A stretch of DNA of 64,000 bases from Selaginella tamariscina (Eukaryota; Streptophyta; Lycopodiopsida; Selaginellales; Selaginellaceae), in NCBI GenBank assembly GCA_003024785.1, contig PUQB01000252.1, positions 1 to 64,000 on the forward strand, written 5' to 3'. The translations under genes and the position numbers were made by a program. The notes under the pieces were generated by a model. That model made no database searches and was not told the DNA's origin. It worked only from the letters and a program-made list of their open reading frames with translations. Positions 1-64,000 of the stretch are shown piece after piece; position 1 is the stretch's first letter, and every line of letters begins with the position of its first letter.

Positions 1-26
1 AGCTGTTTGAAAACAAACCAAACACA

Positions 27-3000
27 CTAAATAGATGGTGGAGGATGGAGGTTCCTTGGTAGCATCAATAAAGAACTTAGTTCACGGGGTGCAAGTGTAC
101 GACGTTGCAAATGCTTGACAACTCGAGGATCAGCTCCCAGTACACGCTTGTAAACAAAATACATATGTTTGCAAGGCACCCACTGACGACCATTGCAGAA
201 CTCCGAGCATGAACAAGATGGTGCGCTACAAATGACAACCCAAGCAGATGTATGGTCGTTGTCACATACTCTGAAGCGAATGCATGTTGGAGGATCAACC
301 ACGTCAACTTCTGCGACATATGCTCCCAACGTCAAACATGCTTCAAAACTTACCTGTTGTTTCTTAGACATCCCTAAAGGTGTTCTTGTTGCACGACCAC
401 TTGCAGGAACAGGAGGTCCACGAAATTGTGCAGGGGTGTTGAAAATCCAGTGACTCCAACAGGAACTGAAGGAACATGAGGTGTTGAAAAACCTGGCACT
501 CCTGCATGAGCTGAAGGAAGCCCAGCTAGCATAAAACCTGATCTTGCCAGATCATTGATCTCCATTGCTATCAGCTTCGTGCCCACTTGAACTTTCCAAA
601 CCGAGGTAGAAGCTGGCGGAGAAACAATAGTTGGTCTTGGATGTCTGCAAAGCATGTTTGTTGGACAAAAATACATCATTTGTGAGCGAAAGCATTCTTC
701 ACCAGTTTCTTTGTCATTGTATCTGATCCTTCCAAAAAAACAAGGAGCAGCCACTCGATTACCACTAGGACTGATCTTTTTGTCACAAGCACTCCACTGA
801 CCTCCTGAAGAGGGAAAGCCTGCCAGACATTTCACAGAACTTCTTTCACCACATCTTCTAATCGCCCATTGTCCAGGTGTAACATCTTGTTCTTCAACCA
901 GAACATATTCTTCATGTTCTTCTGCAAGTTGAAAATCCAATCGTCGCTTCCGTCTACACTGTGTTGGAATAACCTGTTCACTATAGAAGATGTCCGGTCG
1001 GTGGGATCGTTCAGCCTCTGACCCCATATTTCTTTGCACAGTGCGATGTTCAACATTCGTGGCAGCCACAAAAGCAGTATCCTGCATGCTTGATGGAGCA
1101 ACATCTTCAACTAAGTCGATGATAACCTTTGCTGTAGGTGTTGTTGAGTTAGCATTTGACATTCTTCTCTCGAACCTTGCTGAGAGCTCCTCTGAAGTCG
1201 GCCCGGAACCACTATACCTTCCATCTCTAAAAGCCTTCACAAGAGCACATTGTCGCACTGATTCAGTCAGGTCGTGGATTGTAGCTTGGTACAATGAAAT
1301 GTATTTTGAATCTCTAGCCCTCCTCCATCTTCCGTGAACAGACTTGGTCATGGGCACAACCCTTGCAGCATTCTCCGGCATGCTTTCAAGAACAACATTT
1401 GAAATATGATTCTTCTGTCTTTCCCACCATGAAAACCACGTCTGCATAACTCCAACATCCTTCACATTTTCATTCCAAAAGCGGAAAAGATTATTTTCAA
1501 TTTCTTCACGATCAGTTGTTGATGTGGCTGTTGGCCATGATCTCAAAAGTTGAAGATGTTGTTGTTGATGTTCAAGAGGGACCCACTTCCTTGTCACACG
1601 TTGTATGGCTTGTTCATAGTGAAAGATACAGCTCCGTTCACGTCCAGGAATTTCTTGGCCATTAAAGAACACATTCCTAATTGCTTGCCAGATCGCTCCT
1701 GCTTCATCGGACATAAACCCAGCGAACTGCACATTGTAGATTCCCTTCTCGGAACAGACATCCAACATAGCACGAAAAAACTTCTCCACAGCTCCAGCCG
1801 TTTGTCTCTTCATGTCACCATAAGCAATGGTGGATAATCGGCGCACACTATAAAATAATCAAAGAGTTAAGCAAACAACAAAAAGATAACATCTTACTTT
1901 GGGTCGTAAACATGCAATGCCAGAGTGATCCACTTATCAACAACACGGTGTGTGTGATCAAGTAGAACCCAACTCTTCTGCAAAGGGCCAAGAGGAGGTT
2001 GGCACATCCTTACATAATCGATTCCAGAACCTGGCCCTGAAACCGTCATCTTAAAAACTAATGCCTGGTCGTCTGAACCACGGAAATTCATCCCAGGATA
2101 GTGAATCACGTGGATGAATGGGATAGACAACCTTCGTTTCAGCTCCAATAATCCATCAATATTCTCTGGCATTTCAGCAAGTTCTCTTTGCGGACGCTAC
2201 CCATTGACGAACTCTGCATCAAAGGTATTATCAAAGAATGCTCAGCACAAAGTAAAACTCTAATTGTACCTTCGATTGTTTGATAATGGTTGCAAATGAT
2301 CCATGAGCTTATCCCAACTTCCAGGCTCAGAATTATCTAATAGGAAACCAAAGATAGCATCTTTACATGCTGCCATTTCGATGACTCTTGGACTAGCTCT
2401 GGGAGTTCTTTCTGTTGCATTCTGGACCGCCATATGCATTTCTTCTTTGTTCGATGCAGAAACACCATCACCCACTGGATGTGAATGTTTTCCCTGGTGG
2501 ATAAACAATCTAGTCTTGGTTATGTCGTCTGGGAAAACGCAAAACGCCACAGCATGACAAACTTCAAGGCACAATGGATTTTCTTTACAGAAAAAACATG
2601 TCAATCCTTTTGCCAGTTTGTCGATTGAAGGTGGGGAAACAATACATCCTTTCCATTTAGTGCAGTTCGGAAATCCTGCCTTAGAAGCAGGGCAGTCCGG
2701 GTTGATACAGCAAAGGCTCCCAACACATTTGCTCCTGGACACCCTCGCTTGAAAATTCCAGTTGCTGGTCGTTCCTGCTGTCCAGGTATGTCCATCCTCT
2801 TTCCGATTCATTCCTTTGTATTTGTATTCGGAAGGAGGGAGCTCAAAAATGACATCCCCATCATACGCAACAGGCAATTCATTTGTATGAATGATCGTGG
2901 AACCCTCGATAAGAATTCTTCCCTTTTTGCAGGTATTAGAAGTGAAAAGGTTCTTCAACGTTGAGTATTCAGAGTCAGAAGCAACGACAAGCTTAAACAA

Positions 3001-3231
3001 TGGTCCTTCATCCGGTAACAAAACATATCCTGGATTATCCTTCCCTCCAGCATCTTGGTCCTCGTTTATTTCGATCTCTAAAGCAGATTGCCCATGAAGA
3101 AGTTTAAAAAGACGAACACTTTGCCAATCAAAAATGCCAAAGAACGTTCTAATCTGATTAGTAAGAATGATTCCAACACCATCTATCACAGGAACATCGT
3201 GATCCAAATTGCGGTAAACAATCCTGGCCAT
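27..3231 (-). CDS. MULE transposase, element 1 (WRKY-GCM1-like finger, DDE core, SWIM finger)
   Basis: A transposase that would bind element ends and cut and rejoin DNA in the nucleus. Coding starts at the ATG at 3231 (MARIVYRN). The first part has a Cys/Cys...His-x-His cluster (CVGSLCC...CINPDCPA, then IHQGKHSHP) of the WRKY-GCM1/FLYWCH type often found in MULEs. The second exon (about 1897-2216) carries VLLDHTHRVVDKW, likely holding the first catalytic Asp. The third (374-1846) has FAGFMSDEAGA (second Asp) followed by RSCIFHYEQAIQR, the C-x-x-H block of the MULE domain. The last part (27-371) ends in a SWIM finger: CSCSEFC...VPCKH. Introns lie near 1847-1896 and 2217-2271. A one-base loss in a G run near 435 separates the SWIM part from the core; copy 2 is open there, so the break is not shared. 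Confidence 0.85.
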
Positions 3232-3893
3232 TTTGCAAGCAGTTACCACAAACGTGACAGAAAAACAACAGCATTACTTAATCATCTTTTGGTAAATATC
3301 GGATATTACCATTTCAAAAATTCACAATCATGACTCAACGTGGGCGAATATTTAATTCAAGGAAACGTATAGATCTTAGATGCTAATATAGTATAGCACT
3401 TCACGTAGAGATAGAGCAATCTTTATTGTCTTTTAAATAAATGTGTGTCTAATCTACATTCATCTGACATATTTATTTATGACTTGTTTATATTCTGTTA
3501 ATTTATTTATTATATTATATAGTTATTTGATCCAGTTTTTATCTAATGTAGACATTATAAATACATATTTTTACACGAATATTTATTTAATTATATAATA
3601 ATATGTTTTTTTAACATACAAATTTTTACTTAAATATGTGTTTGTATTTGTATCCTTTTATATAGTACGTTATTTATCGCAAGTATTGTATATACTGTTG
3701 TATGGTTTGATTAAACACAGTTTTATAGTTAAGGGTCAAAGGGTTAAGTGTTAGATTTTAGGGTAAAGGTTTAGGGCTCCATTCTTCTTCTCCATTCTCC
3801 ATTGTTGAGAGAGGGCACTTTTGTTCTTTTTTTTTGCGCTGTTATTTGCGGCGACAAGAGGCTAGTGTGAGCGTCACGGCGACATGGCTACAG
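3232..3893. promoter_or_regulatory. Divergent promoter and first exon shared by both MULE copies
   Basis: This AT-rich interval separates the transposase start (minus, 3231) from the plus-strand cargo gene, whose first exon ends at a GTAAAA donor near 3893. It contains tandem telomere-like motifs near 3755-3778 (TTTTAGGGT, GTTTAGGG), which resemble plant telo-boxes. The same interval recurs at 19679-20346 in element 2 with few changes, although the genes downstream differ. The first exon has an ATG (ATGGCTACAG), but splicing it to the acceptor at 4294 gives an immediate stop, so it is probably untranslated or leader sequence. Confidence 0.6.
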
Positions 3894-3974
3894 GTAAAAT
3901 CTTATATATGTGTATAGTAATTTCTGTGCATGTATGTGCAAATTCAGTAGGATTTCTCTCTATTCACAAACGCA

Positions 3975-4150
3975 CGCGCGTGTGCACACACACACACCTC
4001 CGACGGCATGAGTTATTGCCGATTTCGGCAAACACACACACACACACACCACCACACACATTTCTTGCCAAATTGGCAGAAATCGCGGGATTAATCCCGC
4101 CCATCGTTCCTCGTCGGATGGAGTCGTGGGCGGGATTAATCCCGCCCATC
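3975..4150. repeat. (CA)n tracts and paired perfect palindromes in cargo intron 1
   Basis: CA-rich tracts are followed by small stem-loops (TGCCGATTTCGGCA at 4017-4030; TTGCCAAATTGGCA near 4066) and two copies of a palindrome with core GCGGGATTAATCCCGC, at 4085-4100 and, extended to 20 bp, at 4128-4147. The equivalent place in element 2 (20521-20660) also has paired palindromes, but with unrelated sequence. No coding signal is seen. Confidence 0.75.
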
Positions 4151-4294
4151 AGTTATATTAATAAAGTATGAGATATTATCTTTATACATAATTATGTATT
4201 ATTGCACATGCATATTATTAAGCAACCGCAGTTACGATTTCTTAGAAATATTGCATAAAACAGATATCATAATAACACAATTATTTAAGTGCAG

Positions 4295-7200
4295 GATAAT
4301 ATGTATAATACTGGAGATAAAATATGTCTTCTTCGGAACAACGAGATAGTTGGCACTGGAACTGTGGAAGTTCGAGATGATAATGCATCATGTCACAATA
4401 TTGCCCAAGGATCTTGTGTGTACGTATGGGTGAACACCATTTTCAAGCATGTTGAGGTTCGGGAATGGAATTTGAGGAGGGTTCTCCTGTATTGTGGAAT
4501 TTGGATGAAGTCAAGGCTGACACAGAATATACAGAGTCACAAACAAACAGTAGCACGAGTTTTCCAGATGATGGCTTGCCTGCTGTGATGGATGAGGTGA
4601 TTCTCTTTCTTCATGAGAGGTTGGGAGAGGCATCATCACAGCTATAAATCCAATGGAAGCAGTGTCAGAAGAGAAACTAGGGTCCGACTTCGTGGGTGTA
4701 GTTGTGACAGAGGTTTCACCTAATGGCACTTTGCATCCTGGATCCCTCGTGAGGTGGCGAACATCTGAATTAAGACGGCAAGATGGTTCAACATATTCTG
4801 GGTTGGATTTCAATAATAACAACCCGGAAGAACAACTCATATTTGAAGAGGTTCCTTGCATTGGTCCTATTGTAAGAAAAAGGCGATTCATGGGTTGCAG
4901 ATCTTCCCCTGCAAGTTTCAGCAAGAGGGTAAAGATGGATCCTACATCTTCCGAAAGTGTTACGAGCATTTCCACGATTGACTGCTGCAAGAAGAAGTGT
5001 TGTCAGATGGCAGACCGGAATGAAATTACCCAATGTAGACATGTCTTTCGTACGCTCACCCAAAAGCAAAGGCATGAGTTTGTATATGCTGCACTAACTG
5101 GGTGTATTGATGGAATGGCCTCGGACACAGGTTATCAGAGTACATCCATGGTATTTAATAAGGTGGCCATCTGCTTCAAAGCTTGGTACAGTATATACGG
5201 GATCCCAAAGACCACGTTCTACCGTCGGAGGGATGAGTGGCTAGATGGAGCGCGAACCTCAGTACATGGGAACACTCGCTTGGTCAAAACCCGCTCTCAC
5301 ATTATGGCAGCCATAGAGATACTCAAGGCTTTTGTGGAAGCAAATGCAGACAGGATGCCTCACAAATGCCGAACCACAAATGCAGGGGTCAGGGAAAATC
5401 TCAAGGTTTTGCCTTCAATCTACACTCAATTGAAGCTGTGTGAACATGTGAACAAGTGCCTCATTTGATGGGGCTGCAAGCAATCTGCACTGGTACCTTC
5501 AACAACATATGGAATACTCATTTTAAGGATGTGGAGATTGCAAAACACTCTAGCTTTTCCAAGTGTGACACTTGTACATCATTGAAGGCTGCAGAGGCTT
5601 GTGCAAAAACCTTGGTGGAGATCACTGCCATTCAAAAGAAGATGGAGGCCCACATGATTGCACAACAAAGTCTCAGTACTATGCACACCGCATGCTTTCT
5701 GTGTCACGCCCATCAGAGTACCTGTGCTTGATCCATGACAAGATGGATCATTCAAAGACCAGCATTCCAAAGCTCGTTGCAACACCAAAGTGCCTTGGAA
5801 ATGTCATGAAACTTCCGATTTCATTGACAGGTGTGCTAACACATGGACACGGTTGTGAGTCATATGGACACTTTTCACTTCCACATTGGTCTAGCGACTC
5901 CAATTTCACTATTGGGTCGGCCATGTGTTTCAGAAACCTTGAAGCCCACTCACAGACAAGTCCTATCAGTGATCTCAAAGTGAAGAAACAACACCTTCAA
6001 CCTTTACATAATGCTCTCATGAACACGTCTGCACTTGAGGCTACTTGGGAATATGAGAGGCATTGTCAGCAGCCTGCACAAAAAACAGATGGCCCTGTTG
6101 AGAGTTCAGGTTCAGTGGAGGGATCTAGCTCAAATAGTGTACATGTGTCCTCAACATCAAATAAGCTTCCTCGTCATTTGCTTTTACAGATGGATAATTG
6201 TGCAGGCGAGAACAAAAATAGGTAAATCATTTTACTTAAGGGTTTCTCAAGCTCATACTTACTTTTATTTTCTAGATATGTGCTAGCATACTTGTCAATG
6301 CTTGTTGCCAAAGGTGTGTTTGAAACAATCACGCTCAGTTTCTTATGGTTGGTCACACTCATGAAGATATTGATGCGTTCTTCAGCAAGGTCTCCAACTC
6401 TACAAAAAGGACAAGTGCACTTACCTTACCGCATATGATGAATCTTTTTGAAAATTGCATCTCCAAAAAAAGTTGTGCTTTGCTTGTGACTGAGGTGCCA
6501 GACTTCAAAAAATTTCTCAAGGAGTATATAAAAGAGGGAGTGATTCTTTAGTTGGTCACCTTGTGCCGCTACAATTCTTTTTCTCCATACGAGATGGTAT
6601 ACCTATTATGCAGTACAAGTTACGGCCATCAGAGCAGGAGTGGTTACCGAAAGAGGGTTAATGCTCTTCAAAAGTGGAGAGAATGGAAAGCCACTTCTCC
6701 CAGAAGGACAACCAGACCCTATTCCATTGAGTGCCCAGCTCAAGGAACAAGAGGTTATTATTGATGGCATCAAAAAATATGTGGCATGGGTTCAAAAATC
6801 GATGCCAAAGAATTCTGATAAGGCAACTGGTTACTCAGAACTATATAAGCATGTGGTCGACTATTGGGAGACTGTTGTTCGAGAGTTGGAAGGGCCTACT
6901 GTCACAAGTACAGAATTGCAACACCCTTTTTGGCCTAAAACAAGGTGGCGAGAGGAGATTGAAATGACATCACTGAGCACAGACGACATAGAAGCCAGTA
7001 GTGATGTGGAAGTGCAAACCCCACACTTTGTTGGACAAAGGAACCAAAAACCTAAAGCATACTTTGATTGCTGCCAGGATCTTCAAAAACTAATGATGGT
7101 TCTCATTACTCCAGATGCGTCATATAATCAGCCTATTTGGATGGGTCAAATTATCGACACACCTGAAGTAATCACAAAAAATAGTATTGTTAAGGTTGCA

Positions 7201-7401
7201 TGGTTCAAACCACAAAAAAGGCGACACGAGAAGGAGAGCGAAAGATATAATGGATGCCTAGAGAAAACATGGTCTCCCAATCAAAAAGACCCAGCATGTT
7301 TTATAAATGTTAAATCCATTCGATATGGGTGGATGTCAAGAAGCGTTGATAAAGTCACGATTAACAAAACTGCAAGGGAATGTATGTTTTCTGAAGCTTA
7401 A
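4295..7401 (+). CDS. DUF7869-like protein, probable RNase H-fold nuclease cargo gene
   Basis: The coding part begins after an AG acceptor at 4293-4294; the first usable ATG is 4301. The order of motifs matches a family known mainly from transposon-like genes of plants and animals: an N-terminal region with GTGTVEV and QGSCVYVWV, a KTTFYRRRDEW helical part, FSKCDTCTSLK (Cys-x2-Cys), IHDKMDHSKTSIPKL, GVLTHGHG, LQMDNCAGENKNRYV and LMVGHTHEDIDAFFSK. The conserved acidic residues in DKMD, MDN and HEDID suggest an RNase H-like active site (inference). An intron of about 54 nt at 6222-6275 joins NKNR to YVLAY. The C-terminal part has QPIWMGQIIDTP and a basic segment. Frame changes near 4475, 4650, 5455, 5730 and 6550 break the reading frame. 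Biochemical function is unknown. Confidence 0.6.
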
Positions 7402-7849
7402 AGCAATTACAAAATTATAAAATATCATATATTTAATATTCATAATTATTATAAACTCTTTAATAATAGTACCAAATTGTTTACTTAACTATATAAATTT
7501 AAAAAATGATATGGAAGATTGACTATATTATTATAGGATTTATATATATATATTATTACTACTACAAATTTTTAATTAATAATGTTATATTTAAATATTA
7601 ATATTTTAATAACAACATCAATATTTATATAATGTACCTCTTATGCTCTTCCTTAATTGTTATATTAGGCAATATATTATATAATTTAATACTTCTACTT
7701 TTATAATGTTATTAATTTTTGTTCAATGAATGCTATAATTTATTAAAGGGTAGAATACAAAATAGAATATTCTAAAGAATATTCTTTTCAAACATATATT
7801 CTAAAGAATATTCCTTTAATATTAGAAAATGCTAATTAAATAGCTAAAA
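7402..7849. repeat. AT-rich right end of element 1 with GAATATTC terminal motifs
   Basis: 7402-7735 is gene-free AT-rich sequence. From about 7740 to 7830 there are repeated palindromic GAATATTC blocks in the pattern AGAATATTCTAAAGAATATTC. On the minus strand this reads AAGAATATTCTTTAGAATATTCTA, close to the left end of element 2 near 16298 (AAGAATATTCTAGAATATTCTA). I take it as the right terminal inverted repeat of element 1. The exact last base and the target duplication are not resolved. Confidence 0.55.
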
Positions 7850-10800
7850 TTGCTAATTATTAGGAAATGGGACTATAGCCATGCCCATTTTAGTTACAAC
7901 TTGCATCTTTGCATGAAGTCATGTATGCCAAAGCGACGGGTTCCCAAGCATGAGCTGGCTGGGCGTGATGCTGTTGCACCCTTGCCGCCTCTAGCCCACG
8001 GTTCAGGCAATGCTTGGGCTGGCCGAGGTGGACGTGGACGAGCAGCTTTCAAAGGGGAATCGGAGAAGGGTGCACGAGGATGCAGGGGTCGAGACGAGAA
8101 GGTCGGCTTGGCCATGACCAATGCAAGATATGCCGAGGGTTTGGACACTGGGGTAGGGACTGCCCATGCAGGGAAGGCTAATGTCGGTGTTGAAAGTGAA
8201 GAAGGTGAATGGGAAGAAGAGTCCTTCGTAGTGGAGGAGTCCCTCAATGCTGAGAGCAGCGGGAAGATGCACTCCTGGGTGCTTGATTCAGGTTGTACTA
8301 GCCTCATGACTAATAACAAGTTGATGTTTGAACATTATATCCTAGTTCAAAGAAGTAATGGTGTGTGTTGGGGAACAATGCCCGATTGGACATTGCTGGT
8401 CGAGGCACTTTGACACTCCCACTTCAGGACGGTGGGAAGATGATGTTCAAAGACGCCTTGCACGTCCCAGGCATGCAGAAAAACCTTATATCGGTGGCAA
8501 GGTTGTGTGACAACGGGAAGTCGATCGTGTTTACTAGTCATGGTGCAGATTTATATGACAAGTTGGATTTCCGTGTGACTGGGAGGAAAGTTCTTCACGC
8601 CAGGCGGCGTGGAAACTTGTATGAGATTCTCTCACACCCTCATCTTGCTGTAGCCGCTGAGAACATCGTTGGTGTAGATGCCTATTTGTGGCATTGCGGT
8701 TGGGTCATGCAAATCACAAGGCACTGCACGAGCTTGTGTCCAACTGCATGGTGGAAGGGTTGGATCTGAGGCCTGGTTTTGTGAGTCATGTGTGGTTGGC
8801 AAACATCATTGCCGAAGTTTTGGATCTTCAAAGCACCACTCTTCAGAGCTCTTGGAGCTGGTGCACTCCAACCTGTGTGGGCCCATGGACATCCCGAGTC
8901 ATTTTGGCGCATGTTACGTTCTTACATTCATTGATGACTTCAGTCGCCTCACCAAACTTTTCTTCCTACGTCGTAAAAATGAGATGATGGAGGCCTTTCG
9001 CATGTACAGAGAGCTGCGGTGGAAACTCAAGTTGGCAAGAAGCTTAAGGCCTTGCGCACGGACAGTGGCAAGGAATACTTTAACTCCACCATGCAAGAGT
9101 TGTGTCGGAATGCCGGTATTCAACACCACGTCACCACCCGGTACACCTCCCCAACAGAATGGCGTGGCTGAGAGGAAGAACCAAACGCTAGTGAATGTAG
9201 CGCACAGCCTTCTTGCTCATGCACATTTGGGCAAGGAGTTTTGGCAAGAGGCTATTGCGGTAGCCATGCATGTTCAGAACCGGTTGCCAACTGTGGCATT
9301 GAAAGGCAAAAACCTGAGGAAGCATGGACGGGTCTGAAGCCTGATGTATCCCATCTCAGGTGTTTGGTTGCACAGCGTATGCCCATATTCCTGACCAACT
9401 ATGGAAGAAGCTGGACCCCAAGAGCCAGAAGTTGATCTTTGTGGCTATGCACAAGATGATGAACGGCGTCGAAAAGCATATAGGCTATGGAACCCGGTGG
9501 ACAAATGCACCATCATCAGCACAGATGTGGTGTTGTTGAGGATGACCTCACATGGTGTCATTCCACGGAACAACTTGTGGACTCCTTCATTGACGATGAC
9601 TTGTTGGCTCCCCAAATCCTAGTTGGTTTTGTGGACGTAGGGGAAGACCGTGGCCTTGATGCCCTGGGGGAGCTGCCAGGTGATGCTCGAGGTGATCAAG
9701 ATGATGCTGATGTCCATGAGCAGCTGGCACTTGAACAGCCTGAGCGGCAGGCACAGCCGGAGCAACCAGTTGATGTTCATGAGCAGCTGGCACCTGAGCA
9801 GCCAGAGCAGCAGGTTGATTGGCCTCCTCATGTCCCTCACCGGCGGGGCATGCCGGATCCTGTGGTAGCTCCAGACAAACCACGCACGAGAGTGCCTTCT
9901 CGCAAGGTGTTGGAAGATGCCACTTCTCTACTTGATGAGGAAGCCGAGATGTGCATGTTTGTGGATGAGAAGGTTCCCTCCACCTTTGAAGATGCGGTGA
10001 CCGGAGCGGAGTCTCTTAAGTGGAAGCGGGCCATTTAGGACGAAGTGGATGCACAAGTGCAGAATTGCACATTCGATGAGTGTGCTGCCCCACACCAACG
10101 TCAACTTGTTGACTACAAGTGGGTCTTCAAACGGACAGTGGATCCCTGACTGGGGATGTCAGACACAAAGCTAGACTCGTGGCAAAAGGCTTCACCCATG
10201 TGCGAGGAGTTGACTACGAGGAGACATTTTCGCCTGTGGTGAAGTTGCCTAGTGTCCGCGCACTCTTGGCACTTGCTAACGCCAGGAGGTGGCAAGTGCA
10301 CCAGATGGATGTGAAGACCGCGTTCTTGCATGGGGATTTGCATGAGGAGATCTTCATGCGCATTCCCCTAGGCTTTCTCGGGCATGGGGACACAACTCGA
10401 GCCTGGCGCCTTAACAAGGCCTTGTATGGTCTCAAGCAAGATTCTCGAGTGTGGTACCAGAAGTTTGATAAAGCTTTGCGTCGACAAGGCTTTCGGAGAA
10501 CACACAGTGATTCCAATGTCTATGTGCGAGGAGTTGGTCGTGGACGGATCATTGTTGCCCTGTATGTGGATGATCTTCTCATCACTGGAGGTGATGAAGA
10601 TGGGATTGGCAGGTTGAAAGCAAGTTTGGCACAATGGTTTCGGATGAAGGACATGGGAGAGGTGAAGACGTTCTTGGGCCTACAAATTGAGTGGGATGCA
10701 GGCTGGACTTTGAAGATTCACTAGCAACACTATGTGCAATCTCTTCTCTCTCGATTTGGTATGCAGAATTGCCGTCCAGTTGAAACTCCCATGCTCGTCG

Positions 10801-11515
10801 GTGCTGTCAATCCAAACTCGCCTCAGACGGGAGGAGAGATATGTGATTCTGAGATTCCGTACCGCAGCCTCATAGGTTGCTTGATGTTTCTGGCGTCTTC
10901 CTCTAGACTGGACATAGCATATACCACTGTGCTGCTTAGCCAGTTTGGATCTGCTCCGAGTTTGTGCCATTGGAAGGTTGCCAAACATGTACTCAGGTAC
11001 CTAAAGGGAATGCTTCACCACGGCTTATGCTTCTCAAGCCATGACACTCAGCTGGTCACTTACACTGATGCAAGTTGGGGGACAAACAAAGGAGCTCGAT
11101 CCACCACTGGCTACTCTTTGGAATTGTGCGGGGCCTCGATTGCGTGGGGGAGCAAGAGGTAGAGTGTGGTGGCCCTTTCATTTGTAAAGGCTGAGTACAT
11201 TGCCCTCACTTTTAGATGCAAGGAACTTATATGGATGCGGGGACTCTTACAGGAGCTGAACCCCCATGCTTAGCTGGTGTGACAATCAGAGTAGCATTGC
11301 TATGAGCAAGAACCCCGTCTATCATGAACGGACCAAGCATGTTCATTCAGTTTCATTACGTTCGGGAGCTTGTAGAAGGCAACCTTAGTGAAGGTGGCTC
11401 ATTCTTCTGCTGATGAGATGGTGACAAACGTGCTCACCAAACCACTGGCCCAACCAAGTTCGCTTTGTTCCGAGGGGGCCTCTGGAGTCTTTTGAACACC
11501 AGTTTACAGGGGAGT
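7850..11515 (+). pseudogene. Copia gag-pol polyprotein remnant
   Basis: The frame opens in a Gly/Arg-rich stretch (AWAGRGGRGRAAFKG) and reaches an aspartic protease motif, WVLDSGCTSLMT, near 8275. Then come the GAG-pre-integrase segment (LHVPGMQKNLISVARL), the shifted RLGHANHKALHEL, and integrase residues GPMDIPSHFG...LTFIDDFSRL with PPQQNGVAERKNQ. RT follows from about 10105 with YKWVFK, QMDVKTAFLHGDLHEEI, LYGLKQDSRVWY and the YVDD active site near 10563. RNase H motifs include YTDASWGTNKGARSTTGY, AEYIAL and VLTKPL (about 11440). Several frameshifts and stops (for example near 8380, 8690, 10038, 10148, 10723 and 11160) mean it cannot make a full polyprotein as written. No clear Cys-His zinc knuckle remains. 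Confidence 0.85.
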
Positions 11516-11755
11516 GTTGAGACATAAACTGATGCTCCAATATACTAGGGTTTGGACCCCTGTTTTAGGGTTCTTCGCGAGCACGAATGCGAGCCGTTGT
11601 GCAGCGCGTGCAGCGCGTACTATCCGCCAGGGTTGAGGTTTGATCTTGGTGCGGCCGTGATTTAATTCTGAACAGAACATGTAAAGGTCGCGGAATCCCT
11701 GGATTCGCAGGAGAATCACTGCGCTTCCTTCGAAGCGCCCTCTTGTTAGGGATTA
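7850..11755 (+). mobile_element. Degraded Ty1/Copia retrotransposon, 5' LTR missing
   Basis: Copia-order domains (protease, integrase, reverse transcriptase, RNase H) run 7894-11450, and a probable 3' LTR starts near 11514 with TGTTGAGACATAAAC just after a purine-rich GGGGAG tract. No matching 5' LTR is seen; the element abuts the right end of MULE element 1 near 7850, so its left end appears lost or replaced. The 3' LTR limit cannot be set without a second copy; the interval to about 11755 has no other feature except an AGGGTTT motif just before the next gene. Confidence 0.8.
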
Positions 11756-11765
11756 GGGTTTGGAA

Positions 11766-13612
11766 ATGGAGGAGAGCTTGTTCGACGACGAAGAGCGTCC
11801 CATCAAGAGAAAGGTACGTTTCCATCCGGCAGGAGAAGAGAGAGTGAAGAGGCAGCAGCTGGAAGGTGCTGAGTTCTTTGTGGTTCCTGAAGATTACCAG
11901 CGCGGGCAGATTGTGGCAATGGATCAAACAGATCAATCCGAATGTTCGGGCCCGTCTTACTGCTCAGGGTTGGATGGCGATGTTGGGGAATGTGAGAGAT
12001 GGGCCTCTTCCGCATGAATTCGACTTGCACTTTCGCGAGGCTCCCTCCAGTTGTGCGGCCAGGGAGCAGGAAGGAGTTGAATGGATGGACGATCTAGTCT
12101 CCCGGATAGATAACTGGAGCGATGCTGTTTTGACGCCAGACAATGTTATCACGCCCTGCCCTGGCCGTTTGTGCCCGTGGATGATTCTACTGCTGCTGCT
12201 TTTCTCTCCTCCGCTAGTAATTCAAGTTGCGTGTCTTGGACTTGGGTGACAACGACACACTCCAGTCTATCTGGGGTAAAGAGAGCGCGGTGAAGATCTG
12301 GAAAGGGAATGCTACAAGAGCTTTGGGAGGGCGGAGTGAAACCGTTGTTTGAGCAGAGTCGTCGCAGGGGGCCGTCTTGGTTATGGGAAACCCAGGCATT
12401 GGAAAAGACAGGTTTCTTGCTCTACGTGCTCGTCATCTTACTCCAAAGAGAAGAGGAAAGTCTTGTTGCGAACAAAAGGTGGTTGTCTTTACTACTTCAA
12501 TCCAGATGCAGCTGGGAACTACATACTCCATGGCTGGGAGTTATAGCGAGGCGAGGCTGGAACAGGGATCGAGACCTTGTCTTTCTGGCGGACGGAAAGC
12601 TATCGGACGTGCCCGTTTTTTCTTGGAAGGCGCTTCTTGCGTCTACACCTCTCCGGAGCAACTACAAGGACTACGAGAACGATGCTGCGTGCAGGAAGTT
12701 CTTTCTACCGGTTTGGTCTAGCAGGGAGCTTTCTCTTCTGAGGCAAGTAGTATTTCCGGACAAGGATCTGCAAGCTACGAATGAGAGATACAAACAGTGG
12801 GGTGAATCCCGAGATATGTCTTGGAGATCACCTCGGATGATTTGGCAGGCATCATTCGGAGAATGCCAGCCTTGGCAGACGTTGTGAGCCGCATCTTCTG
12901 GTGCTGCCGAGTCGGATCATCCAAGTCATAAAGCCTCTATCTACGAGTCCGAGACAATTATAAGAGTTACGACTTGCAGTATGCTTCTCTTTGTGAGGAG
13001 GACCGTGTATGAGAAGCTTCACAGGGATCAAGTCAACACGCTCAGAGCCTTTGGTATCTTTCAGGGGAACTGCACTGCAGGGATTCGGTGCTTTGAAAGG
13101 AGGCATTTTACAAGAACACTTCAGAAATATCTCGCAGAACACCAAGCTCTTCAGAGTGTGTGAGGTCTTTGAAGACATGGCACTAAGTCGACAGGACCTT
13201 TAATGCAGGAGTTTGCTTTCGGCCAGCCTGCTACAGTTTTGGAGCGTTGATGACTTGACTTCACCGTACGTCTATGACTCTATAGTATGCCGGAGAACCC
13301 ATCGAGGAGACCATTGATGCTCTGCTTCTAACCAAGAACGCTGCAAAACAAGATATTCTGCAGCTCTTTCAAGTGACGGTGAGCTCTGGAAGACATGGCC
13401 ACGGGCTTAAATACAACGGACTCTTGAGAGTGATGGACAAGTTTAAGGTTCCTCCAGAGCGAGTGGAAGTTTACATAGTTACTACGAACGATCTCTTTGC
13501 AGATGCAGGCTGGCAGAACTGGAGGATCAAGAACAATAATGTTTTGGCTGACAAGAACATCAAGAAGCGGCTCATCGGTATTCGGCAGTTTGCATTGGAT
13601 TCTAACGCGTAG
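11766..13612 (+). pseudogene. Crinkler/RHS-like P-loop NTPase with nuclease-like C-terminus, frames broken
   Basis: The start is the ATG at 11766, just after a TAGGGTTT motif. A leader (RDGPLPHEFDLHFREAPSS) is followed by a Walker A, VMGNPGIGKDRFLALRARHL, near 12380. A middle block has FSWKALLASTPLRSNYKDY and KFFLPVWSSRELSLLRQVVF, then ERYKQWG with a shifted IPRYVLE near 12800; a GGIPR motif after the NTPase is typical of the RHS/Crinkler group. The C-terminal block (13325-13612) has LQLFQVTVSSGRHGHG and DLFADAGWQNW, matching the restriction-endonuclease-like fold of that group. In oomycetes and fungi such proteins include secreted cell-killing effectors; their role in plants is unclear. At least five frame changes split it, either decay or base-level error. 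No N-terminal Crinkler ubiquitin-like domain is seen. Confidence 0.65.
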
Positions 13613-15129
13613 GTTAAATGCTCTAAGTCTTTTCACTAATGCTGCAATGGGTGACTCAGTTCCGGGGTAAAACTTGTAGTTTAGAATTTTAAATTCTATT
13701 TTTGTTTTTTTTTTACCTATTGTTATTATAAATTGCTGATATCCTAAGGGCACGACCAATATCTTGAATATTTTTTTAAAATATGGTTTCATTTGAATTT
13801 GTATAGAAAATACTGTTACCATTATGTTCAGTGATGGTTGTAATCTCAATGGGTGGTTATTTATTTCTAGCTGATTTTGGAATGCCAGCCAAATGCTCAG
13901 CTCAGAGGACAAATGAGAAGCTAGCTCAGCAGAAACATGTGCAATAGAAGAATGGAGCAAAGGGGTAGTATTCTTGTTTTCCAGATTCAAACTCATAAAT
14001 TGTGTTAGAAGCAGAAACAGGTAAACTTTGAGTGGTCCTTTGTAAACTGGACCCGGTGGTGCGTGGGCCTCGGTGTGTCTGAAGGCGGCTCATTGTATGC
14101 TGGAAAACCAGATAGGGATTTCTACAACGAGAGGTGTTTCTTAGTTGGGAATCCAATCACGGCTGGAAGTCCCTCCAATTCAGATTTCACTATTACTCTA
14201 TATATTAAGCAGATGCTGGATGTTCTTAAATATTCGACTCGAGGGTGGGAATTTGGACACTTGCTCGTTACCAGACATCGCGATGTTGTCGTTCAACACG
14301 GTTTACAGCATACTGAGCAGCTGCATCATAGGCCGAGGCTTGCCGGAGAAATGCTGGTATTAGGCAATATTTACTCTTCATCCCACTGAGGAAGCTTGTA
14401 CATCAGCCTTTTGATTTTGAGGTTCGCAGAGAAACTGCGTTACGGATGAGCAGCTTACAACCAGATTTTTATTCGCAAATGGCCATATCTGTTACAAATA
14501 GGAGCGCATGGTTAGCTTAACCCAGCTGAAGAATCGCTTATGGTATCCATATTACTGTTTGTTTGCTGCTTACACTCAATTGTCGCTCCGGGTAGACTGA
14601 CATCATCCCACTTTGGATCATTTTTTCCCACCCCAAGGAGAGCACTTGTATATGGGAGGGTCTTCCTTGAAGGTACCAAGGAGGAGAAGAACATATCGTG
14701 GTGCCAATATCAGGATCATCTTGGCGCTTGCGTCCAGGCCCGCAATATAGCCGACCATCCTAGTATCGTTGGAGCTACAAGACCCCTGCGCGATCAAACT
14801 TAGAAAGCATAATCAAGAAAAGCTTCGCCATTGGGTGCTAGGGAGCTGAATGCTACAGAGGCTTAAATATGGAAACGAGGTGCCGTGTTGGATTGGTAGT
14901 GGCACAGACTGCACATGTATCACATTTATGGCTAGCTATATGGAACTTTGAAAGATACGAAAGACCATTTAGCATTCTAACTTAAAAGTAAAGAAAGCCC
15001 TTACCTCGATTTCGTTTAAACATTCTCAGTTATAAGTCGTTAATAATTCTTCGTGGCCGCTGCCATCTGTTTATGCAACAACGGTTATGAGACATACAGC
15101 GAAGAGAGTAGGGAATGACTTACCTCTGA
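13613..15129. other. Stretch without a recognised gene
   Basis: Short open stretches on both strands (for example plus 14063-14389 and 14540-14803, minus 13328-13996) show no motif or family I recognise, and none has a convincing start plus splice pattern. The base composition is mixed and not repeat-rich. It may hold decayed gene remains. 14810-15129 contains the 3' flank and possibly a last small exon of the minus-strand NDPK gene. Confidence 0.4.
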
Positions 15130-15750
15130 TATTTTCAAAGAAGAAGGAGACCTCCCTTGTAGCCGACTGCCTCGAATCAGATCCATGAACACAGTTTCCT
15201 CTGAGTGTCAGTTCCGCAGCGGGCTCTAATGCTGCACGTAAAACATAAAAAATAACAACAAGAAGAAGCTTCAGTACCTATGCGGATAATGAATCTTTGC
15301 CTTGGCAGGATCTGTCGGACCGATCAGTCCTCGCCATCAGCAACTGCATTGGATTTCCGAAGCGCCATCGCAACAACGGGGCCACTGCAACCTGGCATTG
15401 GCCTGAAGAATCTAAATAATCTGATGTTTTTCTGACCTGGTCATGAGCTGGGAAAAAAATCTCTCCCGCATGCTCAGCATAAAACTGCGATTCTGTCAAA
15501 TGGACAGTCTTTTTCTGCCCCAATCTCGAAACCAGAGGCATTAATGGAAACTCTGATCGTTTCTACTTGATTGTTCTGGATGCAGTCTGGCTTCACCATA
15601 CCCAATGTCGTTTCTTCCACTGCATTCGCTCCATCTATCAACAAATCGCACAATGTAGGGATTCTTTCCAAGAGATCGATACAGACCATGGCACGCCGCC
15701 ACAAGGATCAACACAAGCAGCTGCTGCAGAGCGGCCGCAACTCCCAACCC
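15130..15750 (-). CDS. Nucleoside diphosphate kinase with hydrophobic leader (frameshifted as written)
   Basis: NDPK moves the gamma phosphate between nucleoside triphosphates and diphosphates through a phospho-His. Reading leftwards: a hydrophobic leader (LLVLILVAACHG, possible signal peptide), VEETTLGMVKPDC, GFEIG, KKTVHLTESQFYAEHAGEIF, then a 52-nt intron whose removal joins LMTS to GPVVAMALRKSNAV, a second intron near 15237-15281, and LRGNCVHGSDSRQSATREVSFFFENIR, which contains the catalytic His (NCVHGSDS). The extended N-terminus suggests a secreted or organellar isoform. Single-base slips in a G4 run (about 15523) and a T7 run (about 15456) interrupt the frame, as does a third between leader and core. 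The start is uncertain: TTG-led leader at 15747 or the ATG at 15689 in the core frame. An AACCCTAAAA motif lies just upstream. Confidence 0.7.
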
Positions 15751-16194
15751 TAAAAACTGGGAGAATATTCTTCGGACAGCTCATTTTTTGGGGGCAGCCA
15801 ATGCTCTCTTCTTCGCCCGCAGGTTTGTCGGACGATCTGTAAATAGAGGCGGCCAACAGGGGCTATGGATTCCGAGAGGAGATTTTGCAGGCTAGGATGT
15901 GCTGGAACGAATTGTTTTCCTCGCTTCCGGTATGCAGATCGCTTCTGTTTCATCTATAAGTGTGTTTCTCTTTCTGGTTTAGGTGCGGGACGTGTGCGCC
16001 TTGGCAAGTTGTTTCAAAATTCTGGTGGAAGTTTTGCTGCCGCGATGGGATTTGTTCAGGCAGCGACAGTTCTGTCCAGACGAAAGCGAATGAGGAGCTT
16101 AAGCTGACAATCACAAGATAGACAAAAGTCGCTTTTCCGAATGTTTTTTTCTGGGGGCACGGCGAAATTCGAGCGCAGGTCAACGAGCTTGACC
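15751..16194. other. Flank between NDPK gene and MULE element 2
   Basis: This is the 5' flank of the minus-strand NDPK gene. A plus-strand open stretch at 15865-16107 shows no recognisable domain. No repeat is seen until the GAATATTC motifs start near 16200. Confidence 0.4.
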
Positions 16195-16335
16195 AAGATT
16201 CGAATATTCTTGAATATTCGTTATTCCGTACGATTTCCGTCTAGATATTCGAATATTCTGTACGGAAATTTTTCGTACTGCCTTCCAAAATTTTCAAGAA
16301 TATTCTAGAATATTCTAGTGCGGCGCCGCATACAA
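16195..16335. repeat. Left terminal inverted repeat of MULE element 2
   Basis: Several GAATATTC or TTCGAATATTC blocks and the motif ATTCCGTA lead inwards to AGAATATTCTAGTGCGGCG near 16307-16325. The reverse complement of 31035-31105 shows the same order: GGAATATTCC, ATTCCGTA, GAATATTCG, then AGAATATTCTGGTGCGGCG. The inner 19-mers differ at one base. This pairs the two ends as imperfect terminal inverted repeats. The outermost base and the 8-11 bp target duplication expected for MULEs are not clear because the motif is itself palindromic. Confidence 0.65.
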
Positions 16336-16489
16336 AATATGGTAGTATATTTTTGTTGTATTTAAAGAAATATAGTTAAATTACTTAAAAATATGTAAGC
16401 ATAAAATTACCATTAAAATTTATATTGAAAATTATAAGTTTGAAATAACAAATATAAAACCGAAGCTGTTTGAAAACAAACCAAACACA

Positions 16490-19400
16490 CTAAATAGATG
16501 GTGGAGGATGGAGGTTCCTTGGTAGCATCAATAAAGAACTTAGTTCACGGGGTGCAAGTGTACGACGTTGCAAATGCTTGACAACTCGAGGATCAGCTCC
16601 CAGTACACGCTTGTAAACAAAATACATATGTTTGCAAGGCACCCACTGACGACCATTGCAGAACTCCGAGCATGAACAAGATGGTGCGCTACAAATGACA
16701 ACCCAAGCAGATGTATGGTCGTTGTCACATACTCTGAAGCGAATGCATGTTGGAGGATCAACCACGTCAACTTCTGCGACATATGCTCCCAACGTCAAAC
16801 ATGCTTCAAAACTTACCTGTTGTTTCTTAGACATCCCTAAAGGTGTTCTTGTTGCACGACCACTTGCAGGAACAGGAGGTCCACGAAATTGTGCAGGGGG
16901 TGTTGAAAATCCAGTGACTCCAACAGGAACTGAAGGAACATGAGGTGTTGAAAAACCTGGCACTCTGCATGAGCTGAAGGAAGCCCAGCTAGCATAAAAC
17001 CTGATCTTGCCAGATCATTGATCTCCATTGCTATCAGCTTCGTGCCCACTTGAACTTTCCAAACCGAGGTAGAAGCTGGCGGAGAAACAATAGTTGGTCT
17101 TGGATGTCTGTTGCAAAGCATGTTTGTTGGACAAAAATACATCATTTGTGAGCGAAAGCATTCTTCACCAGTTTCTTTGTCATTGTATCTGATCCTTCCA
17201 AAAAAACAAGGAGCAGCCACTCGATTACCACTAGGACTGATCTTTTTGTCACAAGCACTCCACTGACCTCCTGAAGAGGGAAAGCCTGCCAGACATTTCA
17301 CAGAACTTCTTTCACCACATCTTCTAATCGCCCATTGTCCAGGTGTAACATCTTGTTCTTCAACCAGAACATATTCTTCATGTTCTTCTGCAAGTTGAAA
17401 ATCCAATCGTCGCTTCCGTCTACACTGTGTTGGAATAACCTGTTCACTATAGAAGATGTCCGGTCGGTGGGATCGTTCAGCCTCTGACCCCATATTTCTT
17501 TGCACAGTGCGATGTTCAACATTCGTGGCAGCCACAAAAGCAGTATCCTGCATGCTTGATGGAGCAACATCTTCAACTAAGTCGATGATAACCTTTGCTG
17601 TAGGTGTTGTTGAGTTAGCATTTGACATTCTTCTCTCGAACCTTGCTGAGAGCTCCTCTGAAGTCGGCCCGGAACCACTATACCTTCCATCTCTAAAAGC
17701 CTTCACAAGAGCACATTGTCGCACTGATTCAGTCAGGTCGTGGATTGTAGCTTGGTACAATGAAATGTATTTTGAATCTCTAGCCCTCCTCCATCTTCCG
17801 TGAACAGACTCCGACTGGTTTGTCATGGGCACAACCCTTGCAGCATTCTCCGGCATGCTTTCAAGAACAACATTTGAAATATGATTCTTCTGTCTTTCCC
17901 ACCATGAAAACCACGTCTGCATAACTCCAACATCCTTCACATTTTCATTCCAAAAGCGGAAAAGATTATTTTCAATTTCTTCACGATCAGTTGTTGATGT
18001 GGCTGTTGGCCATGATCTCAAAAGTTGAAGATGTTGTTGTTGATGTTCAAGAGGGACCCACTTCCTTGTCACACGTTGTATGGCTTGTTCATAGTGAAAG
18101 ATACAGCTCCGTTCACGTCCAGGAATTTCTTGGCCATTAAAGAACACATTCCTAATTGCTTGCCAGATCGCTCCTGCTTCATCGGACATAAACCCAGCGA
18201 ACTGCACATTGTAGATTCCCTTCTCGGAACAGACATCCAACATAGCACGAAAAAACTTCTCCACAGCTCCAGCCGTTTGTCTCTTCATGTCACCATAAGC
18301 AATGGTGGATAATCGGCGCACACTATAAAATAATCAAAGAGTTAAGCAAACAACAAAAGATAACATCTTACTTTGGGTCGTAAACATGCAATGCCAGAGT
18401 GATCCACTTATCAACAACACGGTGTGTGTGATCAAGTAGAACCCAACTCTTCTGCAAAGGGCCAAGAGGAGGTTGGCACATCCTTACATAATCGATTCCA
18501 GAACCTGGCCCTGAAACCGTCATCTTAAAAACTAATGCCTGGTCGTCTGAACCACGGAAATTCATCCCAGGATAGTGAATCACGTGGATGAATGGGATAG
18601 ACAACCTTCGTTTCAGCTCCAATAATCCATCAATATTCTCTGGCATTTCAGCAGCAGTTCTCTTTGCGGACGCTACCCATTGACGAACTCTGCATCAAAG
18701 GTATTATCAAAGAATGCTCAACAAAATAAAACTCTAATTGTACCTTCGATTGTTTGATAATGGTGCAAATGATCCATGAGCTTATCCCAACTTCCAGGCT
18801 CAGAATTATCTAATAGGAAACCAAAGATAGCATCTTTACATGCTGCCATTTCGATGACTCTTGGACTAGCTCTGGGAGTTCTTTCTGTTGCATTCTGGAC
18901 CGCCATATGCATTTCTTCTTTGTTCGATGCAGAAACACCATCACCCACTGGATGTGAATGTTTTCCCTGGTGGATAAACAATCTAGTCTTGGTTATGTCG
19001 TCTGGGAAAACGCAAACGCCACAGCATGACAAACTTCAAGGCACAATGGATTTTTTTATATCCTTTTGCCAGTTTTGAAGGTGGGAAACAATACATCCTT
19101 TCCATTTAGTGCAGTTCGGAAATCCTGCCTTAGAAGCAGGGCAGTCCGGGTTGATACAGCAAAGGCTCCCAACACATTTGCTCCTGGACACCCTCGCTTG
19201 AAAATTCCAGTTGCTGGTCGTTCCTGCTGTCCAGGTATGTCCATCCTCTTTCCGATTCATTCCTTTGTATTTGTATTCGGAAGGAGGGAGCTCAAAAATG
19301 ACATCCCCATCATACGCAATAGGCAATTCATTTGTATGAATGATCGTGGAACCCTCGATAAGAATTCTTCCTTTTTGCAGGTATTAGAAGTGAAAAGGTC

Positions 19401-19678
19401 CTTCAACGTTGAGTATTCAGAGTCAGAAGCAACGACAAGCTTAAACAATGGTCCTTCATCCGGTAACAAAACATATCCTGGATTATCCTTCCCTCCAGCA
19501 TCTTGGTCCTCGTTTATTTCGATCTCTAAAGCAGATTGCCCATGAAGAAGTTTAAAAAGGCGAACACTTTGCCAATCAAAAATGCCAAAGAACGTTTAAT
19601 CTGATTAGTAAGAATGATTCCAACACCATCTATCACAGGAACATCGTGATCCAAATTGCCGTAAACAATCCTGGCCAT
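16490..19678 (-). CDS. MULE transposase, element 2
   Basis: Second copy of the transposase at 27-3231, with the same domain order: WRKY-GCM1/FLYWCH-like finger, DDE core (VLLDHTHRVVDKW, GFMSDEAGA, RSCIFHYEQAIQR) and SWIM finger (CSCSEFC...VPCKH). The start is the ATG at 19678. Differences from copy 1 are mostly small indels: an insertion of three codons (NQSES for KS) near 17812-17821, a loss near 19040-19080 that removes part of the zinc-binding region, and single-base slips at 16966, 19030, 19370 and 19595. Here the SWIM part joins its Pro-rich linker in frame, while copy 1 is shifted, and the reverse holds near 16965. Either copy as written would give a truncated protein. Confidence 0.8.
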
Positions 19679-20346
19679 TTTGCAAGCAGTTACCACAAAC
19701 GTGACAGAAAAACAACAGCATTACTTAATCATCTTTTGGTAAATATCGGATATTACCATTTCAAAAATTCACAATCATGACTCAACGTGGGCAATATTTA
19801 ATTCAAGGAAACGTATATAGATCTTAGATGCTAATATAGTATAGCACTTCACGTAGAGATAGAGCAATCTTTATTGTCTTTTAAATAAATGTGTGTCTAA
19901 TCTACATTCATCTGACATATTTATTTATGACTTGTTTATATTCTGTTAATTTATTTATATAATTATATAGTTATTTGATCCAGTATTTTATCTAATGTAG
20001 ACATTATAAATACATATTTTTACATAATATTTATTTAATTATAATAATAATATGTTTTTTAACATACAAATTTTTACTTAAATATGTGTTTGTATTTGTA
20101 TCCTTTTATATAGTACGTTATTTATTGCAAGTATTGTATATACTGTTATGGTTTGATTAAACACAGTTTTATAGTTAAGGGTCAAGGTTAAGTGTTAGAT
20201 TTTAGGGTAAAGGTTTAGGGCCGCCCATTCTTTTCTCCATTCTCCATTGTCGAGAGGGCACTTTTGTTCTTTTTTTTGCGGCCGCTCTTGTTCTCATTTG
20301 CGGCGACAGGAGGCTAGTGTGAGCATCACGGCGACATGGCTGCAGG
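19679..20346. promoter_or_regulatory. Divergent promoter and first exon, element 2 copy
   Basis: Equivalent to 3232-3893. The same AT-rich block and telomere-like repeat run (TTTTAGGGT, GTTTAGGG near 20200-20220) are kept, followed by a first exon ending ATGGCTGCAG with a GTAAAATC donor at about 20347. Here the transcript would run into a ParB-methyltransferase gene instead of the DUF7869-like gene. Retention of promoter, leader exon and donor with different downstream exons is the strongest sign that cargo was exchanged behind a fixed control region. Confidence 0.6.
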
Positions 20347-20775
20347 TAAAATCTTATATATGTGTGTGCAAATTTAATAGCAATTTCTGTGCATGTATGT
20401 GCGAATTCAGTAGGATTTCTCTCTATTCACAAACGCGCGTGCGCGTGCACACACACACCTCCGACGGCATGAGTTCTTGCTAATTTCAACAAACACACAC
20501 TCACACACACACACATTCCCTGCCAAAATCGGCAAGAATTTCTGCCGCCCAGATGGTGTAGCGGCCACACCATCTGGGCGGCAGGATTTCCTGCCGTCGG
20601 AATGGTGCGGTGGCCGCACCATCCTGGCGGCAGGATTTCCTGCCCAATTCGGCAAGAAAGTGTGTGTGTGTGTGTGTGTTTGTGCACACACACAAATAAC
20701 ATTTTACACACACGTACCACATTATGATTATACAACATTAGACTTGTATACATGTGTGTGTGTGGTGTATATATA

Positions 20776-20808
<33 letters not shown>

Positions 20809-20822
20809 AATACAGACTTGTT

Positions 20823-20884
<62 letters not shown>

Positions 20885-20963
20885 AGTATATGAATCTAAG
20901 ACTTGTATATATGAGATGATGCTTTTTCGTCTATATATACATGTGAAGAGATATGAATATACC
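20347..20963. repeat. Cargo intron 1: palindromes and long (GT/TA)n microsatellites
   Basis: A perfect 17-bp-arm palindrome (20543-20559 and 20567-20583, 7-bp loop AGCGGCC) is followed by a 9-bp-arm palindrome (20602-20610 and 20614-20622). Both are framed by copies of GGCAGGATTTCCTGCC. Then come (GT)n near 20659-20680, (TA)n near 20770-20850 and (GT)n near 20843-20881. The Gypsy insertion starts at 20964. The target copy ATACC lies at 20959-20963. Confidence 0.75.
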
Positions 20964-21362
20964 TGTCACGACCTTGTGCAAAGGGCGAAACCTTTAAAAC
21001 AAGGGTGGAACCTTGAAAGGAGGAGATTGTATTCAAGAAAGAAATGAATACAAAATGAAACACAAGGCCGAAGACTGGTGTTGAATGATTCTGAGAAACC
21101 TGGAACTGGAACCTTGTTTATATATCTGAGGTCCTGAGGATTGTATGGTCCACAACTGGTCTGGAATGTGTAATCCACAACTGGTCTGGAATGTGTGGTC
21201 CACACTGGTCTGGAACATGTGTATGAATATACGCCTTGCTGTTAATGGTGTAGTTCAGCATCCAGGATCATACGGACCAGTTGGTTAACACATGTGTGTG
21301 TTAGTCAAAAGGTCTTGGGTTCAAGTCCTATGAAAGGCAAAAAATGACTCATTATCCTTACA
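20964..21362 (-). repeat. Gypsy LTR, downstream copy in coding sense
   Basis: A 399-bp copy aligned from TGTCACGACC to ATCCTTACA. It is collinear with 26444 to about 26828 with scattered substitutions, which suggests an insertion old enough for the LTRs to diverge. It contains three short repeats of ACTGGTCTGGAATGTGT near 21140-21200 that are also present in the other LTR. Confidence 0.8.
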
Positions 21363-22587
21363 CTATCGGTGCACGTCATTGGTCCAGTTTTTGCAGGATA
21401 TCGTTGATGATGCGAAATGGCCCCAAGTGTTGATATTGCAGGATATCGTTGATGATGCGAAATGGCCCCAAGTGTTGATATTGCAAGATATCGTTGATGA
21501 TGCGAAATGGCCCCAAGCGTTGATAGTCCAGCACGTCCCTGTGACACTATCGGTGCACGTCATTGGTCCAGTTTTTGCAGGATATCGTTGATGATGCGAA
21601 ATGGCCCCAAGTGTTGATATTGCAGGATATCGTTGATGATGCGAAATGGCCCCAAGTGTTGATATTGCAGGATATCGTTGATGATGCGAAATGGCCCCAA
21701 GCGTTGATAGTCCAGCACGTCCCTGTGACAAGCTGGCCATGGCCCCAAGCGTTGATATTGCAGGATATCGTTGATGATGCGAAATGGCCCCAAGCGTTGA
21801 TAGTCCAGCACGTCCCTGTGACAAGCTGGCCAATGACGTCGGAGGAGCCACACTTGGTCACCAATTGTGAATGCTGGAGGAGAGGAACGGGAACGATTTG
21901 CAGCTTGTTGTTGCAAATCCCGAGCACATTGAAGATGATGCTGCACTTCCTCATGGACCTGTCGGAGATGCTCAACACGATCATCGGCAGCAGTGGTGAG
22001 GCCAGGAACCACGGGCAAGCTATAGGACCAGCGAGGATGAACACCAGAGAACGCAAAAAATGGCGACACACCTATGGATGAGTGTGCCGTGTTGTTGTAT
22101 GCGAACTCGGCAACAGGAAAGAGATCGACCCAATCATCTTGCAGATGAGAAATGAAACACCAGAGATGTTTTTTGCAGGATATCGTTGATGATGCGAAAT
22201 GGCCCCAAGCGTTGATAGTCCAGCACGTCCCTGTGACAAGCTGGCCAATGACGCCGGAGGAGCCACACTTGGTCACCAATTGTGAATGCTGGAGGAGAGG
22301 AACGGGAACGATTTGCAGCTTGTTGTTGCAAATCCCGAGCACATTGAAGATGATGCTGCACTTCCTCATGGACCTGTCGGAGATGCTCAACACGATCATC
22401 GGCAGCAGTGGTGAGGCCAGGAACCACGGGCAAGCTATAGGACCAGCGAGGATGAACACCAGAGAACGCAAAAAATGGTGACACACCTATGGATGAGTGT
22501 GCCGTGTTGTTGTACGCGAACTCGGCAACAGGAAAGAGATCGACCCAATCATCTTGCAGATGAGAAATGAACACCGGAGATATTGTT
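21363..22587 (-). repeat. Nested tandem duplications in the integrase 3' region of the Gypsy element
   Basis: A 45-bp unit (core GATATCGTTGATGATGCG) repeats three or more times from about 21396. On the minus strand it stays in frame and encodes a repeated LGPFRIINDILQ segment. A block of about 183 bp (21362-21544) recurs from 21545. A 415-bp block starting near 21760 is repeated at 22175 (for example 21841 equals 22256, and 22077 equals 22492). The repeats multiply the integrase C-terminal coding region and shift frames downstream. Confidence 0.8.
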
Positions 22588-25500
22588 CCAGAGCCTGAAT
22601 TGTGCGCTCCGATTGTCCATCTGTTTCAGGATGATGTGCAGTAAACAGCTTCCCGGTGATCCGATAGGATCTCGCCTCCGAAGCCGAAGTGAACTGGGGA
22701 CCTCGATCAGTGACAAGTTCATCAGGAAGACCATGAAGGCGGAACACCCCCGGTACACCAGATCTGCAGCATCAGGACCTGAACATGTCTTGTTGCAGGG
22801 AACAAAGTGCGCCATCTTAGAGAACCGATCAACAATGACTAGGACAGCATCAAACCCTCTAGAAGGCGGTAAATCCGTGAGGAAATCCATGGTGATGGAT
22901 GAATGGCCGCTGAGCAATAGGAAGAGGCTGTAGTAGTCCAACCGGTCGATGACGAGGAAGCTTTGTACTGCTGGCACATGTCACAAGATCGCACAAATCT
23001 CTCAACATACACGCGAAGCCGAGGCCACCAGAACACCCATTGTACCAGCTCGATCGTCTTTCGAATGCCAAAATGTCCTGCAGCTGTGTTGTCATGGCAG
23101 TGTTGGACAGCTCGCAACCTCAGTTCTCCGTCCGGAACATAGATTTGGATGTGGTGGTACAGCAACCCATTATGAAGATGGAAAGCAGCATAATCTCGTA
23201 GTTGTGACCCTGAAGACAATGGCTGAACTCGTCGAACATGTGCAAGGACATCACGAGCAAACTCGTCTTGAGGGAGATTTTCTCGGATTAGATCCAAAAA
23301 AAGTGTCAACTGGAGCAGAAGAACGGGAAAGCGCGTTTACCAACAACTGGTCGGAGCTCAGGATGACTTGTTCTTGTTGATCAAATCGGATTTCACCTGG
23401 TACTGGAGCTAGGTAACTGCGACGAGATAAGGCATCTGCTTTGCCATTTAGACGACCGGGACGATGAATAATCACGTATCGGAACCGGGACAAAGACTGT
23501 GCCCATCGCGCCTGACGTCGATTGAGAACTCGTGCTGTTGCCCAGTACTGGAGGTTCTTGTGATCACAATACACCTTAACCACATGCGGGGAACCTTCAA
23601 GGAATCTGCGCCACTCCTCAAAGGCATCGACGATCGCCAGCAGCTCCTTGTTGTAGACATCGTAGTTGATCTCAGGTGCAGTGAACTTGCGGGAATGGAA
23701 AGCAATGGGAAGAAGATGATCTGGACCTTCCTGGGACAACACTCCACCAATGGCGAAGTCAGAGGCATCAGCTTCCACGAAATATGGCTTCGCAGGGTCA
23801 GGATGGATAAGAACAGGTGCCGAGGTGAACGCCTTCTTTAGGAACTCGAACGCCTCCTCAGCCTCAGAGGACCAGACAAATGGAACATCCTTGCCAGTCA
23901 ACTTCGTCAATGGCAATGCAATCTTGGAGAAATCCCGAACGAAACGTCGATAGAAGTTCGCAAACCCGAGGAAACATCGAACATCACGAACATTTGATGG
24001 TCTCTCCCACTCCAATACAGTCCGGACTTTTGCAGGATCCATGTGAACACCTTCAGCTGAAATGATGTACCCCAGGAACTCGACAGACTGCTGACTGAAA
24101 GAGCACTTCTCCAACTTGGCAAACAAGTGGTGCTTCCGGAGCCTCTCCAAGACTAACCGTACATGCCGTTCGTGTTCTTCTCGAGTCTTGGAAAATATCA
24201 GGATGTCGTCTAGGTACATGATGACAAACAAATCCAAGAAGTCCCGAAAATATCGTTAGCCATGTGCTGGAACACAGCAGGTGCATTTGTCAGGCCGAAC
24301 GGCATTACTACGTACTCGAAATGTCCGTAGCGTGTACGGAAAGCTGTTTTCCACTCGTCCCCTTCTCGAATTCGGATGAGATTGTACGCTCCTCTTAAAT
24401 CGATCTTTGTGAAGTACCGGGCACCAGAAAGACGTTCGAGCATGTCGGAGACGAGCGGGAGAGGATACTTGTTTGGAATGGTGACCTTATTCAGATCTCG
24501 GTAGTCCACCACGAGCCGGAGACTTCCATCCTTCTTGAAACAAAGAATACTGGAGCACCAGCCGGTGATCGCGAATGACGGATAAATCCGGTGACAAGAT
24601 TCTCCTCAATGTATTTCCTCAATGTCTCCAACTCTGTTGGTGAGAGACCGTAAATGGGACCGGAGGACGGCTGCTTACCCTCAACGAGATCGATAGGACA
24701 GTCGTACTCACGGTGCGGTGGCAAGGCAGAAGCTTTCTTTTTGTCGAAGACGTCTGCGAAATCGGCATACTGCTATGGTAAGGCAGGAGGAACAGAAACA
24801 TCCTTAGCAGAGTAGGGATAGACTTTATCGCGAACACGGATGCTGGGTCATGTCGGCTATCTTTCTTGAACTGCTTCAAGGTGATATGCGAGACTCGAAG
24901 TGGAGGAGGAACTGGAACAGGATCGGAATCAAAGAGTGTGGCTGGAGTTGAAACAGCTGGGAAACTGTTCATGAAACGTTCTCTCCAACCAGATCCACCA
25001 ACTCGATCCACGGCAAACCAAGGATAATCGTAGAGTCTGGAATAGAAACAACACTGAAGGAGATGTTGCACACAGCACCGCAAGCAACGACCTCAACAAC
25101 TCCGTGTCATTTTACCGCTCCAGATTTGATATCTCGTCCATCAACGACCCGTACAGAACCAGGAGTCTTCAAAGGATGTAGACGGATCCCGTGCCTGACA
25201 GCAAAATTCTTGTCGATGAAATTTGCGTTCGCTCCGCTATCCACCAAAGCTTTACCAGAGAACTCCACCTCTGGTGTCTTCAGCTGCACCGAACATGGAA
25301 CGGCTTGCACACCTTCGTGGATGGAATGGATCCAAGATGAGGAAGGAAGATGTTATGAGTGAAGAGCCTTGAGGAACATGAGTTGTTCCACGGCAATCCT
25401 ATTCGGGCTGGATCTTCTCGTTTCCCGCAGACAGCAAGGGCCACTTCACGAGCTTGTTTTGGACGTCGATGACAATTCTCCAACTTGTGGTACGGGTCCC

Positions 25501-26405
25501 CACAGTACAAACAAAGCTTGTACTGAATCCGCTTCTGACGTTCGTTGGCAAAAGCTTGCCTCGGCGTGATCGCCCTAATTCCATCGGGGATGGTTCTACT
25601 GAGGAAGATGATGAATCAGCAGATGAGGGAACAGGGACTGCAGAAATGGAAGAAGACGGCACCAAGAAGAAAGAAGGATGCCGACGTTCTTGTTTTTGCT
25701 CGATCAACCGGTTGTCACAACGAATTGCCAACTCGATCATGCTGGTGAGGGTTTCCGAAACCGCAAAATTCAGCAACATGTCTTTGACCTCGTCCTGCAA
25801 CCCCGACCAGAAAACCTCCTTGAGAGCACGATCTCCCCATGTGACATCACAAGCAAGAAGTTGAAACTTCGATGCGTACTTGCTACCGACATACCCCCTT
25901 GGTGAAGCTGACGGAGTTTGGTGATGGCAGCACTCTCACGATCCACGTCACTGAACATCGCCGTGAACCGTTCCACAAACTCGTCAAAATTCCCAAGGAT
26001 CGGATCATTGTTCTCCAGCAAGGCTGAGAACCATGAAAGAGCAGAACCAGAAAGTAGCGACCCGATCAATCCAACCTAATGGGTTCTGTGCTGTAGCGCC
26101 TCGGCTGCATCACGATCCGCAGATAAACTTGATTGAAAAACCTTGGAACTTCGATCGGGTACCATCAACTTTTCGGGCATGCTGATCTTCGGCTCTGGAG
26201 AATTCGCACGCTGTCGGAGCTGATCATTCTCCAGATGTAGTTGTTCGAGCTGCTGCTGGAGGGCAGCAACTTGCTCATGAAAGCATGCTCGGACATGATG
26301 AGTCGAAGAAGAAAAAATCAAAAAGAAAAAAGAGAAGAAAATCAGAAAAGAAAAAGAAAAGAAAAATTGAAAAGAGAGAAAGAAAGAAAATGGGATCAAT
26401 GACAA
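22134..26405 (-). pseudogene. Gypsy gag-pol polyprotein, frames broken
   Basis: Reading leftwards: a coiled coil (EQVAALQQQLEQLHLENDQL, about 26240), gag core (ALSWFSALLENNDPILGNF, FWSGLQDEVKDMLLNF), zinc knuckle (YCGDPYHKLENCHRRPK, about 25490), protease (ALVDSGANANFIDKNF, about 25250), RT ([33 protein letters not shown] near 24210), RNase H (PYFVEADASDFAIGGVLSQ, CDHKNLQYW), then integrase with [32 protein letters not shown] and a GDQVWLL...RLGPFRI tail. The RT/RNase H frame is long and intact (23251-24237). Breaks lie between gag parts near 26070 and 25770, within RT near 24210-24520, and in integrase near 22900-22560. The tail has the layout of chromoviruses, but no chromodomain can be confirmed. 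Confidence 0.85.
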
Positions 26406-26443
26406 GCGAAAAGAAGTTTGTCACTACCTAGAATTATTCAAAC

Positions 26444-26995
26444 TGTCACGACCTTGTGCAAAGGACGAAACCTTTAAACAAGGGTGGAACCTTGAAAGGA
26501 GGAGATTGTATTCAAGAAAGAAATGAATACAAAATGAAACACAAGGCCGAAGACTAGTGTTGAATGATTCTGAGAAACCTGGAACTGAAACCCTGTTTAT
26601 ATATCTAAGGTCCTGAGGATTATATGGTCCACAACTGGTCTGGAATGTGTGATCCACAACTGGTCTGGAATGTGTGGTCCACACTGGTCTGGAACATGCG
26701 TATGAATGTACGCCTTGCTGTTGATGGTGTAGTTTAGCATCCAGGATCATACGGACCAATTGGTTAACACATTTGTATGTTAGCCAAAAGGTTTCGGGTT
26801 CAAGTCTTATGAAAGGCAAAAAATATTCAGAATCTCTCTCTCTCACACATACCAAACAACATTACACATATATAAATACACACACACATATTTATATATG
26901 TGTAATCCCATGATCCTTACAATACACAAACAACATTACACATATATAAATACACACACACATATTTATATATGTGTAATCCCATGATCCTTACA
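26444..26995 (-). repeat. Gypsy LTR, upstream copy in coding sense, with microsatellite expansion
   Basis: Matches 20964-21345 up to GAAAGGCAAAAAAT. Instead of the short end seen in the other LTR there are about 165 bp of CT/CA/TA repeats containing two copies of an 80-bp unit that ends CCCATGATCCTTACA (26920 and 26995). The end chosen here gives ATCCTTACA identity with the other LTR and an ATACC target copy. An end near 26828 with no target duplication is the alternative. Confidence 0.6.
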
Positions 26996-27000
26996 ATACC

Positions 27001-27233
27001 CATATTCAAAATCTCTCTCTCTCACACAGACACATCACAACAACATTACAACACATACACAACATATATGAGCACATACACAAACAACATTACACATATA
27101 TAAATACACACACACATATTATATATGTGTTGTTGTTTGTGTTGTCTATATATATTGATAGGCATACATATATAGTAAATGTGTGTCCATAAATTAAAAC
27201 AACTCACACACACACTTTCAGTTGTTGTAATTG
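27001..27233. other. Remainder of cargo intron 1 (CA/TA-rich)
   Basis: CT, CA and TA repeats, including another copy of the AACATTACACATATATAAA unit found in the Gypsy LTR expansion, end in a CTTTCAG...TTGCAG acceptor at 27233. No coding signal is seen. Confidence 0.6.
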
Positions 27234-30200
27234 CAGAATGAGGCAAAGGCAAAGAGGCAAGAGAGTAAGAGACTGCGAGATAAATACAAGACTTTGACAC
27301 TTCAGGAACATATCGTCCAAGAAGCTCTTGCAGATATGGCTCCAAAACCTCGTGGCAAGAAAGGAGGCCGAGGAGCCAAGCAACAACTGCAGCGCGAAGA
27401 GATGATGCCGACGAACAATGAACCTGTGGATAGTTCGCAAGTCATTGATGAACATGCTGTGGTGAGTGAATGGATGCCTAGAAATAGGGAGATCGCAGGA
27501 AGCTCTGCAGAACACGGTAATGCAGAGGAAGTACCGGACATTGATCTTGGTAGTAAAGTTCAAGAAGAGGAAACTGGATGCTCCTAGGATGTTGCAGAAT
27601 CATATGCAATTCCGGAGGCTGACACTTGAGGCTCCATCCAAGCTTCTTCGGATCTTGTTATTCGGTATGACACGGATATTGACACATCGCTACAAGGACG
27701 AGACCACTACGTTCCAGTTGAGCTTGGCGAGCCTCCGCGTATCCCGGTTCACAGGTTGCTCCCACACCAACGTTTGAGGAATGTCACTAAGGACGGCGTG
27801 AAAGACCTTGTTGGATGGATTAGAGCTGAAGGATTTTACCAGGAGACGTCAGTGTTCACCTTATCTTTCGGACCACAGCTGAGTGCAGACGAACGCCGAA
27901 GTTGGAATGAGTCAGAAGCACAGGTCGATAAGAGTTTGAAGCGGATTTGCATAAGCCAGCATTTTCTGCATGTATCGGTTTCTGAAAGATGCAAAGTTTT
28001 GGTGTGGGATGGGAATCATCGTCGGGTTGCTTTGAACACTTTGCTTGCTGAAGAGCCAGGTTTGAAATGGACTTTGCGTGTACGTGCAACACTCATAGCA
28101 TCCACAGCGCAGAGGAGAAGAGACTAATCGCTGCTTGCAATCGGTTGAATGAGTAAGTGACTTGTTTGTTTCATTATTTAAATACTAAATAAATGTTGTT
28201 TTGTTTTGCAGAGCAACTGCTCGTGTGGTTCCTACAACAATCATTCACACCTTGCAGTTCTTACGGAATTGTTGTGTGAAGTCTGCAGATCTTTCTACCG
28301 ATCATGTTCTTCGCGGATGCCGGAGGAAGATAGAAAAGCTGTGGAAGTGTGGAGATCGAACAGAAAAGAAGACGTTTGGTACGAGTATCCAAAGACGACA
28401 TTGGTGAAGATTTTTTGGGAGGTAATCTTTTCTTCTTCTTTTGATTGTTTTTTGATTTTCGGTTTCTTTTGCAGAATCAACTGAAACAAAACGCTACAAA
28501 ACTTGCGAACAGAAAACCAAACCAGACAGAATCTCAGATCCTCTCCAGCGTTTACAAGACATTCACAGTTCGGATGAACAAATTCCTCACCATTGCTGAT
28601 CCGGCGGTCGGCGAAGATTGGTTCAAGGCGATCACAGATATCACTATCAAACCATCAACGAAGCAAATAACTCTGGAGAAGCTTCAAATGCTCGCGAAGT
28701 CCCAGCTTCCTTCCAACGTCAAGGTTGATATCCTTGGAAGCTTGTGCACATTCAAGAACGTGGCGTTCTTGAGAAGCTGGTGAACATGACGGAGAAAGAC
28801 AAGAAGGAAGGTGTCACCGGCTGGCCTGACAAGGACTTCATCAAGTTTTTGCACATCTTTACTTACTGGTTCCAGGTAATTTAATATTTATATTTTTCAT
28901 TTTTATTCGTTTTATCGTGCCAGGTCGGGAGGCAGCTAAAGAGCTTTTGGTCAGCATGTAGAGGAGTTCATGGCATGGTATACGAAGATGCACAATGAAA
29001 TTAAGTTGGATATGTACCAGAACATGCTCGAGAACAAGGAGTTCGGTGCGACAATTCCACCTCGACTATTTGAGCTGGAAAAATCTGCAAAAAGAATGGC
29101 ATTCAGGCAAGTTTTTTTTTTTTCTTTACAGATTTTTATCTATTTTTGCAGGTTTTTAAAATGGAAAAACGATGCACTCCCTGAAGATTTCAAAAGTGGA
29201 TGGATGTTACCAAGGATTCTAGCATGTGGAGCCGGTTGTTACGTGATATCAGTGATTACGAAGTGGAACACTGTCCTTTCTGGCTGGATTTCCTTCCTGG
29301 TGACTGTCCCGAATGGGAGATGGCCAGCTATAAGATACACAAGGATGATCGGCGAGAGCTATTATGGAAGAACGACAGTGCTGCAAGGAAGCTCCATGTG
29401 AAGATGGATATCAGGTATGCTAGATCGGCGAGCAAGGTCAGCAAGGGACAAGCTTCTTCTTCAGCCCCATCCTTCATCTCGGCTGGATTGGAAGAAGATG
29501 ATATGTTGAGGATGGTGATGCCTGAGAAGGGAAATGGAAGCTGGGAAATCATTCATGCAGATTCAGAGAACCTTGCAGTCCAGTACTTCAAAGCCGGAAG
29601 GCCTTTTCCGTCGGATTGAAGGAGCTTGAGGATTGGATCGTGAGTCACAAGTCAAGTTGGACTATTCATGTGTTTGGTGCGAAGCCTCCACCAAAATGCA
29701 TCCAGGGAGCTGTTGATCTCGTTGTCATCGACCCGCCTACCGGATGCGTTGCTGAGGCAGGCGGGATGGTGGATCAATACACGAAGTTCTCGGATGCTTT
29801 GCTGAAAACTTGGTGAACCTTGCTTTCGGGATATTAGACAGAGCTGGCCATGTGGTGTGTTTGTGCTACCGGATGATGTTCCAGCTTTGAAGAACACTGC
29901 AGAAACTTGCAAGCTAAAGTTTCTGCAGATGAGTTATGTGCACACGACAAGGTCATGGGGATACCGTTTCTCTAGAAAGGTAATTCTTCTTTTTGAGAAT
30001 GTCATTTTTTAATGTTTTTTTTTCAGGAAAGCATCATTGCCATGTGTATTTTTGGTTCCCCCTACTCTAAGGTTGCCAAGAACAAGGAGATCTTGGACAC
30101 TCGCTACACTCTTCTTTTGATGAGCCAGAAGATTTCCAACTCCCATGGTATAATGTTGTTTGTTATTTCTCATGTTCTAATATTGTAACTTTCAGGATTT

Positions 30201-30848
30201 CAATTGGCCCGAAATCTCCCAAGTTGTTTGCGATGCTAGTGGAGAAGCTCACAAAGCCTGGTGGAACTGTCGTGGATCTAACAGTGGGAACCGGTGCTAG
30301 TATTCTTGCAGCTTTTCACACAGGGAGACATGGTTATGGAATCGACATCAACAAGGATCTGGTTTTAGCAGCCAGAGATGTCTTCAGGAAGGTCATTCCA
30401 AGTGTTACAGCAGCTGAAGGTGGTGGGGATGATCAAGTTGTTTCCATGATTACTCCTTTTGATGAGTGGAAGAGGGCCATGGAAACAGAAGCACAGGATT
30501 TGCCTTTGGCTAGCGACAACGATGGAGACCAGGATCCGCCTTCTCGAAACGACGAGGATGTTGTTACGAGAAGTCCGTGGAGCACAACGACGAGTCATCA
30601 GATGAGTCAGCAGAAGAGAGATCATACGAGTCATCAGATGATGAGTGAGATTTGTTTTATCATTTCTTTGGTTTTAAACTTTAATATGTTTTCAGTATTG
30701 TTTACCAGACTACGCTAATCAGATGGCAAAGAAAATGGTTGAAGAGTTCGAAGTTTACGACAGACAGATTTTGGAGAAACGTTCACGACACCGTAACAAT
30801 GCATTCATTAACGACGAGGCACTGGCTGGTGGAAACGAGTCTTCATGA
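27234..30848 (+). CDS. ParB-like domain fused to beta-class N6/N4 DNA methyltransferase
   Basis: Predicted nuclear protein of MULE element 2. Reading begins after the acceptor at 27233; the first ATG in that frame is 27336 (MAPKPRGKKGGRGAK, a basic tract). From about 27700 a ParB-like domain reads IPVHRLLPHQRLRNV, LVGWIRAEGFY and KVLVWDGNHRRVALNTLL. A helical middle follows (KKEGVTGWPDKDFIKFLHIF). The methyltransferase has motif IV VVIDPPTG (about 29728), GHVV near 29850, then motif I TVVDLTVGTGASILAAF with GRHGYGIDINKDLVLAARDV (30265-30380). Motif IV before motif I is the beta-class order typical of bacterial modification enzymes (PF01555). The usual aromatic residue after DPP is Thr here. 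Introns are T-rich (near 28152-28210, 28422-28474, 28876-28923, 29110-29151, 29981-30028, 30149-30196, 30652-30700). Frame slips near 27590, 28290, 28770, 29175, 29618 and 29815. Stop TGA at 30846. Confidence 0.75.
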
Positions 30849-31034
30849 TTGAGTTATGTTTTTATTGTAATTTTTATTTAGTTTGATGCGGTATTTATAT
30901 AAAAATATAATTATAGTTATAAATATAAATATTAAAAAAATAAAAACATAAATATAAATATAAATATATAAATATATATGTCAGATTAACCCCCAAATTT
31001 GTGAAACTTTGACACATTACCGTGCCGCCATGAT
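30849..31034. other. AT-rich spacer before right end of element 2
   Basis: A gene-free AT-rich stretch with repeated ATAAATATAAATAT, like the spacer inside the left end (16340-16460). It ends in a GC-richer GCCGCC...CCGCCCGCCGCACC block that leads into the terminal repeat. Confidence 0.5.
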
Positions 31035-31105
31035 TGCCCGCCCGCCGCACCAGAATATTCTTTATACAAAACGAATATTCTATACGGAATGGAATATTCC
31101 AATAT
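31035..31105. repeat. Right terminal inverted repeat of MULE element 2
   Basis: CGCCGCACCAGAATATTCT is the near-perfect reverse complement of the left inner repeat near 16307-16325. It is followed outward by CGAATATTCTATACGGAAT and GGAATATTCC, matching the ATTCCGTA and GAATATTC blocks of the left end. The exact outer edge is uncertain by about 10 bp. Confidence 0.65.
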
Positions 31106-31975
31106 GATGGAAATCAGTACGCTCGGCAAATGCGCTCGAGGAAATGTCAAAACCCTTTTTTTCTGTCTTGTCTTCCCGTGGACCTCATGGAAATGTGTGA
31201 TAGGGATGGAGAACAGCATACGAGCATTTGCACTTCGAAATGGCAAGCAGGGCAAGAGCCGTGATGCGAGGAGTCCTTGGAAGTTGCTAATTATCTCAAA
31301 GCCATGGAGCTGCTCTGCAAGAGAAAACATTGGCTTCTCACGAACCTCCTGTCGCCAACGCTCAGCGTCCTTGTGAATTTCATCGGCCTACACTACTCGC
31401 TTGTCCATCTAAGAATCCAGATCGTAAAACCTCTAGATACATGTCTGTTCTCGTCCAGGATGATGCTGTAAAGAAGGCTCTTGTGAGCAGCCACATTTCG
31501 GACAGACACATTTGCCTGAGATGGTGGAGCTTGGGCGGCTGGTCGAATGGATTCCGCAGGACATGAAGATTGCCGTCGTTGTACGAACTAGCTCACCCTC
31601 AACAACAGTTCCTGTTCAAGGTCATGGAACGAGGAATCGTCCACGAGGTGCTTTGTGTACAGATTTCTGCACATATTAAGACGAGCGCCTGGGTATGCAT
31701 TAATAAGCATATATAATTAAATTGTAAATATATTTCAGCATTTTAAAATCTCCGTTTTGTAGTTGTTTTTGTTTCTGAATTTGTTTTTTTTCTTGTTTTT
31801 GTTTTTCTGTTATTTTTGTTCTTTTCTTTTCTTTTTTTTTTTTCAAATCAGCGAGTTGGAACTTTCGACCCGTGGAAATGGACATTTTTCCATTCCACAG
31901 TGTGGATCAATCTGTTGCGATTCCACACGCGAGTCTCATTATACATTTTGATGGTCACGGTGTTGGATCAGCCTG
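31106..31975. other. Stretch without a recognised gene
   Basis: Short plus-strand frames (31089-31376, 31330-31566) look more coding-like than chance but match no family I recognise. 31745-31850 is a T-rich tract (TTTTTGTTTTT repeats) with a downstream TTTCAAATCAG acceptor-like end. Possibly remnants of a small spliced gene. Confidence 0.3.
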
Positions 31976-32425
31976 GTAAAAGTTAAACATTTCTAAGAAT
32001 CAGCCATATACACAACAAACACTTCCCTTTTACGTTTTTTCAGAGTGGACGAACAGGACAGAACAACGATTATGCCGACAAGTTGATAACGAGAATAGTA
32101 AAATCAATTTTTGGGGTAAATACCAAACGTACGAATGCTTGTGTTTGGAATGAGATTTTCATATGAAAAGCTGCGAGAGATCTCTCCAGGGCCTTGGGAG
32201 GAAGCCTAAAAGGAGTGATATGCACTTCTATAATTTTAAAGATGAAGTATCCTCAGTGGATAGGCTGCCGTCCACAATCTTGCTTGGGTTCTCTCGCAGC
32301 TTTTCGTATGAGAATCTCATTCCAAACACAAGCATTCGTGTTCGTCCACTCCCAAAAAACATAAAAGGTAAGTGTTTGTTGTGTATATTGGCTGTTTCTC
32401 AGAAATGTTCAAGTCTTTAACTTTA
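31976..32425. repeat. Fold-back (inverted repeat) element, about 450 bp
   Basis: The left arm (about 31976-32180) and the reverse complement of the right arm (about 32285-32425) share long blocks: CATATACACAACAAACACTT versus AATATACACAACAAACACTT, AGTGGACGAACA, and ATGCTTGTGTTTGGAATGAG followed by CGAAAAGCTGCGAGAGA or a one-base variant. The left arm has about 80 bp extra between AGTGGACGAACA and CGAATGCTTG. The outer ends read GTAAAAGTTAAA and TTTAACTTTAC. No coding capacity, so a non-autonomous fold-back or MITE-like element is likely. Confidence 0.75.
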
Positions 32426-32896
32426 CAAATTGGTGACATTCCTCTTATGTGGAGAAGCCCTGCAGCCAGTCATCGAATTGTATACCCCTCTTTCCAAGGG
32501 TCAGGAACTCATTGAATGATGGAAATACTAACTTCCTCTTACGTCGTCCGGTGTTGATGGCATCTTCTCAAAATTAGAGCTTGATATGAAGCTTTCGATG
32601 TCCACTTGATCTCTTTTGGCACGTTGTGGAAGCTATAAAGTTGTTTATCTCATTTTTATATATTTTCATATACAAAATGCTTTTGTGTGGTTGATGCTTC
32701 ACATTAATTTTGACAATTTTTTACATAGTTTAGTACGAGATGTTTATACATATAAGCATATAAAAGTTAACTTTATTTTTAGTTGAATGCAGACAAATTG
32801 TGAGTATACCAAAATCAGTTTACAAATACATTAAGGCGCATTATATCTTAATTAATGCACACGCACAGTAGTTTTCTCATTTATTTGATATAGTTA
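32426..32896. other. Gene-free stretch
   Basis: Mostly AT-rich sequence from about 32640, with nothing I recognise. It includes the 3' flank of the minus-strand ORF that ends at 32897. Confidence 0.4.
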
Positions 32897-33559
32897 CTAA
32901 TTAAAAATCTTTGGCTCTTCCAGCCTGTACCAAACCCTCCTGAGTCTCCCCTTCCAAGCATCCAACACTGTCTGTTTGGCTTCTTCATCCTTGAAGACAA
33001 CCTCAATGGACTTAGGAACCCCAGGCTTTAATGGCTCGCTATAGTTGAACCAGTTAACATCGCTGATCTCAACTTCATCAGCAAGTTCCAGAAGCTCGTA
33101 CAGGAAGTAGTCAACATGATCGTCTGCCGGACGCTCGTTACCTTCCTCATCCCTCCACTCTGGCGCTCCCTTCAAATACAGCATGCGTTTTCGCCGCTCC
33201 TGACGTTCCTCTTCCCACTGCTGCTTGGTGAAATCAGGAAGAAAACTCACTGTAATTCCCTTTCTCCGAGCAATGAACTTCATCTCCCGACTGAGAAGCG
33301 CTTCCTTGTCTTCGAGCCTGGAACACTTTAGGACTACCATATTGGTGTTCGGGATGCTGCGAACGAATTTGATTGTACTGTCGTCTATGTCCATCTGCTT
33401 GAAGTACCAGTTCACTGCTCTCTGCAGACTCTCCAGCCGGCGATCTCCATCAATTTCCCTATCAGTCTGCCGTCCCTCCATCACTACGTTCATTGCACGC
33501 CTCTTCCGCTCCATCTCCTCTTGATCCTGCCACTCCAGCGCCACCTCCTCGTGATCCAT
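32897..33559 (-). CDS. Uncharacterised charged protein, LINE ORF1-like
   Basis: An intact, intronless 220-residue frame starting at the ATG at 33559 (MDHEEVALEWQDQEEMERKR). It is very rich in Glu, Arg and Lys and begins with a probable coiled coil. The middle (RRLESLQRAVNWYFKQM, KFVRSIPNTNMVVLKCSRLE, DKEALLSREMKFIARRKGI, FLPDFTKQQWEEERQER) resembles the nucleic-acid-binding ORF1 proteins of plant LINEs or the segment before a LINE endonuclease, but I cannot confirm that and no reverse transcriptase follows. The C-terminal part (VDYFLYELLELADEVEI) is helical. It is one of very few unbroken frames here. It could be a domesticated retroelement gene or a lineage-specific gene. Confidence 0.5.
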   Translation of the reverse strand: MDHEEVALEWQDQEEMERKRRAMNVVMEGRQTDREIDGDRRLESLQRAVNWYFKQMDIDDSTIKFVRSIPNTNMVVLKCSRLEDKEALLSREMKFIARRKGITVSFLPDFTKQQWEEERQERRKRMLYLKGAPEWRDEEGNERPADDHVDYFLYELLELADEVEISDVNWFNYSEPLKPGVPKSIEVVFKDEEAKQTVLDAWKGRLRRVWYRLEEPKIFN

Positions 33560-33949
33560 GATCAAACCTTTTAGGTTGTAGAGGCCCTAATTTGCTTTAT
33601 ATATAGATATCCGACGGCATATATAGAAAACCCAAATCAGACGGTTCGGATGGCTTTTTTTATTTATACTGCAACGTACTTATGACGTCCACTGTGTTAC
33701 ACAACAAGCTTATGCTGGAATATATCGTGTGTGTACTGTGTATAGTGCAAGTCCGTAAAATTGTTTCCAAAGCATGAGTACATATGCATGCTTTCATATA
33801 TATGTTTTAATGGACACACTTAAATTGTGTGTGTGCGTGTGCATGCGTGCACCCATGCGTGCGTGTGTGTAAAATAAGAGCTTGCCGTGTTCTTTGTATT
33901 GAAGCAATCGAAGAAATTATATAGAAAATATTTTCCTTTGTCCAAATAA
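33560..33949. other. Intergenic, TG/CA repeats
   Basis: Promoter side of the minus-strand ORF (TTTATATATAGATA near 33596) and a (GTGC/GTGTG)n tract near 33825-33870. It also holds the 3' flank of the NAPRT gene, whose stop is at 33950-33952. Confidence 0.5.
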
Positions 33950-36480
33950 TTACAACAGCTCCCCAATAGGCACTTCACTCAACCATAACGAGTGAGTTAA
34001 GTCATAAAGCTTTTGACTTACAAGCACCTGATAAGAAAAATCAAATGTTAAACTAAAACACACACGCACACGCACACGCACATGCACCTTATAAGGTGTT
34101 GGACTGTGACTACCACACAAATGCTCTTCCAACTGCTCAGAACAGTATAGCCTAGACTCTTCTAAGGATGGCAACTTCTCTTGCTTAAGACCTGTAATTA
34201 TTTCTTATGTGAATATATCATTTTATTTATCATAATATTAGAATATACCAGATACTCCAGCCCAATAGCATTTGTATAGAGGCTTTACTCTTTGTGGTAT
34301 CACAGATACTCTACCCATCTCGTTAAATGGATCTCCACATAATATGCTTTTTCCAACCTATATTAATACAAATGTTTAATTATTTTGTTAAACTACATAA
34401 TAAACAGTTTACCTTGGGGACCGGTTCATCTTCTGCAGTAAGTACATCCAGTAGGGGCTGGTCTTGTTTACCATAGAGCCTGTAACACTGTTTCTTACAT
34501 GGAATTGTTATCTTAAATTCGTCTGCAGAGATTTTAATCCGTGGTTTCTCATTAATCTCTGCTAGATTGTATACACACCCGAGTGCAGGTTGTGTATAAC
34601 ATGTTACCAGATGAGTCCCTATCGCAAATATATCAATCTCATGCTCCTGTAAAATAATAAAAAAATGCTATCTAATGTATACACATACACACCACGCCAT
34701 GTACCTCTTTGTGTAATGCCTCTAAAATCTCCACAGTTACATTATTACTTGCTATGATAGTCATGTTTCCAAACTCCGGAATACCAAACTCCTTTTCAAT
34801 AATACTAAAGAACTTCCTTGCTTGTCTTGAGAAATATGCCAAGTCCCTGAGTCTATCCTGATACCTCCTGGCTTGTACCTGAGACAAGAACATTAGTAAA
34901 AATTTAAGATAAATATTAATAATATGTTAATATTATACCCAAGGCTCTGGAGAGCTAACGCCACAGCGCAGAAGTTCGGTATACCACTTTGCATCACCTG
35001 TGTTACGAGCGTATGACTTAGTGCACAGGTGTATGTATACCACAATGTGTGTGTATACACATGTATGTATAAGATGCACATACATCATATGTGTCCACCA
35101 GTGCGAAGAACTCTGCAGGAAATGCTAAAGCATAAGAAGAAAATGATGCAAGCTCGCTCTGGTTTGGATCGAAAAATATTACTTTGAGAGCCTCTACTTC
35201 CTGAGGAACGTAAAAAAAACACCAATAGTAGTAATACAGTATTAAAGTTAGTTAAATTATTGTAAACCTGTATTTTAGTTAGCCAGCTTTGAACTAAGAC
35301 GATGAAGTCCTCACATATATCTTTGTTATTTGCGTAAATTAATCTCCTGTTTACAATCTCATCAAGATTCTGTAAAAACGGAAAAACTGTACATATAAAA
35401 ACTAATAATAATAATATCACATATTCATTAATTTGATATTTTCATATTTATTAATAAAATACTAAATAATACTATAGAAATTTTCAAAACGTTAATAAAT
35501 CTTAATAATGTTTTAAAAGGTTAAGTCATATTAATATTATCGATATCACTTCATTATTATTTCATTACTGACCAGAAATGCACTCACAAAAGAGTGTGAG
35601 TGTGTTCCATTACTAACTGGTATGTTGAAGAGTCGTCCAGCTGTGAGATTACTATAGAAGAAAAATTTAGTTAAATTAAAAGAAGTTAAACAAATATTAA
35701 ACTATAATACCTTGTAGCATCAAAACCACCTAGATAAGAATACTTTGAAGCAGTAAGTCCTCCATCTGGTCCCTATGGAGTCATTAGCTTTTACACACAC
35801 ATACGCACACACGCTCACACGTATACACATACGTGAGCACAACGCAAGCCAAACTCAAGAAGTTTTTTAGATTTCCAGCCACTACTCTATGCCTAGCAGC
35901 ATTTGTTGCAACTAGAGAGGCATAATTAACAAGAGTGAGAAATGTTATTTCCAACATCTGCACAACCTGTAATTAAATGAATTAATACGTTATTAATCAA
36001 TATAATTATTAATCCATACCCATAATGGACCTTCAACCCTCATCAACGGTGAGAGGATAAACAATTGATCCTTGTGAATTGCATGTATTATTACATCTGA
36101 ACCGTTGATCTTCTTTAAGCATTCATAAAACTCTTCCTGCAAAGGAAGCGCCAAGGGTTATATATTCATATTGTTTTTAATGTAATTACTCAACATTTGA
36201 AGGCATTATTGTATGAAGATATTTAATTTGATCTTCTCAAACCTGAAAGATGATACAAATCTAATGCATTCATCCAGGCCAGCAAAGACTGTATAGTTCC
36301 CACCAAAAGGAGCTATTCGATGAAATAAATCAAACCTGTTTTATAATTGCGATATTAAGTTAATTATGTGTTAATAACTTGTTCTTACACTGCTAAATCA
36401 AGGTGTTTTCCCGCCTTCCAATAAGCATATGCCATTGAGATATTGTACATTTCAGTAAGAAGCGGATTAATAATCGTCAT
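33950..36480 (-). CDS. NAPRT: Nicotinate phosphoribosyltransferase
   Basis: NAPRT makes nicotinate mononucleotide from nicotinate and PRPP, the first step of NAD salvage; plants use it in the pyridine nucleotide cycle. The start is the ATG at 36480 ([26 protein letters not shown]). Further exons give the expected blocks in order: [135 protein letters not shown] and [11 protein letters not shown]. The last exon ends [13 protein letters not shown] with TAA at 33950-33952. About ten short introns are present, several with CA repeats (34060-34090, 34678-34700, 35030-35085, 35795-35840). The N-terminus is short compared with typical plant enzymes, with no obvious transit peptide. Start codons of this gene and the next are 93 bp apart. 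Confidence 0.88.
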
Positions 36481-36572
36481 TGCTACTTCACAAAAGCCCT
36501 AATCCTTGAGAGGTTGACGTATTTAACCTAGAGTTTAAATGAGAATATTCTGATTGTTTAATTAGGGTTTAA
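36481..36572. promoter_or_regulatory. 92-bp divergent promoter between NAPRT and the rhodanese gene
   Basis: Only 92 bp separate the two start codons. It has AGCCCTAAT near 36498 and ATTAGGGTTTAAATGG directly before the plus-strand ATG, i.e. AAACCCTA-type telo-boxes, one serving each direction. No TATA box is clear. Both genes must share this region. Confidence 0.65.
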
Positions 36573-37375
36573 ATGGCTATGGCTCCTATGCTACTTCCGC
36601 GACACAGGAACAGTTTTATATGCTCCGCTTCAATGCGAGTAAGCATTCTTTAATAGTATATAAGAAATCTTATATTATCTCAATATGAATTCTGAAGGAC
36701 GCAAAGCAATTGGTTCAATCCGGTGCAGTAATCTCCGTGACCCCAAAGCAGGCAGCATTCATGGTATGTACATACGATTACATACAGTCTTGTCTTTGTG
36801 TGCCTTGTACACTATGAGCACGCACACATAGACATAAATACACATGTGATGAATAGCAGGTGTCAAAGACAGGATATAAGTTGTTGGATGTGAGGCCAAT
36901 ATGGGAAAGAGAGAGATGCTACGTAACAGGTTCTCACCATGTTCCACTCTTTGTCGAGGATGAAGATGTTAGTCCCACAACATGCTGAAGAAATGGATTC
37001 ATTTTGGATACATTGGAATGTGGATGGGTCACAAGTTCACCACCGGGAATGAACAGTTTCTTTCCGAGGCATTTGAAGTCGCTGATCAGAACAAGGAGTC
37101 TAAGCTCTTGCTTGCTTGCGGTGAAGGTCTCAGGTGCGTGTGTGTGTGCGTGTGTGTATGTGAGAGAGAGAGAGATAGATTTCGTCACAGGTCGCTATTA
37201 GCGGTTGAGAAGCTGTACAAGGACGGGTATAAACATAGCCTGGTTAGATGGTGGTTTCGGGAATGCCAAAAACACGGACTTTCCCCAAGTTGAGGGATGT
37301 GCAGACCTTCAGTATGCTAGTATTGGTGGCGTGGCACACTACTTCCTACAAATTATACTTCTCTTCCAGAAATAA
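36573..37375 (+). CDS. Plastid rhodanese-like domain protein
   Basis: Exon 1 (MAMAPMLLPRHRNSFICSASMR) looks like a plastid transit peptide. Exon 2 adds DAKQLVQSGAVISVTPKQAAF. Exon 3 has YKLLDVRPIWERERCYVTGS, HVPLFVEDED, KKWIHFGYIGMWMGHKFTTG and KLLLACGEGLR, where the rhodanese active-site Cys sits in LACGEGLR. Exon 4, after a (GT)n(GA)n intron, has LAVEKLYKDGY, then shifted WLDGGFGNAKNTDFPQVEGC and a hydrophobic tail (VAHYFLQIILLFQK, TAA at 37373), a possible membrane anchor. The arrangement matches plant rhodanese-like (STR) proteins of the chloroplast; substrate unknown. Single-base shifts near 36980 (PTT to MLKKW) and 37233 break the frame. Confidence 0.75.
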
Positions 37376-37509
37376 AGCTTTAAAAATGCTTAGATACTAT
37401 CAAAAACTCAAATATTTATTAATACTACAAACGTTTTTAACCATCTACTTTGCTGTGGAGGAAGTCACTCACATTATGAGCCTTGCAACAATGCTGTTCT
37501 TAATGGCAA

Positions 37510-37795
37510 TCAACCTTGGTGAGATCCAACGGGATGTCTTCCCTTGACATACTTGTACACCCACGCAACAGACCGAACACGCCGGTGGAGACGAGGCCAC
37601 CGATTGCAAGGCCGGCCACGATCGCCAGGGGAACCGAATCGGGCTGAAGAATAAGAGCACTGGGGAGGATATGATTAACAGGAGAGTGGCGCAGCCTAGT
37701 AAAGTTGCTCCCGCTATGAGAGCCGCCGCCACGCTAAGCACGCGCTTGCGATCTGGAGACCGCTCCTTCATGCATGCCATGCGAGGATCCACCAT
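37510..37795 (-). CDS. Oleosin, copy A (one-base frameshift)
   Basis: Oleosins coat oil bodies with a hairpin of two hydrophobic arms and a proline knot. The start is the ATG at 37795 (MVDPRMACMKERSPDRKR). The hydrophobic arm VAAALIAGATLLGCATLLLI leads to SSPVLLFFSPI, the first part of the P-x5-S-P-x3-P knot. A one-base loss relative to copy B (ATTCGGTT for ATTCTGGTT, near 37630) shifts the frame; the shifted frame continues LAIVAGLAIGGLVSTGVF and VYKYVKGRHPVGSHQG, stop at 37510. The length of about 95 residues suggests a very short oleosin with minimal tails, as in algae and non-seed plants. A TATA-like element on the minus strand lies near 37875. Confidence 0.75.
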
Positions 37796-38121
37796 ACTGA
37801 ATACGAAGAGAACGATGTGAAAAAAGCCAAGATACAAAACTAGAAGATGGAAAATGTAGGGCTCCCTGTATACTTTTTATACAGGGTTTCATTCCGCATG
37901 GAAGGGACACCTGGACTGACACCTCAGCTGATGATTCTTTGGTAACGATACACCATAATACGGTGCGTGCGTGAAGAAATTCGGAATCTTAGAAACTGAA
38001 TATTCTCCCATTCGTACATATTATTTTTGTCACACACTGCCAGGTGTCCCTTCCATGATGATGAAACCCTGTATAAAAAGTATCCAGAGAGCCCTACATT
38101 CTCACAGATATATTTATCAAC

Positions 38122-38441
38122 ATGGCAAGCAGCACTGATCAAGTGGATCCTCGCTGGCGATGCACCACATGAAGGAGCGTTCTCCAGATCGCAAGCGTTT
38201 CTTCGCGTGGCGGCGGTTCTCATAGCGGGAGCAACTTTACTAGGCGGCGCCACTCTCCTGTTAATCATATCCTCCCAGTGCTCTTATTCTTCAGCCCGAT
38301 TCTGGTTCCCCTGGCGATCGTGGCCGGCCTTGCAATCGGTGGCCTTGTCTCCACCGGCGTGTTCGTGTCTTCCGTTGCGTGGTGTACAAGTATGTCAAGG
38401 GAAGGCATCCTGTAGGATCTCACCAGGTTGATGCTGTTTAA
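38122..38441 (+). CDS. Oleosin, copy B (several frameshifts)
   Basis: The start is ATG 38122 (MASSTDQVDPRW). Copy B is open across the end of the proline knot (CCGATTCTGGTTCCC) where copy A is broken, but lacks a C in the run at about 38272 (CCTCCCAGTG for CCTCCCCAGTG) and has further shifts near 38150 and 38203. Recognisable parts are FLRVAAVLIAGATLLGG, LLLIISS, LAIVAGLAIGGLVSTG and VYKYVKGRHPVGSHQVDAV, stop TAA at 38439. TATAAAAAG lies at about 38073, 50 bp upstream. The two copies break at different sites, so neither break is ancestral. Confidence 0.7.
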
Positions 38442-38714
38442 GAACCGCATCGTTGGCAAGGCTCATAATGTGAGTGACTTCCTCCACAGCAAAGTAGATG
38501 GCAAAAACATTTTTGCAGTATTTAAACATTGGAGTCTTTTGATACCCCTCTCTCACGCACGCACGCACGCACGCACGCACACACACTAATCAGATTTTGT
38601 AATTAAGCAAATAAACATTATCTTCAATGATACAAATTGCTGATTTTCTACAAATGCCACGATAGAGGCAGGCAGTGAGAAGATAATGGAGCTAATTTCT
38701 TTACCATTGAGACC

Positions 38715-39242
38715 ATGGCAATCCTGTCCAACAAATCCCTTAGAAATGAATTCCAGCCGGGAACAGAAAATCCACAAAGCTTTTGTATATATTTCGAGCC
38801 CAGCAACGAGATTAAGAGGAAGAAAGTGGTTGTGGTGGGTGCTGGCTGGGCTGGTTTAGGTGCTGCTCACCACTTGACCAAACAAGTAATGTATATATCA
38901 CACACACGCACGCACGCACGCACACGTTTGATTTGTATATATAACAGGATTTGATGTTACAATTGTTGAAGCTGGAGCTCAGCCAGGAGGATTGGTAGCT
39001 GGATGGAATACTGCAACTGGACGCTCGGTGGAGGTCGGAATTCATGGTAACCCATAGATATATTTAATCAATCACTAAACAATGATTAATTATTCTTCAC
39101 TTCAGGTTTTTGGTATCCTTACAAGAATATATTTAAACTGGTTGATGAACTTGGTGTCCAGCCATTTACAAATGGACTCGGTCTTCACAGTACTCTCCCT
39201 ATGGACTTGAGGTATGCTTATGTAGACTACATAATACGATAA

Positions 39243-39283
<41 letters not shown>

Positions 39284-39302
39284 TATAATATATATATATA
39301 TA

Positions 39303-39352
<50 letters not shown>

Positions 39353-41294
39353 CTTTTCTCTGCAGGTGGAATCTCCAATCTTTCAGACCCTCCCCCGTTT
39401 GCCAAGCCCACTGGGCACACTCGTCTACACACAGGTCTTTACATAAACTGAGGTAGATTGGTTCTTAGTCTACACACATGCACACACACACACACACGCA
39501 AATATATCTATACATGACAAGTATGTTTGACAGTTTTTCAGGCTTCCACTTTGGGATCGCTTAACTGCACTTCCCCTCATGTACGCAGGTATTGTAAATT
39601 ATATTTATTCTTTTCGCTTTGTAATTAAACGCTATACATACAGTTGTCGATTTTGACAATAGTGATAATGCATGGAGGCGATATGATACCAGTAAGTACA
39701 TTACATACATATATATATATATATATTTATATATATATGCATATTAAATGCATTGATATATATATGTATTTATTATTTTGTAGTAACTGCTCGTGAGTTA
39801 TTCAGAAATTATGGCTGCTCTGAAAGACTTTATAGAGATGCATTTAATCCAATGCTTCTTGTTGGGCTGTTTGCACCTGGGAACAATGCAGTGCATCTGC
39901 TGCACTTGGAATGTTATATTACTTCATACTTGCTCATCAGGTGTGTGCGCGTGTGTGTATGTGTGTATACTACACACACTGCAGTTATGTGTGTATAAAA
40001 CACACACACACGTGACATGTGCAGGCAGACTTTGACGTTGTATGGTGTCGTGGAACTGTCGGAGATCAAATATTCAAGCCATGGCTACAACGACTCAAAT
40101 CCAATGGCTGTCGTTTCTTAAGCGGGAAAAGGGTGACGGATCTCACCGTTAATGAATCCACCGGTGAAATCCGTGCCGTCCGATGCGGAAATGAGATCTT
40201 TTCTGCTGATGCTGTCGTTTTTGCTGTTGGGGTCACTGCTATGCAACGCATTGTCTCTTCAAGGTTGATATTATACATATTTAATTTATTATTGAATTAT
40301 ATATATCGAATTATTAATAAAAATCATGCATTTTTGTTTTTAGCTATGTGCTGCAGTCTAGTGAAGAGTTTCTAAACATACAGAACCTTGGTGCTATAGA
40401 CGTTCTCGGAGTGCGGTTATGGCTTGACCGTAAGGTGAAACCATTAAACCACACACACACACACACACACTGGATGTGGTGGCATTTGCATTTTGCAGAT
40501 TAAAATCAAGCATCCAAGTAATGCATGCTTTGCTTTGATGAGACCACAGGATGGACATTCTTTGATCTTAATGCTTTGCACGACGAATATGCAAATGAGG
40601 AAGGGACTGTTGTTGAAGCTGATTTTGTAAGTTCACACACACACACACACACACAACAGAGAGATGGTTTGAGGTTGATGTTAACTATGGAGTTTATTAG
40701 TATCATGCAAACCAGTTTCTACCATTAAGTGACGACCAAATTGTGAAGAAAGTGATGAGTTATTTAGAGAAGTGATACCGGAGTTTGGTTATGCACAAGT
40801 TTTGGATCAAGCTGTTGTGAGATTCCCAAAGGTCACACACTTCTCTCCAGGCAAGTATATAGGGGCGTATAGAAATTAGTTTTATTTATTTATTTATTTA
40901 TTTCAGGCTCATATAAACATATGATGCGTGGGCATACAAGCTTTCCAAATCTGTTCATGGCTGGGGACTGGATTATCAACCGCCATGGGTCCTGGTCTCA
41001 AGTAACTCTCTCTCTTCCTCTCTCTGTGTGTGTGTTGTGTTGTGTGTGTGTGTGTGTGTCTGTGTCTGTGTCTGTGTGATAATAGCTAATGTATTACACA
41101 TCTATCTACACACACAAAGACACACACACAACATAGCTAGCAAATTTAATGTATTATATGATTCATACGTATTGTATTATATGTTTCACAAGATATACAT
41201 AGATAATTATTCATTATATATTCTAAAGACCAAATCCATATGTATATCATATCTGCAATGAATCCATGTATTAATGCGGCTGTTCTGACCACTC

Positions 41295-41336
<42 letters not shown>

Positions 41337-41514
41337 ATAAACGCAGGAGAAAGCATATGTGACGGGTTTAGAAGCTGCAAACAACGTGATTAATTATTTT
41401 AAACAAGGAGAGACGGCCAGGATTATTCCTGTCGAACAAGACGAGCCTCACGTTTCTGAATTACGTGGCATTAATACACAGCTCAAGGAACAATTCAATG
41501 TACGGTCTTGGTAA
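38715..41514 (+). CDS. FAD-dependent carotenoid-desaturase-like amine oxidoreductase
   Basis: Family of phytoene and zeta-carotene desaturases and related plastid FAD oxidoreductases; substrate here unknown. The start ATG 38715 gives MAILSNKSLRNEFQPG, then the dinucleotide-binding motif KKVVVVGAGWAGLGAAHHL. Later exons give FDVTIVEAGAQPGGLVAGW, VEVGIHGFWYPYKNIF, VESPIFQTLPRLPSPLGTL, VVDFDNSDNAWRRYD, ARELFRNYGCSERLYRDAFN, LAHQADFDVVWCRGTVGDQI, GWTFFDLNALHDEY and EADFYHANQFLPL. The C-terminal FAD block is FPNLFMAGDWI followed by EKAYVTGLEAANNVI. More than ten introns, many CA/TA/GA microsatellites (39247-39352, 41037-41075, 41301-41335). One-base losses near 39882 (APGEQC motif) and 40533 break the frame. 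TAA at 41512. Confidence 0.8.
39247..39356. repeat. Intronic (AC)n(TA)n(GA)n compound microsatellite
   Basis: About 19 AC units, a short TATATA block and about 24 GA units fill most of an intron between the LPMDLR exon and the VESPIFQ exon of the carotenoid-desaturase-like gene. The acceptor CTCTGCAG follows directly. Confidence 0.85.
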
Positions 41515-41567
41515 CTGTACGGTCTCTGCTTTTAATGTACGGTCTTTGCTTCAGGGCCTAACTGTAC
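41500..41567. promoter_or_regulatory. Cluster of four TGTACGGT motifs at a gene junction
   Basis: TGTACGGT occurs at about 41499, 41516, 41538 and 41564. The first lies in the last codons of the desaturase-like gene; the rest lie in the space before the apyrase gene. The core GTAC, read as ACCGTACA on the minus strand, resembles SBP-domain sites such as copper-response elements. A regulatory role is inference; tandem duplication of a short word is the alternative. Confidence 0.35.
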
Positions 41568-41692
41568 GGTGCATGTGTTGACCGATTCGAACCCTAGATC
41601 TTTGTATGCCAGGGGTTAGGGCAGACGGGGAGCGTCTTCTTCAGCTCGCATTGCTTGATTTTGGGCGCTTTCATCGTTCTCTCACCTAGGTC

Positions 41693-41860
41693 TGTGTCAT
41701 TCATCAATTTCTCACTTAGATTCTCAAGATTGATCGATTTGGGAGCGGAAAATCTCCTAGATCACAGATTGATCTGTGTCATTCATCAATTACTCACTTA
41801 GATTCACAAAAAACTCTCGATTTTGAGCGGAAAATCTCCTAGATCACAGATTGCTCTTGT
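41693..41860. repeat. Tandem duplication upstream of the apyrase gene
   Basis: A unit of about 82 bp (TGTGTCATTCATCAATT...TCACTTAGATTC...GCGGAAAATCTCCTAGATCACAGATTG) occurs twice in tandem, with small indels in the second. It lies in the probable 5' UTR or first intron of the apyrase gene. Confidence 0.8.
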
Positions 41861-41890
41861 TTAGAGCTGGTGGTCAAGGTTAGGTGCAGC

Positions 41891-44354
41891 TGGAGGCCCC
41901 GGAAGCTACCGCATTGACCTTCTCTCCATCCAGGAGTGGTGTCCGACACAGACAGGGCACGACTCCGGACTCTTTATCGGACAGCGAGGAGGAATTCGAG
42001 GAGAAGATGAGGCGCCCTCGCATGAGAGCACCAAGGAGAAATTCATGAAGTACAGGGGGATTTGATCCTCATCTTGGTTCCTGTCGGCTTGATTCTTGCC
42101 ATAATGCTGCTCATGCCCAGGACACCGTTCGATTTCTCCGTGACTGGTGTGACAGATCCGTTTGATCGTGAAGCATTTGGTAGCCGAGCAGCTATGTTGT
42201 GATCTTCGATGCTGGAGTTCGGGGTAGAGTTCATGTGTTCAGATTCAACACGGATTTGGAGCTTCTTCCCATGGGAGAAGAACTTGAGTTCTTCAGCCAG
42301 GGTAACATATACACTATATATATGTAGACGCTTGTTCTCTGTATGTGTATACACACATAGCTATCCGTTTTAGTAATTTTTTCCCTATAGCATAACAAGG
42401 GATTGAGTGCGTATGCATCTGATCCTAAGCAAGCTGCGGAATCCTTACGGCCTTTGCTAGACCTTACTTTGAAGGAGGTGCCAGAAAGTCTCCGTTCAAA
42501 AACTCCTGTAAAGCTTGGGGTATGTGTATGTCCACTTTTAACACACACACACACACACACACCGTGTGTGTGTGTGTGAGTGTTATAAGTTCAGCAGTGT
42601 AGTCACATATCCGCAATTATGTTTAACCTGATAAGACTAACTGTCACTTTCAGGCTACAGCAGGACTAAGGACATTGCCTGATGGTAAGGCGGATGAGAT
42701 ACTGCAAGAGGTATGGATTTTGTTTAAATGCTTATTTTGTTGGTCATTTCATTGAAAGTAAATTACATGTGTGTGTACGTGTGTGTGTGTGTGGTATTTG
42801 CATGTAGATATAATACATAGCTTTTGATTACAGGTTCGTAATCTGTTGGCTGAAAGCGGATTTAGGTTTGAACCATCATGGGTTAGCATATTGAGCGGAA
42901 CAGATGAAGGATCATTTCAATGGGTAAGCTCTCCTGAATCATGCGTGTGGAGAGAACAAAAATATCTAATATGCATGTTAAATTGTTCAGATTACCACAA
43001 ACTATTTGCTTGTCTTTTGGGAAAGGATTACTCTCAAACAGTTGGAATTGTCGACCTTGGAGTGGCTCTGTTCAAATGGCTTATGCAATCTCAGAGGAAG
43101 ATGCAGCAAAAGCTCCACTAGCAGAATCTGGAGAAGATGCATATATAAAGCCTTTGAATCTCTTAGGAAGAACATATCAAGTATATGTTCACAGGTACGT
43201 TTCACATGTGTGTACATATGCATATGCTGAGTTTATGTTTATTGTGTATAGTTACTTGCATTTTGGTCTGTTAGCAGCTCGAGCTGAGGTTCTGAAGCTT
43301 GTGAAGAACGACCCTGGTTGTCCTTGTGTTACCTCTCCCTTCGAAGGTATGTACACACACAACTGTGACTAACCAATTGAGTTAGACACACCTGTTACGT
43401 GTATTATGAATGAGGTTTTTTGTCAACAGGTCAGTACAAGTATGGAGAGGAGACTTTAGATGCTGTTGCTCTTAAGGAAGGTGCTGATGCAGAGAAATGT
43501 ACTGATCTCTTTGTAGAAGCACTTGAAGTGAATAAAACTTGCAACTATCTCAAGTGCACATTCAGTGGCATCTGGAATGGTGGTGGTGGTGCTGGACAGA
43601 GCAAGCTATTTGTGGCATCGTTTTTCTTTGACCGAGCTGCACAGGTGCGTGTGTATTAGAGAGAGAGTAAATACAGCAAATTATACGGTAATTAATGATT
43701 CTTCCTACAGGTTGGGATTATTAAGGACCCTGATGTAAGAGAAGCAGTTGTCAAGCCAAAGGACTACAAGAAGGCTGCTAAATCAGTTTGTTCAACAAAC
43801 TATAACGACATCGCAAAGAAGTTCCCACGGGTGGACAAACTGGACTACCCCTACATCTGCATGGACCTCGTTTATCAATACACACTTTAGTCACAGGATT
43901 TGGTAAGTCAGCTAACATATAGTTACATATACTGTATATATGCATACCTACAAACACACGTGTGTGTGCGTGCGCGTTTGTGTGTTATAATATACATAGA
44001 GCATGGCAAGTATATTTATAGCATATACTTATATGTATAAAACATGTCATGTATCTTTATCTATGTTCATACATCCTAGTGAGAATAACGTAGAATACGA
44101 GATCATTTATATAATAAACAAAATGCTGTATATGTACGTACAAACAATTGTATATGTATGTATATATGCAACATTGTAGAGAGAAAACGCTAAGGCTGTC
44201 TTGCTTTGTAGGGATTGATCAGGACCAGAAACTAACACTGGTGAAAAGAATAAAGTACAAAGGGCATGAAGTGGAAGCGGCATGGCCACTTGGCAGTGCA
44301 ATAGAGGTTGTTTCTGGGCCAAGCCCTCCGACGACGCATTTGGTGTCGCACTGA
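41891..44354 (+). CDS. Apyrase (GDA1/CD39 family nucleoside phosphatase)
   Basis: Hydrolyses nucleoside tri- and diphosphates, usually in the secretory pathway or outside the cell. A cytosolic Ser/Glu-rich N-terminus ([16 protein letters not shown]) precedes one membrane segment ([18 protein letters not shown]). Apyrase conserved regions follow in order: VIFDAG with RVHVFRF (ACR1), [14 protein letters not shown] (ACR2), [12 protein letters not shown] (ACR3), GIVDLG followed by VQMAYA (ACR4), and [15 protein letters not shown] (ACR5); the C-terminus is [19 protein letters not shown]1 reads DAGVRGR rather than DAGSSGSR, probably through local indels. One-base gaps near 42015, 42057 and 42205, plus small ones in later exons, break the frame. 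No clear initiator ATG before [11 protein letters not shown] (41891, after an AG acceptor), so the true start exon may lie upstream. Stop TGA at 44352. Confidence 0.82.
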
Positions 44355-44681
44355 GGTCATTCTTTAAATGCACGGAAAAAATATATTAATTCTTTTATAT
44401 GTTGCGTTCTTCAGGATATGAAGAAACGTATTACAGAAGATTCTCGATTTGAGTTGTAAGAAGCACAGGTAATTTCTTGTGCTCATTTTATTATTTATTA
44501 ATTGAATTGTTTATGTTAATATTTTATATTTAAGTTATATATACACGTAAGGTAAAGATACATACATTTAACATGTTGTTGCACCAAACAGCAGAAGGTT
44601 AATAATAATGACCTCAGGTTGGTTAGCTAACACACACACACACAGAGTTAGTTTAATTTAATTAATATGTTTTGGTACAAT
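44355..44681. other. Convergent 3' flanks of apyrase and LIR1-type genes
   Basis: Gene-free between two convergent stop codons, AT-rich with a CA tract near 44630-44645. A short in-frame fragment (MKKRITEDSRFEL) at 44415 may be an alternative apyrase end. Confidence 0.4.
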
Positions 44682-45960
44682 TTAAACTTGAACTTTTTGA
44701 TGAAACCTTGTCTGGAAGAAGACCCCTTTCTGATACTCAGGCTCACAGAACTCTCCACCAAGTTCATCACAGGCTTCTCCAGGGAACACACTGGTAATTC
44801 GTGTAAGTATATGCTTTATATATGTATAATATATATGTGTGTGTTATAACTCATTAGTTATTTCATTTATTTTTAATTAAAAACTATTTTTAGCTTACGT
44901 TTTTTGTTCTTTGTAGTCGACGTAATCTCGGTCTTGCTGTTGTTTTGCTGCCGTTGGGGCTTCTCTGGTGCCGGTTTGGGTTTTACTTCTTCACCGAAGC
45001 CTTCTTTTGGGGTTCCGACCTCCTCATTTGCTTCGGCTGGAAATACACTGCAAAGGTTTGCTAACCTTATATTTTATGTTAGAAGAAAGATATTATACAT
45101 GCCATAATGTCATGGATTTGCACGTGTGTGTGTGTGTGTGTGAGAGAGAGAGATTACAAAGAGATATTGCATATAAGATGAGTTAGATGGTGATATTGCT
45201 ACTTGCTTTTATCTTATGTGCATAGGAATTCAGAGTTATCATTGTGTGTGTGTGAACAAGAAACGTGTAGACCTTATGATATAATTGAAGAGACCATATA
45301 TCTGGTACATTATATTTCAGTATATACAATATATATGTGTGTGTGTGTGTGTATAGAGAGAGAGAGATGTTTTATTTGTATCAGATACAAAATTAAAATG
45401 CATATGCTATTTATATTCCCCTCTTTTATATACAAGACATACTCTACATGGTGTTACTACATTCACGAACAAGCACTTAGCACACAACACAGGCACGCAC
45501 CGCACACGTGTGTGCAGGTGCATGGATTTGCATGTGTGTGTGTGTGATATTATGAAGAGATAGATATTGCATATAAGATGAGTTAGATGATATTGCTCAT
45601 ATATATAACACAACACACACATACAATGACTAATGCGCAACTCTAAATTCGTGTGTGTGTGATATCATTAATACAGAGACACAGGACATACTCTACATGG
45701 TGTTACTACATTCACGAACAAGCGTGCGTGTGTGTACGTGCAGATTACTTACGATTTCTCGCCCTCGTAGGAAACATAAGCTTCTTTATCATCTGGTTGT
45801 GCTTGAACTGAAAAGATTGGGATTTGGGCTTGGTATTGAACAATGGGAAATTCATCGTCCTCGTGCTCGTGGGTTGCAAATGGTACACAGGGAGGGTCCC
45901 CATCTGAATGCCTGTGGTGAATGGCATTGTGAACTTGTGTTGATGCACTGCTGAACACTC
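44682..45960 (-). CDS. LIR1-type light-regulated chloroplast protein
   Basis: In flowering plants LIR1 is a small chloroplast protein that helps tether ferredoxin-NADP reductase (FNR) to thylakoids. Exon A (45749-45960) gives VPFATHEHEDDEFPIVQY and DDKEAYVSYEGEK. Splicing out the intron of about 680 nt joins it to exon B so that KSVFPAEANEEVGTPKEGF reads through, followed by a Lys/Pro/Gln-rich linker. Exon C (44682-44787) has VFPGEACDELGGEFCEPEYQ, KGVFFQT and stop TAA at 44682. The two VFP(A/G)EA motifs are the LIR1 signature. The A6 run at the end of exon B needs one more or fewer base for the last junction to stay in frame. The N-terminal exon with a transit peptide was not found. The large intron is full of CA/GT repeats. 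Confidence 0.6.
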
Positions 45961-46432
45961 AAGTCTGTAGAGATATTAGGTGCTACGTGTCGATAGGACA
46001 GCAAAGCTTGTTATTATTGCTCATTTAACTTATAATTAAGTTAAGTATTTGTTAAAATTCTTTTTATTTTACTCTCTATTTTATTTTATTTTATTTTACA
46101 TATTATTATGTAAATATTAAATTGTCTCAGTCTGTGTATTGAACATTCTTATATGAGCTATTAACTTAGAAACATTATTTAAATAATATATGCTAAACGG
46201 TATGGGATATTCATTTAATTCATTTAAATTCATTCATTTAATTTAAACTAGTGAATCAGATAAATTTTCATTTAACTTATTACTTAAATAATGTTCTAAA
46301 ATAAAAAATTTACGGTATATTTTTAATTCGACTTTTTATTTGATAATTTAATTAATTTTAATATGACCCACATGGAATATTTGGGGAACTCTAAAAGATG
46401 TCTCCGTTCGCCTCTCTCTCTCACACACACAG

Positions 46433-46468
<36 letters not shown>

Positions 46469-47132
46469 GCACGCACGCACGCACGCTCGAGCGTATAATA
46501 TAGAAAGAGCACAATTTATTACTTCTCTCAAAATTGCAAATGAATTCATGGTCTCTGCTTCCTATATCCCTCTTGTGTGGTTAAAGGACAACTCGAATAA
46601 TAATAGAACCTTGCGTAAGTGCTACAAGAGCTCTTCAGATCCTGCATGTTGGGGACTTTGCAGACACACACGTACACATGCACACACCCTCACCACACGC
46701 ACACGCACACGCACACGCACGCACAACCACACGTGCATATGTGCCCACCTTTCCCGATTGAACTCTTTGCAACGAAGAGAAAGTAGTCTCGTGATGTTGT
46801 ATTTGCTTCTCAAAATCTGCTTCTTCTTCTTCCTACAGTGACAAGAGAATTAGGATAGCCTCACTATACAAATACCAAATGTGTGTATGTGTGTGCGTGC
46901 GTATCTGTAAACGTATATACGTATCATTTCCTACACATATCTACAAGTAATACATATAAATAAGAATAATAAACACCACGGTAAAATACCTCGTGCGTGT
47001 GTTATCATATTAGATTACATCATGCAAGGATTAACTCTCTCTCTCTCTCACACACACACGCACGCACACGCACACACGCACGCACGCGCATTATGATCCA
47101 GTCACTAATATTATAATGCCGTCTAATAAGAA
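45961..47132. other. Repeat-rich interval without a recognised gene
   Basis: AT-rich 46020-46370 with (TTTTA)n, then CT/CA microsatellites at 46410-46490, 46660-46720 and 47035-47090. A plus-strand open stretch at 46500-46665 (ending in CTTTGCAG) shows no recognisable domain. The missing first exon of the LIR1-type gene could lie here. Confidence 0.4.
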
Positions 47133-47325
47133 CTAAAACATTACCATTATCCTTAACTGATCAGCAAACCAAGGGGCCAAATTTACTGGCAGTTTAATAA
47201 GATCCACTTCGAAGAGCTCCATAAACTGCTCAATGGCATAATGAGCTTTATTTCTTGCATAGCGCCTATACTGCCGAGAAGCATCATCAAACACTACAAA
47301 ATTAAACTAAACAACACACACACAC

Positions 47326-47373
<48 letters not shown>

Positions 47374-48151
47374 ACCTCCTCGATTATGGATGTTAAGTTC
47401 CATTTTTGTAATCTCCTCAAACATCCCACCAAAGTCCCTGTTCTCTGGATTCCATTACTAGAAGACAAAGAAAAACGTCTAATTAAGTAATTTATAACAA
47501 ATATTATAAATATTAAAATGCGTAACTGTTAAAAGTTAAGCAGATATAGTCATTCTAAAATATGCAGTAAGTATAATTACGAAATCTGGAGGGAAATAAT
47601 TAACTAATGAACATATTCAACATTTTAAGAGCAAACAATGTATGTCTGTTCAGTGAAACTCAATGATACTATATGTTTAACAATTAATTTCTAAATCTTG
47701 AATTTAACAACTTAAATGTCATTCTAAACCTTATATTTTTTAAAAACAGCTTATAATGCCCATTTTTTTATATTAATTTTCCTATAGTTTAACCAAATCA
47801 ATTTAAATCTGATTAAAACTTCTACAAGATTTCACTCTAGGGAATTATTTAAGCAAATAAATAATAACTAAAACTAGGCTAAATAAAATAAGTTTTGACT
47901 TACGAACAAGTAATCATGATGGGGTGTGTACTTGCATCCAATACAACCTCTAGAGCCTCCTTCATCATATTTTCGCTAACAGGCTTCCAAGATGCGGGTT
48001 TACCTTCTCTAGCACCCAAATGTATCTGCATGATAGAAGAATGTTGATATTACAAATAGAGAGAGAGAGAGAGAGAGGACGCACGCACATGTTTTATGTG
48101 GAAAATCCGCATAGTTCTTATGTAAACGATCATTTATACATTTTAAATATG

Positions 48152-48225
<74 letters not shown>

Positions 48226-48901
48226 AGGGAGGGAGGGAGGGAGGGAGGGACGTTCGGATGTTATTAACCATATATGAAGATATAACTTGAATCATTCATT
48301 ATAACAAGTATATATGTCAAGTACATTACGTTGTGTTATGGACAAGAAACTTTAAATGCCTATATATACAAGCTCAAATCAAAGAAAGAATGTATATTAT
48401 AAATATATACACCTTAAGGAATTGATGACCAATAGTTGTGTGTAATGTTACAGAGAAATTAGAAAATTGAGACCACTATACATATTAAACCTTATATCAT
48501 ATAAAGTATGCGTATTATACATATACAAGAAAGGTTACAATACACTATTCAATAATTGCAAAAGAAATATAATTTAGCTCGGACCGGTTGTCCACAAACA
48601 CAAGAGAGAGAGAGAGAGAGAGGGAGGGAGAAAGGGAGAGAGGGAGAGAGAGAACTCACCAGTGTAATGCAAGACTTCTGGAGGAATTCAGCAATGCGGG
48701 GCATAGTGGCTCTGGTGAGAGATGCAACAGGGTCTTCAGCTGCAAATTGGCTACAAAAGCCAGACTATGAGCTTTAAGAGAGGCAGCCCTGTATACACCA
48801 CGCTCTACAATCCCATACGCCTCTGGTACACTCATCACACACAAAGAAACACTGGCACACGCATTAGAAGATGAGCCTGCACCTGAATCTGGAGAAGCCA
48901 T
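47133..48901 (-). CDS. Siw14/OCA-type atypical dual-specificity phosphatase
   Basis: Plant and fungal enzymes of this group remove phosphate from inositol pyrophosphates or act in stress responses. The start ATG 48901 gives MASPDSGAGSSSNACASVS, then the N-terminal core motif PEAYGIVERGVYRAASLK, LQLKTLLHLSPEP and, one base shifted, MPRIAEFLQKSCITL. The next exons give IHLGAREGKPASWKPVSE, ALEVVLDASTHPIMITCS and NGIQRTGTLVGCLRRLQKW, so the catalytic loop is C-S-N-G-I-Q-R-T (Cys-x5-Arg kept). The end is RQYRRYARNKAHYAIEQFM, ELFEVDLIKLPVNLAPWF, stop near 47133. The residue before the Cys is Thr rather than the usual His. Introns carry (TA)n (47329-47368) and TA/GA/GGGA tracts (48155-48250). Confidence 0.75.
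48155..48250. repeat. (TA)n(GA)n(GGGA)n compound microsatellite in phosphatase intron
   Basis: About 16 TA units run into about 17 GA units and then eight GGGA units. A second GA/GGGA-rich tract lies at 48603-48652 in the first intron of the same gene. Confidence 0.85.
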
Positions 48902-49568
48902 ATCCTGTGTGTATTCAAACTCCTGTGTGTATATGTACTCAAACGCCCCTGCGTATATGTGTGTAGACTTGGAAACAACACACAACAGTGGTTTATTCAA
49001 GGACACAAAGGGAAATAAATGATAATATAAAATAATTATAAATAAAAAATTAAATTGAAAAGCAGACATGTACCACGTTAGGAATCTGTCCCCTGTTTGT
49101 AGTTTAGCCCTACGTCGGTCCCACGTCAAGTATATATCAGCATCTTCCACTGCTCATATGGATTAGAAATTGTATCTTATTATCTTATTTTACCTTGATG
49201 TTAAATGTAAACTTATTATTCTAGTTATAAAATTTATCATATTGATACATTATCTAAGTAACAAGGCTACACACGTGCATAAAGGATAAGAATGTCAAGC
49301 ACACTACCTAGAGTATAAAATTCAACTTTACAAGTTGACAGACAGTAATAATTAATTAAATATAGCTTTCGTATTCATCATGTGCATAAAGATATATAAG
49401 TACAACAAGAAGAATTATATAAATTAAGTATAATAATATGACAATAATACTTAATAACTAACAACTTATTTCTTAACATCAAGTTGAATATTCATTAATA
49501 ATTTGTGCATTAAAATAAAATAAGTATAAACTTAATCTATACATAAGCACATATGCACGCACTGGATT
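48902..49568. other. Intergenic between phosphatase and WDR91 homologue
   Basis: 5' flank of the minus-strand phosphatase and 3' flank of the minus-strand WDR91 gene. AT-rich, no motif recognised. Confidence 0.5.
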
Positions 49569-52021
49569 CTATCCGATGTGAGTGACGTGAATGGAGTGGT
49601 CAGCTGATCCCGTTATATACGCATTTAAATGTGGATGAAAGTCCACGGAAGTTATACAGCCGCCGTGTTCTGGTGTCCTCAAAGCGTTTGGTTTCCCACC
49701 GCCAAACTAAACATTTCAATGTGTCAAACTGATGTCATGCTTATACCTCCGAGTTATTAAATATATATTAAATAACATTAGTCTCTAATAGCTTTAAATA
49801 CACCCAATGCAATAAAAATAATTAATTAATAGTTAATAGCAAATATATATATAAATAATACACTTACATTGAACAAAGGTGCGTATTGCAAGTTCGAAGT
49901 GAGCAGCAAACTATTTCCATCAGATGCCAATGCCATCTCATGTCTAGGCAGTTTTAATCCGTCTCCAGCGGTAAACCTTTAACACAGTAAAATGGTTACA
50001 TATACATTTACACACACACAATAAATACATATTGACAAGCTTCATACTTGTTTGCATTGTAAGATTGCAAAATCTGGCCCTGGTTATGTAAGCTCCATTC
50101 AAATACCTACAGTAAACAAATAAAATATGATATACGGATAAAAATCATATATTGTATTCTAAGGTATTAAAAATTATTATACCTCTCCATCTGACCCCAT
50201 TGTAAAGATACTCGTCTGATTAGGTGCAAATCTAACACAGTTTACAGAACCATCGTGTGCTGGCCATCCCGTGATTGGAAGGCAACCATTCATGTCTATT
50301 GTGTTAAGAAAAGACCATCTTTGCGTGAGTGTGTGTGTGTGAACTTAAATTAAATTATATATATATATAATAAATAAATAAAATAAATAAACTCAATCAA
50401 GGATACCAAAAAGGCGAATTACACCATCATCTGCTGCAGCTGCAACCATTTTGCCGTTGTGATTAAAGCAAATAGATTTTATAACAGGGGATCTTCACCG
50501 AGTGGTAAAGCGTTCTACACAAGCAACATACATTAGTGTGTGTATGTGTGTGAGATATAAACATGTGTACATATAAGTATGTATACATACACATGCATAT
50601 ATGCACTCACCACTGCTTTCAAATTTCTCATATTCCAAACTGTCAATGAACCGAAACCAGCATCCATGCTATTTGTTCTGCATGTTATCCAATTTAGAGA
50701 TATAATTCATAAACTATAGTATATATTAGTATAACAGTTATTATTGTTGTTGTAACTTTGTAGAGAATTGACATATTGATGGTATGCACAATTTAATGAC
50801 TTACCCAATGGAAGATTCAGCTGTAACAAATAATGCCTCCGTCGGACTGCATTTGATATCCAGAACTCTGAAAAGATTATATTCAAGATATAACAGTTAA
50901 TATATTATCATGAAATTGACTTACACATAATATATTATAAAACTAAAGAGTATCCAGAGAAAGTACCTCGGAAAAGCTGCATTTGTTGAGAGATCACAAA
51001 CAACACGTTTAGCATCAACATTCCATGCCTTTTATACCTCGTTCTGATGTTCCCAGCATTAACTGAAACAGAATTTAATAATCTCTCTCTCTCTCTCTCA
51101 CTCACACACTCACACTCACACACACACACACCATATGCTATTACAACAATTATATAATTATCGTGGCTCTATCAATGGCTAGTATCATTTTTTGGATTTA
51201 GACGGTTGAGATTGAAAAAGAATATGCATAAATGTTCATTTGTATTAATTATGGTATTGATTATATCATATATTAAGTGATTTTATGTGTTACATTAATT
51301 TCTTACCAGCCGGCCAGATTTATGTTCCCAGTCCAAAGACATTATCTCGGCACCACAATAGATAGTTGCATTTCGAGATGTTGAAGCACTTGAGTCGTAC
51401 GTCCAAATTCTGTGATTTACGATATTCGTGTGTTTTTTATAATATTTATAATTATGAACAGGAATACATGCATACGTCATCACAAAAGAATATAATGCAC
51501 ATACATATACCTACAGCCTACATACATGGTTAAACACACACACACACACACAGAGAAAATATGAGTCTGAAGGGGTACCTGACAGTTCCGTCAACAGAAG
51601 CACTTGCTATGTTATATCCCGTCGGAGAGTAACGGCACCTAGTAATAGGACTTTATGGCCTGAGAAGCTTTCCTGTATAAAAAAAAATTCTTCAACACAC
51701 GCACATAAATAGCACAGATGCATACAAATACACATACATACGTACGTACGTACATATATATACACATATACAAGTGATATCTGTACATATGCTCACCATC
51801 CCACCTGAGACGCCACAGTAACTTCTGTGAAATCATCTCTTCGCTTGGCCAGGCAGCATCTTCAACTGAAAAGCTTTGATGAATCATAACCGAGTGATGG
51901 AAAACAGATATGTATGGAAACTACATATGATTGTACTACCGGAGATTTATCTACATTCATATAAGTAAACGTAGTAGAAATTGGATAATTTCCTGTCTAA
52001 TCTGTAGCTCGGAATGCACAT

Positions 52022-52053
<32 letters not shown>

Positions 52054-53549
52054 CCTGTTCCTACGTCACGATCCCTTGAAATTTATCAGATGTGATCACA
52101 TCTGATGGACCAGAAGTCGTCTCCGCAGCCAATCCCGACTCGCGGTCATCGGAAGTCAACGACTTTGACTCAGGTTGACTATCTGATTGGATGATGGTAA
52201 GAGCACTGTCCAGTAATCAAAGTATACAAAGTAAGTGTGTGTGTGTGTAGAAATGCGTCTGTATATATACAGAATTCATGAGTGTCACGGCATTCCATCA
52301 AGAGGCACGTATACACATAAAACATATCATAGAGTACCCACACACGTACACATAGGCACACAGACATGTATGTACCTTCTTAGCCGGGAAATCTCCTCCT
52401 CTTTGCATTGTAGCGTGGACTCCAGAAAACTGCATTTCTCTCGGCATTCAGCTAACTCTTGCTTTACAGCCTTGAGTTTTGTTCTTCTAGATACCAGCTT
52501 CAATAAAGCAGGCTTACTAAGAATGTCAAAGATAAACACCAATAAGATATAAGGTATGTATGTCATAAGTTATTATGCAAGTGAACATCTGTTGATGAAT
52601 ACATCCACAACGCAAAACAGTTATCAAGGATATGAGTTCCGTCAAGCAGCTGGCACAGGAAATTGCGAAAGGAGATAATGAGTGTCTCAAGCCATTCCTT
52701 GGTGAAATACACTTGAAAACGAGGATCCAAGCTAGGATTCTTCAAATAAGGCAGTGCTGCAAAATAACATCTTTCAAATCATTATGTATATAAATGCTGT
52801 GTATGCATGTGTGTGTGTGTGTGTGTGTTGCGTGCATGTCTCACATTTTATGGCTAATGAATTAACACATATACACAATATCGATTAATACATACATCTA
52901 GAAAGTCTACCATGTAAGGAGACAGAGAATTTTGGTATTATTATGTGTACATATAAGTGATTATATAGATATACAATGCAGGTGCTTGTGTGTATGTATG
53001 TACATATATGTATATATATGACAGAAGATAGACATATCCATAACTGTGTACAAGAAGTGGACACACACACACACACACCAATATATATATATGAACCAAC
53101 CAAACCAGGCTTGCCAATCTTCTCCACCATGTAGAAGCGAGTCGCCATACTTCTCAAAAAACTTTAAAACACGATCAACACGCCCCTTTTGGAGAGCATT
53201 AACAAGATAGAACTTGCGAAGCGCCGTTTCTATCTTGCTTGCGGCAGTTTGAGCGTATGAATCCGAAGGGAACATTAACGTACGCCTCAGCAGTCCCATG
53301 AAATCCACCAGCTTCTCTATCTCGTACCTAGCAATGTATACATAAACACACACGCACACACACACACACATACACGTACCTGGGAATGTATGAATCGAAT
53401 ACGATCTGCATTATCTTGTCTACCTGGTATCCCTGTGTTGAATCTGCGGCAAGCTCCACTTCAAATGAACGCAGCGTCTGTGTAAATCCCCTAAACAACA
53501 GGAATTCCCGCACCATCGCCTCCGCATTCCTCTGCCCTGATGTATCCAT
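49569..53549 (-). CDS. WDR91-like WD40 protein
   Basis: In animals WDR91 controls PI3P on endosomes and acts with Rab7; the plant homologue is little studied. The start ATG 53549 gives MDTSGQRNAEAMVREFLLFR and GFTQTLRSFEVELAAD, a LisH-like N-terminus. It is followed by YEIEKLVDFMGLLRRTLMF, KFYLVNALQKGRVDRVLKFF and SLDPRFQVYFTKEWLETLI, the helical region typical of WDR91, then a coiled coil (TKLKAVKQELAECREKCSFL). The C-terminal half has WD40 blades: KMVAAAADDGVIRLF, GWPAHDGSVNCVRFAPNQTS, FTMGSDGEVFEWSL, DGNSLLLTSNLQYAPLFN and the last blade GCITSVDFHPHLNAYITGSA, ending THIG with TAG at 49569. Many short introns. TTTAGGGTTT lies about 18 bp before the ATG. Small frame slips occur in some exons. 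Confidence 0.8.
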
Positions 53550-53639
53550 CTCTATGTAAACCCTAAAAACAGAGCACCTGTCTTAGGTCAACAGATTCGG
53601 ACATATTCTACGAATCTTTTTTGCCCTTATTACTCGAGA

Positions 53640-54175
53640 TTAGGGAGCGATGGAGAACAAGGTTAACGGAGAGAGCGAGAGAGAGAGAGATGTGCGTGCG
53701 TGCGTGCGTCCGTGCGCGTATGTGATAGATTTCTTGCGTACATCCAGTCTATTTTAAAATCCTTCCACAATGGTAAATTACACACACACACACACACATA
53801 CATACATAGAATGTATATGTGTGTGTGTGTGTGTGTATACCTGCAGGAGTTCATGAAATTAAAATGCACTCTAGTCCTGGATTAATAAGTTAACTAACTG
53901 TCAAAGGATCGAACACTCAAGACTAGAGGTAAACACTGTGTGTGTGTGTGCGAGAGAGAGAGAGAGAGAGAGTTTATCTTGTTACAATATATCACATATA
54001 TGTACTGTATATATACTGTTACAGAGAATGCCATTTGTAATGCAAGCTTTAGCAGACGAGCTCATGGAAGTATACTATTCACTTCAGCTTTTGAACCAGG
54101 TACTTAAAATTAACATAATAGTAATACTAAATTAAATATTAATATTAATCTTCTCCAACACCAGGTTTTGTACCA
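53640..54175 (+). other. Possible small spliced gene, divergent from WDR91
   Basis: ATGGAGAACAAGGTTAACGG at 53650 could begin a transcript interrupted by CA-repeat introns, with candidate exons near 53846-53928 and 54025-54098 (MPFVMQALADELMEVYYSLQ followed by LLNQ and a GTACTT donor) and VLYQS near 54166. Exon-like ends (TGCAG, TTACAG, ACCAG) are present, but no family is recognised and no 3' end is found before AT-rich repeats begin. Confidence 0.3.
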
Positions 54176-54177
54176 GA

Positions 54178-54806
54178 GTGTGTGTGTCTGATAATATACA
54201 TACGTACATGCATATATTTATACGTGTATGCGATGCTTACATGTATTCTATTATGTCTCACTCACACTCACTTATAATTGTTTTGATAGATATATATATA
54301 TATACACACACACGTGCACACGCATGCTTATATATTATATATGTGTTTATGGATTTTCATATCATACACACGCAGAGTTAGCCAACCATTTGTATATGAA
54401 CTGTAGATATTTTAGTGGAATTAAATTTGTTTCTACGTACGTATATATGTATGATATACGCTTTAATCACAGAGTATAATATGCCTATGTGTGTACGTAT
54501 GTATGTACGCCCCTACAAATATTTTAAATAGGAATATATTTAGGTTTATTTGCACATGGTATACAGTATAAGAGTCACATGTTATATTTATACGTTTACT
54601 CTCAAAATGTATGTGTGTGTGTGTTAATGATATGTAGTGTATACATCTCTCAAACTCGATGCAACGCAACCAGCACAGAATCTATACAGTATATGCATAG
54701 TCATACATATACAAACATACATAACACACACACACAACTCCATATTTGCTATGATTATCTCTCTCTATATATGTGTGTGTGAGAGAGGGAGAGAGAGAGT
54801 ATGAAA

Positions 54807-54854
<48 letters not shown>

Positions 54855-54890
54855 CTAAATTTCAACACATTTCTTCCTGCCCCTGGGTGG

Positions 54891-54935
<45 letters not shown>

Positions 54936-54985
54936 TACACAATGGCATAATATGTTTTTACAAATTATGTATAAACATGTGAAAT
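54178..54985. repeat. CA/TA/GA microsatellite block
   Basis: A dense run of short repeats, ending in two (TA)n arrays at about 54811-54850 and 54894-54930 that flank a unique 43-bp core (TCCGCTAAATTTCAACAC at its start). Gene-free. Confidence 0.75.
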
Positions 54986-55480
54986 TTAATAAAGGGAAAC
55001 TTATCATATTTACATATATATACCCTTACAAATTTTATATTTACATATATACTCTTTAAACTTCAATTTAAAACTTTATAAATTTTCAAAATAAAAATTA
55101 AAAAACATTTTTAAAAAATCAATAAAATTTTATAATTAATTTGTATTTTATTATATTCCAAAATACCTATTAAACATATATATCACAATATAATATAATT
55201 ATTTTTAAAATATTCTATTTTTTATTATGACAATTTTTGAACATTTAACACTTAATAAACTTCATTTGTAATATATTATGAATTGAAAATATATATTTTA
55301 GTTAATATTGTTATTTGAAAAATCAAGATATTATGATTGAAGTTTTTCAATTATATATATATACACATACATTTTACTACTTTTAGAAGGTTATATATGT
55401 AAATATAAAATTTTGAAGAATATATATATGTAAATATGATAAATTTCAAGGATATAAATATAAATTTTCCTTGAATTAAA
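54986..55480. repeat. AT-rich inverted-repeat (MITE-like) element
   Basis: The left arm near 54995-55065 (TTATCATATTTACATATATA, CAAATTTTATATTTACATAT) is the inverse of the right arm near 55385-55460 (ATATGTAAATATAAAATTTT, ATATATGTAAATATGATAAA). The interior is more than 80% AT with no coding signal. The ends resemble a non-autonomous inverted-repeat element; no clear target duplication found. Confidence 0.6.
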
Positions 55481-55737
55481 CGGTACAAGGTTGAATACTC
55501 TTTTACCAATCAAAAAGAATCTTTTAAAATATTATAAAAAGTATTTAAATATTAAAATGCTGGATTTTTAAAATTTGAAATTACATATTTAAAATTAAAT
55601 TAAATAAATTAATAAAAATTAAATAAACCTGTCTCCTTGATGTCATGTGTTTGCAAACGTGTCTTACAAACATCCGCGAAAACATGCAAACGCATTCTCT
55701 TGTGTGTAATATAAGTGACTCTCTCTCAATCTCTCTT

Positions 55738-55778
<41 letters not shown>

Positions 55779-55956
55779 TTTGATTGTTTGAATAGTGTTG
55801 TGATAACTTCAAGTTACTGTGTGTGTTCTCCCTCTCTTTAATACATTTAAGAAGATCTAATACACAATATATATAGAAGGCGTTGTTTAGGTTCTTTTAT
55901 AAAATAGCCTTTCTTCCATATATTTATATAAGGTTATTAATTTAAAGGATTCAACT
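55481..55956. other. Upstream region of the F-box gene
   Basis: AT-rich sequence with (TA)n(CA)n at 55738-55778 and no gene. TATATATAGAAGG near 55870 could serve as a TATA region for the F-box gene. Confidence 0.4.
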
Positions 55957-56847
55957 ATGAGTGAGCTCATCCCAGGTCTGCCCGACGATGTCCTTAAACA
56001 TGAGATCATACCACGGGTGCCATGGTACACAAGACCATTGCTTAGATGCGTTTCCAGTTCCTGGTGTTGGGCGCTCAAAGATCCAGAAGAATATGTTAAA
56101 TCCACTAGAAGGCACCACCACTTACAACAGGGTCTCTTTCTTGCTGTCCACAAGAAGATTAGGCGGATCGAAGAAGATGCACTCGATAACAGTTTGATGT
56201 TCTTTAACGGATTTAAATGGTACTCCATTCCACACCCACCTTATCGATATCAATATGATTCCGATCATTCGTACATGTACAAGGAAGGAATTCTATATCT
56301 AACCACTAAAAGGAAGTTAGAAAGCGAGCACATCTGTCTGTACAAGCTCGATATTGCATCTGGGTCTTGGTGGCAAGCCTTGGAGAACACCCCCAGACTT
56401 CTACCACAGGTAGACTTGAGGATTACTTCGGAAGGCGTGATTCATGTGTTGGATGGCAAGGTAGTGTTGGAACTCGAACGACACGATCGCTTGAGAGTAA
56501 CCAGGAATTCCATTGTTAGCTATGTGAAAATACCGGCATCTATGAGGTCTGTGGAGATCGAACGGATACAAGCATTCAGTAGTCACAGGGATGGAAGGGG
56601 AAAAGAGCATGTATATGCACTCTTGTATGGTGTAGATATGTCGAGGAAGATATGGCGAGGCACTTTCCACGATGATGACTTGTATGGTGTAGATATGTCG
56701 GGGGAGATATGGCGAGGCATTTTCCATGATGATGACTTGGTCTGGACTCCTGTCCCAGACCCACCAGCTAATCTACAAGGCCGGTATGCTTACAATGATA
56801 TGGAACTAATTAGTTTGGATAAATATAACTTAATGACAATTGCTTAA
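55957..56847 (+). CDS. F-box protein with kelch-like C-terminal region
   Basis: An intact single-exon gene of 296 residues. F-box proteins link substrates to SCF ubiquitin ligases. The N-terminus LIPGLPDDVLKHEIIPRVPW and RPLLRCVSSSWCWALKD is a typical plant F-box of the kelch-associated type. Beta-propeller-like segments follow (KWYSIPHPPYRYQYD, HICLYKLDIASGSWWQAL, VIHVLDGKVVLELERHDRL). Near the end a 20-residue unit LYGVDMS..IWRG.FHDDD occurs twice in tandem (about 56626-56745, 60-bp DNA repeats), a recent internal duplication. It ends LISLDKYNLMTIA. One of the few unbroken frames in the window, so probably functional. Confidence 0.85.
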   Translation: MSELIPGLPDDVLKHEIIPRVPWYTRPLLRCVSSSWCWALKDPEEYVKSTRRHHHLQQGLFLAVHKKIRRIEEDALDNSLMFFNGFKWYSIPHPPYRYQYDSDHSYMYKEGILYLTTKRKLESEHICLYKLDIASGSWWQALENTPRLLPQVDLRITSEGVIHVLDGKVVLELERHDRLRVTRNSIVSYVKIPASMRSVEIERIQAFSSHRDGRGKEHVYALLYGVDMSRKIWRGTFHDDDLYGVDMSGEIWRGIFHDDDLVWTPVPDPPANLQGRYAYNDMELISLDKYNLMTIA

Positions 56848-57395
56848 CCATGCACAAGATCAAGCAGTCCACATATACACAAACTGGCCATGTTATATAT
56901 AAATCAGTCTTCCGTCGGATGGAAGGATCGACGGCCCACAATTCGAACTAGGAGGGTACCGGTTCTTCTATCTAGATGACAATCTATCTATCTCTTTGTC
57001 CTTGTTATCTTTTTCCTTCTACACAACTATCTTGGCCAAATCTTTAACTACTGTGTATGTTAACAACAAAGCAATGATCCGCTGCTTTCTTGGCCTTTTG
57101 TTGTTGTTGTCATTTGCTTTATTCATTCTCACCCTCTTCCGAGCTTGACTCTGAAGACTCATCTTCACTGTCAACTAGCCTAGGATCTAGTCTTAATACT
57201 GGGTATGTCTTCAGCATTGTATAGCGTGACGTCTAGCCCAGTGTTACATTTTCATGTGACACTGCCCTTCCACAATGTGGACTATCATGCCGTAGCCCTT
57301 ACATCTCTATATACTTTTCCACCGGTGGTGACTTTTATGAGACAATTCCACCAGTGGTGAAGCTTGCATCAAGACTTTTCTAAAACTTAGCAGCT
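56848..57395. other. Intergenic between F-box gene and Copia fragment
   Basis: No gene recognised. The last part (about 57320-57395) may belong to the Copia remnant, since a shifted PPVVKLASRLF reads into it. Confidence 0.4.
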
Positions 57396-57585
57396 TATGG
57401 ACGTGACTATAGCATTCCTAAATAGTGACTTGAAGGAGGAAGTCTACATTGGTCGAAAGCACTTGGTGTGCAAGCTAAAGAAGGCCCTCTACAGCCTAAA
57501 GCAGTTGCCCATGCGAGAGTCTCTCAGCAGAGCAGACACCAACGTGTACATCAAACGAGTGGGAGCTCTCACATATATAATGTGA
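57320..57585 (+). pseudogene. Copia reverse transcriptase fragment
   Basis: MDVTIAFLNSDLKEEVYIG and LVCKLKKALYSLKQLPM are the Copia RT motifs that precede the YVDD box, and DTNVYIKR follows after a deletion. No LTR, integrase or RNase H is nearby. An isolated, internally deleted fragment unrelated in detail to the Copia element at 7850-11520. Confidence 0.8.
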
Positions 57586-57608
57586 TATATGACCCATGTT
57601 TGTAGTTC

Positions 57609-59552
57609 ATGTACAAGATCGCCAAGCAGGATGAGTTATCAATCATTACCTCGTTCGCCAGTCTAGCAAAACAATACGGAGTGTTAAAAGATCACTGCAG
57701 AGCGAAGCAACTCCATCACCAGATCGTGTCTGGACCATACAACACTAACGTCTTCCTCCTGAACTCTCTTGTTGAAATGTATGGAAAGCTGGGAGACATC
57801 GAGGAGGCAAACAATCTCTTCACTCAGATACTCAATCCCAATTCTTACTCATGGAACATCATCTCTGCGTGTGCCCAGAACAAGCAAATGCAGAAAGCGC
57901 AGATGTACTTCGAGAATTCCCCTCACCGGACTGAAGTTACATGGACTGCAATGATAAGCGGATATGGGCAGGTGAATGATCTTCAGAAGTCTGTTTCTCT
58001 CTTTCAGATCATGCCACAGTGGGATCTCCGCTCGTGGAATGTAATGCTTGCTGCATATGCCCAAAGAGGGGATATCACAGAAGCCAGGAGGATGTTCGAG
58101 AAATGCCGATGCGTGACGTTGTTGCCTGGACAACTCTCTTGCAGAATGGTTCTCTTCAGGAAGGAACTCTGTTCTTTGAAAGGATGCCTCACCGGAACTT
58201 GGTATCGTGGAACTCCATGCTTGCGGGATACGTGCAGAATGGGGAAGACAGAGAGGCTGGTTTCTCTTTGAATGCATGCCGGAGAGAGACTTGTTCTCGT
58301 GGAATTCACTCTTGTCTTGTTTCGCGCAGTACGGGGATGTGGAAGAAGCCGAACTGTTCTTCAGAAACATGCCTGGCTGGGATGTGCTCTCCTGGAACTC
58401 CCTCCTTGCAGCATATGCTCAGTCTGGGCATTTCATATATGCAAAGCTTGAATTCGAAAGGATGCCGACCCACGATGTGGTTTCATGGACTTCGGTAGTT
58501 CAGGCATATTGTACAGGCGGGGAGCTACTGAATGCAGAGAACACTCTTAAGAGAATGCCATACCACGACGTTGTCTCGCTCACTGCGATTCTACAAGCTT
58601 ACGGGGACAACGGGCAGAGTCTGAATGCGAAGGCTTGCTTTGATGGGATTGTGCACAGGAACCTGATCTCCTGGAATGCGTTGCTTTCTGGATATGAACA
58701 CTGCAGAGAAGTGTTTGAGGTGATGCCTCAGTGGAGCATCGTATCGTGGAACCTGCTGATGAAAGCATACAGTCAGTCGAGGAGTATCATTCAAGTGAAG
58801 AAGCTCTTCGAGGAATGCCACAGAGAGACTCAATGGCTTGGAACTGTCTCCTCATGGCATATGTGCAGTCTGGGGAAACCGCTCAAGCGATGTTCGTCTT
58901 CAATAACATGCCGCAGAGAGAATCCATTTCCTGTATCTGTATGATCTTCGTGTATAGCCAGAGCGTCGGATTGACAGAAGCCAAGAGTCTCTTCGATGAG
59001 CTTCCGGAGAGGAGTGTCTCCTCGTGGAACGCTATCATATCTGTATATGCCCAAAAGGGGCATTTTCAATATGCAAGAAGGATGTTTGATAGTTTAACAC
59101 TGAAGGATATTGTTACATGGAATGTGTTAATTACTGCTTATTCTCATAATGGACACCTAAGAGAGAGCACTGAGCTCTTTAGTGAGATGCATTTAGAGGG
59201 GTTTCGACCGGACGAGATAACATACGTTGGGCTTCTCACTGGATGCAGTCATGCAGGCTTACTTGAAGACAGTGTGAAGTATTTTATTTCTATGGTTTCT
59301 GACCATGGGTTATCTCCTGTGATCGAGCACTTTCATTGTATGATTGATGTTCTTGGACGGTTGAATCAAGTTAAACAGGCTGAGGAACTTATACAGTGTA
59401 TGCCTTTCTTACCGGATGCCATGGCTTGGAGGACGTTGCTTGCTGCTTGTGAGGACAAGGCTTGGGGAGCTCACGTGGCTTCATGTGCTGTTGAGCTCGA
59501 TCCTACACATGGCTCGTCTTATGTTTTGCTCTCAAACATGTACAGGTCTTAA
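57609..59552 (+). CDS. PLS-class pentatricopeptide repeat protein, truncated at the E domain
   Basis: Such proteins bind organellar RNA in plastids or mitochondria and act in RNA editing or processing. The gene has no introns. The N-terminus (AKQLHHQIVSGPYNTNVFLL) is followed by a long run of PPR units of the S and L types, e.g. NVFLLNSLVEMYGKLGDIEE, SYSWNIISACAQNKQMQKA, DVLSWNSLLAAYAQSGHF, SVSSWNAIISVYAQKGHFQ, then VTWNVLITAYSHNGHLREST and the E domain LPDAMAWRTLLAACEDKAWG and LDPTHGSSYVLLSNMYRS. The frame shifts near 58103, 58260 and 58820. The E domain ends abruptly at TAA 59550, where a (CT)n tract begins, so the expected E+/DYW part is missing. No clear transit peptide. Confidence 0.85.
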
Positions 59553-59553
59553 T

Positions 59554-59693
<140 letters not shown>

Positions 59694-59786
59694 ATTATGT
59701 ATGCGTACCGAAAGATTTTGCTGCCATCTGGTTAAGCACTGACATAATCTAGCAAAAAAACATAAACTCGTTCAAAGCGAGCAAAG

Positions 59787-60928
59787 TTAACCGGTTAGTT
59801 CCAAGGCTTGCCGAAGCATAATCGGACCTGCCTCGTCTCCAAACCACGCCTTGAATCCTCTCTCTAAGAGTTTGTAGCCGCGAGTCCCTGAAAGGTGTGC
59901 AAAACTCATTAGCGTTGGCCAGTGCTGCACGAATCCTCCGTGAGCGTGATCCAGCATTGCCTCAACAAGCAACTGAGGTTCTACAACCGGTGCTGCTTTG
60001 TCATAAGCAGCCTTATCACCTTCTACAGCTTTGACAGTGGCTGCAACTAAATAATGCACCCAATAAGTCTCGTGGTACGCGGAACGAATGAGTTGCATCT
60101 GACGTTGATTGAGACGGAGCTTGGTCATCGTAGCTTCCAGCGACTCTGCATTAATTCCGAATCTGAACTTCTTAAGTGCCGCAATCAGTCGCCACTCTAA
60201 TATGCATTTCTCGCACATACAATTCCCTGCTCCGTTTGTTGCTCGTACCTGCCTTGGTGAAGCAGCATCGACACCAGGAGGAGAAATCAGCAGGATTTGT
60301 CCTGAATCGATCGTCTTACTGGCCCGCAGGATGATGGCATTGCCCGCCATGGTGGCTGCTAAATTGGGAGTACAAGCGCGTGCGATCCTGTGAAGAATAG
60401 GCCAGATTCCGCTCACCGTGTTCACTGTGAATACATCTGGAGAATTAGCATCCCGGTCGACTCCATCTCCGAGTATAGCACTTGGGACCGAGACAATCAG
60501 CAGCTCGCCGGGCATGACCTTTGCGTTGACGAGCAGCCCCGAATCTGGAGAAATGACAATGCGAGAGTCCAGGAAATCGGAGAGTGGCTGCTGCGCTGGA
60601 TGGAGTACCCCAACCAAAGTGCCGCCTTCCATTTGCATCTCTGCAAGAAGATTTGGTGGAAAGACATCGCCTTGCGACTCCTTGAGAGGTTCCATGGGCT
60701 CCGCAAGCGGATCCTTGGCCGGGAGCTGCAAGCACCACGACTGATAGAAAAGAAACGTGAATCAAGAAACAGATACATACCTGATTCTCGGGTGAGGGAT
60801 CGACATTGCCTCCAGGCTCTTGCGCCTTGCCTAGCTGCTGCGAATGGGAGAGGTAAGAGACAGCAAGCAATGGATGAAACATGATTTTGTTTACCGGAAT
60901 CAGTCTGAGCCGCGTCTGGAGTCTCCAT
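59787..60928 (-). CDS. SET-domain (SMYD-like) protein
   Basis: SET proteins methylate lysines; this looks like the plant SMYD/TPR-SET group. The start ATG 60928 gives METPDAAQTDS; two small introns (about 60842-60895 and 60740-60781) lead through QLGKAQEPGGNVDPSPENQ to LQLPAKDPLAEPMEPLKE. The SET core includes SRIVISPDSGLLVNAKVMPG, RIARACTPNLAATMAGNA, RASKTIDSGQILLISPPG, and the post-SET Cys pair NGAGNCMCEKCILEW. The C-terminal half is helical (YKLLERGFKAWFGDEAGPIM). The usual NHSCxPN motif reads RACTPN here, lacking the His, so SAM binding or activity may be altered. Ends LELTG at 59787. The main exon is unbroken. Confidence 0.7.
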
Positions 60929-62066
60929 GGCGAGGGATGAGGTGCTGCCACATTGCGATTCCAAGTCATGGACGACGATGCAAACGGGAAAGAAGCTGAT
61001 AGGGAGTGGAGTGTAGAACACTGCAAACAGAATAAATCACGTCTTAAGAAACGCTACTGATTTCTAAAATTCGTACATTTGAAGCATTGCGGAGGATCAT
61101 AGACGACATTGCCATTGCGATCTAGAAGAACGAGAGGGCAATTGCACTCTACTTATACATGCCCAGTGTTCTCCCGGCAAGGCGGGAACACAAGAAACGA
61201 CGCCACGCGACAACTCACGCCACGGTATATTTTCAAATTACAACATTCTTCAAAGGGTAAAAGCAGAGCCGTTGGATTGTGATAGCATATTCTACCGTTT
61301 TAACCTAGGTAAACCGCGTGTTAAGCAATCAGGAACTTACGACCGATGTTCAAATGAAATGCATTTCAGTTTTGAAGGGCGGCAGGCCACGTACGGTGGG
61401 TACGGACGAGTGTGAAATGCCGGTCCCACACGATTGGTAAAACGGCGAGGACTGCCACGTGCCCGGCTTGGTGGTTTCTACCGAAGTGCCAAGTAAGATT
61501 TTTGAGTCCGACAGGAAACGAAAAAATCTGTCATCATACACAATCGTTCAATGAAATAAGATTTAGGGTTTTAAATTTAACCGTTAGATCTTGGATATTG
61601 ATCTGAAATCCAACCCTGTAAAGCTTAAGGAATGTAACATTGCTCAAGATTACTAATTTAATTATGCATTCGGATATACGTACACACACACATACATATA
61701 TAAATAGCATACAGGTGTGTGTGTTCTATATATGTGTGCGTGTGACTCTACGTGTTAACTTACACATGCAAAAATGTGGAAAGAAATCTCAAATTAATAA
61801 ACTTTTATTCTCTTTGGACGTAGACCTATTATTAACATGATTGTAGATGTTAATAAATCGGCCACTTATAAACTATGATATATAAATACACTATATATAC
61901 CTTGATAGGCAGATGTCCACATGTCCACCATGTCCACGTGACAGTGTCACTGCGGTACGTAGAGGGTACGGACGAGGTATGGTTTAGGGTTTAGAATCTA
62001 ACCGTTAGATTTTGTGTATTGAATCTAAGGCGTTGGCCACTGTCGGAGCAACCCTAAACTAAAAGG
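60929..62066. other. Divergent intergenic region between SET and G6PD genes
   Basis: No gene recognised. Telomere-like motifs occur at 61563 (TTTAGGGTTTT), 61983 (GTTTAGGGTTTAG) and 62050 (AACCCTAAACT, 17 bp before the G6PD ATG). Two similar blocks (61390-61580 and 61950-62010) share TTAGGGTTTA..ATTTAACCGTTAGAT, a partial duplication. A CA/TA tract lies at 61680-61745. Confidence 0.5.
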
Positions 62067-64000
62067 ATGGCAATCACGGCAGCTGTTCCTTCTTCAGCAG
62101 TTGGCGCTTTACAGGAGTTGTCATATGGGTATGTTGCCCCAAGCCTACCAGCTGCCGCATTAAAGCTCGCCAAGGGCATTTGGTTGTCAAAGCACAAGGA
62201 TGATTGCGAGACCTTATTGCTTGGCAACAATCAGAAGTGGTTTGGGCAGGGAAGAATCAAAGGAGGATGCCACCCTCAGTATCACAGTTGTTGGTGCCTC
62301 TGGAAACCTTGCTAGGAAGAAACTCTTCCCGGCTCTTTTTGCACTCTACTATGAAGGATCCCTGCCTGAGGTGACTTAAACCTTTGCTTTCCTCTTCTCG
62401 TCTCACCATCTTGCTATAGCACTTCACCATCTTTGGCTATGCTAGGAGCGAAATGACGGACGAGCAGATGCGATCCATGATCAGACCTACATTAACATGT
62501 CGGATTGACAAAAGGTTGCCTGATCTCATCGTCTAGTTGTGTTCTCCAGACTAGCTTCGTTGCAGGGAGGATTGCGAGGAGAAAATCTCCAACTTTCTAA
62601 ACCGCTGCTTCTACCAACGCGGGGGTTATGACTCTGAAGAACATTTCGGGGGCTTGGACAGGAAACTCAAGGAGCACGAGGGAGGCAGAGTGGCAAACCG
62701 GATGTTTTATCTGTCTGTTCCTCCAGATATTTTCCTGGACGTAGCCCGTTGCACAAGCCGTTCTGCTGCCTCTTCCAGAGGATGGACTCGTGTCGTTATT
62801 GAGAAACCATTCGGCCGGGACTCTGAAACGTCTGCTAACTTAACTGCTGGACTCCAGCAGCATTTCATGGAGGAACAGATATACAGGTACGTTTTTACTG
62901 CACTCTTACGGCTTGTTGTCTAATGGTGTCTCCCAGAATCGACCATTATCTTGGAAAGGCGATTGTGAAGAACCTATCGGCTTTAAGAAACTCGTACATT
63001 GAGGAGATGTGGTCCAACAAGTGCATTAGCAATGTACAAATGATTCTGTCTGAGGATTTTGGAACGAAGGCAGAGGAGGGTACGTCTTGTGTCTCTTAGC
63101 TCTCTCGACTTGTTTATCGGTGAACTTGTGTAGATATTTTGACAACTATGGGATCATACGGGACGTAATGCAGAATCATATGCTTCAAATGCTGGCCATC
63201 TTTGCCATGGAGCCTCCGGTTAGTTCGGACGCCGAGGAGATCAGAAACGAAAAGGTTTGTCTTGCGGTTGATGGACTTTGGAACTCAGTGTTCTTTCAGA
63301 ACAGGTGAAACTTCTTCGCTCCGTGAGGAAACTGCAACTGGACAACCTTGTTATTGGACAATACACAAGCGAGATGAAGGGAGGCAGGCTCTACCCCGGT
63401 TACACACAGGACAAAACGGTCCCGACAGGCAGCACCACGCCTACCTTTGCAGCGCTGGTGATGTTCATCGATAATACTCGCTGGGAGGGTGTACCGTTTA
63501 TCATGAAAGCTGGGAAAGCGCTCAAGGATAGACGGTATGCAGTAATCTTATTTGAATAATCCCGTAAGAGCATTGTTTCCAGGGCTGAGATCCGAGTGCA
63601 GTTTAGACACCAAGGACTGGATGAGCTTCTCATAAGAGTACAACCGGATGGGGTATCTACCTCAAAGTCGACGATGGCCTCCCATCTTGCGGCTCGATTA
63701 TTTGATGTACAGCAGCAGGCATGTCGTTACTTGTTCACAAGGATGCTGATTAAACCACCGTTTGTTTGTGTCACAGGCCTGCACCTGATGCCTACGAGAG
63801 CCTGATCTTGGACGCAATGCAGGGTGAGCGGAAGCTGTTTATACGTAGTGACGAGTTAGAGGCGGCGTGGGAAATCTTCACGCCGCTGCTCAAGGAACTT
63901 GAGGAGAAGAGAGTAGTGCCCCGGCTCTACCCGTATGGAAGCCGGGACCCGCTGCTGCTGACGAGCTCGCCGCTAAGCATAACACCAGATGGGGTGATGT
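62067..64000 (+). CDS. Glucose-6-phosphate 1-dehydrogenase, plastid-type (3' end outside window)
   Basis: Oxidises glucose-6-phosphate with NADP to start the pentose phosphate pathway. The start ATG 62067 gives [18 protein letters not shown], a likely transit peptide. After a one-base shift near 62253, [20 protein letters not shown] is the NADP site (GASGDLA with Asp to Asn). Next: [46 protein letters not shown], then [18 protein letters not shown], which keeps the active-site [57 protein letters not shown] and the tail [19 protein letters not shown] follow. The VPGNLY-type segment after VQFRH is missing and the frame slips at about 63650, so the region 63600-63780 is damaged. The substitutions recall the catalytically weak plastid P0/G6PD4 group (inference). 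Introns are about 45-60 nt. Confidence 0.85.

Follow-up and report, generated by a model that had tools for sequence, protein, structure and literature searches.

Does a gene that joins a ParB-like domain to a bacterial-type DNA methyltransferase belong to the genome of a plant, and if it does, what might it do there? The window analysed here (64,000 nucleotides of Selaginella tamariscina, positions 1 to 64,000 of contig PUQB01000252.1) holds such a gene, and the first-pass annotation had placed it on a Mutator-like element (MULE). That placement holds: the gene is paired with a MULE-like transposase gene in an element with 9-10 bp target-site duplications (Table 1). We give an even chance to the view that a plant MULE, apparently autonomous and active in recent times, carries it as an accessory gene whose protein marks or clamps element DNA.

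Table 1. Positions in the window of the element, its two genes, its termini and neighbouring features.
Feature	Position	Strand	Remarks
Second copy, transposase half of family 1	1-4083	-	
Left target-site duplication TTTTTTTCT	16144-16152		10 bp with the adjoining G included
MULE-like element	16153-31155		two divergent genes; about 8.9 kb once the nested Gypsy is subtracted
Left terminal region	16153-16337		five GAATATTC palindromes; same layout in other copies
MULE-like transposase gene	16490-19680 (approximate limits)	-	three exons
Nested Gypsy LTR retrotransposon	20963-26824	-	between the two MULE genes; not part of the MULE
Gypsy LTRs	20963-21345 and 26443-26824		95% alike
ParB-like / N6_N4_Mtase-like gene	27238-30648	+	seven exons; frame broken in the window copy
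ParB-like (DndB-like) part	27630-28124	+	PF14072 match below cut-off
DGNHRRVALNTLL	28008-28046	+	contains the box DGNHRRVAL at 28008-28034
Intron 1	28153-28211	+	GT-AG
Introns 2, 3	28422-28474, 28876-28923	+	
Intron 4	29107-29151	+	GC-AG
Motif IV region VVIDPPTG	29721-29744	+	DPPT, not DPPY
Introns 5, 6	29980-30026, 30148-30195	+	
Motif I DLTVGTGAS	30275-30301	+	GRHGYGIDIN directly after
Right terminal region	31034-31155		three GAATATTC palindromes
Right target-site duplication TTTTTTTCT	31156-31164		identical to the left one

In a frame-intact copy elsewhere in the genome, the gene encodes a protein of 1042 amino acids that runs from a ParB-like stretch through a middle part to a domain matching N6_N4_Mtase. 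This clean copy has six introns of 47-59 nt each, and inspection of splice sites in a sister family (family 2, as distinct from the window's family 1) places introns at four of the six positions (1, 2, 4 and 5). The gene is thus intron-bearing, as had been proposed, and every motif previously named is found on the + strand in the order stated. With the window's exon pieces joined by X, the PF01555 (N6_N4_Mtase) profile gives 28.3 bits (E 2.1e-6) against a gathering score of 26.7 bits; the clean family 1 copy (34.2 bits, E 3.3e-8) and the family 2 protein (37.9 bits when pieced, 38.6 in direct translation) also score above it. A match to phrog_67 (DNA methyltransferase; E 2.3e-10) covers motifs IV and I jointly in the permuted order, IV before I, and a profile built from both families has as its best PDB match MboIIA, a beta-class adenine methyltransferase (E 2.4e-6), with 2zie, CcrM, DpnA and RsrI at 1e-3 to 3e-3. 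Motif I, DLTVGTGAS, is presumably the S-adenosylmethionine-binding signature, and this motif is retained in both families. The catalytic tetrapeptide is DPPT in the window's family and DLPN in the sister family, such that the aromatic residue of the D/S/N-P-P-aromatic motif is absent, with T or N in its place, and we therefore class the product as methyltransferase-like rather than as a proven methyltransferase.

Of the fusion claimed at first pass, the methyltransferase part stands above the Pfam cut-off and the ParB part falls below it. PF02195 (ParB) has no match in the ParB part of either family; the sole ParB-like match is to PF14072 (DndB, a ParB-like family), at E 7.1e-4 and 19.2 bits in the clean copy against a cut-off of 29.1, and at a sub-threshold E of 0.0031 in the window copy. 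The family 2 protein has no ParB-type Pfam match, comparison of the ParB part with the PDB gave no meaningful relative, and a single-sequence AlphaFold model of the window's ParB exon alone was uninformative (mean pLDDT 34.9). Both families do have DGNHR in common, which fits the arginine of P-motif Box II (G-x-H-R), a shape that we take to be that of the ParB-CTPase fold. The role of this arginine in the fold is covered in an excerpt of PMC12704722. Overall, the second gene resembles a DNA-methylating enzyme of bacteria or phages to which a ParB-like part is fused.

In the window's own copy of this gene, two stops interrupt the reading frame, which also shifts at least nine times. Compared with the full-length copy L009 it shows 25 substitutions and 29 indel-hit codons (L009 against itself gives 5 by the same method), and the one stop codon counted is the reference's own end; the two transposase copies in the window likewise differ by 21 indels versus 15 substitutions. 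Because indel-hit codons outnumber substitutions relative to other copies, we favour assembly error over decay, and the frame breaks look like assembly indels, the simpler cause. The coding sequence of a PPR gene at 57606-59552 is likewise divided among frames. We considered whether the window copy is a pseudogene, a reading weakened by the indel excess and by this frame-split neighbour.

The two element genes, both intron-bearing, point away from each other and from an intergenic region in the middle of the element, and the transposase comprises 1037 amino acids in a frame-intact copy. Copy L009 lacks the Gypsy insert and aligns with the window on both sides of it; its position 751 corresponds to the left border of the element. 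No ParB-MTase half was found within 20 kb of the second transposase copy. Assignment of the element to the MULEs draws on several marks of unequal strength. PF10551 (MULE) matches the cut-out domain of the family 1 transposase at E 0.013 and 16.4 bits against a cut-off of 27.6, and gives no match on the whole family 1 or the family 2 transposase. Many MULE transposases, but not all, have a SWIM zinc finger close to the C terminus; PF04434 reaches E 0.0016 and 18.4 bits against a cut-off of 19.6 in family 2, and has no match in family 1. The transposases of both families have in common D and CxxH residues. Target-site duplications of 9-10 bp flank 6 of 13 copies versus none of 156 mismatched flank pairs, those of at least 6 bp flank 8 of 13 versus 1 of 156, and in 5 of the 13 none is present. 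The termini have in common short blocks alone (GGG, TCGAGCGCA in register and an 18-nt inverted core), and GAATATTCT[AG]GTGCGGCG occurs in both terminal regions in inverted orientation. Long terminal inverted repeats are absent or degenerate in some MULE clades. An alignment of the whole termini of the window element was equalled or exceeded at 10 of 2000 random positions, and another candidate end block, ATTCNGTACGGAA, with 8 matches where 4.25 are expected, was not above chance. Within the window by itself, a 9-bp duplication with matching termini is suggestive and not decisive, as the same combination turned up in 101 of 3815 random region pairs; it is only the other genomic copies that settle the element's borders.

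Those copies are numerous. The MTase exon has at least 165 matches (150 candidates scored) in the 300.7-Mb genome to which the window belongs. Three full-length copies (L009, L013 and L016) contain both genes and end 0-3 bp from the borders inferred in the window, and 7 of 15 other copies examined are substitution-free over about 1,035 codons; the element is apparently autonomous and recently active. Among the matches listed, a divergent ParB or MTase exon lies within 20 kb of 78 of 86 transposase places, and a listed divergent transposase (86 scored) lies within 20 kb of at least 74 of 131 MTase places. The ParB-MTase gene is under purifying selection: unique changes number 25 synonymous, 23 non-synonymous and 0 nonsense, against 14.4, 32.3 and 1.2 expected (omega about 0.41, p = 0.0012), and these signs of selection suggest that the element needs its second gene. 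The sister family, itself amplified, has the same divergent gene pair at 24-46% protein identity depending on the stretch. The pair is thus present in two deeply diverged families and moves as one unit.

Among 8000 candidate proteins scored, none matched the joined window protein at E 0.01; the MTase part had no match at E 0.1 among 5765, and the ParB part none in viral contigs. With the two-family profile, six of 5338 candidates matched at E 0.1; one, P0001 (135 aa), is a close relative (79% to L009 over 139 columns), and the other five are remote PF01555 proteins at 23-26% identity. A survey of eukaryotic adenine methylation by Iyer et al. in 2016 reportedly treats such methyltransferase clades and perhaps includes ParB fusions from plants, so this family of proteins may already have been published.

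How, then, might the second gene serve the element? GAATATTC occurs eight times in the 8.9-kb element L009, where 0.23 occurrences are expected, each within 190 bp of an end, and at both ends of the two sister-family copies examined. The element encodes a MULE-like transposase and, on the opposite strand, a ParB-like protein of the amino-methyltransferase-fold type. We propose that this protein is nuclear, binds S-adenosylmethionine and recognises element DNA, probably via the GAATATTC arrays at both ends. It may aid mobilisation or escape from silencing. To that end it could modify the element's ends or, since its catalytic motif is altered, bind and clamp them. We infer the link between protein and arrays, and the transposase could instead be the array binder. 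A bolder version, which we consider quite doubtful, is that a plant MULE lineage made a prokaryote-type ParB-amino-methyltransferase fusion into a new class of accessory factor: an S-adenosylmethionine-dependent, non-canonical (catalytically altered) clamp or marker on its own GAATATTC arrays that would free the element from silencing or license transposition, with two lineages each having bred large copy numbers.

Terminal repeats are usually bound by transposases, and heat-shock elements consist of nGAAnnTTCn repeats, a consensus that GAATATTCTAGAATATTC appears to us to fit. It is possible, though less likely than not, that the arrays are transposase binding sites or are read by a host heat-shock factor, and that the ParB-MTase protein has other targets, such as RNA or protein; that its motif IV is not a normal DNA-methyltransferase motif would agree with this, but both genes are transcribed towards the element ends, and the terminal arrays are therefore not their proximal promoters. 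The first-pass annotation taken whole, with an active DNA methyltransferase of the N6-adenine or N4-cytosine type marking the element's own DNA, has on its side the PF01555 match, the permuted motif order, the S-adenosylmethionine motif in both families and the selection on the gene. Such marking might, as that annotation suggested, let the element resist silencing, time its transposition or guide its transposase. We nonetheless think it unlikely, as the aromatic residue of DPPY/SPPY is replaced in each family, and an excerpt of PMC8885841 reports that the bdelloid enzyme N4CMT lost its activity upon a change of SPPY to APPA, in which both Ser and Tyr were altered. Since MULEs often acquire host gene fragments (PMC6446971, in excerpt), the gene might also be a captured bacterial or phage passenger without a role. 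That reading is already disfavoured, and we rate it very improbable: omega is well below one with zero nonsense changes, the second gene accompanies nearly all transposase places among the matches listed, and the pair is retained in families that differ at more than half of residues. Bacterial contamination or an assembly chimera, which the bacterial-type domains might bring to mind, is refuted by the genomic copies, and the many places on many contigs, the introns, the target-site duplications and the nested Gypsy leave it hardly credible.

We return to the accessory-gene reading and to why it matters. Transposons with chromatin- or DNA-modifying enzymes offer a gene-level view of an arms race, and in this case two element families have diverged deeply without losing a bacterial-type fusion, and numerous near-identical copies provide material to work on. 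Element-borne 6mA or 4mC in plants, or a ParB-like clamp on transposon ends, becomes testable, and there is a lead on how one of this genome's MULE families evaded control and multiplied. The comparisons that follow draw on excerpts of the papers cited. Phage ParB-N6_N4_Mtase fusions (PMC12704722) have the same two-domain combination on mobile DNA, but are prokaryotic, and phage records gave the window gene no match or chance-level matches only, none significant. Bdelloid rotifer N4CMT is likewise a bacterial-type N6_N4_Mtase in a eukaryote and tied to transposons, but it is a host gene with a chromodomain and an intact SPPY, and it contributes to transposon silencing rather than being carried by a transposon (PMC8885841). 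DIRS elements with Dam-like adenine methyltransferases and algal retrotransposons bearing a DNMT are mobile elements with their own DNA methyltransferases, adenine type included; they differ in being retrotransposons with Dam-like or C5 enzymes, and the excerpt mentions no ParB-like part (PMC5890265). Fungal DNA transposons with TET/JBP dioxygenases also carry a base-modifying enzyme, thought to serve escape from silencing, but the enzyme, host kingdom and transposon lineages differ, and MULEs are not among the lineages named in the excerpt (PMC12730594). The VANDAL MULEs of Arabidopsis likewise pair the transposase with an accessory gene of their own, VANC, and concentrate a short repeated DNA motif in their non-coding parts (PMC5735166); they also have poor terminal inverted repeats (PMC6446971). 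Introns and internal non-coding regions hold their motif arrays (PMC5735166), whereas those of the window element lie at its ends, and anti-silencing has been shown for VANC and is only inferred here, the likeness being one of role. The ParB-MTase protein would then be the counterpart of VANC in role, drawn from a different protein stock.

The window holds one copy of a real, selected, two-gene transposon system, in which a transposase is accompanied by a prokaryote-type partner of ParB/methyltransferase (MTase) fold with a putative biochemical role. The motifs from which the first-pass annotation had read a fusion of a ParB-like domain to a beta-class MTase were all found, on the + strand and in the order stated, and its N6_N4_Mtase match held up, with 28.3 bits for the joined exon pieces against a Pfam gathering score of 26.7. 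PHROG family 67 (DNA methyltransferase) matches the window gene at E 2.8e-9, in an alignment covering motif IV and motif I together. L009, a clean copy found on contig 1 of this genome, has an unbroken frame of 1042 residues and gives 34.2 bits (E 3.3e-8) with PF01555 and E 2.3e-10 with PHROG 67. The ParB-like part stood less fully: it matches DndB (PF14072) below the cut-off, as does its counterpart in L009 (E 7.1e-4, still under cut-off), but PF02195 gave no match in the Pfam search. Passages of a 2025 survey describe DndB as a ParB-like protein and ParB-N6_N4_Mtase fusions as frequent in phages (PMC12704722). Splicing, also proposed earlier, is predicted from the frame, the splice sites and the intron positions conserved in a sister family (family 2). 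Judging donor and acceptor sequences by eye, four of six positions in the MTase gene and both in the transposase are common to that family, and introns 3 and 6 of the MTase gene are absent from it.

Coordinates of features in the window and in the reference copy L009
Feature	Coordinates	Remarks
Window element (family 1)	16153-31155	limits correspond to L009 751 and 9654
Clean element copy	L009:751-9654	8.9-kb unit with both genes, without Gypsy
MTase gene, window	27238-30648	+ strand
MTase gene, L009	L009:5713-9144	seven exons, six introns of 47-59 nt; five GT-AG, one GC-AG
Gypsy retrotransposon	20963-26824	left of MTase gene; LTRs 95% alike
Second copy of transposase half	1-4083	about 98% alike, 16.46 kb away
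DUF7869 gene	4617-7401	PF25273, E 5.1e-12 on 5569-6222; adjoins first transposase copy
GAATATTC cluster	7765-7813	comes after DUF7869 gene
ORFs with P-loop-like GNPGIGK stretch	11848-12887	no Pfam match
PPR gene	57606-59552	split across several frames
Sister-family MTase end	G000 contig C224:26904-27089	DLPN motif

The transposase gene lies left of the Gypsy retrotransposon, on the strand opposite to the MTase gene. The two ends of the window element have in common GGG, TCGAGCGCA in register and an inverted 18-nt core, and TTTTTTTCT flanks both outer ends; taken alone, these ends and flanks are weak evidence for an element. The borders are settled because other copies fetched from the genome map to the same limits, and flanking sequence varies between copies. 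Duplications of 9-10 bp, some of which run into a terminal G or C run so that their length is uncertain by 1-3 bp, border six of the 13 two-ended copies (window, L011, L017, L022, L023 and L024), and duplications of at least 6 bp border eight, against none and one, respectively, among 156 mismatched flank pairs. No target-site duplication was found in five of the 13 (L014, L016, L018, L020 and L021), and L010, L012, L015 and L019, with one end missing or altered, were omitted from the count. The window contains 15 sites of GAATATTC, the palindrome of the terminal arrays, where 1.54 are expected (five at the left end, three at the right, three near 7.8 kb and four elsewhere). None of the eight sites of the L009 element is more than 190 bp from an end (0.23 expected, 200 simulations), and this layout is preserved across eight inspected copies, save for one site lost in each of three. 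In the two family-2 copies fetched, the right end has two sites and the left end one or two; one of these copies, L039, has two extra sites just beyond its mapped left border. The arrays may be read by the transposase, by the ParB-MTase protein or by a factor of the host. The DUF7869 gene and the cluster after it are perhaps another element with similar ends. The ORFs at 11848-12887 may resemble Crinkler-type NTPases.

The element had been called Mutator-like. In the transposase of copy L022 (three exons, 1037 residues), PF10551 (MULE) matches the cut-out domain at E 0.013, under the cut-off, and does not match the whole protein; the sister-family transposase reaches 18.4 bits with SWIM (cut-off 19.6) and has no PF10551 match. 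With these sub-threshold matches and the 9-bp duplications, the element is MULE-like rather than a proven MULE. The reading frame of the window MTase gene is interrupted by two stops and changes at least nine times; these changes could be real frameshifts. But indels so far exceed substitutions that long-read assembly errors are a likelier source of the breaks than decay: 29 indel-hit codons (method background 5) against 14 synonymous and 11 non-synonymous changes relative to L009, 17 (background 1) against four substitutions in the transposase relative to L022, and 21 indels against 15 substitutions between the two window copies of the transposase half. The split frames of the PPR gene likewise suggest that the assembly contains indel errors. 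Together with the elements, this gene points to a plant as host.

The last MTase exon has at least 165 matches in the genome (best 150 of 961 candidates scored), the ParB exon at least 150 (best 150 of 836) and the transposase at least 92 (best 86 of 2092); among the matches listed, 37 of the MTase exon, without stops, share one identical score, as do 47 of the ParB exon. Neighbours were counted for 86 of 92 transposase, 132 of 150 ParB and 131 of the at least 165 MTase matches, second fragments having been removed by hand. Among the matches listed, a divergent ParB or MTase exon lies within 20 kb of 78 of 86 transposase places, a ParB exon lies within 6 kb of 72 of them (median 3.2 kb), and 124 of 132 ParB places are followed, no more than 12 kb downstream, by an MTase exon in the same orientation; of 131 MTase places, 74 lie no more than 20 kb from a divergent transposase on the list, which comprises the best 86 of 2092. 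Over about 1,035 MTase codons, seven of 15 further fetched copies match L009 without a single substitution. Family 1 is a recent burst. The ParB-MTase half belonging to the transposase copy at 1-4083 was not found within 20 kb. The sister family came to light through a distant relative of the MTase end in one fetched stretch; it is itself a large recent amplification, with at least 149 additional places sharing one identical score across 62 residues (best 150 of 1100 candidates scored). The pairing of the two genes is old, because this diverged family has the same divergent layout in two 9.9-kb copies; read across frame changes, the transposases agree at 41% along 588 residues (28-46% in other stretches) and the ParB-MTase-like genes at 24-43% by stretch. 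The sister family passes PF01555 by direct translation (38.6 bits), and a two-family MTase profile finds in the PDB the beta-class adenine enzyme MboIIA best (E 2.4e-6), then 2zie, CcrM, DpnA and RsrI; the ParB profile had no PDB match. In a protein search with the two-family profile, P0001, a 135-aa relative from a 1,565-bp contig in a different data set (79% to L009 over 139 columns), suggests that the family is present beyond this assembly, or in divergent form. The other five hits (P0002-P0006) are remote PF01555 proteins with DPPY but an unusual motif I, DLCMRHG; a CGTPGC stretch is found C-terminally in three.

Whether the protein is the DNA-marking enzyme first proposed is another matter. 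The S-adenosylmethionine motif is retained in both families (DLTVGTG, DIGSGTG), but the strongest counterpoint is motif IV, which reads DPPT at 19 distinct fetched family-1 places and in the window, NPPT in one decayed family-1 copy and DLPN at eight distinct family-2 places; in all of these the aromatic residue of DPPY, SPPY or NPPY is missing. Passages on the bdelloid N4CMT report that changing SPPY to APPA abolishes activity (PMC8885841), so the element's protein may lack activity, act in an altered way or have a different target. In a first estimate from 16 fetched copies and the window (unique changes against one reference, without a tree), the MTase gene has 25 synonymous, 23 non-synonymous and no nonsense changes where the same spectrum predicts 14.4, 32.3 and 1.2 (p 0.0012, omega about 0.41). 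The transposase, to which L010 adds 86 codons only and L012 none, has 23, 51 and four against 20.3, 53.0 and 4.7 (p 0.28, omega about 0.85). Taken as they stand, these figures put the accessory gene under stronger constraint than the transposase. Across L009-L024 and the window, C>T or G>A make up 61 of 78 unique substitutions in the transposase, as expected from loss of methylated cytosine, and only 14 of 48 in the MTase gene.

In the limited collection searched, no publication describing a MULE that carries a ParB-MTase gene turned up. A MULE clade table lists SET, an ovarian-tumour gene, PMD, DUF and FAR1 among extra parts, and "methyltransferase" is not found in the main text of that paper (PMC6446971). 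From excerpts of the respective papers, the VANC protein carried by VANDAL MULEs binds arrays of short motifs and lifts silencing (PMC5735166), TET/JBP enzymes are carried by fungal DNA transposons and SET enzymes by some MuDR and Harbinger elements (PMC12730594), and DIRS retrotransposons carry Dam-like adenine MTases (PMC5890265). To these known transposons carrying epigenetic enzymes, a MULE-like element with a ParB-MTase gene is a new addition.
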